This document shows, in pieces, positions 1 through 42,998 of a stretch of 42,998 bases of DNA (its first letter is position 1; each line of letters begins with the position of its first letter). The notes under the pieces were generated by a model. That model worked only from the letters and a program-made list of their open reading frames with translations. It searched no databases and was not told the origin of the DNA. Origin of the DNA: a virus; IMG/VR virus record IMGVR_UViG_3300047408_000117, positions 1-42,998 of that record; one strand, 5' to 3'. The position numbers and the translations under genes are program-made.

Positions 1-128
1 CTACAAAAATAGAAACCGCAGTTTTTGCCGTTGCTCAAAAGGTCAGCATCCGAGCGGGTTTAGTCGCCCGCGTTCATGTGCCGGTTGAGGCCGGTGCCGA
101 TCCGGTCAGCGTTGAGGGAGGACTCGGG

Positions 129-380
129 ATGATGTCACTTTCCGGCGTGTTGCTCGGCCTCATCAACATCGCGATCTACGTCGCGATCCTGGTGCTGGTC
201 GGCCTCATCATCGTTTGGTTTGCGAGCTGGCTTAACTTTGCCATCCCGCAAAACATCCAGCGCATCTACATGGTGATCGTCGCCTTGATCGCGCTTTATC
301 TGATCTTGGCGTTGCTGTTCGGTCTGCCGGTGCCGGGGCCGATCCGCTTAGTCGGTCGGCATCATGCGATGGTGATGTGA
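129..380 (+). CDS. Small two-helix membrane protein
   Basis: 83-residue inner-membrane protein of unknown function. Two hydrophobic segments are visible, at about residues 8-32 and 45-65, separated by a short polar stretch (PQNIQR). The start is the ATG at 129, a few bases after a strong GAGGGAGGA ribosome-binding site; the upstream in-frame GTG at 78 has no such site. The stop abuts the terminase small-subunit start directly, so it sits at the head of the packaging/late operon. A holin-like role is possible because two short helices fit that class, but it is far from the endolysin, so I leave the function open. Confidence 0.6.
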   Translation: MMSLSGVLLGLINIAIYVAILVLVGLIIVWFASWLNFAIPQNIQRIYMVIVALIALYLILALLFGLPVPGPIRLVGRHHAMVM

Positions 381-830
381 ATGGTGGTTCCGACCAAGCT
401 CAAGATATTGCGCGGCAATCCTGGCGACCGTCCGATCCTGCCCGAGCCCGAGCCGCAAACCTTCAACAGCATTCCGCCGCCGCCCGATTATCTCGACGCG
501 GAGGCCGCCGCCGAGTGGCGCAAGCTCGCGCCCGAGCTGGTGCGGATCGGCTTGCTGACGCTGGCCGATGTGACGGCATTCGGGTCCTATTGTCAGGTCG
601 TGGGCCGTTGGATCAAGGCCGAGCGCGCGCTCAATGGTCAAGAATTGGTGATTCAAACCGAGGACGGTGCCAGCACCAAGGTCAATCCGTTGGTGCACGT
701 CGCCGCGTCGGCGCAACGCGATCTGATTGCCGCCGCCGGGCAATTCGGCATGACGCCAGCGGGCCGGGCCCGGCTCAACGCGGGCATCACGCGACCGCCG
801 AAAAAGTTTAGCGGGCTCGTCGCCAGCTAA
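381..830 (+). CDS. terS: Terminase small subunit, P27 family
   Basis: 149-residue DNA-recognition subunit of the packaging motor. The N-terminus has the P27-family signature: LKILRGNPGDRP followed by a Pro/Glu-rich stretch (LPEPEPQ). A helical region of the form W..LAPEL...G.LT..D...F..YC follows at about residues 45-75, and a Pro-rich end is typical of the family. Length is normal (about 140-160). It begins immediately after the upstream stop and is followed within 3 bases by the large terminase, the usual HK97-type order. Confidence 0.85.
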   Translation: MVVPTKLKILRGNPGDRPILPEPEPQTFNSIPPPPDYLDAEAAAEWRKLAPELVRIGLLTLADVTAFGSYCQVVGRWIKAERALNGQELVIQTEDGASTKVNPLVHVAASAQRDLIAAAGQFGMTPAGRARLNAGITRPPKKFSGLVAS

Positions 831-832
831 CC

Positions 833-2443
833 ATGCTCGCTAAGCCACGGCGTTCGGCAAAGGGCAAAAAGCGCGCCGCCGACGTGATCGCGTTCATCGA
901 AAAGCTGACCGTTCCATCCGGCAAGGGCGAGGGCCAGCCGTTCAAGCTGGAACGCTGGCAGAAAGATTTTATCCGCGACATCTATGAGCCGCACACCGAG
1001 GACGGTCGGCGCGTGGTGCGGCGCGCGATCCTGTCGATGGCGCGAAAGAACGGTAAGACCGCGCTGATCGCGTGCATCGTGCTGGCGCATCTGATCGGGC
1101 CCGAGCGCATCAACAACGGCGAGATATATTCCGCCGCCAATGATCGCGATCAGGCGGCGATCATTTTCAAATTTGCGCGGCAAATCGTCGAGCGCGAGCC
1201 CGAGCTGTTGTTGCAAGTCGACATCGTGAAATCGACCAAGACCATGATCGGGCGATCAACCGGCTCGGTGTATCGCGCGGTTTCAGCCGAGGCCGGGACC
1301 AAGCACGGCTATCTCCCGAGCGTGGTGATTTATGACGAACTGGCGCAAGCCAAGAATCGCGACCTTTATGACGTGCTGGATACCTCGTTTGGTGCGCGCG
1401 CCGAGCCGCTGTTTATTACGATCTCGACGCAGAGCAACGATCCCGAGCATATCCTGTCGCAATTGATCGACGACGGGCTCGCCGGTCATGACCCGAGCAT
1501 CGTTTGCCATCTGCACGCCGCCGACGAGGATTGCGACCTTGGCGATCAGCGGCAATGGAAACAAGCCAACCCGGCGCTCGGCACGTTCCGCGACCGCGCC
1601 GATCTGGCGGCGGCCATCGGCAAGGCCAAGCGGATGCCCGCCGACGAGCCCAAGGTGCGAAACCTGTTGCTGAATCAGCGGGTGTCGCCCGCCTCGATCC
1701 TGATCAGCCGCGCCGAATGGATGGCGTGCGCTGGTAACGTATCGTTTCAACCCGGTGAGGATGTATTTCTTGCGCTCGACCTATCGAACACGCTCGACCT
1801 GTCGGCTTTGCTCATGGGCTCGGCGGATGATGTCGCGCGGGTCCAGCCGTTTTTCTGGAAGCCCGGCGAACAGCTCGCCGAGCAAAGCTTTCGAGATTTC
1901 GGGTCGGGCAACCATCGCTATGTCGAATGGAAAGACGCTGGACATATCGAGGTCACCGACGGGCGATCTATTGATCGGGCCGCCATCGCAAGGCGGATCG
2001 CCGAGCTAAGCGGGCGCTACAATGTGCGCGCGCTGGTTTATGACCGCTGGCGGATCGAGGACCTGTTGCGCGAGCTGGATCACATCGGGCTGGAGGCGTT
2101 CAAGGCCGAGCCCGAGCCCGACGACGGCAAGCCGATCAAAGCCATTCCGCGATCCGGATTGCGCTTGGTGCCGTGGGGCCAAGGCTTCAAGGACATGGCC
2201 CCGGCCATCGACGCGCTGGAGTCCGCCGTGATCGAGCGCAAGCTGATCCATCCGAATAACCCGTGCCTGAATTGGAACATGGCGAACGCCGTCGCGGTGA
2301 TGGACCCGGCGGGTGGCCGCAAGCTCGACAAGGACAAGAGCCGGTTCCGCATCGATGGTGCGGTCGCGCTGGCGATGTTGATGGGCTACCGCGCCCGCGC
2401 CCGGATGCGGCCCAAGGTCGATCTCGAAACCCTGATCGGGTGA
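833..2443 (+). CDS. terL: Terminase large subunit (ATPase/nuclease)
   Basis: 536-residue motor that translocates and cuts phage DNA at the portal. The ATPase domain shows a Walker A-like SMARKNGKTALIA (about residues 68-80) and a Walker B VVIYDE (about 164-169). A coupling-motif-like ISTQSND follows near residue 197. The C-terminal half carries a nuclease-like region beginning at VFLALDLSNTLDL, with DRW and DGAVALAM acidic motifs further on. This is the YmfN/HK97-type large terminase family with its usual 500-570 residue length. No truncation is seen. Confidence 0.92.
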   Translation: MLAKPRRSAKGKKRAADVIAFIEKLTVPSGKGEGQPFKLERWQKDFIRDIYEPHTEDGRRVVRRAILSMARKNGKTALIACIVLAHLIGPERINNGEIYSAANDRDQAAIIFKFARQIVEREPELLLQVDIVKSTKTMIGRSTGSVYRAVSAEAGTKHGYLPSVVIYDELAQAKNRDLYDVLDTSFGARAEPLFITISTQSNDPEHILSQLIDDGLAGHDPSIVCHLHAADEDCDLGDQRQWKQANPALGTFRDRADLAAAIGKAKRMPADEPKVRNLLLNQRVSPASILISRAEWMACAGNVSFQPGEDVFLALDLSNTLDLSALLMGSADDVARVQPFFWKPGEQLAEQSFRDFGSGNHRYVEWKDAGHIEVTDGRSIDRAAIARRIAELSGRYNVRALVYDRWRIEDLLRELDHIGLEAFKAEPEPDDGKPIKAIPRSGLRLVPWGQGFKDMAPAIDALESAVIERKLIHPNNPCLNWNMANAVAVMDPAGGRKLDKDKSRFRIDGAVALAMLMGYRARARMRPKVDLETLIG

Positions 2444-2449
2444 GCCGCA

Positions 2450-2890
2450 ATGAAAACGGTGACGCTGCGCGGCATGGTGAGCTGGTTCGGCGGCCCCGAG
2501 GATATGGGCGTGTCGCCGTCGGAAGGGCTGGCGTTCATCTATCATGTCGAAACCGCGCCGCATCTGTTTTTAGCGACGCAGCCCATCGGCACCACAGGGC
2601 TCGCGCGGCGGCTCAATCCGTCGGTGCCGTTCATCGCGTGCCGGTGGGATTATGATGTGCACTCGAAAGAGTTTTTGGCGAGCATGAAACACGTGGCGCT
2701 GGTCACCGCGCCCAAGACCGGGCGGCGGTTCCGCGCTTGGCCCGCCGATTGGGGGCCGCACGAAACCACGGGCCGCGTCGCCGATATCAGTTTCGGCTTG
2801 ATGGAATATCTCGGTATCGATACCGACGACGAGGTCGAGGTCGAGTTTCCCGCGCTGGTGCGGTGGCCGAAACACTCGCCGTCAGTCTAG
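2450..2890 (+). CDS. Conserved phage protein of unknown function
   Basis: 146 residues; it starts 6 bases after the terL stop, so it is probably cotranscribed with packaging genes. The C-terminal third reads TGRVADISFGLMEYLGIDTDD followed by an acidic-hydrophobic strand and a Pro-rich end. This pattern (RvaDiS.g.....LGi.tDd.V.V) is seen in phage and RlpA-like double-psi beta-barrel proteins, but I cannot assign an enzyme activity. No signal peptide or membrane segment is present. The gene shares its last 3 bases with a small convergent ORF. Confidence 0.6.
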   Translation: MKTVTLRGMVSWFGGPEDMGVSPSEGLAFIYHVETAPHLFLATQPIGTTGLARRLNPSVPFIACRWDYDVHSKEFLASMKHVALVTAPKTGRRFRAWPADWGPHETTGRVADISFGLMEYLGIDTDDEVEVEFPALVRWPKHSPSV

Positions 2891-2982
2891 GCAAAACCTA
2901 TTCGTCTTGAACCTGAGCCTTTGGCATCACCTTGCTTTGCCGGGCGGACGATCTTCACTTCCTTGTTTTGATATTTAGCCAT
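2887..2982 (-). CDS. 31-aa leftward small protein
   Basis: Small basic ORF beginning MAKYQNKEVKIVRPAKQGDA and ending at a TAG that overlaps the stop of the upstream rightward gene. It is preceded on the minus strand by a good TTGAGGAAA ribosome-binding site about 7 bases from the ATG. The sequence is like the start of a family of small phage proteins beginning with V.IVR.AKQGD, so this may be a truncated member. Support is the RBS and family-like start only. Confidence 0.4.
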   Translation of the reverse strand: MAKYQNKEVKIVRPAKQGDAKGSGSRRIGFA

Positions 2983-3081
2983 AGTGCGTTTCCTCAATCG
3001 GCTTGATTGCCGTGCCCGGGCATAACGCTCATGCAACCCCGATAGTTTCGTTGATGGTGCAACTCAAAAAGGAAACGCTCG

Positions 3082-3705
3082 ATGAAATATGTTCTCCCTG
3101 TTCTGGCTGCGCTGGCGCTGTTGGTTGTTCCGGCGCAAGCCGACGTGATTCTCGACCCGCATCTGAGCGGGACCGGCGACAATGTTATTTTCGATAGCGT
3201 CAGCGGCAACATCGCGGTCGGCCACCTCAACGGCCAGCACGTCGACGTTGTCGATTTCACCAACCTCGGCAATACGATTTTCAGCGGTGCGGCCAACGGC
3301 AACGATATCAAGATCACCAACACCAACGACCTCAAGGTCCAGGTGTTCGATCCGACGAATACCTTTGTGGTCGGGACCTTCACGCAAGTGTTTTCGTTGA
3401 AGGGCGACGGCCACGTGTTCCTGTCGGTGATCGCCACGGATGGCACGTTTAACTTTGACCTCGGCACCATCAGCCCAAGCGCGCAATCCGGGTTCACGCT
3501 GAGCGCCATCAACGGCGAGGTGATGACCTCGATGACGTTGCTCGATGTCGGCGGCACCATCACCGACTTTGAACACTATCGCATCGACGTGGCACCGCTG
3601 GCGGTGCCGGGACCCGTGGCCGGTGCTGGCATCCCGGGGCTGATCGCGGCGTGCGGAGTGATCGCGTTTGCCAAGCGACGGCGTCGCCAACCCGTGACGA
3701 GCTAG
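3082..3705 (+). CDS. Secreted protein with PEP-CTERM-like C-terminal anchor
   Basis: 207-residue exported protein. Residues 1-20 form a signal peptide (Lys-Tyr, an Ala/Leu-rich core, cleavage near PAQA-DV). The middle is beta-rich, Asp/Asn/Thr-rich and lacks Cys. The C-terminus has a three-part sorting tail: VPGPVAGAGIPGL, a hydrophobic stretch (IAACGVIAFA), then KRRRRQ. That resembles PEP-CTERM-like proteins common in Bradyrhizobium. A clear AAAAAGGAAA RBS precedes the ATG. It stands alone between packaging and capsid genes, followed by a strong hairpin and a convergent gene. This placement suggests a moron expressed in the lysogen, although a virion role is not excluded. Confidence 0.6.
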   Translation: MKYVLPVLAALALLVVPAQADVILDPHLSGTGDNVIFDSVSGNIAVGHLNGQHVDVVDFTNLGNTIFSGAANGNDIKITNTNDLKVQVFDPTNTFVVGTFTQVFSLKGDGHVFLSVIATDGTFNFDLGTISPSAQSGFTLSAINGEVMTSMTLLDVGGTITDFEHYRIDVAPLAVPGPVAGAGIPGLIAACGVIAFAKRRRRQPVTS

Positions 3706-3741
3706 ACCTACCTCCCGGGGCACAAAGCTCGTCGCCGTAGC

Positions 3742-3770
3742 GTGCGGGCCGTCCCCACGACGGCCCGCAC
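3742..3770. terminator. Perfect 11-bp hairpin after the secreted-protein gene
   Basis: GTGCGGGCCGT and ACGGCCCGCAC form a perfect 11-bp stem with a 7-base loop in the gap between two convergent genes. There is no T-run directly after the stem on the plus strand. It is therefore not a textbook intrinsic terminator, but it would block or stabilise transcripts from either side. Confidence 0.45.
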
Positions 3771-3780
3771 ACCGGATTTA

Positions 3781-3811
3781 CAATAACTAGTTTTTACTAG
3801 TTTTTGTTATT
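3781..3811. repeat. Tandem ACTAGTTTTT repeat inside a 7-bp inverted repeat
   Basis: Two direct copies of ACTAGTTTTT (3786-3805) are framed by CAATAAC and GTTATTG, which are inverted repeats. The block overlaps the 3' end and stop codon of the leftward gene at 3787-4188. It is A+T-rich against a G+C-rich background. It may act as a terminator or mark a former recombination junction. Confidence 0.4.
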
Positions 3812-4188
3812 GACTTGCGTTTGGTGGGAACGGCGCGGATTGCGGCGAGCGCGGCGCGCCCGGTCAACGGCATCTTGCGCCGCTCGTCAGCCTCGGCCTT
3901 TTTGCGCGCCGCTGTCATCCGCTCGGCGATCATCGGGTCGGCGCGGTCGAGGAACGACGGCACCTTAAGCGGATCGTCGGCACGGGTCGGCGTTACCGGC
4001 TCTTGCTTGGTGGGCACGGTGACGCTGACCGCTTTCGCTGGTGTTGACGGTAGCGGCGGCGGCGCTACGGACAGCCGCCGCCGTTGTTTTTCGAGCTTAG
4101 CAAGTTTGTTTGCGGCGATGATAAGCCGCCGCCGCCATCGCGCCATCGCGGCATCGATGTCGGTAAGCTTTTCGCTGTTGGTCTGCAT
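3787..4188 (-). CDS. Leftward basic hypothetical protein
   Basis: 133-residue, strongly charged protein without recognised domain. The N-terminal 40 residues are a basic helix (ARWRRRL...KLAKLEKQRRRL). A Pro/Thr-rich linker follows, then a second charged helix (AERMTAARKKAEADERRK). The start at 4188 is chosen because AAGGAGT lies 6-7 bases upstream; a longer in-frame start at 4296 lacks one. It is antisense to the surrounding late genes, consistent with a lysogenically expressed insertion. A nucleic-acid-binding role is possible from its composition only. Confidence 0.5.
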   Translation of the reverse strand: MQTNSEKLTDIDAAMARWRRRLIIAANKLAKLEKQRRRLSVAPPPLPSTPAKAVSVTVPTKQEPVTPTRADDPLKVPSFLDRADPMIAERMTAARKKAEADERRKMPLTGRAALAAIRAVPTKRKSITKTSKN

Positions 4189-4415
4189 CGCGTGACTCCT
4201 TGTCGTTCGCCGCGTGACCATCACGCGACAAAATAATTTTACGACACCTTGCTGCACACGTGCTGCGCGAACTCCGCGGCGTTGAAATTTCTTCAACGAT
4301 CACGTTTGCGATTTTCAAAAAGCTCAAACAAAAAAATTTGCATTCGTGCTTTTCACGGCACCGCTCGCGCACGCGCGCACAAGTTGAAAACAACCAGGCA
4401 CAACGGAGTGAAAAC
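4189..4415. promoter_or_regulatory. Divergent intergenic region with inverted repeats
   Basis: This 227-base region separates the leftward gene (start 4188) from the rightward capsid operon (start 4416). It contains CGCGTGA-cca-TCACGCG (4211-4227) followed by an A/T-rich run, and GTTGAA-atttc-TTCAAC (4281-4297). Both are perfect inverted repeats, and the region is more A+T-rich than its neighbours. It probably holds divergent promoters, but I cannot fix -35/-10 boxes with confidence. Confidence 0.4.
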
Positions 4416-4757
4416 ATGCCGCTGGCAATCATCGACGGCCCGACCATCGCGCGAGGCGAATCGCTTTCCGACGGCATCGATTGTTCGTCGGGTGAGATCG
4501 TGCGGATCACCGTGCCGCAAGAGTTTACCCAAGCGAACCTGACGTTTCAGGTTTCGACCGACGGCAATTTTTACAACGACCTGTTCGACGACGACGGCGA
4601 CGAAATCACCGTGGTCGCCGAACCGGACGCGGCGGTTTACATCACGCGGCATTGGGTCCGCGCCGTGGCGTTCCTCAAGCTGCGTTCGGGTTCGCGCGAT
4701 GCGCCGGTCGAGCAACGCGAGGATTGCAAATTTGCCATCGCGGTGTTGACGCCATGA
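4416..4757 (+). CDS. Conserved phage head-module protein
   Basis: 113 residues of predominantly beta pattern, starting MPLAIIDGPTIARGESLS after a CGGAG RBS. The pattern of an early hydrophobic strand, a tolerated FQVSTDGNFYNDLFDDDG turn and a terminal basic SGSRDAPVEQ segment is typical of small proteins encoded just before prohead proteases. A decoration or capsid-accessory role is inferred from position. Its stop overlaps the protease-capsid start by ATGA. Confidence 0.55.
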   Translation: MPLAIIDGPTIARGESLSDGIDCSSGEIVRITVPQEFTQANLTFQVSTDGNFYNDLFDDDGDEITVVAEPDAAVYITRHWVRAVAFLKLRSGSRDAPVEQREDCKFAIAVLTP

Positions 4758-6892
4758 AGCCCGCCGGGCTGGTCCGCAAGGCCGAGATGGTCGAGCCCGA
4801 GGACGATGAAAGCTATTACGATTTCATGTCGCGTTGCGTCGACGACGAGGGCAACGACGAGGATGCCTGTCAGCTCGCATGGGATGACAAGGCTGGCGAC
4901 GGCGCGGTGGTGCACAAGACCAGCCACGCCTCGAAAGCCGACGGGCTCGATTTTATTCTGAGCGACGAGACGCCGGATCGGTTCGGCGATGTGATCTCGG
5001 CGGATGGATGGGTGCTCGACAATTTCAAGAAAAACCCTATCGCGCTGTTCGGTCATAGCTCCAGTTTTCCAATCGGCAAATGGCAAGGGCTGCACGTCAA
5101 GGACGGCGCGCTGCGCGGCCATCTGCAAATTGCCCCGGCGGGCACCAGCGACCGCATCGACGAGATTCGCAAGCTGGTCGAGGCCGGGATATTGCGCGCG
5201 GTGTCGGTCGGCTTTGTGCCGATTGAAAAAAAGACCATCGACGCGCGCGCCGACGATTTTTTCGGCCCGTTCAAATACCTCAGACAAGAATTGGTCGAAA
5301 CCTCGCTGGTTTCGATTCCGGCCAACCCGAACGCCTTGGCTGTCGCCAAGTCGCTCAAGGTTTCCGACGACACGATCCGCATGGTGTTCGCCAAGCACGG
5401 CGACAACGGCACCGCGCGGGCGCGTTCGGCGGCTCATCGGCAAGCACGCCAAAACGTCACGACACCATCACAAGGCAAAGCCATGACGCTTGCACAACGC
5501 ATCAAGGATGCCGAACAACGCTTGCTCGAAAGCAAGGACAAGTTGTCGGCCCATCTGGAGAAATCCGACGACAGCAACGTGACCGAGGCCGATCTTGAGG
5601 CCCGGCAATCGATCAATAACGAAATCATTAACCGCGAGCGCACGCTCGATTCGCTCCGCGAATCCGAGAGGCACCTCGGCACCACCAGCGAGGACGGCGG
5701 GCGCACCGTGGTCACGAGGTCGTCGGTTCCGGCGGTGGCGAACGGCAGCACCGCGCTGACGCAGCCGCGCCCGTTTAGCGTGCCAGCGAAAAAGATGGCC
5801 CCGCTCGATTTCCTGGTGCGGGCCGGTGCCATTCAAATCCTGGCGCACCGCGACCGCAAGCCGCTCGACGATGTCCGCCGCGCCATCTATGGCGACGACG
5901 AGGCAACCCGGGCGGTGCTGGATTGGCAGACCAAGGCCGCCGCCGCAGTTGCCATGACCACGACGGTCGGATGGGCCGCCGAGCTGGTGCAACAGATCGT
6001 CGTCGACTTCATGTCGACGCTGACGCCGAAAAGCGTGTTTCCGCGCCTGTCGAGCGCGGGGCTGTCGCTTTCGTTCGGACGCAACGGCAAGATCATCATC
6101 CCGACGCGCTCGCGCACGCCAACCATCGCGGGCTCGTTCGTCGGTGAAGGTCTGCCGATCCCGGTGCGGCAAGGTGCGTTCACCTCGCAAACACTCACGC
6201 CGAAAAAGATGGGCGTGATCACCACATGGACTCGCGAGATCGACGAGCACAGCGTGCCCGCCATCGAAGGCTTGCTGCGCGATGCGATCCAAATGGATAC
6301 GGCAGTCTCGCTCGATGCCGTGTTGCTCGACGCCAACCCGGCGACGACGGTGCGCCCGCCCGGCATCCTGAACGCTGTTTCGGGGCTGACGCCAACCGCT
6401 GGCGGCGGCTTCAACGCGCTGGTCGGCGACATCAAACAGCTCACCAATGCGTTGTTGACCGGCACGCTCGGCAACATCCGCAGCCCGGTATGGTTGATGA
6501 ATCCGGCACAGGTCAACAGCATCGGCCTTGTCGCGGCCCCGGGCGCGGGCGTGTTCCCGTTCCGCGACGAGATCGGTCGCGGCACGCTTGGCGGCTGGCC
6601 GGTGATCGATTCCGGCACGGTGCCGATCAACACCGTGATCGTGGTCGACGCTGCCGATTTCGTCAGCGTATCCGGTGACGCGCCGCGCTTTGAGATCAGT
6701 GATCAAGCGACGCTGCACATGGAGGACACCACGCCGACCGACATCAGCACAGCGGGCACGCCCGCCGTGGTGGCGTTCCCGGCCAAGTCGATGTTCCAAA
6801 CCGACAGCATGGCGCTTCGCTTGGTCCTGCCGATCAATTGGTGTCTGCGCCGTACCGGCGTGGTCGCTTGGGTCGCTGGCGTTACGTGGTAG
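4754..6892 (+). CDS. Prohead protease-major capsid fusion polyprotein
   Basis: 712-residue single reading frame. Residues about 52-215 match the HK97 gp4/U35 prohead protease: LSDETPDRFGDV, the catalytic-type His in LFGHSSS (His101), the catalytic-type Ser in AVSVGF (Ser151) and ELVETSLVSIPANP. After a short linker, residues 244-712 form an HK97-fold major capsid protein with a coiled-coil delta-like region (about 244-330) and a shell domain (about 375-712). In most relatives these are two genes, so either proteolysis or an internal start must release the capsid. The start ATG overlaps the previous stop by 4 bases. No stop codon or frameshift separates the parts. Confidence 0.85.
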   Translation: MKPAGLVRKAEMVEPEDDESYYDFMSRCVDDEGNDEDACQLAWDDKAGDGAVVHKTSHASKADGLDFILSDETPDRFGDVISADGWVLDNFKKNPIALFGHSSSFPIGKWQGLHVKDGALRGHLQIAPAGTSDRIDEIRKLVEAGILRAVSVGFVPIEKKTIDARADDFFGPFKYLRQELVETSLVSIPANPNALAVAKSLKVSDDTIRMVFAKHGDNGTARARSAAHRQARQNVTTPSQGKAMTLAQRIKDAEQRLLESKDKLSAHLEKSDDSNVTEADLEARQSINNEIINRERTLDSLRESERHLGTTSEDGGRTVVTRSSVPAVANGSTALTQPRPFSVPAKKMAPLDFLVRAGAIQILAHRDRKPLDDVRRAIYGDDEATRAVLDWQTKAAAAVAMTTTVGWAAELVQQIVVDFMSTLTPKSVFPRLSSAGLSLSFGRNGKIIIPTRSRTPTIAGSFVGEGLPIPVRQGAFTSQTLTPKKMGVITTWTREIDEHSVPAIEGLLRDAIQMDTAVSLDAVLLDANPATTVRPPGILNAVSGLTPTAGGGFNALVGDIKQLTNALLTGTLGNIRSPVWLMNPAQVNSIGLVAAPGAGVFPFRDEIGRGTLGGWPVIDSGTVPINTVIVVDAADFVSVSGDAPRFEISDQATLHMEDTTPTDISTAGTPAVVAFPAKSMFQTDSMALRLVLPINWCLRRTGVVAWVAGVTW
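5483..6892 (+). other. Possible internal start for free major capsid protein
   Basis: Met244 of the fusion (ATG at 5483) starts MTLAQRIKDAEQRLLESKD, a normal beginning for an HK97-type capsid with its delta-domain coiled coil. An AAGG sequence lies about 8 bases upstream. Initiation here would give a 469-residue capsid precursor at higher copy number than the protease. Whether this start is used cannot be decided from sequence. Confidence 0.45.
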
Positions 6893-6936
6893 GCGCTTAG
6901 CCGTTCACATCATCACAGCAACAAGGAACCAAACCA

Positions 6937-7230
6937 ATGACCGACAACGATTACACGGCCGCCGCCAAGAAAAGGCTGGCGGACGAAAAGACCGCCCGCG
7001 AAAAGGCGGCCAAGGATCACGCCAAGATGGCGAGCGAAACCAAGCCGACGCCGACGCAAGAGGAAAACGACCTTGCGGCGTTGGGCGTGCACCTCGACGA
7101 GCATGAACCGGACGGCTCGCCGCCCGATCCGAACGTGCCACAAGACAAGGACGCGCCGCACAACAAGGCGATGGAAAGCAAGCCAAGCGGCGGCTACCAG
7201 ACTCGAGCCGCGACGCCGCCGAAAGCATGA
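6937..7230 (+). CDS. Charged hypothetical protein between capsid and portal
   Basis: 97 residues, very rich in Lys, Glu, Asp and Ala with no hydrophobic core. A helical N-terminal half (AAKKRLADEKTAREKAAKDH) is followed by a Pro-rich unstructured tail. An AACAAGGAACC RBS precedes the ATG, and its stop overlaps the portal start by ATGA. The composition and position would suit a scaffold-like or head-accessory protein, but no family is recognised. Confidence 0.55.
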   Translation: MTDNDYTAAAKKRLADEKTAREKAAKDHAKMASETKPTPTQEENDLAALGVHLDEHEPDGSPPDPNVPQDKDAPHNKAMESKPSGGYQTRAATPPKA

Positions 7231-8651
7231 CGGTTCGCGGTTTTCTCACACGTGTTGCGGGCCAGCTCACCGGCAAAGCCGCCGAGGGCGACTATCGGGC
7301 TGGCCCGTACTATCTGCCGGTGACCGGCGGTTGGTTGCCCGACGGCTCACCGGATAATTGGTGGCAGCTCGGCATCAACCCGACCAGCGGCGGCCAAGGC
7401 GCGATGGTCGAGGCTTGCGTGTCGGCCTATTCGCAAACCGTGGCGATGTGCCCGGGCGATCATTGGCGATTGCAGGACAACGGCGGACGCGAGCGGGTCA
7501 CGACCTCGGCGCTGTCGCGGATATTGCGGCGGCCCAACGACTATCAATCGATCTCGGATTTTCTATTGAACGCGACGCGCGGGCTGTACCTGACCGGCAA
7601 CGCTTATGCGCTGGCGCTGCGCAACGACCGCTATGAGATCGATGAGCTGCATTTGATGAATCCCGATTTGAGCTATCCGCGCGTCGCCTATGATGGCGAA
7701 ATTTTCTATGCGCTCGGCGGCAACGATGTCCTGGCGCGCCGCCTCGGCTCGCTTGAACAATTGATCGTGCCGATGCGCGACGTGCTGCACATCCGCTTGC
7801 ATATCGTGCGCAGCCGGTTTCCGACTCCGCTGGTCGGCGAGTCGCCGATTGTCGCGGCTTATAACGACATCGCGGTGAGCGGGGCCATCGCGCAGCAACA
7901 GGCGCAATTCTATCGCAACGAGGCGCGCCCGAGCGCGGTGTTGTCGACCGATCTGGTGCTTGACAAGGATCAGGTCGACGCGCTGCGCGACAAATGGAAC
8001 GCGCAAAGCAAGGGGATGAACCGGGGCGGCACGCCGATCTTGACGGCGGGCCTCAAGGTGCAGCCTTGGGCGGTCGCGGGCAAGGACGCCGCCACCGCCG
8101 AAATGCTCAAGCTGTCGAACGAGGCGATTGCGCTGGCGTTCCGCATTCCGATGCCAATCCTTGGGCTCAATACCGGCGCGGTCAATTCGACCGAAAGCCT
8201 GATGCAGCAATGGAAAGCCTCGGGCTTGGGCTTTGCGCTCAATCACATCGAGGAAGCCCTCGGCTTGCTGTTCGATCTCAAGGGCCAGCCCGACGAATAC
8301 GTCGAACTTGATACGGCGGCGTTGCTGCGCTCGGCGTTCAAGGATCGCATCGAAGGGCTGGCGCGCGCGGTGCAGGGCGGCATCTATGCGCCCGACGAGG
8401 CGCGGGCGCTTGAGGGTTACGCCAAGGTGCCGGGCGGCTACGGCAAAGAGCCGCGCGTGCAGCAACAGGTCGTACCGCTGTCGGCGGCGGAAAACATACC
8501 GGCGGCACCGGGGCCCGGCGCACCGCCGCCCGCACCGCCGAGCGCCGCCAAGGCCGAGCAACCGAAACAACAGGGCTTGACCGATGCAGACCGAAATCGA
8601 ATCCGCCGCCAGATCAGAGCTGCACACCGAGTCAATCGGCTCGCTGGCTGA
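7227..8651 (+). CDS. Portal protein, HK97 gp3-like
   Basis: 474-residue portal vertex subunit through which DNA enters and leaves. Recognisable family features include the early VEACVSAYSQTVAMCP helix, LLNATRGLYLTGNAYAL, the HIRLHIVRSR strand region, the SNEAIALAFRIPMPILGL stretch and the helix ending LMQQWKASGLGFALNHIEEAL. The C-terminus is Pro/Ala-rich, as is common. The start overlaps the upstream stop by ATGA. Its last 68 bases overlap the next gene in another frame, an unusually long overlap for this compact operon. Confidence 0.88.
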   Translation: MTVRGFLTRVAGQLTGKAAEGDYRAGPYYLPVTGGWLPDGSPDNWWQLGINPTSGGQGAMVEACVSAYSQTVAMCPGDHWRLQDNGGRERVTTSALSRILRRPNDYQSISDFLLNATRGLYLTGNAYALALRNDRYEIDELHLMNPDLSYPRVAYDGEIFYALGGNDVLARRLGSLEQLIVPMRDVLHIRLHIVRSRFPTPLVGESPIVAAYNDIAVSGAIAQQQAQFYRNEARPSAVLSTDLVLDKDQVDALRDKWNAQSKGMNRGGTPILTAGLKVQPWAVAGKDAATAEMLKLSNEAIALAFRIPMPILGLNTGAVNSTESLMQQWKASGLGFALNHIEEALGLLFDLKGQPDEYVELDTAALLRSAFKDRIEGLARAVQGGIYAPDEARALEGYAKVPGGYGKEPRVQQQVVPLSAAENIPAAPGPGAPPPAPPSAAKAEQPKQQGLTDADRNRIRRQIRAAHRVNRLAG

Positions 8652-9348
8652 TCTGGTCGTCGAGGAAATCGCGGCGGCGGCGGGTCAGGCCGAGCGCGAG
8701 CGCGATCTGTTGCTCGGCAAAAAGCTCGCCGAGCATGAGTTGCGTTTGATGCAGCTCGAAACCGCCATCCGCAACCGGCTGGCCGAGCTGCGCGATGGCG
8801 AGAAAGGTGAACGCGGTGAAAAAGGCGAGCAAGGCGAAAAAGGCGAGGCGGGCCAAGCTGGCGCGCCGGGCGCGAAAGGCGATCAAGGTGATCAAGGCAA
8901 TCCGGGCGAAAAGGGCGAAGCGATCACCGGGCCCGCTGGCCGCGACGGAATAGACGGCAAGGACGGCGCACCGGGCGAGCGCGGCGAGCGCGGGTTGCCC
9001 GGCGAGCCCGGCGTCGATGGCCGTTCGTTCAATATGCGAAAGACCTACGATCCAGCGGAAAAGTATTTCCAAAACGACGTGGTGACGCTCAATGCGACTT
9101 GGTTTGTCGCCCGCAAGGACGATCCGGGCACGTGCCCCGGTGCCGATTGGAAGGCCGGGCCGGTTGGTAAGACCGGGCCAAAGGGCGAGCCCGGCGCGCC
9201 CGGCGAACCGGGCAAAGTGCGCGACGTGGTGTCGTGGGATGTCGACCGCAAGCGGTTTCAAGCGGTGCCGATTCTGAGCGATGGCAGCAAGGGCCCGCCG
9301 CTCAATCTGCGTCCGCTGTTTGAACAATTCCAGGCCGAGGTCGGCTGA
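8584..9348 (+). CDS. Collagen-like virion protein with carbohydrate-binding-like end
   Basis: 254 residues in three parts. Residues 1-72 are an Ala/Glu/Arg-rich helix suitable for trimerisation. About 73-150 are uninterrupted Gly-X-Y triplets dominated by GEKGE/GERGE/GAPG, with one interruption (EAITGP). About 153-195 read YDPAEKYFQNDVVTLNATW...CPGADW, resembling a chitin/carbohydrate-binding module (Y..GD.V...G..W.a....P...W). More Gly-X-Y triplets and a short beta tail follow. Its place between portal and connector points to a head-fibre or decoration protein. Its start overlaps the portal gene by 68 bases. Confidence 0.65.
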   Translation: MQTEIESAARSELHTESIGSLADLVVEEIAAAAGQAERERDLLLGKKLAEHELRLMQLETAIRNRLAELRDGEKGERGEKGEQGEKGEAGQAGAPGAKGDQGDQGNPGEKGEAITGPAGRDGIDGKDGAPGERGERGLPGEPGVDGRSFNMRKTYDPAEKYFQNDVVTLNATWFVARKDDPGTCPGADWKAGPVGKTGPKGEPGAPGEPGKVRDVVSWDVDRKRFQAVPILSDGSKGPPLNLRPLFEQFQAEVG

Positions 9349-9989
9349 TGCAATCGACCATCGTCGTCACCGTACCGGCGACATCGATCGATCTGATCAA
9401 GCTCGACGAGCTCAAACGCGCGCTCAACCTGACCAGCACGACACAAGACGAAATGCTGTCGGACCTGATCACGCGGGTGTCGGCAGAAATTGCGGCTTAC
9501 TGCAATAACCGGGTGTTCGGTTTCGAAACGGTGGTCGAGACGTTCACCGAGATTCCCGCCGACACGCGGCGGCTGTTCCTGGCGCGCTATCCGATTGCGG
9601 TCGATACCGGCATCACCTCGATCAATAACGGCGACGCCGCGCTGACCTATCCCGATGGCATCTTGCTGGATTCATTGTGGGGCAAGCTGACCTTGCCGAA
9701 CGGCAGCGGGTTCGTCGAGCAAACCGTGGTCAGCTATTCCGGCGGCTACAATCTGCCCGACGAGGCCCCGCCCGCGCTGAAACAGGCGGCGGTGATGCTG
9801 ATGCGGGAGGCTTACTATTCGACGATCCGAGGCGACGCCACGGTGCGGATGATCGCGCACAAGGAAAGCCGCATCATCTATTTCGATCCGAACGTGTTGG
9901 CAAAGGCCAGCGGCGGCGGCTCGCACGGCTCACCGGCACAGCGCGCCGCCGCCGACCTGTTGACGCATTTCACACGGTACGAGGCTTGA
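9348..9989 (+). CDS. Head-tail connector (gp6/gp8-like)
   Basis: 213 residues. The N-terminal segment SIDLITKLDELK-type helix followed by T.QDEMLSDLITRVSAEIAAYCNNRVF matches the phage gp6-like/phiE125 gp8 connector family (D..L..L...A...ie.ycnR.f). A C-terminal half with PPALKQAAVMLMREAYYS continues the similarity. This ring protein docks under the portal. The start (TGATG overlap with the collagen-like gene) is convincing. Confidence 0.7.
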   Translation: MQSTIVVTVPATSIDLIKLDELKRALNLTSTTQDEMLSDLITRVSAEIAAYCNNRVFGFETVVETFTEIPADTRRLFLARYPIAVDTGITSINNGDAALTYPDGILLDSLWGKLTLPNGSGFVEQTVVSYSGGYNLPDEAPPALKQAAVMLMREAYYSTIRGDATVRMIAHKESRIIYFDPNVLAKASGGGSHGSPAQRAAADLLTHFTRYEA

Positions 9990-10505
9990 ATGGCCGAGCG
10001 GGTGATCAATGTTTCGATCAGCCCGTCGACCGAACAGATCAAGGCATGGCTGACCAAGGCGCTGTTGAAGGACCTCGAGGGCAAGCATCCCGACGAGGTT
10101 GTTGTGTTGAAGGGTCAGCGCAAACGCTGGCGCAAAAAATACAGCGACGATGATCTCGTCAACATCGTCACCGCGCGCGACAGCGATGTTTGCAAGGCGT
10201 GCCTCGAAATGGCGCAACATAGCCCCTACCGCTACGGCGAAGCCAAAAAGCAATTGCCGCATCATCCCGGCTGTCGCTGCCAGATCGCCTCGCTGCACGT
10301 TCACGATGCGGGCTATCTGCGCCAGCCGACCTTCAAAAAGGTGCGGAAGTATCTGCGCGCCGCGCTCAAGGAATCGGTCAAACACCACGGCAAAAAGGTG
10401 CCGCAGCGTGGCGCGACGATCAAAGGTCTGCGCCGCAAGCGGCGGCGGTTTGTCGCGCCGAGCGGCTTTCGCTCGATCAGCCTCTATCGACGCAAGGGCA
10501 AATGA
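9990..10505 (+). CDS. Putative minor head protein with Mu gpF-like Cys motif
   Basis: 171 basic residues. The middle contains DVCKACLEMAQ and, about 30 residues on, HHPGCRCQI. A Cys-x2-Cys plus HPxCRC arrangement is characteristic of Mu gpF/SPP1 gp7-type head morphogenesis domains, here without the usual long N-terminal part. The C-terminus is very basic (KGLRRKRRRF). It is placed between the connector and head-tail joining proteins. It could be a reduced minor head protein or another virion protein; moderate certainty. Confidence 0.55.
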   Translation: MAERVINVSISPSTEQIKAWLTKALLKDLEGKHPDEVVVLKGQRKRWRKKYSDDDLVNIVTARDSDVCKACLEMAQHSPYRYGEAKKQLPHHPGCRCQIASLHVHDAGYLRQPTFKKVRKYLRAALKESVKHHGKKVPQRGATIKGLRRKRRRFVAPSGFRSISLYRRKGK

Positions 10506-10891
10506 TGCCGATTGATTTTTCCGATCAGCTCTATGTGCATACCCAAGACACCTACGGGCGCGCGATCTCGATCACGCCCGGCGTCAGCCAGCCCGGCGGG
10601 CCCGACTATGTGGCGCGCGGCATTCTCGACACCAAGGACATCGATGTTGTCGCGCTCGACGGCTCGATCATTTCCGAACAGCACACCATTTTGGACATCC
10701 GCGAGGCCGAGTTTGGCATCCTGCCGATGCAGGGCGATCAAGTCGCGATCCCGGGCGATAGCGGTCTGCCCGACGCCGGGCTGTGGGAAATCATCGACGT
10801 GGTGCGCAACGGCGGCGGCGAGACAACGCTGACGCTGCGCAAGGTGATGGCGGCAAGCAAGCCGTCGTTGAAATTGGTCAAGGCGAAATGA
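10502..10891 (+). CDS. Putative head-tail joining protein
   Basis: 129 residues, beta-rich, beginning MMPIDFSDQLYVHTQDTYGRAISITPGV and containing a GILDTKDIDVVALDGSIIS strand region. Position after the connector, before a tail-completion-type protein, is the usual position of stopper/joining proteins. No strong family signature is visible by eye. The start overlaps the previous stop (ATGA), and the stop overlaps the next start in the same manner. Confidence 0.5.
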   Translation: MMPIDFSDQLYVHTQDTYGRAISITPGVSQPGGPDYVARGILDTKDIDVVALDGSIISEQHTILDIREAEFGILPMQGDQVAIPGDSGLPDAGLWEIIDVVRNGGGETTLTLRKVMAASKPSLKLVKAK

Positions 10892-11526
10892 CGCAAACGC
10901 CCGCGCTGATCGCGCGCGATATGATGTTTGATCGCGTGTTTGCGATGCCGTTTTTTGCGGGCTTTACCTTTGCCAAGACCAAGGCGCTGCGCATTCAGGT
11001 CGACAATATCCCGTATTGCGGCGTCTATCTGATCAACGAGCTGTGGTTGCCGGAAGGCGATTCCAACGCGGGCGACATCCGGTTTAAGGACAGCGCGCGG
11101 ATCGGCTTTTCGGTGGTGGTGCTGGACAACGATTCCGAGGACGGCGAGGCGACACTCGATCAGGCGTTTCAAACAATCACCGAGGGTTTGCTGACCGACA
11201 CCACGCTGACCGGCTTCAATAATCAGATCCTGCAAGGCGTCACGCGCGGCGAGCGGCTGCACGTGTTTGGCTCGGTGGCGCTCGACAACGAAACGCCGTT
11301 GCTTGAAATGCAATTCGACATGACCGCCGATCTCGGCGTCGCAATCTTTAAGCCGGTGATCACCGACGACCTCGAACGAGTCCACGTGACGGCGCGTCCG
11401 ATCCAAAACCCGGATGCGCCGCCGGTCGAGATGCAATGGGAAATCGCAACACAACGCAAACGAGGCACCAATGGCAAAAATCAGGGTTACACCAAATCGC
11501 GACGATCTGCCGCCGCATCCGATTGA
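10888..11526 (+). CDS. Putative tail terminator/completion protein
   Basis: 212 residues. The region LRIQVDNIPYCGVYLINELW, a run of beta strands (IGFSVVVLDNDSE) and a helix (DQAFQTITEGLL) resemble proteins that close the tail tube at the neck. It lies immediately before the DUF2635 and sheath genes, where Mu-like phages keep gp37-type tail terminators. The start ATG overlaps the previous stop. Its 3' end overlaps the next gene by 56 bases. Confidence 0.5.
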   Translation: MTQTPALIARDMMFDRVFAMPFFAGFTFAKTKALRIQVDNIPYCGVYLINELWLPEGDSNAGDIRFKDSARIGFSVVVLDNDSEDGEATLDQAFQTITEGLLTDTTLTGFNNQILQGVTRGERLHVFGSVALDNETPLLEMQFDMTADLGVAIFKPVITDDLERVHVTARPIQNPDAPPVEMQWEIATQRKRGTNGKNQGYTKSRRSAAASD

Positions 11527-11677
11527 CGGCAAGCTGCCGCCCGACGGCGGGCTTTGGACCGCCGATCAATACACGTTCCGGCTGATCCGCGACGGCGACA
11601 TTGCCGAGGTGGTCGAGCCGGAAGCCAAGGCCGCGCCACCGCCGCCCGATCACGACAAAACGAAAAAACCACGCTGA
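11471..11677 (+). CDS. DUF2635 protein (Mu gp38-like)
   Basis: 68-residue protein with the family hallmarks: a basic hydrophobic start (MAKIRVTPNRD), LPPHPIDGKLPPDGG and the W...TYWxRRL-like TADQYTFRLIRDGDI. It ends in a Pro/Lys tail. In Mu and relatives a DUF2635 gene directly precedes the tail sheath, exactly as here. An AACAAACGAGG-type RBS lies upstream within the preceding gene. The function is unknown in the family. Confidence 0.7.
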   Translation: MAKIRVTPNRDDLPPHPIDGKLPPDGGLWTADQYTFRLIRDGDIAEVVEPEAKAAPPPPDHDKTKKPR

Positions 11678-11683
11678 CCAACC

Positions 11684-11711
11684 GGGCCGCATCGAGCGGC
11701 CCTTTTCTTTT
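11684..11711 (+). terminator. Intrinsic terminator upstream of tail sheath
   Basis: GGGCCGC-atcga-GCGGCCC is a perfect 7-bp G+C-rich stem followed by TTTTCTTTT. It lies in the only noncoding gap (11678-11733) between the DUF2635 and sheath genes inside the otherwise continuous late operon. Either the sheath and following genes have their own promoter, or late antitermination reads through it. Confidence 0.7.
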
Positions 11712-11733
11712 GCCCTAACCGACGGAGTCGCCA

Positions 11734-13254
11734 ATGCCGATCTCGTTCAACAACATTCCGCAAGGCTGGAAATTGCCGCTGATCTACATCGAGGTCGACC
11801 CGTCGCAAGCGGGCACGCCGACCTCGCAGAAATATGCCTTGCTGGTCGACTACAAGATCGCGAGTGGCTTGGCACCGCAGGACGTGCCGATAGCGTGCGG
11901 CTCGGTGGCCGACGCGCAAAGCTTGGCGGGGCTCGGCTCGCCGCTCGCCCGCATGTATGAGCGGTTTTTTCAGATCAACAAATCAACGCCCGTGCTGTTG
12001 CTGCCGATTGCCGAACCGGCGGCGGGCGTGGTCGCGACCGGCGCGATCACCATCACGGCGGGGCCAACACAATCCGGCACGCTGTCGCTTTATATTGCCG
12101 GGCAATCGGTCGACGTGAATGTCGCCGCTGGCGACACGCCGACCATCGTCGCAACCTCGATCAAGGCGGTGTGCGACACGCTGCCGTTGCCGGTGACGGC
12201 CACGGTGGCCGCTGGCGTGGTCACGCTGACCTCGAAATGGAAGGGCCAGACCGCCAACGACATCCGCGTCGACCTTAACGTGTTGGGCCCGAACGGCGGC
12301 GAGGTCACGCCCATCGGGCTGACGCTGACCCTGCCAGCCAACGGCACCTTGGCCGGGGGCACCGGCACGCCGGTTTGGACAAACGCCATCGCGGCGTTGG
12401 GCGACGAGCCTTATGAATATGTGGCGCTCGGGATGAACGACACCGGATCGCTGACCGCTTGGGAAACCGAATACGGGTTTTCCGATTCCGGTCGGTGGGG
12501 CTGGCTGCGCGAGTCCTACGGTCACGTCATGACGGCAAAGCGCGACACCTATGCCAACCTGTTTAGCTATGGCCCGACCAACAATTCGGGCGTGATGTCG
12601 ATCATCGCGTTTGAGCCGTCGTCACCGTCGCCGATCTATGAGTGGATCGCGGCTTATGCCGCCGAGGCCGCCAAGGCGCTATCGATTGACCCGGCCCGCC
12701 CGTTGCAAACCCTGACGCTCGACGGCGTGATGCCCGCGCCGAAAAATTTGCGCTTTAACAAGACGCAAACCAACGCGCTCGCTGGCATCGGGCTCGCGGT
12801 GCAGATGACCAACGCATCGGGTGTGCCGACCATCGCCCGCGAACAAACGACCTATCAGAAAAACACGCTCGGCCAAGCCGACAACGCCTATGAATTGATG
12901 ACGACGCTGGCAACGCTGGCCGAGCTGTTCCGGCGGATGCGGCAAGCCATCACCAACAAATATCCGCGCCACAAGCTCGCCAACAACGGCACGCGGTTCG
13001 GGCCCGGTCAGGCCATCGTCACGCCGAACATCATCAAGGCCGAGCTGGTCGCCGAGTATCGTCAGGACGAATATGACGGCCTCGTCGAGAACGGCGACGC
13101 TTTCAAAAAATTCCTGATCGTCGAGCGCGACGACACCGATCCGAACCGGGTCAATGTCCTGTATCCGCCCGATGTCGTGAATCAGCTCCGCATGTTTGCG
13201 GTGCTGGCGCAATTCCGTTTGCAGTACCCGGTGTTTGAAAACGTAGCGGCGTAG
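11734..13254 (+). CDS. Contractile tail sheath protein (Mu gpL-like)
   Basis: 506 residues, the expected length for the family. The beginning ISFNNIPQGWKLPLIYIEVDPSQAG is the classic Mu gpL start (IP..WR.PL.Y.EvD.SqA). A beta-rich insertion domain occupies about residues 95-210. The conserved C-terminal sheath core ends with TANIIKAELVAEYRQDEYDGLVEN-type and VNVLYPPDVVNQLRMFAVLAQFRLQ segments. A CGGAG RBS is 7 bases before the ATG. Presence of a sheath shows that the phage is a myovirus. Confidence 0.92.
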   Translation: MPISFNNIPQGWKLPLIYIEVDPSQAGTPTSQKYALLVDYKIASGLAPQDVPIACGSVADAQSLAGLGSPLARMYERFFQINKSTPVLLLPIAEPAAGVVATGAITITAGPTQSGTLSLYIAGQSVDVNVAAGDTPTIVATSIKAVCDTLPLPVTATVAAGVVTLTSKWKGQTANDIRVDLNVLGPNGGEVTPIGLTLTLPANGTLAGGTGTPVWTNAIAALGDEPYEYVALGMNDTGSLTAWETEYGFSDSGRWGWLRESYGHVMTAKRDTYANLFSYGPTNNSGVMSIIAFEPSSPSPIYEWIAAYAAEAAKALSIDPARPLQTLTLDGVMPAPKNLRFNKTQTNALAGIGLAVQMTNASGVPTIAREQTTYQKNTLGQADNAYELMTTLATLAELFRRMRQAITNKYPRHKLANNGTRFGPGQAIVTPNIIKAELVAEYRQDEYDGLVENGDAFKKFLIVERDDTDPNRVNVLYPPDVVNQLRMFAVLAQFRLQYPVFENVAA

Positions 13255-13301
13255 TCGCGACGTTCGCCTAACTCAACCTTTCATCATCAGGAGTCTTGAA
13301 C

Positions 13302-13673
13302 ATGGGCAACAGGTTTGCCGGTGTGGCGTATTGGTCTGCCGACGGTGCACAGCTCGCCGTTCGCGGAAATCTAGAGGTGATGCCGTCACGCTATGAGCGC
13401 ACCGGCATCGCCGGGCAGGATCGCGTGCACGGCTATTCCGAGCTGCCGGTGGTGCCCTACATCGCGGGCGATGTCTCGACCCTGGAAGGCACCAGCGTCG
13501 AGGACATCGACGCGATGACCGATACCACCATCACCGTCGAGGCCGCCAACGGCACGGTGTGGGTTTTGCGCAACGCATGGCGCGCCGAACGCTCGACCGT
13601 CAATCTGCGCGACGGCCAGTTTCACGTTCGCTTTGAGGGTATGAGCCTCGACGAGCTGGCGGCGGCGGCATAA
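13302..13673 (+). CDS. Tail tube protein (Mu gpM-like)
   Basis: 123 residues starting MGNRFAGVAYWSADG, with YERTGIAGQDRVHGYSE and a C-terminal GQFHVRFEGMS strand, typical of Mu gpM tail tubes. The ATG at 13302 is preferred over the in-frame TTG at 13296 because AGGAG lies 8 bases upstream of it. It follows the sheath by 47 bases and its stop overlaps the chaperone gene. Confidence 0.85.
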   Translation: MGNRFAGVAYWSADGAQLAVRGNLEVMPSRYERTGIAGQDRVHGYSELPVVPYIAGDVSTLEGTSVEDIDAMTDTTITVEAANGTVWVLRNAWRAERSTVNLRDGQFHVRFEGMSLDELAAAA

Positions 13674-14041
13674 TGGCAATCGCCGACATCAAGGCCCGCC
13701 AAGCGGCGGCCCCGCCGCTACCGGAGGAAAAGCCCAGCGCGCCATTGCCAGCCTATACGCTGGAATTGATGCGCCCGGTCGAGGCACACGGTCAACAGGT
13801 TGCAACGCTGGTGTTTCGCGAGCCGACGGGTCGCGATCTGTTGAACATCGGCAACCCGGTGATCTTTGATCCGATCTCGGACCCGCCAAAGATCATCCAC
13901 GATGAAAAGCGGATGAATGCGATGATGTCGGCGCTCGCTGGCGTGCCGCCGTCGTCGATCATGGCAATGTCGCCGCGCGATTGGATCACCGCCGCGTGGG
14001 GGCTGACGCCTTTTTTCGTGCCGGTGCCGGGCAAGATTTGA
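13673..14041 (+). CDS. Tail assembly chaperone, short form (Mu gp41-like)
   Basis: 122 residues with the chaperone-type pattern YTLELMRPVEAHGQQVATL...GRDLL and a segment DEKRMNAMMSALAGVPPSSI...MSPRDW, as in Mu gp41 and P2 gpE relatives. It binds and escorts the tape measure during tail assembly. The start overlaps the tube stop by one base. The zero-frame stop comes just after a slippery TTTTTTC, so this is the shorter of two predicted products. Confidence 0.8.
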   Translation: MAIADIKARQAAAPPLPEEKPSAPLPAYTLELMRPVEAHGQQVATLVFREPTGRDLLNIGNPVIFDPISDPPKIIHDEKRMNAMMSALAGVPPSSIMAMSPRDWITAAWGLTPFFVPVPGKI

Positions 14042-14160
14042 TCGGCGATTGCATCGGCCTCGCGTTGAATTTTCATTGCAGCCCGCTTGAGTTTGCCGAC
14101 CTCCCGATGTCGACCGTGCATGAGCTGATCCGCGAGCTGGTCGCGTTCAAGGACAAGTGA
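13673..14160 (+). CDS. Tail assembly chaperone, -1 frameshift long form
   Basis: Slippage by -1 at 14011-14017 joins the first 115 residues to a 47-residue extension in the overlapping frame, giving about 162 residues before TGA at 14158-14160. The extension (IGDCIGLALNFHCSPLEFAD then MSTVHELIRELVAF) looks like a real helical protein segment of the gp42/E' type. It has no start codon of its own near its beginning. It ends 3 bases before the first tape-measure gene, where the long form is found in P2, lambda and Mu-like phages. Confidence 0.7.
14011..14017 (+). promoter_or_regulatory. Programmed -1 frameshift heptamer TTTTTTC
   Basis: In zero frame the codons are CCT TTT TTC GTG, so the heptamer T TTT TTC fits X XXY YYZ. 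After slipping, the -1 frame stays open for 47 codons to the edge of the next gene. The site lies within the last tenth of the chaperone frame, as in other tailed phages. I did not find an obvious downstream pseudoknot. Confidence 0.7.
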
Positions 14161-14163
14161 CCG

Positions 14164-16014
14164 ATGGCCGATCAAGAGGAAGCGGTCAAGATCGTCATCG
14201 AGGTTGTCGATAAGTTTTCCAAGCCGCTCGTCGATCTCAGAAAGGACCTCGGCAACCTCGCCGACAAGGGCGGCGACGGTGCGGTAAGGACCGCAACCAG
14301 TTTCACCGTGCTGCGCGAGTCGATCCATACCGTGTCGCGCTCGGTCACCTCGACGCTGATGCCGAGCCTCAAGGTATTGGGGCTCGGCTTTGCCGGTGTG
14401 GCCGGGACGCTGGCGACGTTTGTCGCGGGCCTCAAAAATCTCGGCGGCGGCATTGCCGAGCTGACTCGCTTAAGCACCGAGACAAGGCTCGGCATCGACA
14501 AGATGCGGGAGCTGGAGTCGGTTGGCCGCCGGGTCGGCATCAGCTCGGAACAGATGCGCTCGGGCTTTCGCGGCTTCGCCGAGGAAATGGACAAGCTACG
14601 CATGGGCGTCGGCGGGGCCGATGGGCTGCAAGCGTTTTTCTCGCAACACGGCATCGGTTGGGCTGGCCGCGAATTGATCAGCATTAAGGATGTCAACAAA
14701 CAACTCGATTACGCTTTGGAATTGGTCGACCGCATCGACGATCCGCGCCAAAAACGCTTGGTGCTGGAACGGCTGCAATTGCCGTCGAATCTCGCACAGG
14801 TGCCCCGGGCCGAACGGCAACGCGCCATCGAGGAATATCGCAAGGCCGTCGGCCCGCTGAATAAGGAAACCAAGGAAGCGTCGCTGCGCTTCGCGGAAGC
14901 GATGCTTAAGCTTGGGACAGCTTGGGATGTGTTCACCAAGCGGCTCGCCGAAAATGGCGGGCTCGACGCGATGTCGAACTTGCTCGAAAAGATGGCGACC
15001 AACGCCACGTCGTTTGCCGATACGATCAGCACGATTGCTGCCGGTCTTAGGTTTTTCTTTGGTGGCAACGCGCCCAAGCCCGGCGAGGCATCCGGCGGCA
15101 TCACGCGGCAAAGCGCGCCGGGCGGCAGCAAGGAAGAAACCGCAAGGCTGCTCAAGACCAGCACCAGCGAGGGCGTGGTCGACGCCTTCAAAAAGATGGC
15201 GCTCGACATGGGCGGCGGCGATGGTGCCGGGGGCAACGCTTTCGGCGGCGCATCGGTGATCCGGGCATCGCTCGGCGGCGGCGGTGGCGGTTATCCAGGG
15301 CGGAATAAAACCGCTGATGACTCTGTGCCCGCGTCGGTCCCGCCAAACATTGGTGGCGGCAAGGTCGGCGGCAACATGGGCACCATGCGCGGCGTCGACC
15401 CGAGGCTGGTCGAGCTTGCGACAGCGGGCGCAGAATATTTGCCGGAAGGCTACACGCTGCGCCCGACATCCGGCGTCCGCACCAGGACAAACAATTATAG
15501 CTTGCATCCGAGCGGCAAGGCGTCGGATTGGCAAATATACGGGCCCGACGGCAAACCGATCCCGAACCGTGGAGATGATCGAACCGGCCTTTATACGCTA
15601 TGGGCTCGCGGTGCTTATACCGAGGCGTTGAAACGCTACGGCCCCGAGGTCGCGAACCGCATGGGATGGGGCGGTGCGTTTGGCACGTCGCCCGGCAGCA
15701 ATGTGCCCGACATCATGCACCTCGATTTTGGCGGTCATCGCGGCAGGTTGCGGCCAGGAAACATCCTTAGAAATTTGGGGCCGTTGTCCAAGGAAAAACA
15801 AGACGAGGTCGAGCGAAAGAGGACTCAACCGCCACCGCCGCGCGTTCGGTTGCACGACAACAACGACGAGCCCGGCCGGGTCGAGGGCGCGGCCAAGGTG
15901 CGGGTCGACCTCAACGGATTCCCGCGCGGCACCAAGACGACGGCAACGGCGGGCGGCGTGTTTTCCGATGTCGAGTTGCATCGCGGCCATATGCCGCAAA
16001 CCGAAAGCGCCTGA
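14164..16014 (+). CDS. Tape measure protein 1 with M15-like peptidase domain
   Basis: 616 residues. About 1-285 form the tape-measure body, including a hydrophobic segment (LKVLGLGFAGVAGTLATFVA, near 69-88) and long helices. Gly-rich linkers follow at about 300-400. Residues about 410-530 carry a peptidase M15/VanY-type zinc site: SLHPSGKASD (His448, Asp455; consensus SxHxxGxAxD) and MHLD (His519, Asp521). Such a domain would cut peptidoglycan cross-links during DNA entry. A short C-terminal motif (VEGAAKVRVDLNGFPRG) recurs in the next gene. The next gene is a paralogue with a different enzyme domain. Confidence 0.85.
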   Translation: MADQEEAVKIVIEVVDKFSKPLVDLRKDLGNLADKGGDGAVRTATSFTVLRESIHTVSRSVTSTLMPSLKVLGLGFAGVAGTLATFVAGLKNLGGGIAELTRLSTETRLGIDKMRELESVGRRVGISSEQMRSGFRGFAEEMDKLRMGVGGADGLQAFFSQHGIGWAGRELISIKDVNKQLDYALELVDRIDDPRQKRLVLERLQLPSNLAQVPRAERQRAIEEYRKAVGPLNKETKEASLRFAEAMLKLGTAWDVFTKRLAENGGLDAMSNLLEKMATNATSFADTISTIAAGLRFFFGGNAPKPGEASGGITRQSAPGGSKEETARLLKTSTSEGVVDAFKKMALDMGGGDGAGGNAFGGASVIRASLGGGGGGYPGRNKTADDSVPASVPPNIGGGKVGGNMGTMRGVDPRLVELATAGAEYLPEGYTLRPTSGVRTRTNNYSLHPSGKASDWQIYGPDGKPIPNRGDDRTGLYTLWARGAYTEALKRYGPEVANRMGWGGAFGTSPGSNVPDIMHLDFGGHRGRLRPGNILRNLGPLSKEKQDEVERKRTQPPPPRVRLHDNNDEPGRVEGAAKVRVDLNGFPRGTKTTATAGGVFSDVELHRGHMPQTESA

Positions 16015-16017
16015 CCG

Positions 16018-18084
16018 ATGGCCGATCAAGATGACGCGACCAAGATCGTCATCGAGATCGTCGACAAGTTTTCCAAGCCGCTGACCGCGCTCAGAAAGGA
16101 ATTAGAGGGGCTTAGCAGCAAGGGCGGCGACGGCGCAAACAAAACCGCCAAGGGTTTCGAGACGTTGCGGCAATCGATTCATAGTGTGGCGTCGACCGTC
16201 ACCTCGACGCTGATGCCGAGCTTGAAGGTATTGGGGCTCGGCTTTGCTGGCGTGGCCGGGACACTGGCGACGTTTGTCGCGGGGCTCAAGAGCCTCGGCG
16301 GCAGCATCAACGAGCTGACCCGGCTCGGCACCGAAACCAAGATCAGCATCGACAAGATGCGCGAGCTGGAATCGGTTGGCCGCCGCGTCGGCATCACCGC
16401 CGAACAGATGCGGGCGGGCTTCCGGGGCTTCTCGGAGGAAATGGACAAGCTCCGGATCGGAACCGGCGATCTGCAAAAGTTTTTTGGAACGCACGGCATT
16501 AGTTGGCTCGGCACCAATTTGAGGGGCATCAAGGACATCAACAAACAGCTCGACTACACGCTTGAAACCATCGACCGGATGACCGACCCGCGCCAAAAGC
16601 GGCTGGTGCTTGAGCGGCTGCAATTGCCAGCAAACCTCGCACAGATACCGAGGGCCGAGCGCGAGCGGGCTATCGAGGAATATCGAAAGACCGTCGGACC
16701 GCTCGACAAGGCGACCAAGGACTCGGCGCTGCGCTTCGACGAGGCCATGACTAACATGGCACTGGCTTGGGAAAAGTTTATCAATCAACTGGCAAAAAAG
16801 GGCGGCCTCGACGATTTTACCAAGTTGCTCGATCTGGCGTCGGGCAGCGCGGGCAAGATCGCCGACGAGGTGAGCAAGGCGGCGGTCGATTTCAAAAGTA
16901 TTTATGCCGACCTCGTTAAGATAACGGATTTACTAAAAAGCCTCAAACCCGGCGGCGGTATCCCGGGCATCCCGGGCAGCTCTGGCAAGGACCCGGGCTA
17001 TAAAGATTGGGACAAGAAAAGTTGGTGGGAACGCTTGTGGCCGCAATGGGATAAGTTGAGGCCCGGGCCGACGAGCTTGCCGGGCGGTGGCGGCGGCGAG
17101 GAATCCAAAAAGCTCATCAAGGAAGGCACCAGCGAGGGCGTGGTCGACGCCTTCAAAAAGATGGCGCTCGACATGGGCGGCGACAGCGCAGCCGGTGGCG
17201 GCAACACGTTCGGCGGTGCATCGGTGATCCGCACATCGCTCGGCGGTGGCGGTGGCGGTGGCGGTGGCGGCGGTGGTGGCGGTGGCGGCGGTGGTCGGCG
17301 CGGTGGTGGCGGCGGCGGTGGCGATCCGGCCTCGCCGGATAGCGATGCCTCGGATACGCCCGCCGTGCGCAGCCTTGCGATGGATCGGGCGCGCTTCGCC
17401 AAGGAATTAGCAACCAATCCGGCGCTGCGCGAAAAGGTGCTTGGCATTGCGGCGGGCGAAAACAAGGACCCGACGGCGGCGACCTCGGTCATTGAAACCA
17501 TGATGAATCGCGCTTCGCAGCGCGGCACCACACTGGAACAAGCGGCCCGCTTAACCCGCGAGCCCGGCGGCTATTATGCGGGCTACGATCCTGGCTCGCT
17601 GCGCCGCCCGGAAATCCGCAAGCGCATGGAGGATGCACTAAAGCGCGCGCTCGGCGGCTCAAACGCCAGCGATTATGCCACCGACAACTCGTCGGGTGGG
17701 CTGGCGGAAAGAGAAAAGCGCAGCGGCACGTTTCGTTTTCATAAGGGCTATGGCGGCGAAAGTTTCTTTTCGCCCGGCACCAGCGGGCGCGGGGCCGCTG
17801 GCCGCGAACGCTATTTGCGTTGGCGGAAAAATTTACAGGAAACCGACATTCCGTTGCCGCGCGCGCGCCCGCCCGAGGCCGACCGGCCCGAGGTGCCGCG
17901 CACCGAGTTTAGATATGCCGCGAACAAGTCGAACCAATCCACACGGGTCGAGGGCGACGCCACGGTGCGGATCGATCTTGCCGGGCTGTCGCGCGGCATC
18001 GCCAGAACACCGGGCGGCGGCCTCTTTTCCGACGTGCCAGTGCACGGTGGCAATACCGCCCCGGTCGCCAGCGAGAACGCTTAA
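16018..18084 (+). CDS. Tape measure protein 2 with lysozyme/SleB-like domain
   Basis: 688 residues. Residues 1-270 closely match tape measure 1, including a 20+-residue identical hydrophobic stretch. About 409-435 is an almost pure polyglycine linker. About 455-608 is a different, probably hydrolytic domain: LGIAAGENKDPTAATSVIET followed by MMNRA, with Glu481 as a likely catalytic acid. The (E...)(MMNRA) pattern resembles lysozyme-like and SleB-type cell-wall hydrolases. The linker phrase TSEGVVDAFKKMALDMGG and the C-terminal VEGDATVRIDLAGLSRG are shared with the first copy. It begins 3 bases after copy 1 stops. Confidence 0.82.
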   Translation: MADQDDATKIVIEIVDKFSKPLTALRKELEGLSSKGGDGANKTAKGFETLRQSIHSVASTVTSTLMPSLKVLGLGFAGVAGTLATFVAGLKSLGGSINELTRLGTETKISIDKMRELESVGRRVGITAEQMRAGFRGFSEEMDKLRIGTGDLQKFFGTHGISWLGTNLRGIKDINKQLDYTLETIDRMTDPRQKRLVLERLQLPANLAQIPRAERERAIEEYRKTVGPLDKATKDSALRFDEAMTNMALAWEKFINQLAKKGGLDDFTKLLDLASGSAGKIADEVSKAAVDFKSIYADLVKITDLLKSLKPGGGIPGIPGSSGKDPGYKDWDKKSWWERLWPQWDKLRPGPTSLPGGGGGEESKKLIKEGTSEGVVDAFKKMALDMGGDSAAGGGNTFGGASVIRTSLGGGGGGGGGGGGGGGGGGRRGGGGGGGDPASPDSDASDTPAVRSLAMDRARFAKELATNPALREKVLGIAAGENKDPTAATSVIETMMNRASQRGTTLEQAARLTREPGGYYAGYDPGSLRRPEIRKRMEDALKRALGGSNASDYATDNSSGGLAEREKRSGTFRFHKGYGGESFFSPGTSGRGAAGRERYLRWRKNLQETDIPLPRARPPEADRPEVPRTEFRYAANKSNQSTRVEGDATVRIDLAGLSRGIARTPGGGLFSDVPVHGGNTAPVASENA

Positions 18085-18639
18085 ATGGCAACACCGCTTT
18101 GGCGCGCGATGCTGGTGCCCGCGATGTTTCGCGGTGCGCCGTTTCATGTCGACGCCAATGCCCGGTCATCGGGCCGCCGCATCGTGCTGCATGAGTTTCC
18201 CAAGCGCGACGTGCCTTATGCCGAGGACATGGGCCGCAAGGCGCGTTCGTTTCCGGTGACCGGCTATGTGATCGGGCCGAGCTATGTGATCCAGCGCGAA
18301 TTGTTGGAGGTGGCGCTTGAGGCGTCGGGCCCCGGGCTGTTGATCCTGCCGACCTTGCTGCAACGCGATTCGATCTTGGTGCAAGTGCGCGACTACACCG
18401 TGCGCGAAACCCGCCAAGCTGGCGGCATGGCCGAATTTGATATGCAATTTGTCGAGGCCGGGGAAGCGGGCTTCTCGATCAACATCGACAGCCAAGGCGC
18501 GACCGAGACCGCCGCCGACAACGCTGAGACGCAAGCCGTTAATACCTCAAACGGTGAATTGGGCGACAACGCCAATCCTGGCGGCAAGGTTGAGGTCGGC
18601 CAGCCCACGATGACCGACGACCAAGGCAACCCGATATGA
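18085..18639 (+). CDS. DNA circulation protein, N-terminal part (Mu gpN-like)
   Basis: 184 residues. MFRGAPFHVDANARSSGRR, then VLHEFPKRDVPYAEDMGRKAR and VTGYVIGPSY match the N-terminal DNA_circ domain of Mu gpN (fRG.PF.v....GRR...HEyP.rd.PyaEDlGr). It is a tail/baseplate protein that also protects injected DNA ends in Mu. The ATG follows the tape measure stop directly. The frame stops soon after this domain, and the remainder of gpN is encoded by the next ORF. Confidence 0.78.
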   Translation: MATPLWRAMLVPAMFRGAPFHVDANARSSGRRIVLHEFPKRDVPYAEDMGRKARSFPVTGYVIGPSYVIQRELLEVALEASGPGLLILPTLLQRDSILVQVRDYTVRETRQAGGMAEFDMQFVEAGEAGFSINIDSQGATETAADNAETQAVNTSNGELGDNANPGGKVEVGQPTMTDDQGNPI

Positions 18640-19307
18640 GGGCCGACGCACGCGAGGAAGCGACGCGGCTGGTGGTCGCGACGGTCAAGGACCTGATGAA
18701 CACCATCGCCGTCGACGCCGGGCGGCCCGGCTCGCTAGTGCGGCTGGCCGCTGGCGACCTGATCGCCGACGCCGAGCTGTTGATCGAAAACGCGGCCATC
18801 GCCGCGCCGCTCGCCAACCTGTTCAACTTGGCGCGGCTGGCGGGCGCTACGGTCGACCAATTCGATGTGGTGCGTCGGCACGCGGTCGCCGTTGTCGTCA
18901 GCTATAATGCGGCGCTGTCGGTGCAAAACGGCGTGATCCGCTTTGCTCTGGTGCAATGCGCGCGCGTGCTTGCGGCGACCACGATGACGAGCCGCACCGA
19001 GGTCGACCGCTATCTTGACCGCATGAATGCAGCATTTAATCAGGCCGAAACTTTTGCGGGCAACACTCACGATCAAGCATCCTACCGCTCGATCATCGCG
19101 CTGCACGCGGCGGTGACGTTCGACCTGACCACGCGGGCGCGGCCATTGCCGCAAATCGTGGTTTACAATTTCGCGCGGCCCAAGCCCGCGTTGTGGATTG
19201 CGCAGCGGCTCTATGCCGATGCCGCGCGGTGCGGCGAGCTGATCGACGAGAATGAGCCGGTGCATCCCGCGTTCATGCAAATGCCCGTTCGCGCGCTGTC
19301 GCAATGA
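18636..19307 (+). CDS. DNA circulation protein, C-terminal part (Mu gpN-like)
   Basis: 223 residues, overlapping the previous gene by ATGA. The C-terminal half matches the end of gpN: YRSIIALHAAVTFDLTTRAR, then LPQIVVYNFARPKPALWIAQRLY with AARCGELIDENEPVHPAFM. The two parts together (407 residues) are close to a single gpN (about 490). The clean ATGA coupling suggests a functional two-protein split rather than a recent frameshift. Confidence 0.7.
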   Translation: MRADAREEATRLVVATVKDLMNTIAVDAGRPGSLVRLAAGDLIADAELLIENAAIAAPLANLFNLARLAGATVDQFDVVRRHAVAVVVSYNAALSVQNGVIRFALVQCARVLAATTMTSRTEVDRYLDRMNAAFNQAETFAGNTHDQASYRSIIALHAAVTFDLTTRARPLPQIVVYNFARPKPALWIAQRLYADAARCGELIDENEPVHPAFMQMPVRALSQ

Positions 19308-19310
19308 ACC

Positions 19311-20444
19311 ATGCCAAACCCGCAAGAAATCTGCATCGTTCAAGCTGGCGGCACAATTTACAAATTTTGGAAAGAGGTCGAGGTAACCCGCACCGCCTCC
19401 GACATCGTGTCGCGGGCGACCTTGGTGGTGGCCGAGATCGGCGACCTCAACATGGGCTGGAAATCGATCCGGTTGCCGCCGGGCGCGCCGGTCAAGATCA
19501 TGCTGGCGGGCGAGCTGGCATTGACCGGCGCGGTGACGGTGCGACAGGTCAGCTATGACGGCAATTCTCATAACGTGCGGTTCATTTGCCAATCGAACAC
19601 CGCCGCGCTGGCCAAAAGCTCGCTGGTGCTGCCGCCGGGTCAATTCAAAAACCAAACCCTGGAAAAGTTAGCAAACGCCGCCACTAAAAAATATGGCATC
19701 GCGTTTTCGCTCAAGGGGATGCCGGAAGGCGCGCAAAAGGTTTTCGAGCGCGTCAGTCTGCATTGGGGCGAAAGCCCGTTTCAGTTCATCTTGCGGCTGG
19801 CGCAGATGCGCAACATTCACCTGCTCGATAACGCGATGGGCAACCTGATCGGCATCCGGGGCGGCGGCCAACAGATTGCCGATCTGCAAGAGGGCCGCAA
19901 CATCCTGCAAGCCGAGCTGGTCTGGTCGCAGGACAACGCCGCCGACATCATCAAGGTCGACGGCGATCAGCACGGCACCAACGCACATTGGGGCGACAAG
20001 GCGCGGGCGCAATCCGCCGAGGCGAAGAATCCCAACTATGCGGGCAAGATACCATCGCCGCTGTTGGCGGTGATGCCGCAGCCCGGCGACGTTAAAGACG
20101 CGCAGATGTTCGCCAACCATTCGGTCGACCTCAACGCCGCCACCATATTCACCGCCAACATCACGGTGCACGGCTGGCAGCGTCAGGGCGGCGGGCTGTG
20201 GCTCAACGAGGTCGGCAACCTGATCAACCTCTATTCGCCGATGTTGTTGCCACAGGATCGCGCCAAGCTCGGTATTCAAAGCGCGACCTGTCGGCAGAGC
20301 GATGCCACCGGCACCACGACGACGCTGGAGCTGGTGTTGCCGGATCGGCTCGGTGGCCGTGACCAGATCAGCGTCGGCCCCAACGCGACGCCCGAGGCCG
20401 CACCATCGACGGCGGAACCAGCGCAACCGAAAGAGGAACCATAG
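19311..20444 (+). CDS. Baseplate hub protein (Mu gp44/gpP-like)
   Basis: 377 residues of the late-control-D/gp27-like hub that links tube to baseplate. Features include YKFWKEVEVTRTASDIVSRATL, a pair of hub beta domains, QFKNQTLEKLANAATKKYGI, and FERVSLHWGESPFQFILRLAQ. DNAMGNLIGI and a late HGWQRQGGGLW...VNLYSPML-type segment complete the gp44 pattern. A short Pro-rich tail follows. It begins 4 bases after the gpN C-terminal part. Confidence 0.85.
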   Translation: MPNPQEICIVQAGGTIYKFWKEVEVTRTASDIVSRATLVVAEIGDLNMGWKSIRLPPGAPVKIMLAGELALTGAVTVRQVSYDGNSHNVRFICQSNTAALAKSSLVLPPGQFKNQTLEKLANAATKKYGIAFSLKGMPEGAQKVFERVSLHWGESPFQFILRLAQMRNIHLLDNAMGNLIGIRGGGQQIADLQEGRNILQAELVWSQDNAADIIKVDGDQHGTNAHWGDKARAQSAEAKNPNYAGKIPSPLLAVMPQPGDVKDAQMFANHSVDLNAATIFTANITVHGWQRQGGGLWLNEVGNLINLYSPMLLPQDRAKLGIQSATCRQSDATGTTTTLELVLPDRLGGRDQISVGPNATPEAAPSTAEPAQPKEEP

Positions 20445-20445
20445 G

Positions 20446-21189
20446 ATGCGAGTTTCGACGCGCACGCTTGGCGACAATATGAAAAACGCCATCAAGCGCG
20501 TCACCGTCGAAAAGAACGACGACGACCCGCTGTTTCGCGAACACGAGGTCAGCCTCTACACCGAGGAAAAGCAAAAAGAGATTGAACATTTCGAACCGTA
20601 TGGCTTGACCTCGCGGGTCAAGCAACCGACCGGCCAAGGCAAGCAAAAGAAAAAGGCCGAGGGGCTGATCGTGTTTACCGGCGGGCAACGCTCGCACGGC
20701 GTGCTGATCGTGACCGGCGACCGCCGCTATCGGTTGCGCGGCTTGAAAGAGGGCGAGCTGGCGCTGTTCGACGATCAGGGCCAGCAAGTGCATTTCACGC
20801 GCGACGGCATCGTGACCAGCGCGCCGAAAGGCAAAAAGATCGTCGCGCAGATCATGGATGGCGACAGCGCGCCCAAGCCGCAAGCCAAGGACGCCAAGGA
20901 CGACGGGCAGGGCGCACAGGCCGGGGAAAAAGCGTTTGCCAGCCTGACGCTGACCAAAGACGCTTGGACCGTCAACCATCCGACCAAGATGCAATTCACC
21001 GTCGGCAATAGCACGCTGTTGATCGAGGCCGACAAGATCACCGTCAAGTCGCCGACCATCACCGATCAGGCGTCGACCCGGTTCGAAACCGTTGGGCCGA
21101 CGTTCCTCGGGCTCGATAGTGCGGGCGAGGGCGCGCCCAAGGTCGGCACCGAGGGCGGCATCGCAAAACAGACCACCGCAAAGGTTTGA
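20446..21189 (+). CDS. Baseplate spike/assembly protein (Mu gp45-like)
   Basis: 247 residues. EHFEPYGLTSRVKQP followed by KAEGLIVFTGGQRSHGVLIVT and DRRYRLRGLKEGELALFDDQG identify the gp45 (Phage_Mu_Gp45) family, which forms the membrane-piercing spike under the tail tube. The C-terminus is a repetitive beta region expected to form the trimeric spike helix. The ATG at 20446 is two bases after the hub stop. Confidence 0.88.
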   Translation: MRVSTRTLGDNMKNAIKRVTVEKNDDDPLFREHEVSLYTEEKQKEIEHFEPYGLTSRVKQPTGQGKQKKKAEGLIVFTGGQRSHGVLIVTGDRRYRLRGLKEGELALFDDQGQQVHFTRDGIVTSAPKGKKIVAQIMDGDSAPKPQAKDAKDDGQGAQAGEKAFASLTLTKDAWTVNHPTKMQFTVGNSTLLIEADKITVKSPTITDQASTRFETVGPTFLGLDSAGEGAPKVGTEGGIAKQTTAKV

Positions 21190-21190
21190 C

Positions 21191-21685
21191 ATGCCCGACC
21201 TCCGGTTGTTCGACATCGTGACGCCGTTTGCGGTGACGTTCGACCTGTTGCAAAAGCCCGGCGGGCTGATCGACGAAACCGAGGCGCTGGCGACCGCCGT
21301 GATCGTGGCGCTCGGCACCAACCGGCTCGCGCTGCCCGACGATGTGCTGCCGAACATCGACGACAGCGACCGGCGCGGCTGGTGGGCCGACACCGACGCC
21401 GATCTGATTTGGAATGCGTGGCCCATCGGTTGCCGCTTGTGGCTGATCGAGCGCCACAAGATTACCGGCTTCGAGGCAAGCCAAGGCTCGACCATCGCGC
21501 GGATTGATTCCTACATCCGCGAGGCGTTGCGCCCGTTTGTCGAGAACCAGATTTGCTCAAGCTTCGACGTGACGGTGACGCGCACCGAGCTGCAAAAGAT
21601 CGTGGCACAAATCACGATCTGGCGCGGCCCGTTGCCCGCGATTCAATTGATGTATCAGGCCTTATGGGCCGAGATCGGGAGCTGA
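21191..21685 (+). CDS. Baseplate wedge protein (Mu gp46-like)
   Basis: 164 residues. The signature DDSDRRGWWADTDADLIWNAW, the matching RLWLIERHKIT and the helix IARIDSYIREALRPFVEN identify the gp46 family. It functions in the baseplate wedge region (gp25-like role). It sits one base after the spike stop and 4 bases before the gp47 gene. Confidence 0.88.
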   Translation: MPDLRLFDIVTPFAVTFDLLQKPGGLIDETEALATAVIVALGTNRLALPDDVLPNIDDSDRRGWWADTDADLIWNAWPIGCRLWLIERHKITGFEASQGSTIARIDSYIREALRPFVENQICSSFDVTVTRTELQKIVAQITIWRGPLPAIQLMYQALWAEIGS

Positions 21686-21689
21686 CCGG

Positions 21690-22748
21690 ATGCCTTGGAA
21701 CACGCCGACGCTCAACGACGTGCGCCAGCAAAACCGCGACTACATCACGGCGCGGCTGCACTCAGCGGCGATGGTGCCCAACAGCGTGTTGCGCGTGTTG
21801 TCCGATGCTAATGCCGGGCTGGCGTTTCTGGTGTTGCTCTATATCGATTGGCTGGCGCTGCAATTGCTGCCCGACACCGCCGAAACCGAATGGCTCGACC
21901 GCCATGCCGACATCTGGTTGCCCGGCAATGGCCGCAAGCCAGCGACGTTCGCCAGCGGCTCGGGCACGGTGACCGGCATCAACGGCACCATCTTGCCGCA
22001 AGGCACTCAGCTCACCGGGGCGACCGGCGTGCTGTACGAAACCACCGAACAGATCACGGTCGGCTCGTTGCCGACGCCGGTCGCGATCCGCGCCGTCGAT
22101 CCTGGCGTGGCGGGCAATCTCGACGAGGGGTCGAGCCTCGCCTTTGTCGGTGCGCTTGCCGGTGTCGACGGCACCGTGACCATCGTCGAGATGACCGGCG
22201 GTGTTGACATTGAAAGCGACGACGAGCTGCGCGAGCGCGTGCTGGAGCGCATCCAGCAGCCACCGATGGGCGGCGCGCAATACGATTATGTGGCATGGGC
22301 CAAACAGGTGCCGGGCGTCACGCGGGCGTGGGCATGGCCCGAGCAAGGCCCCGGTACCATGACGGTGCGCTTTCTGATGGACGATCTGCGCGCCGACGAT
22401 GACGGCTGGCCGACGCCGCAGGATGTCGAGGCGGTTGCCAATTACATCGACCTCAAGCGCCCGGTGACGGTGAAGGATTGCTATGTCGGGGCACCGATCA
22501 AGCAATTCCTCGAAATGACGATCAGCAATCTTGCCACGGATGACGCGGCAACCCGCGCATCGATTGAGCAAGAGATTCAAGACATGCTGTTCATCAAAGC
22601 TGCCCCGGGACAAACCATTTTCCGCTCATGGATCGAGGAAGCCATATCGAACGCGGTCGGCGAGGATCATCACAACCTCGACTTTGACGACGCCGTGATG
22701 CCCGCGCCGGGTTATATGGCGGTGCTGGATACTATTCTTTATGCCTGA
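21690..22748 (+). CDS. Baseplate J protein (Mu gp47-like)
   Basis: 352 residues, the family length. It opens with TLNDVRQQNRDYITARL, then WLALQLLPDTAETEWLDRHADIWLP, a beta domain with GTQLTGATGVLYETTE, and SDDELRERVLERIQQPPMGGAQYDYVAWAKQVPGVTR, all characteristic of Baseplate_J/gp47. The protein forms part of the wedge that links hub to fibres. Confidence 0.92.
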   Translation: MPWNTPTLNDVRQQNRDYITARLHSAAMVPNSVLRVLSDANAGLAFLVLLYIDWLALQLLPDTAETEWLDRHADIWLPGNGRKPATFASGSGTVTGINGTILPQGTQLTGATGVLYETTEQITVGSLPTPVAIRAVDPGVAGNLDEGSSLAFVGALAGVDGTVTIVEMTGGVDIESDDELRERVLERIQQPPMGGAQYDYVAWAKQVPGVTRAWAWPEQGPGTMTVRFLMDDLRADDDGWPTPQDVEAVANYIDLKRPVTVKDCYVGAPIKQFLEMTISNLATDDAATRASIEQEIQDMLFIKAAPGQTIFRSWIEEAISNAVGEDHHNLDFDDAVMPAPGYMAVLDTILYA

Positions 22749-23511
22749 CCGTCACGTGCGGCGCAGCGGCGACGATTACGTCGAGCCACTAGCGTCGCTG
22801 TTGCCGGTCGGCCCGGCGTGGCCGCGCGAAAACGACTCGACCTTGATGCAATTGCTCGGCGGTCTCGCCGCCATTTGGGGCGATGTCGACAGCCGCGCCG
22901 CCGACTTGCTGGAACGCGAAAGCGATCCGCGCCTGACCATCGAGTTGCTGCCGGATTGGGAGCGCGCGTGGGGCTTGCCCGATCCTTGCTATACCGCGCC
23001 GCAAAGCATCGACGAGCGCCAGCTCGCGCTGGTGATGCGGATGACAATGCTCGGCGCGCAGAGCCGGGAATTTTTCATCTCGGTTGCCGCGCAGATCGGT
23101 TATCACATCACGATCACCGAATACCGGACGTTTGTTGTCGGCATGGATCGCGTCGGCGACGCCCGCGTGTACGGCGATCTGCCGCCCGACCCGATGCGCA
23201 ACGAGTGGGGCGTGCCGATCATGAATGCGCGCGGCGACGCGCCGGTCGCTGACGGTGATCTGTCGGAATATCCGTATTACGGGCTTGGGCCCGACACCAA
23301 CCGCTTTTATTGGACCGTTCACGTCGACCAAGCCAAGCTTGTTTGGTTTCGTTGCGCATCCGGCCAATGCGGCGTCGATCCGCATTTGCAGATCGGCACC
23401 GCCGACGATCTCGAATGTTTGCTGAATCGTTGGAAGCCCGGCCACACCGAAATCATTTTTGACTATTCGGGCTTGAGCGACCCCAGCAACCCAATGGCCG
23501 GAACCCCTTAG
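22741..23511 (+). CDS. Tail protein, DUF2313 (Mu gp48-like)
   Basis: 256 residues. LASLLPVGPAWPRE, LLERESDPRLTIELLPDWERAWGLPD and RQLALVMRMTMLGAQSREFF are DUF2313 hallmarks. Mu gp48 and relatives connect the wedge to tail fibres. It overlaps the gp47 3' end by 8 bases, the Mu-type arrangement. Confidence 0.88.
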   Translation: MPDRHVRRSGDDYVEPLASLLPVGPAWPRENDSTLMQLLGGLAAIWGDVDSRAADLLERESDPRLTIELLPDWERAWGLPDPCYTAPQSIDERQLALVMRMTMLGAQSREFFISVAAQIGYHITITEYRTFVVGMDRVGDARVYGDLPPDPMRNEWGVPIMNARGDAPVADGDLSEYPYYGLGPDTNRFYWTVHVDQAKLVWFRCASGQCGVDPHLQIGTADDLECLLNRWKPGHTEIIFDYSGLSDPSNPMAGTP

Positions 23512-23525
23512 ATGGAGAACTAACC

Positions 23526-24785
23526 GTGCTATATAACCAACCCTACGGCGTCAGCGATCCGAACGCGGCTTACATCAACGGCAACCCATCGACCGGCACG
23601 ATGGGCTCGATTCCGCCAGCCGCATCAATCGAGTTTCCGCAACGAGAGATCGTCAACACCATCGCCGACGCCGGTCTGACCGGGACTAACGCCGATCTGC
23701 ATCAGCTCGCCAAGGCGATCCAGACCGGGCGATTGAATTACGGGCCCGACCTTGGGTCGCTGTCGGATTTCCATTTGCAATTTTCGCCGCCGTTGCTGGC
23801 CTATGTCGATGGCATGATTGTTCGCTTTCGTGCGCTGCGCGACGCGCCGGGGCCTTGCACATTGCGCATCGATGCGCTGGCGCAAAAGCCAATGGTGAAA
23901 CGCGGCGGGGCCGCGATCCAAGCTTACGATTTTGCCGCCAGCGACATGATCGAGGCTATTTATGACAGCACCAACAACCGCTTCATGCTGATCGGTTTGT
24001 CGGCGGTTTCGCTGTTGCGCGCAAGCCTTGATTACTATGTCAATTTTGCGAGTGGCGACGACAACACGAAAGATGGATTATCGGCGGCAAATCCATTTAA
24101 GACAATCGCCAAAGCCATCAACATGGCGCTGTCGTTCAACCAGAATGGCTTTAGCGTCAATATTCATTGTGCGGATGGTTCCTCGACGGATCGTGTTTAT
24201 TGCCCACCGATTAACGGAACAGGACGAATAAACATTTACGGCAATGTTTCAAACCCATCAGCTTGTGCCATTTTTAGTTCTAGTGGGTCTTGTTTTCTTG
24301 TGGCTGGGCCAGAGTATTATATTTCCGGTTTCTATCTTAGCGCGCCAAATCCTCTGGCTGGTGACGCGACGTGCGGCATCTGGAGCGCGGGTGGTGGTGT
24401 TGCATGGTGCGGGGCACTTCGTTTCAGCACTTGCGCCAATGCGTGCCTGGGGGCGTCTCGCGGAACAATTGAGGGCGTGGGGCCGTTCACGGTCAACAGT
24501 TCATCGAGTGCGTTTATAACGTCCGACAGCGGGGATTGCATGATGCAGGACCCGGGTCGGCCAGCGTTGACGCTGGAGGCCACCGGCGCAAACTTCAGTG
24601 TGGGCTTTGCCTGTGCGTCAAACGGCGGCGTCACACGCGCAGTCTTTAGTTCTATCTCGGGTGTGGCGACGGGGCCCAAATATCAGGCTGTTGGTAATGG
24701 CGTTGTTAACACTAGTGGACAGTCGACTAGTTTTCTACCGGGCAACATTGCCGGGGCAACCGCAAGCGGGGGGCAATATGTTTAA
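23526..24785 (+). CDS. Tail fibre/tailspike with beta-helix-like domain
   Basis: 419 residues, GTG start preceded by GGAG. The N-terminal 70 residues (IEFPQREIVNTIADAGLTG... LHQLAKAIQ) are a common baseplate-attachment module of phage fibres. From about residue 168 the phrase YYVNFASGDDNTKDGLSAANP followed by FKTIAKAIN announces a right-handed beta-helix like those of tailspikes and pectate-lyase-fold proteins. The C-terminal half is Ser/Cys/Gly-rich and lower in G+C, implying an acquired receptor-binding module. Whether it depolymerises polysaccharide is unknown. Confidence 0.7.
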   Translation: MLYNQPYGVSDPNAAYINGNPSTGTMGSIPPAASIEFPQREIVNTIADAGLTGTNADLHQLAKAIQTGRLNYGPDLGSLSDFHLQFSPPLLAYVDGMIVRFRALRDAPGPCTLRIDALAQKPMVKRGGAAIQAYDFAASDMIEAIYDSTNNRFMLIGLSAVSLLRASLDYYVNFASGDDNTKDGLSAANPFKTIAKAINMALSFNQNGFSVNIHCADGSSTDRVYCPPINGTGRINIYGNVSNPSACAIFSSSGSCFLVAGPEYYISGFYLSAPNPLAGDATCGIWSAGGGVAWCGALRFSTCANACLGASRGTIEGVGPFTVNSSSSAFITSDSGDCMMQDPGRPALTLEATGANFSVGFACASNGGVTRAVFSSISGVATGPKYQAVGNGVVNTSGQSTSFLPGNIAGATASGGQYV

Positions 24786-25386
24786 CATCAAAAATGCTTA
24801 TTACGTTGTCGGAGGATCGGCCACACAGGTCTACTCCACCGCGAGCAATACTTATGTGCCAGTGGACGATCAAGGATACCAAGACTGGTTAGCGGCGGGA
24901 AATTCTTCGAATGTTGCGGCAGATGAGGCTGATCTTTGGGAAACGGTGCAGCGGCTTGGTCTTGGCTTACCGTTGTGGATGTTCGACGGCACGACGTTCG
25001 TGCAGCCAGCGGTCGGGGCATACAGCAAAGCAAATTTGAAGGGCTATAATCCAGACGCGCGTTATCGTAGGGCAAGCGGCGGTTTGACGATTAGCAGTAT
25101 TAGCGCAGTTCCGTTTTTCAGTGATCCGGTGGCGCGCAATACGTTAGCTAGTGCTAACGAGTACGCCAAGGTGACGCCGCACACGACCGATTGGAAAATG
25201 TCGGACGGCACGTTCGTTCCACTGAGTCCGGCGCAGCTTGCGACCGCGTCGAGTGCAATGGCGAATTTTGTGCAAGCTTGCTTTACTTGCGAATCTACTA
25301 ATCTGACCGCCATCAATGATGGCACCATCACGACATTGACACAGATCGACGCGGCTTTTGCGGCGGTCGCAAACGTGGTCCCGTAA
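24778..25386 (+). CDS. Tail-fibre-associated protein (DUF4376-like end)
   Basis: 202 residues starting MFNIKNAYYVVGG, overlapping the fibre stop by 8 bases. The second half (VTPHTTDWKMSDGTFVPLSP, ATASSAMANFVQACFTCE, then ...LTQIDAAFAAV) resembles the DUF4376-type C-terminus of tail-fibre and fibre-assembly proteins. Lower G+C and a shared mosaic boundary with the fibre suggest the two were acquired together. It may be a fibre chaperone. Confidence 0.55.
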   Translation: MFNIKNAYYVVGGSATQVYSTASNTYVPVDDQGYQDWLAAGNSSNVAADEADLWETVQRLGLGLPLWMFDGTTFVQPAVGAYSKANLKGYNPDARYRRASGGLTISSISAVPFFSDPVARNTLASANEYAKVTPHTTDWKMSDGTFVPLSPAQLATASSAMANFVQACFTCESTNLTAINDGTITTLTQIDAAFAAVANVVP

Positions 25387-25392
25387 AAGCCA

Positions 25393-25740
25393 ATGGCAAC
25401 CGTCAACATCACCGTCGAGAACGACGCGGACTTTTATCGCGTGTTTCAGTATGTCACGACGGACTCCAGCACACCGATCAACATCACCGGCTGTTCGATG
25501 GAAATGATGTTGCGGCGTCACGCCAGCGACGAGGAAGCGGTGTTGCGGTTGGCAACCGACAGCGGCGATTTTGTTCTGACCGATCCGGCCAACGGATTCT
25601 TTACCCTGATGATCCGCCAGCATGTTCTCGCGCGCCTCGCGCTTGGTAGTTATGATCAATCAAACATCATGACGCTCGGCGGGTTCAAGACAAAAATTTG
25701 GGGTGGCACGCTGACCAACAACGCCGGGCCGACGCGATGA
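25393..25740 (+). CDS. Small beta-rich tail-region protein
   Basis: 115 residues, beginning [20 protein letters not shown] and containing [23 protein letters not shown] and [15 protein letters not shown]. This beta-strand pattern occurs in small phage proteins found among fibre genes, probably forming an Ig-like or base domain. It overlaps the collagen fibre start by ATGA. Function not established. Confidence 0.6.
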
Positions 25741-27572
25741 ACACCGTCGAAATCATCGCCGACGCCAACGTCGTGTCGGTGTCCGACATGGCCGCCGCTG
25801 TTGTTCTCATTCCATATGACGAGATCGAAACGATTGCGACCGGGGGCCAACAGGGCCCGCCGGGACCGCCGGGGCCCGCTGGCGGGCCGCCGGGACCACC
25901 GGGGCCGCAAGGCCCACAGGGCCCCGCTGGCGGGCCGCCGGGACCACCGGGGCCGCAAGGCATCCAAGGACCATTAGGACCGGCGGGGCCACAGGGCGCG
26001 GCGTCAACCGTACCGGGGCCACAGGGACCGGCGGGGCCACAGGGGCCGACCGGCGCGGCGTCAACCATACCGGGGCCACAGGGGCCGACCGGCGCGACCG
26101 GCGCACAGGGAAGCCCCGGCGCACAGGGCCCGACCGGGGCGACCGGAAGCCAAGGGCCGCCGGGCACGCCCGGCTTGACCGGCCCGACCGGCCCGCAAGG
26201 ACCTCCGGGCGCGGCCTCGACCGTACCGGGGCCGCCCGGTGTCGATGGCAACACCGTCCTTTATGGGGCCGCGAACCCGACCAACGGCCAAGGCGTCAAC
26301 GGGAATTTCTACATCAACACCACGTCGGAAGCATTGTTTGGCCCAAAGGCCGCTGGCGCGTGGCCCGCCGGTACGTCGATGATCGGGCCACAGGGCGCGG
26401 CGGGGCCGCAAGGCGCAACCGGCCCGACCGGCCCGACCGGCCCGCAAGGACCAGCGGGCGCGGATGGCGCGGGCGCGCCCGCCACCGTGCCGCCGATTAT
26501 GGACAGCACAGCGGCGGTTGGAACGTCGTTGCTGTTTGCCCGGCAGGATCACGTTCATCCGTCCGACACGTCGCGCGTCGCCAAGGCTGGCGACACGATG
26601 ACGGGCGACCTGACGATCAGCAAGGCAACACCGTCTCTGTTGCTGAACAAGACGGCGTCCGGTCAGGATACGCAAATCATCGGCAGACTTAATGGCAATG
26701 GACGATGGCTTATCGATCTAGGAAACAGCACAGCGGAAACGGCGACCGACGGCGTTGGATCGGACTTTAGTATTTCACGTTGCAACAATGCCGGGGGCGT
26801 TGCCGGGACGCCAATGACCATCAGTCGCCAGACCGGGGCGGTCAATTTTTCATCTAACATGGCAACGGCTGGCGCGTTCACCGCTGCCACCGATCTCAAT
26901 GCTACCAACGGCAGCGTGTACGTTCCAAACGGCAATTTTTACGGCAGCGGCGTTGTCTTAAACCAAAACGCAAGCTTTACCTCGAGCACGACGCAAACTT
27001 TCCTACAGACAAACCCTAGTTGCTATTTCCTGTACGACAAGGGTACCGGAAACTTGACGTGGGGCGTGAACGGAGCAAGCCAATTTTTAGTGGTTTACAC
27101 GCTTTATTTTCAAATCACTGTTCCTACCGCTTACAAGCCCGGCGGCGGTGCGTGGACCGATAGTTCCGATGCCCGCATCAAGAATGTAATCGGCGAATAC
27201 CAGAATGGACTTGATGAGGTCGTCAAATTGCGGCCCATCGTCTACACCTTCAAGGGCAACGACACGCCTGAACCACCGGGCCACATGGCCGCGCCAGAGG
27301 GCACGCCGGTCAATAAAGAGCCGATAACCGTACCGTACCCAAACAGCCCGCATCGTCAGGTCGCGATAGACAAAAGGCCTTTTGTCGGACTGATTGCACA
27401 AGAGGTTGATCCGGTTTTCCCCGGCGCGGTGACCAAGCGCAATGGCTACATCGACGGCAAGCCGGTCGACGACCTGTTGGACCTTGACACGACGCCGCTG
27501 GTCTTTGCGCTGATCAATGCGGTGAAAGAATTGGCGGCGCGACTTGAGGCATTGGAAGGCAAGCCGCCGTGA
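25737..27572 (+). CDS. Collagen-like tail fibre with S74 chaperone
   Basis: 611 residues. After a 40-residue base segment there are about 120 residues of Gly-X-Y repeats, mostly GPPGP, GPQGP and GATG (residues about 40-165), then a second shorter repeat block (about 225-250). A receptor/stem region follows. From about residue 475 the sequence [20 protein letters not shown] with [11 protein letters not shown] matches the Peptidase_S74 intramolecular chaperone. That family self-cleaves at a Ser before Asp after helping trimerisation. The start at 25737 uses the ATGA overlap; a longer start at 25698 has no support. Confidence 0.82.
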
Positions 27573-27856
27573 TGACCGCCGCGCGGTCGTGGTTTCGCGA
27601 CAACCAGACCTTGGTTTATTTTCTGGTGGGGCAAGCCGTTGCCATTGGTGCAGCCGTGCTGAGCGTTACCGCCTACATGGTGAGGCTTGAAACGCGGGTG
27701 AACACGCTGGAGGTGCGCGGTTCGCCACACCTCAACGTCATCGACGGCCGCCTGACCGTGCTGGAGAGTAAAACCACGGAAAACAAGCGCAGCATCGACC
27801 GCATTGTCGATGTGATGACCAAAGAGCTGCACGTTGCGCCAGCGAGGGACCGATGA
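27572..27856 (+). CDS. One-TM coiled-coil protein upstream of endolysin
   Basis: 94 residues. One membrane span (about residues 14-38: LVYFLVGQAVAIGAAVLSVTA) is followed by a coiled coil (about 38-85) with a cytoplasmic N-terminal tail. Its position directly before the amidase, with ATGA coupling, fits a holin/XhlA-like or inner-membrane spanin-like lysis protein. The lack of a partner spanin leaves the exact role open. Confidence 0.6.
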   Translation: MTAARSWFRDNQTLVYFLVGQAVAIGAAVLSVTAYMVRLETRVNTLEVRGSPHLNVIDGRLTVLESKTTENKRSIDRIVDVMTKELHVAPARDR

Positions 27857-28386
27857 CATACCGTCGCGTTGTCATATCGTCGGGTCACGGCAAACACGTG
27901 CGCGGCGCGTCGGGCGTGTTCGACGAGGTCGACGAGGCCCGCCGCGTGGTCGAGCATTTGGCCGACGAGCTGTCGTTGCGCGAGGTCGAGGTCGGGGTGT
28001 TTCACGACGACACCAGCCACGATCAGAAAACCAATCTGCACACCATCGTCGACGCGCACAACGACAGCGAGCGCGATCTCGACGTGTCGGTGCATTTCAA
28101 TGCGTTCGACGGCAAGGCACACGGCGTCGAGGTCTGCCATGTGACGCAACACGACCTCGCCGCCAAGGTGTCGGCGGCCATCGCCGGATGCGGGTTCGCG
28201 GATCGCGGGCCAAAGGAACGCACCGAGTTATATTTTCTGAATCACACCGACGCGCCCGCGATTCTGATCGAGGTTTGCTTTTGCGACAACGCCGCCGACG
28301 CCGCAACCTATCGGGAAAAGTTTCACGCGATCTGCGTTGCCATTGCCGACGTGTTGGGCGGCAAGCCCGCCGAGCTAATCGCCTAG
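27853..28386 (+). CDS. Endolysin, N-acetylmuramoyl-L-alanine amidase (Amidase_3)
   Basis: 177 residues. Cleaves the amide bond between muramic acid and the stem peptide. The Amidase_3 zinc/catalytic set is visible: His12 (SSGHG), Glu25 or Glu28 (GVFDEVDE), His81 (SVHFNA) and Glu140 (LIEVCFCDN). No signal peptide is present, so a holin-type partner would release it. Starts with an ATGA overlap and GAGGG RBS. It is the last rightward late gene; its 3' end overlaps the convergent gene by 12 bases. Confidence 0.9.
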   Translation: MTYRRVVISSGHGKHVRGASGVFDEVDEARRVVEHLADELSLREVEVGVFHDDTSHDQKTNLHTIVDAHNDSERDLDVSVHFNAFDGKAHGVEVCHVTQHDLAAKVSAAIAGCGFADRGPKERTELYFLNHTDAPAILIEVCFCDNAADAATYREKFHAICVAIADVLGGKPAELIA

Positions 28387-28599
28387 CTCGTTTTCGTCGC
28401 AGGGCTCATATGCGCCCGGCAAAATTTCGATTGCAGCGAGTCCGTTTTTAATCCGCATCGGATTGACGCGGGCGACGCAAGCGATGCAGATCGGTTTGCG
28501 GTCGCCACCGTCGGCGCGATAGCTCGGCACGCGCATCGGGTTAAAGGAAAAGATGCGGCCACAGCCGAAACACGGACTCGTAGCTAAGACATAGCCCAT
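28375..28599 (-). CDS. Small Cys-pair (zinc-ribbon-like) protein
   Basis: 74 residues with CFGCGRIF near the N-terminus and CIACVARVN about 29 residues later: two Cys-x2-Cys pairs, suggesting a zinc ribbon. The acidic C-terminus (CDENELGD) overlaps the end of the endolysin gene on the other strand. It starts in a TAATG overlap with the preceding leftward gene, so it is the last gene of a leftward operon. Function unknown. Confidence 0.6.
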   Translation of the reverse strand: MGYVLATSPCFGCGRIFSFNPMRVPSYRADGGDRKPICIACVARVNPMRIKNGLAAIEILPGAYEPCDENELGD

Positions 28600-28865
28600 T
28601 ATTCTTTCTCGATGATGACCTTGTTGTTGCCGCCCCGTATCCGCAGCACGAAATGTTTGAAGGTTTCACCCGGCTCGGCTCGGGCGCGAATGTATTGCTC
28701 CTCGTGATATTTTTTTATCTTCCCCTCGAAACCGGGGATGCAGTCGGGGCAGACCCCATTTGATGAGAACAACATGCCGCCGACCGCATCGCTGTCGGTG
28801 TAGTCCTTGCCGCAAAAATCGCAGATCACCGTGTCGCCAATATCAAAGACCGTTCGGTTTATCAT
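28599..28865 (-). CDS. Cys-rich putative zinc-binding protein
   Basis: 88 residues. CDFCGKDYTDSD and CPDC (about 24 residues apart) form a probable zinc-binding site. The start at 28865 is chosen because ATGA couples it to the upstream gene and it has a GAGAG RBS-like sequence; longer in-frame start codons exist but are not coupled. Hydrophilic, with a Lys/Glu-rich end. Function unknown. Confidence 0.55.
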   Translation of the reverse strand: MINRTVFDIGDTVICDFCGKDYTDSDAVGGMLFSSNGVCPDCIPGFEGKIKKYHEEQYIRARAEPGETFKHFVLRIRGGNNKVIIEKE

Positions 28866-29209
28866 ATTGGCTCTCGCGGCCTCGGCCATTTTGGATTGCG
28901 CGTCGGATAGGTCAGCCCCTCGCCAAATTTCCATTCGGCGTTGGTGCAATCGCCGCCGTCGGTGATGATGACCCGCGCGGTGGTGCCGATCCGCGCGCCG
29001 ACGCTTTGCGTGTAGTGCAGGAAGGCGTCGAATGCCTCTTTGGCGGTGACATAGCGTCGGACATATTCATAAGAGCCGTCGGCGAAAAACTGGCACACCG
29101 AAAATTCCCGCTCGAGGCGGGGCTCGCCGACGGCATCGGCTATCGCATTGTGCACCGTGGCAGGATCGCCGCCGATCTCGACTATTGTGACGCCTTTCGG
29201 GGGTTTCAT
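28862..29209 (-). CDS. Leftward hypothetical protein
   Basis: 115 residues, mixed alpha/beta, no recognised domain. It includes a QFFADGSYEYVRRYVTAKEA segment typical of small phage proteins that pair a beta hairpin with a helix. It lies 2 bases after the preceding leftward gene's stop and overlaps the following one by ATGA. This supports a real operon antisense to the end of the late region. Confidence 0.55.
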   Translation of the reverse strand: MKPPKGVTIVEIGGDPATVHNAIADAVGEPRLEREFSVCQFFADGSYEYVRRYVTAKEAFDAFLHYTQSVGARIGTTARVIITDGGDCTNAEWKFGEGLTYPTRNPKWPRPREPI

Positions 29210-29211
29210 TT

Positions 29212-29481
29212 TTAGTGTTTCCGCCAGTGCGGCGGCATCCCGCCATAGCGTTTTTCAATTTCCTCGGCGCTCGCTGCGACCAGAGCGCGCACCGTATCGA
29301 TGTGCATCAGCAGAATTGTGTCGCGCACGGATGGGTGATGCCCGGCGATCAACAGCGACACCAGATCGGCGAGCGCGGCACCGACCACGCCCGGATCACG
29401 ACCAGACAATAGCGGCTTGATCTGGCTCGACAGCTTAAGCGCCTCGACCGTGAACTTGTCGGCTTGGCTACGCTTTGTCAT
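29212..29481 (-). CDS. Leftward small helical protein
   Basis: 89 residues, mostly helical: VEALKLSSQIKPLL, then GAALADLVSLLIAGH and DTVRALVAASAEEIEKR. First gene of the 29481-28375 leftward operon, with an AGGG RBS 7 bases from the ATG and a plausible promoter upstream. The GHHPSVRDTILLMHIDTVRAL phrase recurs in small phage proteins, but I cannot name a function. Confidence 0.55.
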   Translation of the reverse strand: MTKRSQADKFTVEALKLSSQIKPLLSGRDPGVVGAALADLVSLLIAGHHPSVRDTILLMHIDTVRALVAASAEEIEKRYGGMPPHWRKH

Positions 29482-29508
29482 GTAACGGCCCTATCGTCTT
29501 TTCAAGTA

Positions 29509-29539
29509 ATTTTAACGCCCGACCTTGGGCCCCGGTCAA
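29509..29539 (-). promoter_or_regulatory. Candidate promoter for the 29481-28375 operon
   Basis: On the minus strand TTGACC (29539-29534) and TAAAAT (29514-29509) are separated by 19 bases, close to sigma-70 consensus apart from the long spacer. Transcription would begin about 20 bases before the gene at 29481. The -35 lies within the loop and stem of the adjacent rightward terminator. Confidence 0.4.
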
Positions 29540-29559
29540 TAGCCGGGGCCTCTTTTTTT
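29528..29559 (+). terminator. Rightward intrinsic terminator
   Basis: GGCCCCGG-tcaatag-CCGGGGCC is a perfect 8-bp stem followed by TC and seven T residues. It is oriented to stop rightward late transcripts that have read past the endolysin and over the antisense cluster. Confidence 0.8.
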
Positions 29560-29572
29560 GTCCGCGCCATAG

Positions 29573-29602
29573 AAAAAGCCCCGGCGGTGAGGCCGGGGCT
29601 TT
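29573..29602 (-). terminator. Leftward intrinsic terminator of the integrase operon
   Basis: AAAGCCCCGG and CCGGGGCTTT form a perfect 10-bp stem with an 8-base loop. On the minus strand it is followed by a T-run (five consecutive A on plus). It sits just past the stop of the secreted-protein gene, ending the integrase transcript. It may also work weakly in the other direction. Confidence 0.8.
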
Positions 29603-29619
29603 GCTGTGGGGCATCCCTT

Positions 29620-30111
29620 TTAAGGGGCCTTACACGACTCCTTTAAAACCGCGATGGCTTTGCGGGTTTCCTTCACCTCAAAAACAAATTCGCGCCGTGA
29701 CGCCGGTAGCGTAATGCGAATGGTTGATTGGCTGTCCGCAAACCAAGCAAGGTCAGCTTTAGTTATTTTTGTTGCAAGGCCGCCAGCGTTCCCGGTTGAC
29801 GCATTGAAGGTGTGAGGGTTTTTGCCATCAACACTGATCATGAGAGTGTCTATTTTTATTTTATTGGGCCCATAAAGCTCCGCTTGATATTCACCAGCGT
29901 CACAGGACAGTTGAAAGCTGACCGCCCATACGCCGTTGGTATCGATAGACGTTGAAATATTATATCCCCGAGCCGGTGGTGGGGCCACATCGACATAGAT
30001 GCGCTCGTTCAACTCCCAACTACCGAAACCCGTACCGCTGGCGGCGACAGATGGGAATGCGGGCCCTGCCAACAGGACAAGGACCGCCGCGATCTTTTTT
30101 AAAGCGTTCAT
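29620..30111 (-). CDS. Secreted protein coupled to integrase
   Basis: 163 residues. A signal peptide is clear: NALKKIAAVLVLLAGPAFPSVAA, cleaved about residue 24. The mature part is beta-rich with two Cys (SCDAGEYQA and ESC near the end) that could form a disulfide. The ATG at 30111 overlaps the integrase stop (TAATG). It is followed by a dedicated leftward terminator. Expression with the integrase suggests a prophage-encoded envelope or periplasmic function such as exclusion or host modification. I recognise no family. Confidence 0.6.
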   Translation of the reverse strand: MNALKKIAAVLVLLAGPAFPSVAASGTGFGSWELNERIYVDVAPPPARGYNISTSIDTNGVWAVSFQLSCDAGEYQAELYGPNKIKIDTLMISVDGKNPHTFNASTGNAGGLATKITKADLAWFADSQSTIRITLPASRREFVFEVKETRKAIAVLKESCKAP

Positions 30112-31430
30112 TATGCGGCCCCTTTGAGCTGCACGACGTTGCCGCCGTCGCGCGACATGCCGTCGAGCCGGTCGGCCCAATGCTGCAACATCTTGGCGCG
30201 GGTTTTCAGCAGAGCGGCGTCATTATAGTCGGCCCGGGTGTTGTTATCGACATGGGCGAGTTGCAGCTCGATGATCTCGCTCGGCCATCGCTTGCTGTCG
30301 TCGTCGCGGACCTCGCCATTGAGCATGGTCGAGGCGACCGCGCGCAGCCCGTGGGCGCACTGCACCTTGCCGGTGTCATAGCCGACCGCGCGCAGCGCCT
30401 TGTTGAGCGCGACCTCTGACATGCCTTGCTCGACCACGCCGCCGAACAGTTTGCGCTCGGCCCCGTTGATCGAGAATATCCAACGGCCCTTGCCGGTCAG
30501 CTTGTGCATCCGTTTCAGGATCGCCAAAGCCTGATCGGACAGCGGCACGTGATGCTCTAGCCGCATTTTCATTTTCTCGGCGGGGATGACCCAAACCCGC
30601 TCATGCCAATCGATCTCCGGCCACTCGGCGTTGGTGACCTCGCCGGGGCGCACCATCGTCAGCATCAAAAACTTGAGCGCGTTGCGGCCAAACTCGCCGT
30701 TGTAGCGGTTGATGTCGCGCCACAGCTTGACGACCTTGGCGCGCTTTTGGTTGTCGGTGCCGGATCGCGTCACCGCCGGGCGCTTTTGCTTGCGGTCGCC
30801 GCTGCGCTTGTTGGTTTCGGCCAGATGCTCGGCGACCGGCTGCGCGACATCATACTTGATCAAATCTTGAGCGATGCACCAGCGCAGGATGCGCGAGGTG
30901 AAGCGCACCAACCGGCCCGCATAGTCGAGGCTGAGATCGCGGCGCACCGAGGCCACCATTGCAAAGATGTCCTTGGTGGTCAGGTCGGCGACCAGAAACG
31001 CGCCGAGGTCGGATTGCAGCCGGTTCAACAGAAAGCGATTCTTGGTCAGCGTGCGCGGGGCCATCGGCGGATCGAAATTGATCATTTCAGCGTCGAACCA
31101 TGCTTCGCTCAACGCCTGAAATGTCCGGGCGGCATTGGCCGCCCGATCCTTTCGCTGTTCGGTCCTGATGGCGTGCGGATCGAGCCCGCCGTCGACGACG
31201 CCGCGCAGCCGGTCGCGTTCGGCGCGGGCCGCGCCGAGCTTCATGTCGGGATAGGGCTTGAGGGCCGCGATGGTGTCCTTAAGCGTCTTGGGATGCTTGT
31301 AGCGGTAGTACCAAACTTTCGCGGTCGGCCAAACGTACAGATAGAGGCCGCCGCCGTCGTTGTATTTGGTGAGCTTGCCGCCTTTGGCTTTGGCGGCTTG
31401 GCAGGTGGTGTCGGTCAGGTGGGTTTTCAT
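30111..31430 (-). CDS. int: Tyrosine-recombinase integrase (P4-type)
   Basis: 439 residues. The N-terminus is the DUF4102 arm-binding domain (KLTKYNDGGGLYLYV, WYYRYKHP, LGAARAERDRLR). A SAM-like core-binding segment (about 105-200) precedes the catalytic domain. Active-site residues are R261 (MVRPGEVTNAEW), H360-x2-R363 (AHGLRAVAST), H393 (LAHVD) and nucleophile Y402 (RADYNDA). It catalyses integration and excision. It is translated away from an attP-like repeat region and is coupled to a downstream secreted protein. Confidence 0.93.
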   Translation of the reverse strand: MKTHLTDTTCQAAKAKGGKLTKYNDGGGLYLYVWPTAKVWYYRYKHPKTLKDTIAALKPYPDMKLGAARAERDRLRGVVDGGLDPHAIRTEQRKDRAANAARTFQALSEAWFDAEMINFDPPMAPRTLTKNRFLLNRLQSDLGAFLVADLTTKDIFAMVASVRRDLSLDYAGRLVRFTSRILRWCIAQDLIKYDVAQPVAEHLAETNKRSGDRKQKRPAVTRSGTDNQKRAKVVKLWRDINRYNGEFGRNALKFLMLTMVRPGEVTNAEWPEIDWHERVWVIPAEKMKMRLEHHVPLSDQALAILKRMHKLTGKGRWIFSINGAERKLFGGVVEQGMSEVALNKALRAVGYDTGKVQCAHGLRAVASTMLNGEVRDDDSKRWPSEIIELQLAHVDNNTRADYNDAALLKTRAKMLQHWADRLDGMSRDGGNVVQLKGAA

Positions 31431-31445
31431 GGTGGGCTTTCCGGA

Positions 31446-31781
31446 GTGGGGATGGAGTGGGGATGTAAAATGGGGATGTGCGGGTTTGAGGTTGGGTCAG
31501 GAACCAAACCAATATAGCACTTACATCCCCACTTACATCCCCACTTTATCGGTGGCTGCGAGCGAACGCGAGCGAACGCGCTCGAACGCCAGCGGACGAA
31601 AAACACCAGCAAACACAAGGGGTTTAGGGCGAAAAAGCGAACCAATGCGGACGCCAACGAACGCCCGCGAACCGTGCTTTGGGAGGCCACGCCCGCCTCC
31701 AAACTTGGCACCTAACTATTTGAAACAACAGTGATATTTTTTCCGATCGAGGTCACATCCCCACTTACATCCCCACTTTAT
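31446..31781. repeat. Candidate attP region with repeated arm-type sites
   Basis: The 8-mer TGGGGATG occurs at 31447-31454, 31458-31465 and 31471-31478. Its complement CATCCCCA occurs at 31524-31531, 31536-31543, 31756-31763 and 31768-31775: seven copies in about 330 bases directly upstream of int. On the right side they are embedded in exact direct 27-bp repeats (31523-31549 and 31755-31781), each made of two ACATCCCCACTT units plus TAT. Paired, oppositely oriented clusters around a central stretch are typical of integrase arm sites. The core crossover is probably within 31550-31754. Confidence 0.65.
31561..31600. repeat. 10-bp tandem repeats near attP core
   Basis: Four consecutive decamers: AGCGAACGCG, AGCGAACGCG, CTCGAACGCC, AGCGGACGAA. 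The first two are identical and the rest degenerate. Related GCGAACC and AACGAACGC sequences continue to about 31670. The 10-base period keeps the motif on one DNA face, as for protein-binding or bending sites. There is also a GGAGGC/GCCTCC inverted repeat (31682-31700). Confidence 0.5.
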
Positions 31782-32089
31782 TTGCGCTTCACATTCGGTT
31801 CAACCGCGACCACGTCAAAACCTTCGCCGCAATCCCAATCAATATCAAACTCGCTCAGCGCATCCGCCGCCTCGTTTGCCTCTTGCTCGGATGCCGCCTT
31901 GATGATGGCCGTGCCGCAATCTGATCCCTTCCGCTGTACCGTTATTTTCCATTCAAACTTTTCGCCGGGGGCGCGGCCCCATTGCGGATCATATTCGCGG
32001 ATGATCTTGGTCGCCTCGCCAAACGGCGCGTCGGCGATTTCCTTAAATTGTTCGCGCGGGATGGGGCCGGTTGAGGGGTCGAGTTTCAT
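31778..32089 (-). CDS. Leftward hypothetical protein beside attP
   Basis: 103 residues beginning MKLDPSTGPIPREQFKEIAD. A beta strand/turn/helix arrangement (KFEWKITVQRKGSDCGTAII then ASEQEANEAADALSEF) is seen, without a recognised domain. The start at 32089 is chosen because it overlaps the preceding short gene by ATGA. The stop codon lies in the second 27-bp attP repeat. Confidence 0.5.
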   Translation of the reverse strand: MKLDPSTGPIPREQFKEIADAPFGEATKIIREYDPQWGRAPGEKFEWKITVQRKGSDCGTAIIKAASEQEANEAADALSEFDIDWDCGEGFDVVAVEPNVKRK

Positions 32090-32241
32090 TTTTTCGGACG
32101 CGGCGGTGGTCGTCGTTTCGACGGCGGTCTGTGGCGCAGCAATTCCAACGCGGCGCGGATCGACACGCGGATTTGCAGCGGCGTTTTGCCGGGCATCAAC
32201 GCCGCCTCTAAAATGCTGATCGCCATCGTGTGCTTGTTCAT
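32086..32241 (-). CDS. 51-aa leftward basic protein
   Basis: Short ORF starting MNKHTMAISILEAALMPGKT and ending in a very basic Pro-rich tail (RRPPPRPKK). It is joined by ATGA overlaps to both neighbours: its start overlaps the stop of the excisionase-like gene, and its stop overlaps the start of the 103-residue gene. That makes it likely to be translated. Function unknown; the basic tail could bind nucleic acid. Confidence 0.5.
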   Translation of the reverse strand: MNKHTMAISILEAALMPGKTPLQIRVSIRAALELLRHRPPSKRRPPPRPKK

Positions 32242-32486
32242 TTGGCGGGCAACGCGCGGCGATACTCGTCGATGGTGTTGAGATCGACGAGCGTCCGACG
32301 ACCCTCGACATATCCCTTGATCTTGCCCGCCGCGATCAGCTCATAGATGCGAGTCTTGCCCCAATTGCCGTAGCGCATGGCGTCTCGAACCGGCACCAGT
32401 CTGCGCTCGCCGGGCGGGTACATTTCGGCCGGGAGGATGAACGATGTTTCCGGCGGATCGCGCCTTGGTTTTGTCCTGACCACCAT
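32238..32486 (-). CDS. Excisionase/AlpA-like helix-turn-helix protein
   Basis: 82 residues. The C-terminal part reads LVPVRDAMRYGNWGKTRIYE followed by LIAAGKIKGYVEGRRTLVDL, a winged-helix HTH_17/excisionase pattern (vrea....g.s.rtiy.li..G.i.a...g.r..i). The GGGAGG RBS lies 3-4 bases before the ATG at 32486; a longer frame has no support. Placed upstream of the integrase in the same direction, it is the best candidate for a recombination directionality factor. Confidence 0.65.
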   Translation of the reverse strand: MVVRTKPRRDPPETSFILPAEMYPPGERRLVPVRDAMRYGNWGKTRIYELIAAGKIKGYVEGRRTLVDLNTIDEYRRALPAK

Positions 32487-32494
32487 TGCCTCCC

Positions 32495-32836
32495 TTAGTG
32501 TGGCGTTAACACTTGATCGGAAATCCGCGCCACGGCGACCTCCATCGCGCGAACCGCTTCCTCGCCGTCGGTCACCAACCGCATGAATTTTTGCATGTGC
32601 AATTCGGCGCGTTCGCGCGCCTCGATGATGGTGCATTCGAGGTCGTCAAGTTGTTCGCGCATCCCGGCGATCCGGCCCATTGCATGAGCATGAACGTCAG
32701 CCATCGCGGCGCTGGCGCGATGGATAACCTGATCGGCAACGGCCATCGCTTGCGCGCTGGCCGAGCCACTAGCGACGGCGTTTTCGATCTCGGTGGCGAG
32801 CTTTTCGAGGTTGGCGGTGGGTGTGGTGTCTGTCAT
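32495..32836 (-). CDS. Leftward coiled-coil protein
   Basis: 113 residues, almost completely helical, Ala/Glu-rich, with a likely coiled coil through MREQLDDLECTIIEARERAE. The start MTDTTPTANLEK at 32836 has a good GGGAG RBS 8 bases upstream; a longer frame does not. No recognised family; it may be an early phage protein. Lies 8 bases before the excisionase-like gene. Confidence 0.5.
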   Translation of the reverse strand: MTDTTPTANLEKLATEIENAVASGSASAQAMAVADQVIHRASAAMADVHAHAMGRIAGMREQLDDLECTIIEARERAELHMQKFMRLVTDGEEAVRAMEVAVARISDQVLTPH

Positions 32837-32859
32837 GGTGGTTTCTCCCTGCAAAAAAA

Positions 32860-33375
32860 TCATGTCTGTAAATCTTTCCACCATTCGGCGGGCTCGTCGT
32901 CCAGCTCGTCGAGTTGAACGGCGATTGGTCGCGGCGGTGGCGGCGGTGGCGGCGGTGGCGGTGCGGGCGGTGGCGCTTGCTCCGGGTGTTGTTCCTCGAT
33001 AGTGGGATAAAATTCGCGACATAGCCGCTCAAAAAATTGCGCCCGCCCGGTTTCGCTGGTCGCTTGCCAAGCTGCATCGAGGTTGTGGGTTGGTCGAAAT
33101 TGCTTGGCTTGTGGCACTACTCGGAACGACACTTTCGGCAGATCATCCCTCTTGTTACAATCCGGGCAGCGATGTTGATTTTGGCGCTTGCCAACCTCCC
33201 AACTCTGGCGGGCAAATACTTTGCGCAGCGCGTCGTCACCTAAGCCGTTGGCGTGATAGCTCACCGTCCGTCCGCATTGATGGCACGCAATTAAATAGTA
33301 GCGCGTCATGCGCCCCGATGGGTCAGGGCCATGACTCAGCCGAAACCAATGCTCGTCATCGCGGAACCGTTTCAT
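32860..33375 (-). CDS. Zinc-ribbon protein with polyproline segment
   Basis: 171 residues. CHQCGRT and CPDC (about 38 residues apart) suggest a zinc ribbon in the first half. A Pro-rich run (about 20 Pro between 134 and 148) precedes an acidic WWKDLQT end. Starts in an ATGA overlap with the DGQHR-like gene. The first half resembles small phage proteins with paired CxxC. Function unknown. Confidence 0.55.
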   Translation of the reverse strand: MKRFRDDEHWFRLSHGPDPSGRMTRYYLIACHQCGRTVSYHANGLGDDALRKVFARQSWEVGKRQNQHRCPDCNKRDDLPKVSFRVVPQAKQFRPTHNLDAAWQATSETGRAQFFERLCREFYPTIEEQHPEQAPPPAPPPPPPPPPPRPIAVQLDELDDEPAEWWKDLQT

Positions 33376-34400
33376 TCGGCAGCCTGATCAACACATTCAA
33401 ACATCGGATCAAGGTTGAGGCGTTTGCGTAAGACCTCAAACAGTACGTCTTTCGGAACGACGACCGACGAGCGCAGATAGTCGGATAGCTTGAAGCGTTG
33501 CAGCCGTTTCAGATACTTGTCGCCAAAATAAAATTCGCTGCGTTCCGTACCATCCCAAAATTCGGGATACAGCGAAAACAGCCGCACAATGGTCAAGAGA
33601 AATTCAGGCTTTAGGTGCGGACGGGATTCGTCTCTACCTCCAGATAGATTGCGGATCGTCCAACAAGCATCGATGGCGTCAAACAGCCGGATGATGTTAG
33701 TGCGGAAATGTTCCTCGCCAATTGTTTCAACCAACGCATCGAGGCCCGCCAACAAGTCGTAAATCTGTGTGCTTTTGAGCGCCCCGCCTTTGTGGGCATG
33801 TAACGCCGCCGTCACGCGAGCAAACGTGTAGCCGCTAATTAGCTCATGGCGGGTTTTTATTTGGTTCCACGCAATGCGATCTTTTAACGCAAAGGTTTCC
33901 TCTTTATTGAGTGCCACCAAGATGCTCGCGGCGCTACTTTTCTTTTTGCGGTTTCGCATTAGCACGCTTGGCGCTATACGCTTTTGCGTCGTGCCAAGTT
34001 TGCAGAACATTTCGTTTTCTTGTTCCTCGGTCGTGTTGAGGTAGATTTTTGCGCCTAGCGAAATTTTTAATTCAGGGCGTTCTTTTAGTGCCATCGCGGC
34101 GGCATAGAGCCGCTGCCCGCCGTCGATGCAATAACATTTGTCCTGCAAAAAACAGATTCCGTTTTCGTCCTGCCAGCGGTCGCCGCGCATCCCGATTGTA
34201 ATATCCGCAATGTTCTTTGGACGCCAAAAATATCCCGCAATGATTTCGTCAATGTGCCTCGGCGAAAAACCTTGCTCGCGTTGATACCAAGCCATGTTGA
34301 TATATTTAAACGAGGCTTGGTCAACGACGCCACGAATAATGATTTCTTTCGTCTCAGGGTCTTGGTCTAACGCTGCGCTAAAAATACGGACTAGGGTCAT
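33372..34400 (-). CDS. ParB/DGQHR-superfamily protein
   Basis: 342 residues. The core has YCIDGGQRLYAAAMALKE, matching the ParB-type/DGQHR motif (DG.hR..A), then KIYLNTTEEQENEMFCKLGTTQK, also seen in ParB-like and DndB-like proteins. An N-terminal substrate-like segment (QASFKYINMAWYQREQGF) completes the fold. The C-terminal half is helical with no clear HTH. Lower G+C than its surroundings and a close partner (34405-35199) suggest transferred DNA. Either a DNA-modification/nucleotide-binding or a DndB-like regulatory role is possible. Confidence 0.5.
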   Translation of the reverse strand: MTLVRIFSAALDQDPETKEIIIRGVVDQASFKYINMAWYQREQGFSPRHIDEIIAGYFWRPKNIADITIGMRGDRWQDENGICFLQDKCYCIDGGQRLYAAAMALKERPELKISLGAKIYLNTTEEQENEMFCKLGTTQKRIAPSVLMRNRKKKSSAASILVALNKEETFALKDRIAWNQIKTRHELISGYTFARVTAALHAHKGGALKSTQIYDLLAGLDALVETIGEEHFRTNIIRLFDAIDACWTIRNLSGGRDESRPHLKPEFLLTIVRLFSLYPEFWDGTERSEFYFGDKYLKRLQRFKLSDYLRSSVVVPKDVLFEVLRKRLNLDPMFECVDQAAE

Positions 34401-34404
34401 GGTT

Positions 34405-35199
34405 TTATTCTCCGTCTTTGTCGATTAGTTTCATAAGAACGTGTTCGCGTTCTTTGTGATTGCCCATGCCGCTGACCAAATAAGCCAACAGCTTGATGCG
34501 CTCGTCACCGCTGGCGGCAATCCAAGACGCCACCATTCGCTTTTTCCATGCAGCGATTAGTCCATCCGATGTGGTCAGGCGGCGATGGGGGTGTCGAAAT
34601 TTTCCCATCGATTCTCCCACGGCAACCGCGCTTACATCCTTGCCGGATGCAGCGTCATCGACCAGTTTTTTGACAATCTCGGTTAACTCATTTTCCGGCG
34701 CGCCTCGGTTGAGGACAACAAGCTCGTCCAGTTCTTTTGCACTATCGAGTGAAGTGCCTTTGATTTTGTCGATAACACTCTCGCCGAGCTTCATGATGCG
34801 ATGGGCCATCGCGCGGCCCGGTGTTTTCACGCGCCGTTTGCGCGCCGGTTTACCAGTTGTGGTAAACCTCTTTCGGTTTTGTGCCCAAATCAGCCGATAT
34901 GAACGGCTGTCCGCTTCTGTCAGGACGGCGCGCGCCAATGGAATGTCGGCGGCCAAGTTAAGCAATGCTGCGCGATCTTGATGGCTGAAAAAATTAAGTT
35001 GATTTTGCTCAAGCCATCCCTTGAATGAAACGTCTGCTAACATGGTTTCGCGGCCCGCTAAGAGTGCCGCAGCGACTTGAAGTGATCCTTCGACCCATTC
35101 GGTGCCGCCCCTCATACAGCGGGCGTGACCTTCCGCAATCTGGCGCTTGATGTGTTCGAGGCTGTTGTGACCGAATGGTGCAACGACGACGTTATTCAT
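34405..35199 (-). CDS. Partner gene of the DGQHR-like protein
   Basis: 264 residues, probably helical and DNA-related. The N-terminal half has WVEGSLQVAAALLAGRETML, FKGWLEQNQLNFFSHQDRAA and LLNLA, a segment seen in plasmid/phage regulators that accompany ParB-type proteins. A basic centre (KPARKRRVKTPGRAMAHRIM) may bind nucleic acid. Separated by only 4 bases from the DGQHR-like gene. The same lower G+C is seen in both, consistent with a single transferred unit. Function unknown. Confidence 0.5.
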   Translation of the reverse strand: MNNVVVAPFGHNSLEHIKRQIAEGHARCMRGGTEWVEGSLQVAAALLAGRETMLADVSFKGWLEQNQLNFFSHQDRAALLNLAADIPLARAVLTEADSRSYRLIWAQNRKRFTTTGKPARKRRVKTPGRAMAHRIMKLGESVIDKIKGTSLDSAKELDELVVLNRGAPENELTEIVKKLVDDAASGKDVSAVAVGESMGKFRHPHRRLTTSDGLIAAWKKRMVASWIAASGDERIKLLAYLVSGMGNHKEREHVLMKLIDKDGE

Positions 35200-35334
35200 T
35201 TGGGGGCCTCTGCAACATAACGCTGGCGCGGGCTTGCGGAAACGGGGAACCAGATTCCGCGCGGCCCGCGCCGACTACACGGACACAACACGCGACGCGT
35301 ACAAATTGGCGGGGCCCGGCGTTAAATCCCATAA
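35200..35334. other. Leftward noncoding gap with a hairpin
   Basis: This 135-base stretch separates the 78-residue gene from the DGQHR partner gene. It contains half of a GGGGCCCGG/CCGGGCCCC 9-bp inverted repeat (35311-35319 and 35338-35346, 18-base loop), the other half of which lies in the end of the upstream gene. No T-run follows, so terminator activity is uncertain. Otherwise I see no gene or motif in it. Confidence 0.35.
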
Positions 35335-35571
35335 CTACCGGGCCCCTTTGCAGCTCTGGCGCGCCGCGCAGTGCCACCAAGCGAAAGGCGCGGACAGGTC
35401 TGCAATCGAAATAGTGCGGGCCCCGATCACCTTGAACGGTAATAGAATCCGGTCGCGCAATCCCTCTAAACGCAACCGAACGCGAGGCCCGCAGGTGATC
35501 TTTCTGTGCACCGACCGGCCCGCTGGCCGATGGAAAGGATGCCTCGCCATGCCTACCATGCAGCTCGTCAT
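35335..35571 (-). CDS. 78-aa leftward hypothetical protein
   Basis: Basic protein beginning [20 protein letters not shown] and containing the amphipathic stretch VRLRLEGLRDRILLPFKVIG and a Cys-x6-Cys (HCAARQSC). Its start overlaps the Gp157-like stop by ATGA, the coupling used throughout this genome; without that I would not call it. No domain is recognised. Confidence 0.4.
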   Translation of the reverse strand: MTSCMVGMARHPFHRPAGRSVHRKITCGPRVRLRLEGLRDRILLPFKVIGARTISIADLSAPFAWWHCAARQSCKGAR

Positions 35572-36083
35572 TTTGTTCTGACGCTCAAAATCATTTCGGG
35601 ATTGGACAGCGCCGCACCGCTGACCGCCGCGCCGTCTTTCATAGCGTCGCCTAATTCGCGCTTTTTCAGGCGCGGGATATGCTCCCAAAAAATTTTGGGA
35701 ATTTGAGATTCGTCGATAATGACCACATGCGGTTGGCCGGGGCGCAGCGACGCCGTGAAATCCGGCGGCGTGAGCTTGGCGATGTGATAGTTTGCCATCG
35801 CGTCGCGCACGATCCGGCGGCGGCGCTCGGCGCGCAGCTCAAACGCGGCGATCCGTTCCTGCAAAATCTTGACCCGCTTTTTGATCGCCTCGATCCGGTC
35901 GAGATCGTCGAGCGCGCCGCGCACAATGGCGGCGAGCATTTCATGGAAATAGGTTAGCCCCTCGATGGTGTCGGCAAGGGTTTCCTCGTCGATGCTATCA
36001 CCATGATCGGCGAGCAATGCCGCCTTTAGCCCTTCCCCGCGCCGCAACTCGGCATCGAGTTGAAACTTGCTAGGTATTTGCAT
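35568..36083 (-). CDS. Gp157-like phage protein
   Basis: 171 residues. An N-terminal coiled coil is followed by the very characteristic C-terminal signature [20 protein letters not shown], the [13 protein letters not shown] loop and LSVRTK. The family (Siphovirus Gp157) usually lies next to RecT/Bet or other recombination genes. Its role is probably in DNA recombination or protection, but the biochemistry is unknown. It overlaps the bet 3' end by 14 bases. Confidence 0.85.
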
Positions 36084-36948
36084 CGGTCACCTCGCCGGTT
36101 TCAGGATCGTGCGGAATCTTTTTCTTGCGGGCGAGCTGCGCTTTCGCCTCGGCAAAATGCTCGGCGGGGATGTCGGCCATCGAGCTGATTGCGACGCCGA
36201 TCAGATTTGCGAAATAGCTGACGAACAGGCGCTTGTCGACGCCGTGATCGTCGGCATCCTTGATCAGCTCGGCGAGCTGATCCGGTGTGATGCGTTCGGC
36301 GGGCGTGTCGTTGATGAGGTCAAGTTGTTTCGGCGGATCGTCGACATCGAGGTTTGCCATTTCGTCGCTGGTGTAGATGCCGCTCAGCTCTTGCGGAAAT
36401 GCCTTGCGCAGCGCCAAAGCCTCGGCGCATTTGGCGACCATCAGGTCGGGCATGGTCTGCCAAGTTTTCGTCGGCTCGCCGCCCTTTCGCCGCTGCACAT
36501 AACTTGCATAGCGAGCGACTCCCCAACACGGTGCGGTAAAGCCAGCGCGCCGCGCGCCGACCCGGGCGGCCATCGGTGGCTCATCGAACAACCACACGTC
36601 ACGCCATTCGCCATCGTCGCCGCACCAATAGGGCCCATCCTGGCCGATATACTTGCCGGTGCGCTCGGCGATCAGGCGGAAGCCGTCAATCGAAACTTGG
36701 ATCGCCATCACCTCGCGGCCTTGCGTCGCATCCCACCGCTTGATCGCATAGATTTGCCGAGACAGCGGATCGAGCCCGGTGCGCGCGGCTTGATACAAAA
36801 ACATATCCAGCTCGTCGGCGGTCGCGCCTTTGGCGATGGTGCGGGTGATGAGGTCGATCTGTGCCTTGGTAAAGGTGCCGGGCAGCGCGACCTGTTGGGT
36901 TTTTCTTTTCGCTGGCAGCTTGGTCATGGCGCTAGTTTTCCTTTTCAT
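36070..36948 (-). CDS. bet: Single-strand annealing protein Bet/RecT
   Basis: 292 residues. Family features: [53 protein letters not shown], then a WGVARY.SYVQR strand and [20 protein letters not shown]. These are the diagnostic Bet/RecT core. It anneals complementary single strands during phage recombination. The chosen start at 36948 has GAGG 7 bases upstream but overlaps the upstream gene by 17 bases. ATG 36927 is an alternative. No matching Exo (lambda) gene is recognised nearby. Confidence 0.9.
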
Positions 36949-37210
36949 GCTGAAACCTCGCAAAGCGTGGAACGAAACAATCGCGCATCGCGCCGTTGTT
37001 GTGGTCGATGTGGCGCATGATGCCGAACACGTCATGCACAAAATTCACATCATCGGCCTTGAGCAACAGCTCGAGGTCGAGCGGCTGCATCCGGTGCGCC
37101 ATCACCAGATCGAGCGCGATGGCGGCGCGCACCGTCGGTTGCTTGAAGCGCCGAGCGAGCTTTTCGGCGCGGTCGACGATCTTGGTGATCAGTGTGGCTT
37201 CGCGCGTCAT
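36932..37210 (-). CDS. DUF6874-like hypothetical protein
   Basis: 92 residues: an N-terminal helix ([19 protein letters not shown]) followed by [20 protein letters not shown] and [21 protein letters not shown]. The pattern LL.ADD.NF.HDV.GI.RH...... resembles a conserved family of Rhizobiales-phage proteins (tentatively DUF6874). It is in the recombination operon and coupled to neighbours. Function unknown. Confidence 0.6.
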
Positions 37211-37533
37211 CGCAGCCTCTCGCCGGGGAAAATGTCGGTGTCGGGATAGATGTCGGGATGCACCACGGTGACGCCTTCCGCGTAATACAGCCCGCAACGG
37301 TCGAGCTTGGGAATGTCGAACTCGGCGTAACCGTTGCCGCCCAATGACTCGACCTCGGCCATCAATCCCGTGATTTCGCTTTGCACGGCGTCGGCGCTGG
37401 TGCTGACGATGAAATACCAATTGCGGTTGGCGTTTTCGCGGTCGGGCGTGCGGAACACTTTCACAGGCGCGCGCTCAAGCTCCGCACGAATGCGGCGCTC
37501 ACCGTCGAGGTCGATGATGTTGGTCGGCTGCAT
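37207..37533 (-). CDS. First gene of the leftward recombination operon
   Basis: 108 residues, starting MQPTNIIDLDGERRIRAELE. The N-terminal part is helical, the centre has NWYFIVSTSADAVQSEITGL and AEVESLGGNG, and the end is Tyr/Asp-rich (VVHPDIYPDTDIFPG). Nothing is recognised. ATGA overlap with the following gene and its place immediately downstream of the regulatory region mark it as the operon start. No strong RBS is visible before this ATG, a minor oddity. Confidence 0.55.
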   Translation of the reverse strand: MQPTNIIDLDGERRIRAELERAPVKVFRTPDRENANRNWYFIVSTSADAVQSEITGLMAEVESLGGNGYAEFDIPKLDRCGLYYAEGVTVVHPDIYPDTDIFPGERLR

Positions 37534-37779
37534 GGTGGCACTACACAAAAAACAAGCATCCGCGAATCAGAGGATAGTGGTTTTCCATGTAACGTCGAGT
37601 CGAAAAACTTTTTTGAAACGTCAGTGAACCTGACGCTTGTCTGTGTAGGTCCAATTCAAATTTGGTTATTGAAAATTTCCACAACAAAATTTACTGTGGT
37701 TCGCCGCGTAGTTGCACCGGGGCGGCACCAATGGGAATCCCTAACAACTTGAGGTCTGCGAATGTGAGGGAGTAACATC
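37534..37779. promoter_or_regulatory. Early regulatory region with operator-like motifs
   Basis: A+T-rich gap between divergent genes. It contains TTTTCCATGTAA (motif CATGTAA at 37586-37592), the perfect inverted repeat CGTCAG-tgaac-CTGACG (37619-37635), and ACAACAAAATT (37681-37691). CATGTAA and ACAACAAAATT recur in the repressor/Cro interval. For the rightward gene at 37780, TTGAAA (37669-37674), a 17-base spacer and TACTGT (37692-37697) are a reasonable promoter. A leftward promoter is expected but I cannot fix its boxes. Confidence 0.5.
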
Positions 37780-38103
37780 GTGCGCAAGCTATTGATCGAC
37801 GACGAAAAAAGTTGGCGAGTTCAAGCCGTCGCAAACTTGGAATTTGCCATCGCAAGCTTGAAAAAAATTGAACGCGCCATGTGGCGCGCCAGGGTTGGCC
37901 GGTTGTGCCGCCCGCTGTGCGGCGTGCTGGAGGCGCTGGCTCTCACAAAATATTTACTGGTGCATCCCATGCCCGAGGCGGGCGGCGATGACGGCGGCGA
38001 CCGCCAAGCGCCCGCTCAAGAGGCGGTGCGTTTGCGCGTGGTTGCTGGCGGCTCGGGCTCTATCGGCTTGCCGAACGCGCGCCCGAGGGGCAATTTGGCG
38101 TAG
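37780..38103 (+). CDS. Rightward early protein with GTG start
   Basis: 107 residues. GTG start at 37780 has an excellent GAGGGAG RBS 8 bases upstream. The first 65 residues are a well-formed helical, partly hydrophobic protein (IASLKKIERAMWRARVGRLC, LEALALTKYLLVHPM). The end becomes Gly/Ala/Arg-rich where it overlaps the repressor gene by 88 bases on the opposite strand. Function unknown; transcription through it could antagonise repressor expression. Confidence 0.5.
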   Translation: MRKLLIDDEKSWRVQAVANLEFAIASLKKIERAMWRARVGRLCRPLCGVLEALALTKYLLVHPMPEAGGDDGGDRQAPAQEAVRLRVVAGGSGSIGLPNARPRGNLA

Positions 38104-38387
38104 GTCCCGTTTATCAACGGTACGCGCAGCAACAGCCGCAAGGCTTCGCTGAGCCCGTTGGTATCGCCGTCGAGAATGTAATCGTGCGTCAAGCCTGGAA
38201 TGGCTTTTTTCAACCGGGCGCACATATCCCGGCTGATTGGGTAGCCTTGCTCGATGTTTGACCAGCGCGCCAGTGTGACGCCCAACAGCCGGGCGAAATC
38301 TATTTTGCGGTCATAGCCGAGCTTTTCGCGCAGATCGCGCATCCGCATCGGCACCGGGGCTTTCGACAGGTCGGGATTTTGGGCCAT
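38016..38387 (-). CDS. XRE-family repressor (CI-like)
   Basis: 123 residues with an HTH_XRE domain at about 14-65: MRDLREKLGYDRKIDFARLL, GVTLARWSNIEQGYPISRDM. This resembles lambda-type repressors and other XRE regulators. A GGAGG RBS lies 8 bases before ATG 38387, which selects this start over an in-frame 38402 start that contains the RBS. Divergent from the Cro-like gene across an interval with repeated operators, so it is the probable lysogeny maintenance repressor. No RecA-cleavable C-terminal domain is present. Confidence 0.72.
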   Translation of the reverse strand: MAQNPDLSKAPVPMRMRDLREKLGYDRKIDFARLLGVTLARWSNIEQGYPISRDMCARLKKAIPGLTHDYILDGDTNGLSEALRLLLRVPLINGTYAKLPLGRAFGKPIEPEPPATTRKRTAS

Positions 38388-38558
38388 GTGGCGGGCCTCC
38401 ATTGTGGGGCGCTGGTGGCAACGCCCGCTTGAAAAATAGGACAAAATGGCCTAGCCGCACAAATTAAATTTGAACCCATCCTACAACAAAATTGAATGCA
38501 TGGTTTTCATGTAATCTATTGCTTGATTCCCATGTAACCCGGTCGCAAAGTCGGGGGC
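38388..38558. promoter_or_regulatory. Lysis-lysogeny operator/promoter region
   Basis: Two CATGTAA motifs (38508-38514 and 38531-38537) flank the -10 of a possible rightward promoter: TTGAAT (38492-38497), 17-base spacer, TCTATT (38515-38520). Leftward, TTGTTG (38489-38484), 17 bases, TAATTT (38466-38461) is a good match to sigma-70 for the repressor. ACAACAAAATT (38483-38493) spans both -35 regions. Arrangement suggests one DNA-binding protein occluding one promoter while permitting the other. Confidence 0.6.
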
Positions 38559-38786
38559 ATGGTTGATTCGCGTCGCGTGCAGATTCTCAAAACCGTGAAC
38601 AGCGTCATCGCCGCCTTGGGCGGTGACGATGCTGTAATGGAAGCGGCCAAGGCTAGCGCGCCGTCGCTATCCAATTGGCGGCGCATTAGAAAATTCCCGG
38701 CCAAAGAATATAAATGGATGACCGACAAGCTGGCGCGGCGCGGCCTTGCTGCGCCGTCGCGGCTGTGGGGCCAGCGCCAAGCCTGA
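38559..38786 (+). CDS. Cro-like small regulator
   Basis: 75 residues. The centre reads SAPSLSNWRRIRKFPAKEYK followed by WMTDKLARRGLAAPSRLWG, like small Cro/YdaS-type proteins that read as (v.NW...g.fP...y..m...L...G..ap..LW). It faces the repressor gene, as Cro does. The ATG at 38559 directly follows the operator region. No strong RBS is seen, so leaderless translation or another start is possible. Confidence 0.65.
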   Translation: MVDSRRVQILKTVNSVIAALGGDDAVMEAAKASAPSLSNWRRIRKFPAKEYKWMTDKLARRGLAAPSRLWGQRQA

Positions 38787-38809
38787 GTTGCGTTTGTGGG
38801 AGTCGGGCG

Positions 38810-39265
38810 ATGCCAGAATGGACCGACGCGCTGATTGCCGAGCTGGTGCGGCTCTGGACAATCCAGGGCAGGACGGTCACCGAAATCGCTGCTAAGTATG
38901 GGCTAACGCGCGGGACGGTCTCGGGGAAGCTGTATCGGCTCGGGCTATTGCACCGGGGTCATGTCGGGCATCCGGCGAAAACGCCACCACATCACATCCG
39001 CCGCCGCCGCCTTCCTCCGAGGCCCGCACCGGCAATCATTGTCGAGGTTGACGAGGTGCCCGCAAAGCCCAAGCCATTTCTCGGGTTATTGCTCAACGAG
39101 CTTGAGCCCGGCGATTGCCGTTATCCGCGCGACGATCAACACGCCGCGCCGTTTGCGTTTTGTGGTCAGCCGACGCGGCGCGGCTCGTCCTATTGCGCCT
39201 ATCATTTCGAGGTGTGCTGCCGCGAGGTGAGCCGCTTGAACGTCGAGGCGATGGCGCGCCAATGA
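38810..39265 (+). CDS. GcrA-like cell-cycle regulator
   Basis: 151 residues. The N-terminal domain reads WTDALIAELVRLWTIQGRTV, TEIAAKYG-LTRGTVSGKLY and RLGL, the GcrA DNA-binding signature. The C-terminal domain has GDCRYP, FAFCG, and SSYCAYH, the conserved Cys/His-rich part that contacts sigma-70. In alphaproteobacteria GcrA activates promoters containing methylated GANTC. A middle Pro/Arg-rich linker is longer than typical. A GGGAG RBS selects ATG 38810. Overlaps the methyltransferase start by ATGA. Confidence 0.85.
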   Translation: MPEWTDALIAELVRLWTIQGRTVTEIAAKYGLTRGTVSGKLYRLGLLHRGHVGHPAKTPPHHIRRRRLPPRPAPAIIVEVDEVPAKPKPFLGLLLNELEPGDCRYPRDDQHAAPFAFCGQPTRRGSSYCAYHFEVCCREVSRLNVEAMARQ

Positions 39266-39945
39266 AATACACCGCCGCACAGCGCACCGCGCTGGCGGTG
39301 TTCAAGAAAATGCGCGCCGCCGCTCACATCGAGCGCGTCAAGCAACGGGCCAAACGCGAGCGCCAGCTCGCCAGCAAGATTCTGACGCTGCCCGATAAAA
39401 AATATGGCGTGATCCTGGCCGATCCCGAATGGCGCTTTGAAACCTGGACGATCAAGGGAAAAATCACGAGATCGGCAGAAAACCATTATCCGACCAGCTC
39501 GTTAGAAGCGATCAAGGCGCGCGATGTGCCGTCGATTGCCGCCGACGACAGCGTGTTGTTCCTGTGGGCCACGGTGCCGATGATGCCGCAAGCGGTCGAG
39601 GTGATGACGGCGTGGGGCTTTCGCTATGTCTCGCAGATCGTATGGGTCAAGGATCGGATCGGCACCGGCTATTGGGCCCGCAACCGCCACGAGCTTTTGC
39701 TGATCGGGCGGCGCGGCAAGATACCCGCGCCAGCTCCCGGCCAGCAACCCGCCAGCGTGATCGAGGCCCCGGTCGCCAGCCACAGCGAAAAACCGGCCGC
39801 CGTTTATGATTTGATCGAGCGGATGTTTCCGACGCTTCCCAAGATTGAACTCAACGCGCGCCACCGCCGCGAGGGATGGGAAGCATGGGGCGACGAGATC
39901 GCCGAGCATGAGGTGGCGGCGTGCAAATTGAACTCGATGGTTTAG
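39262..39945 (+). CDS. MT-A70-family adenine methyltransferase
   Basis: 227 residues. ILADPEWRFE (D54-P-E-W57) is the MT-A70 catalytic motif, with Glu in place of the common second Pro (DPPW). The rest of the family pattern follows: HYPTSSLEAIKARDVPSIAAD, VLFLWATVPMMPQAVEVMTA, WGFRYVSQIVWVK and ARNRHELLLIGRRG. It methylates N6 of adenine in DNA in phage relatives, using S-adenosylmethionine. Starts in ATGA overlap with GcrA-like gene, so the two are probably made together. No cognate restriction endonuclease is seen. Confidence 0.88.
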   Translation: MKYTAAQRTALAVFKKMRAAAHIERVKQRAKRERQLASKILTLPDKKYGVILADPEWRFETWTIKGKITRSAENHYPTSSLEAIKARDVPSIAADDSVLFLWATVPMMPQAVEVMTAWGFRYVSQIVWVKDRIGTGYWARNRHELLLIGRRGKIPAPAPGQQPASVIEAPVASHSEKPAAVYDLIERMFPTLPKIELNARHRREGWEAWGDEIAEHEVAACKLNSMV

Positions 39946-40418
39946 ACGATCTCGCTGTTGGCGTGATTGTCAGGCTGACGCCGACCGAGGTTTTGGCTGG
40001 TGCCAGCGTCGGCGTGGCGCGCCGGATCAAATCGATCTTTGCCGGTTATGACCATTACAAACACGCCGATAAAAGCGATTGGGCGATGGACATCGACGGC
40101 GCGCTCGCCGAAATGGCGTTTGCAAAATACCGCGACTCCTATTGGACCTGTAGCAACGGCAGTTTCAAAGCGCCCGACGTTGGCAAATTTCAGGTGCGCT
40201 CAACCTCACATCAGCGCGGCCATCTGTTGGTCCGCCCGAACGATGAGGGCAACGAGGTTTTCGTGTTCATCGTGACCGAGGCCCCGGTGTTTTTCCTCAA
40301 GGGCTGGTTGATGACTAACGAGGCAAAGCAAGATCGGTTTTGGCGTGGGGATTCTTGGTGGGTCCCGCAATCCGAATTACACGAGCTGCCGGTCGATCTC
40401 GATATGGTGAGGTCTTGA
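39921..40418 (+). CDS. Phage protein with possible PD-(D/E)XK-like fold
   Basis: 165 residues, GTG start, overlapping the methyltransferase 3' end by 25 bases. WAMDIDGALAEMAFAKYRDS, then PDVGKFQVRSTSHQRGHLLV gives an E...D...QxR arrangement reminiscent of the PD-(D/E)XK nuclease core. A C-terminal FFLKGWLMTNEAKQDRFWRG segment is typical of this widespread phage family. Catalytic activity is unproved because the usual ExK is QVR. It belongs to the early rightward operon. Confidence 0.55.
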   Translation: MQIELDGLDDLAVGVIVRLTPTEVLAGASVGVARRIKSIFAGYDHYKHADKSDWAMDIDGALAEMAFAKYRDSYWTCSNGSFKAPDVGKFQVRSTSHQRGHLLVRPNDEGNEVFVFIVTEAPVFFLKGWLMTNEAKQDRFWRGDSWWVPQSELHELPVDLDMVRS

Positions 40419-40867
40419 TGGGCCGCCTCCGCTGGTACAAACGCGATCCGCGTGCGGCGCTCGTCGGGATGCGCAAGCTGACGCTTGAGGAACGCGGCGC
40501 CTACAACACGATTTTGGAGCTGATCTATTGCCACGACGGCGCGCTTGAGGATGACCCGCGCGCAATTTGCGGTGAGCTTTGCTGCAACATCCGTCGCTGG
40601 CGGCGGCTTAAGGCGCGGTTGCTCGACCTCGGCAAAATCTACGTGCACGCCGGGATGATCCGCAACGAGCGCGCCGATGATGAGGTCAGGAATGCTCAAA
40701 GTTTGGTGAAACTTTCAGAATTAAAGGCCAATACTAGGTGGGCCCTACACAATGAAATCAAACGCTTACGCGATGCAGCGGCAATGCAACCTACAACTAC
40801 AAAGAAAGATTACTTAAGCGCAAAGATCGTGCCACTAGCCAAGGGGCCACCAGACAAGAAAGCGTGA
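40418..40867 (+). CDS. DUF1376-family protein (YdaU-like)
   Basis: 149 residues. The start MGRLRWYKRDPRAALVGMRK with LTLEERGAYNTILELIYCHD, GALEDDPRAICGELCCNIRR and WRRLKARLLDLGKIYV is the DUF1376 domain, found in prophage replication/regulation genes. The TGATG overlap selects the 40418 start. The last 50 codons are markedly more A+T-rich than the N-terminal part, suggesting a recently exchanged tail. Confidence 0.75.
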   Translation: MGRLRWYKRDPRAALVGMRKLTLEERGAYNTILELIYCHDGALEDDPRAICGELCCNIRRWRRLKARLLDLGKIYVHAGMIRNERADDEVRNAQSLVKLSELKANTRWALHNEIKRLRDAAAMQPTTTKKDYLSAKIVPLAKGPPDKKA

Positions 40868-40899
40868 AGCGAGTAAAAAAGGAAAGCAATGCTGTCGTT

Positions 40900-40915
40900 T
40901 GTTTCACGTGAAAAC
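40900..40915. promoter_or_regulatory. Near-consensus chromosomal parS site
   Basis: TGTTTCACGTGAAAAC matches the near-universal bacterial parS palindrome TGTTTCACGTGAAACA at 14 of 16 positions and contains the perfect 12-base palindrome TTTCACGTGAAA. It lies in a noncoding gap directly before an intrinsic terminator, and I found no second copy. Host ParB binds such sites and then slides along DNA, so this sequence could recruit host ParB to phage DNA. The match is direct; function is inference. Confidence 0.65.
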
Positions 40916-40955
40916 CCATGTAGCGCCTAGGATCGCCGCCGATGGGTTTTTGTGT
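40911..40955 (+). terminator. Intrinsic terminator after early rightward genes
   Basis: AAAACCCAT (40911-40919) pairs with ATGGGTTTT (40942-40950), a 9-bp stem with a 22-base loop, followed by more T. The left arm overlaps the parS-like sequence. It would end transcripts from the GcrA-methyltransferase operon before the next gene. Confidence 0.55.
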
Positions 40956-41017
40956 TGCGTGGCGATCCACCACTAGGGTCGAGTCGTTTTTTCTAACGTG
41001 TGCAAGGATGGCATCGA

Positions 41018-41548
41018 ATGGCGCGGCTGTTTAACGGCACCGAGGTCATCGACGAATGGCATCCGCTCGACGATCTGCCGCCGCCGAAATACATCCCGGC
41101 AACTTGGAACGGCCCGCACGTGCAAGCGTGCCTGATCAACGCTTTCCGCACGCTCAACCGCACCACATGGTCGCCGCCGTTTCCGCGCTCGTTCGGCCAA
41201 ACGTGGCCGCGCTACAAACTCGAGTGGCACGATCTGTTGGCACTGGTTGGCGGCGGCGAGCTGGAAGCCATGCAGCGCGAGCAAAACCGGACCAGGATAC
41301 TACCGACCGCGCGCGAGATCGCCGAAATGGAAATCGCGATCTCATGGCCGATGACCTATCTGCGCGAGGCGCGCCACGTGCTGATCGTCAACACGTGCGC
41401 CCGGGTTGCCTCGCTCGACGGCGACCTTGGCCGCGAAATGGCGCGCCGCCACTACACCGGCACGCCCGAGGAATGGCAGCAACTCAATTGGCAATTATGC
41501 GATTGGATCGCCAATGGGCTGATCGTTGATCGCGTGGCGGTGTTTTGA
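41018..41548 (+). CDS. Early-region hypothetical protein
   Basis: 176 residues, no recognised domain. WPRYKLEWHDLLALVGGGEL, WPMTYLREARHVLIVNTCAR and EEWQQLNWQLCDWIANGLIV form helical segments rich in Trp. The start ATG 41018 has AAGGA about 9 bases upstream; GTG 41000 is an alternative. It is the first gene of a three-gene operon with coupled starts. No clear role. Confidence 0.5.
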   Translation: MARLFNGTEVIDEWHPLDDLPPPKYIPATWNGPHVQACLINAFRTLNRTTWSPPFPRSFGQTWPRYKLEWHDLLALVGGGELEAMQREQNRTRILPTAREIAEMEIAISWPMTYLREARHVLIVNTCARVASLDGDLGREMARRHYTGTPEEWQQLNWQLCDWIANGLIVDRVAVF

Positions 41549-41776
41549 ATGATGACCGCCGCCGAGATCGAGGAACTACAAGCCACCATTGTCCGCTTGC
41601 GGGCCTCGGAGCTGGCTTGGCAATTGATCGCCAAACAAAATGAACGGTGGAATACGTTGACGCAATCCGACCGGGAAATGGCTTTGGAAAACGCCTTGGA
41701 TGCTGTAACCAGCGAGAACATCAAGTTGAAAGACGAAAACGAGAGGCTGCGCAAAACATTCTCCGAGCGTGAATGA
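41549..41776 (+). CDS. Small coiled-coil protein
   Basis: 75 residues, almost entirely charged helix: MTAAEIEELQATIVRLRASE and ENIKLKDENERLRKTFSERE, a strong leucine-zipper-like coiled coil. Starts immediately after the previous stop and overlaps the next start by ATGA. Could dimerise with a neighbour. Function unknown. Confidence 0.55.
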   Translation: MMTAAEIEELQATIVRLRASELAWQLIAKQNERWNTLTQSDREMALENALDAVTSENIKLKDENERLRKTFSERE

Positions 41777-42402
41777 TCGACGATCTCGACAACGACGTTT
41801 GCCGCTATCTGTCGGCGGTCGAGGCGATTGCGATCTACATCGCCACGGTCGACGGTGTGCCGGTTCGCGTAGGTTTTGCCCACGATCCGCGCAAAACCAA
41901 AGTTTTGCTTGTGCTACGCTGGCCGAGGCTGACGATCTCATGGCTGGCATGGTTTGATGACAGCAAGGACGAGGCATCGAGGTTCATCGACGATATAACC
42001 GACAACATCGACGACATGCTGATCGAACACGGCATCGCTCGGCCGTTGGCCGGTGTCATTGCTCGCATTGAAAGATTAGCGCGCATCGAGGGGTTGACGC
42101 TGACGCCGCATCGGCGCGCGGTCGAGCGCGCCAAGGCGTCAAGCGTCAAGCTCGACGAGGCTCTTGCCAAACTGAAATCCAGCGGCGAATTGTCCGCGTT
42201 TAATCACGCCTATCGTGCCTATCGTCAGGAACGTGTCGCCAACGGCGAATCAGCAATGCCGTATTGGGCCGCACAACAGGCGTTGCGCCGTTTGATCATC
42301 CAACATCTAGTGCGACATAAGAATTTTTTCGCGAGGCAGATGTTGAGCGATATTCGCCAACATTTTCCGTGGTTTCGTGCCCGTCACGATGCACTGCAAT
42401 AG
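41773..42402 (+). CDS. Early-region helical hypothetical protein
   Basis: 209 residues. An N-terminal alpha/beta part with a tryptophan-rich strand (KVLLVLRWPRLTISWLAWFD) is followed by long helices (SRFIDDITDNIDDMLIEHGI, RAVERAKASSVKLDEALAKL) and a basic C-terminus. No domain is recognised. Coupled to the coiled-coil gene. The 42403-42585 gap after it holds terminator-like hairpins. Confidence 0.5.
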   Translation: MIDDLDNDVCRYLSAVEAIAIYIATVDGVPVRVGFAHDPRKTKVLLVLRWPRLTISWLAWFDDSKDEASRFIDDITDNIDDMLIEHGIARPLAGVIARIERLARIEGLTLTPHRRAVERAKASSVKLDEALAKLKSSGELSAFNHAYRAYRQERVANGESAMPYWAAQQALRRLIIQHLVRHKNFFARQMLSDIRQHFPWFRARHDALQ

Positions 42403-42585
42403 CGGTTTGCGAGGCACAACATCTTGACGATGCACGGTTTTCGTGGCGATGCTTCGCGCGTACCGTTTTTGGGGCGAAGCTTTGCCCCGGTCTCGGTGTT
42501 TTTGTAGTCCCCCACTACATGCAAAAACGGCGTCGGTTCATGGCTCGCTGGCCGGTGGACCGACGTTTTTTATTGGGAGCTCGCC
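42403..42585. other. Noncoding gap between hypothetical and HNH genes
   Basis: A 183-base gap with no gene. It contains GGGGC-GAAGCTTT-GCCCC (42471-42488), a short hairpin with a weak T-run nearby, and the stronger terminator at 42531-42571. The stretch TTTTTGTAGTCCCCCACTAC resembles plain intergenic sequence; I see no promoter that I can defend. Confidence 0.35.
42531..42571 (+). terminator. Intrinsic terminator upstream of HNH gene
   Basis: CGTCGGTTCA (42531-42540) pairs with TGGACCGACG (42556-42565), including one G-U, in a 10-bp stem with a 15-base loop followed by TTTTTT (42566-42571). It would stop transcription of the three-gene operon a few bases before the HNH RBS, implying controlled or readthrough expression of the endonuclease. 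Confidence 0.65.
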
Positions 42586-42897
42586 TTGAGCGAACACACG
42601 CCTTGGTATGGCTGGCAGCGTTGGCGCAAGCGTGCACGCCATCAACTCAGAGAACATCCATTGTGTGCGATGTGCTTGCAGCAAGGCGTGGTCTGCCCCG
42701 CAACCGTGGCTGACCACGTGCAAGCCCATAGAAGAAACCAGCGGGCCTTTTGGTTTGGTACGCTGCAAAGCCTATGCGCTGCACATCACAACAGCAGCAA
42801 ACAGCTTGTTGAGCTGCATGGTTACAGCACCGATGTCGATGCCGATGGCTGGCCGCTCGACCGCAACCATCCTGCCAACAGACAGCGCAGCAATTAG
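42586..42897 (+). CDS. HNH endonuclease
   Basis: 103 residues. Cys27-x2-Cys30 (CAMC) and VADHVQAHRRNQRAFW with the later CAAHHN segment complete a phage-type HNH nuclease (D43-H44, and a second zinc-type Cys64/His67). Such proteins commonly lie next to terminase genes and help cut concatemers at cos. Start is TTG 42586, favoured by GGGAG 7 bases upstream. If the window is circularised, it is immediately before the small membrane and terminase genes. Confidence 0.85.
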   Translation: MSEHTPWYGWQRWRKRARHQLREHPLCAMCLQQGVVCPATVADHVQAHRRNQRAFWFGTLQSLCAAHHNSSKQLVELHGYSTDVDADGWPLDRNHPANRQRSN

Positions 42898-42998
42898 TAC
42901 GGTCGGTTTATTTCATAACGCGCCGGGCCGCCGGGGTCCTTTCCATCGAACGGGGCCCGGGGGGGATGGTCCGCGTAACCACCGGCCCGCTCCGCGAC
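42898..42998. other. G+C-rich right edge, possible cos region
   Basis: The last 101 bases have no gene. They are extremely G+C-rich, with runs such as GGGGCCCGGGGGGG, and hold a CCATC...GGATGG partial inverted repeat. The location between HNH and (circularly) terminase genes fits a cos/packaging site, but I cannot locate a cut or terminal repeat from sequence. The first 128 bases of the window are also noncoding. Confidence 0.35.

Follow-up and report, generated by a model that had tools for sequence, protein, structure and literature searches.

Two tandem tape-measure genes, each with its own putative wall-cutting domain, were found in the tail module of the virus record analyzed here (the window, i.e., the whole stretch of DNA, 42,998 bases). 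A tape-measure protein occupies the inside of the phage tail and normally determines how long the tail is. By profile matches, alignment, and gene order, the encoded tape-measure proteins (TMP1 and TMP2) are tandem paralogues behind one frameshifting chaperone. The reading that accounts best for this arrangement, and one that we consider probable, is that tandem duplication of a TMP gene gave a mixed tail core in which the wall-cutting enzymes are partitioned between two proteins. A stricter form would be an obligate hetero-oligomeric tape measure, in which paralogous rulers occur at a fixed ratio per tail and carry complementary enzymes, with cassettes exchanged under selection for one peptide-acting and one glycan-acting domain; this form we offer tentatively, as nearly an even call.

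Architecture of the tandem TMP pair

The two genes lie after the sheath (positions 11734-13254), the tube (13296-13673), and the tail assembly chaperone and before the hub (19311-20444) and a homologue of Mu gpN. The zero-frame chaperone product (13673..14041, + strand) matched Phage_TAC_7 (PF10109; E = 1.1e-10), and a slippery heptamer, TTTTTTC (14011-14017), opens into a -1 frame extension (14011..14159, +) whose TGA stop (14157-14159) lies 4 bases upstream of the TMP1 ATG. The same slippery-site layout was found in relatives, where the -1 extension is open as well, and the heptamer is a probable programmed -1 frameshift signal. TMP1 (616 amino acids; 14164..16014, +) and TMP2 (688 amino acids; 16018..18084, +), which starts 3 bases past the TMP1 stop, both matched phrog_2276, the tail length tape measure family (E = 2.1e-10 and 1.5e-10, respectively).

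BLASTP aligned the two proteins over residues 1-402 at an E value of 2e-140. The shared N-terminal tape-measure domain (TMP1 residues 1-294, 14164..15045, +; TMP2, 16018..16899, +) is 68% identical at the protein level and 73% identical at the nucleotide level, and within one segment, VTSTLMPSLKVLGLGFAGVAGTLATFVAGLK, the two proteins match without interruption over 31 residues. Identity is 75% over the linker segment, within which TSEGVVDAFKKMALDMGG is 100% alike in the two proteins (TMP1 residues 334-351, 15163..15216, +; TMP2 residues 371-388, 17128..17181, +, followed by a poly-glycine hinge), and falls to 36% over the C-terminal tails, which begin with VEGAAKVRVDLNGFPRG in TMP1 (residues 572-616; 15877..16011, +) and with RVEGDATVRIDLAG in TMP2 (17944..18081, +). 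Between linker and tail, the two proteins are unrelated. Both genes also have the same start context, TGACCGATGGCCGA, in which the TGA is the stop of the chaperone -1 extension before TMP1 and the stop of TMP1 itself before TMP2. A preliminary description of this DNA had proposed two tandem TMP paralogues with about 270 shared N-terminal residues, an identical stretch of more than 20 residues, one start context, a common linker, and a common C-terminal motif; the open reading frames lie exactly where it had placed them, and every one of these shared features was recovered. TMP2 differs in carrying about 35 extra residues ahead of the linker. The long poly-glycine stretch between the TMP2 linker and insert (about 17242-17335) varies in length among relatives.

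The same description had called the phage Mu-like. The tail module is indeed Mu/SfV-like, but the genome also holds an integrase (30111-31430; phrog_1, E = 9.8e-44) and a phage-encoded endolysin separate from the TMPs (27853-28386), and "Mu-like" is therefore a label that, as judged from gene content, fits the tail module alone. Terminase genes are present, and no transposase was seen in the part of the open reading frames that was scanned. The gpN/DNA-circularization homologue occupies two overlapping open reading frames (18085-18639 and 18636-19307); every near relative that was checked shows this split, as does the single-TMP group, while SfII has an undivided gene. No match to either TMP was found in 50,697 phage records or, with two to six short patterns per scan (weak evidence of absence), in bacterial genomes.

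The two inserts

The insert of TMP1 (residues 409-541; 15388..15786, +) is a predicted M15-type zinc peptidase, as had been suggested. This placement was made by profile comparison and not by a Pfam cut-off: a profile built from five relatives matched the T5-endolysin-type M15 family by hhalign with a probability of 93.2 and an E value of 2.8e-7, and the Pfam M15 model gave no match to TMP1 of the window. His448, Asp455, and His519, the residues named beforehand, stand at the expected positions and, together with Asp516, are in register with the motifs of the T5 endolysin family (His-x6-Asp...His, with an acidic residue three positions ahead of the final His); all four are invariant in 5 relatives. 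One relative, L029, matched PF13539 (Peptidase_M15_4) below the cut-off (E = 0.0027), and weak PDB matches of the domain included M15 enzymes and hedgehog-domain entries. The hedgehog domain shares the M15 fold. The same M15-like domain also occurs in another virus contig (L015, 4726-12369), within an open frame of 2,548 amino acids.

The insert of TMP2 (residues 446-621; 17353..17880, +) had been described as lysozyme/SleB-like with a probable catalytic Glu481. The glutamate is present at that position and is invariant in 15 relatives, but the SleB assignment failed every test of family and fold: a search of Pfam, including PF07486, gave no relevant match, hhalign against a profile built from eight phage hydrolases of the SleB type gave an E value of 0.89, and Foldseek comparison of a low-confidence model with the PDB and viral models gave no useful match. 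Homology to any known hydrolase was thus undetectable by the Pfam, hhalign, and Foldseek tests. We regard this insert as a putative glycan hydrolase, mainly because Phage_lysozyme2 occupies the same slot in two relatives (L007 and L010) and also from the invariant Glu481.

Insert swapping among paired TMPs of relatives

IMG/VR was searched with the TMP proteins, with an N-domain profile, and with insert profiles; searching by N-domain took no account of the inserts, and the insert searches fixed only one partner of the two. A tandem pair was also present in 12 contig lineages (L005, L006, L007, L009, L010, L016, L024, L057, L060, L062, L064, and L065), some of which are close to one another. 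In the near clade, gene 1 carries an L,D-transpeptidase-like (LDT-like) insert in every member except the window, where the insert is of the M15 type, and gene 2 carries the Glu481 type in the window, L005, L006, L009, and L016 and Phage_lysozyme2 in L007 and L010. PF18013 was matched above the cut-off by the gene-2 inserts of L007 (E = 1.9e-20), L010 (E = 2.1e-17), and L025 (E = 4.2e-20) and by the gene-1 insert of L024 (E = 9e-20); in L024 and L057 the order is reversed, with Phage_lysozyme2 in gene 1. In a more distant group (L060, L062, L064, and L065), gene 1 has the Glu481 type and gene 2 has a Cys/His domain that, from its motif, looks like a cysteine peptidase. The LDT-like and Cys/His-type inserts were classed by motif plus very weak family matches; for the LDT-like insert, a His and a Gly-Cys are invariant in 15 sequences, the best Pfam matches were YkuD (E = 0.024) and Tlde1 (E = 0.03), and hhalign against LdtB was negative.

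The inserts thus swap among relatives, in keeping with the earlier suggestion of interchangeable enzymes. In no pair, among the window and the 12 lineages, do both genes carry inserts of the same class. Each pair joins a putative peptide-acting domain (M15, LDT-like, or Cys/His) to a glycan-acting domain, known-family or putative (Phage_lysozyme2 or the Glu481 type). The chance of such complementary pairing was estimated at 0.0015 to 0.003 for 11 to 12 random pairs, a figure for orientation only, given that the lineages are nonindependent and some class labels are inferred.

These pairs bear on the possibility that one TMP or the other is used per virion, so that two kinds of particle would exist, each with its own enzyme. 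The two proteins could be interchangeable, since they share the N-domain, the chaperone, and the tail motif. However, just 3 bases separate the genes, which appear to form one operon in which no switch was seen, and differing inserts have been kept in every pair despite swaps and a reversal of order, which points to joint use. Joint use is also indicated by other phages in which both kinds of insert lie within one chain: among single long TMPs, L029 has an M15 and a Glu481-type insert, L045 has a Glu481-type and an LDT-like insert, and L056 has a lysozyme-like and an LDT-like insert. We consider alternative tails improbable, and pair conservation favors a mixed core over them.

The nearest single-TMP relatives (L042, L044, L048, and L050) have the LDT-like domain only, so two enzymes per tail would not be universal. 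LDT-like domains were also seen at the start of separate proteins in L053-L055 (about 3911-5491), followed in L053 and L054 by an endolysin- or transglycosylase-like region. L052 possibly holds a further tandem TMP pair (2-1684 and 1688-4972), the first with a domain of unknown type and the second with SLT-like and LDT-like domains.

Age and maintenance of the duplication

High local similarity and tandem order could also stem from a duplication that was recent or neutral, or from faulty assembly, with one copy dispensable. Several results speak against this, and we hold it to be very improbable. The window genes are 78 to 87% identical to the same-slot genes of near relatives and 66 to 70% identical to those of the other slot, which indicates that the duplication is older than these phages. 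The arrangement recurs in many independent metagenome contigs and so is not an assembly artifact. Selection, named in the preliminary description as a point on which the pair might fail, appears purifying in both genes, with dN/dS values well below 1 (0.14 to 0.28 for orthologous N-domains and about 0.1 for the gene-2 insert), and no internal stop was found in any TMP copy read.

The history of the N-domains and that of the tails are not the same. In the C-tail tree, gene-1 and gene-2 tails fall on opposite sides, L024 included (support, 96/92). In the N-domain trees, the L024 and L057 copies stand apart from the near clade with no grouping by slot. In patches of the N-domain (residues 136-210 in L010 and residues 61-90 in the window), the two copies within a genome resemble each other more than orthologues do, a pattern that gene conversion would produce. 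We read these patterns as one duplication with N-domains homogenized later; two duplications with tail exchange are a possible alternative.

A further possibility is that only one paralogue is the ruler and the other is a passenger hydrolase, packed into the phage tail, whose N-domain and C-terminal tail are retained for targeting. One TMP is enough for SfII, and the segment of about 35 residues ahead of the TMP2 linker makes the rulers unequal in length, a difference that also counts against a mixed core. Within the near clade, the start-to-linker distance is nearly constant per slot (332 to 337 and 367 to 372 residues), which we count in favor of the mixed core. Against a passenger role, the N-domains of the two copies show much the same degree of conservation and comparable constraint, and patches look homogenized between copies, as would be expected of two proteins with a common structural function. 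We therefore regard a passenger hydrolase as unlikely, although less so than alternative tails.

Proposed role of the paired TMPs

For the mixed core that we favor, the following scheme is proposed. A tape-measure gene, originally present once in a contractile tail module of the SfV/Mu type, would have been duplicated in tandem. Both copies would have kept the linker, the C-terminal anchoring tail, and the N-terminal part that acts as ruler and is recognized by the chaperone, and each would carry its own peptidoglycan-acting domain, which in TMP1 is an M15-type peptidase and in TMP2 probably a glycan hydrolase. One frameshifting chaperone would serve both proteins, which would share the tail lumen as a mixed bundle, e.g., 3+3 or a mixed trimer. 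Upon tail contraction, both enzymes would reach the periplasm, where one would cleave the stem peptides and its partner the glycan strands, allowing the tube to pass. The diffocin TMP is a coiled-coil homotrimer with its N-end at the collar and its C-end on the spike (PMC10996793), an arrangement that would place a domain near the TMP C-end at the tail tip. Glycan cleavage by TMP2, the presence of both TMPs in one virion, their stoichiometry, and the delivery mechanism are steps that we infer from sequence.

Tape measures in the cited papers are single-gene homo-oligomers, and for TMPs other than that of diffocin, trimers or hexamers have been reported (PMC10996793). A conserved pair with swapping enzymes would, if true, mean that the tail lumen can hold two rulers, would make TMP stoichiometry testable via two distinguishable subunits, and would imply that selection favors the pairing of a peptide-acting with a glycan-acting enzyme at the tail tip. 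The gene-2 insert type and others would be unstudied hydrolase candidates.

Comparison with known systems

Wall-cutting domains borne on TMPs are already known, from mycobacteriophage TM4 (PMC1796659), from the TMP transglycosylases of enterococcal phages (PMC10194240), and from the CHAP domain of phiCbK gp95 (PMC3556154); what we judge to be new here is the tandem TMP pair with swapping inserts. No earlier description of a second, duplicated, or tandem tape measure was found in the open literature searched. The M15 domain of T5 lys, an L-alanyl-D-glutamate peptidase, aligns with the TMP1 insert at His-x6-Asp and Asp-x2-His, but in T5 it is a free endolysin, whereas here it lies inside a tape-measure protein. 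The M15-like domain of L029 is 41 to 45% identical to TMPs of Rhizobium phages P11VFA, vB_RleS_L338C, and RHph_I4, whose genomes are about 109 kb. The tail modules of SfV and SfII have the same order of sheath, tube, chaperone, TMP, gpN, and hub, with a sheath that is 43% identical; SfII, however, has a single TMP of similar length (611 amino acids) and one gpN, whereas the window has two TMPs and a split gpN. Diffocin provides the general architecture expected for a TMP core, although as a homo-oligomer rather than the hetero-oligomer predicted here. In TM4, the enterococcal phages, and phiCbK, the TMP-borne wall-cutting domain is likewise thought to aid the tail through peptidoglycan, but there is one TMP gene per phage, in contrast to the two paralogues found here, each with its own insert and with inserts that swap between slots.
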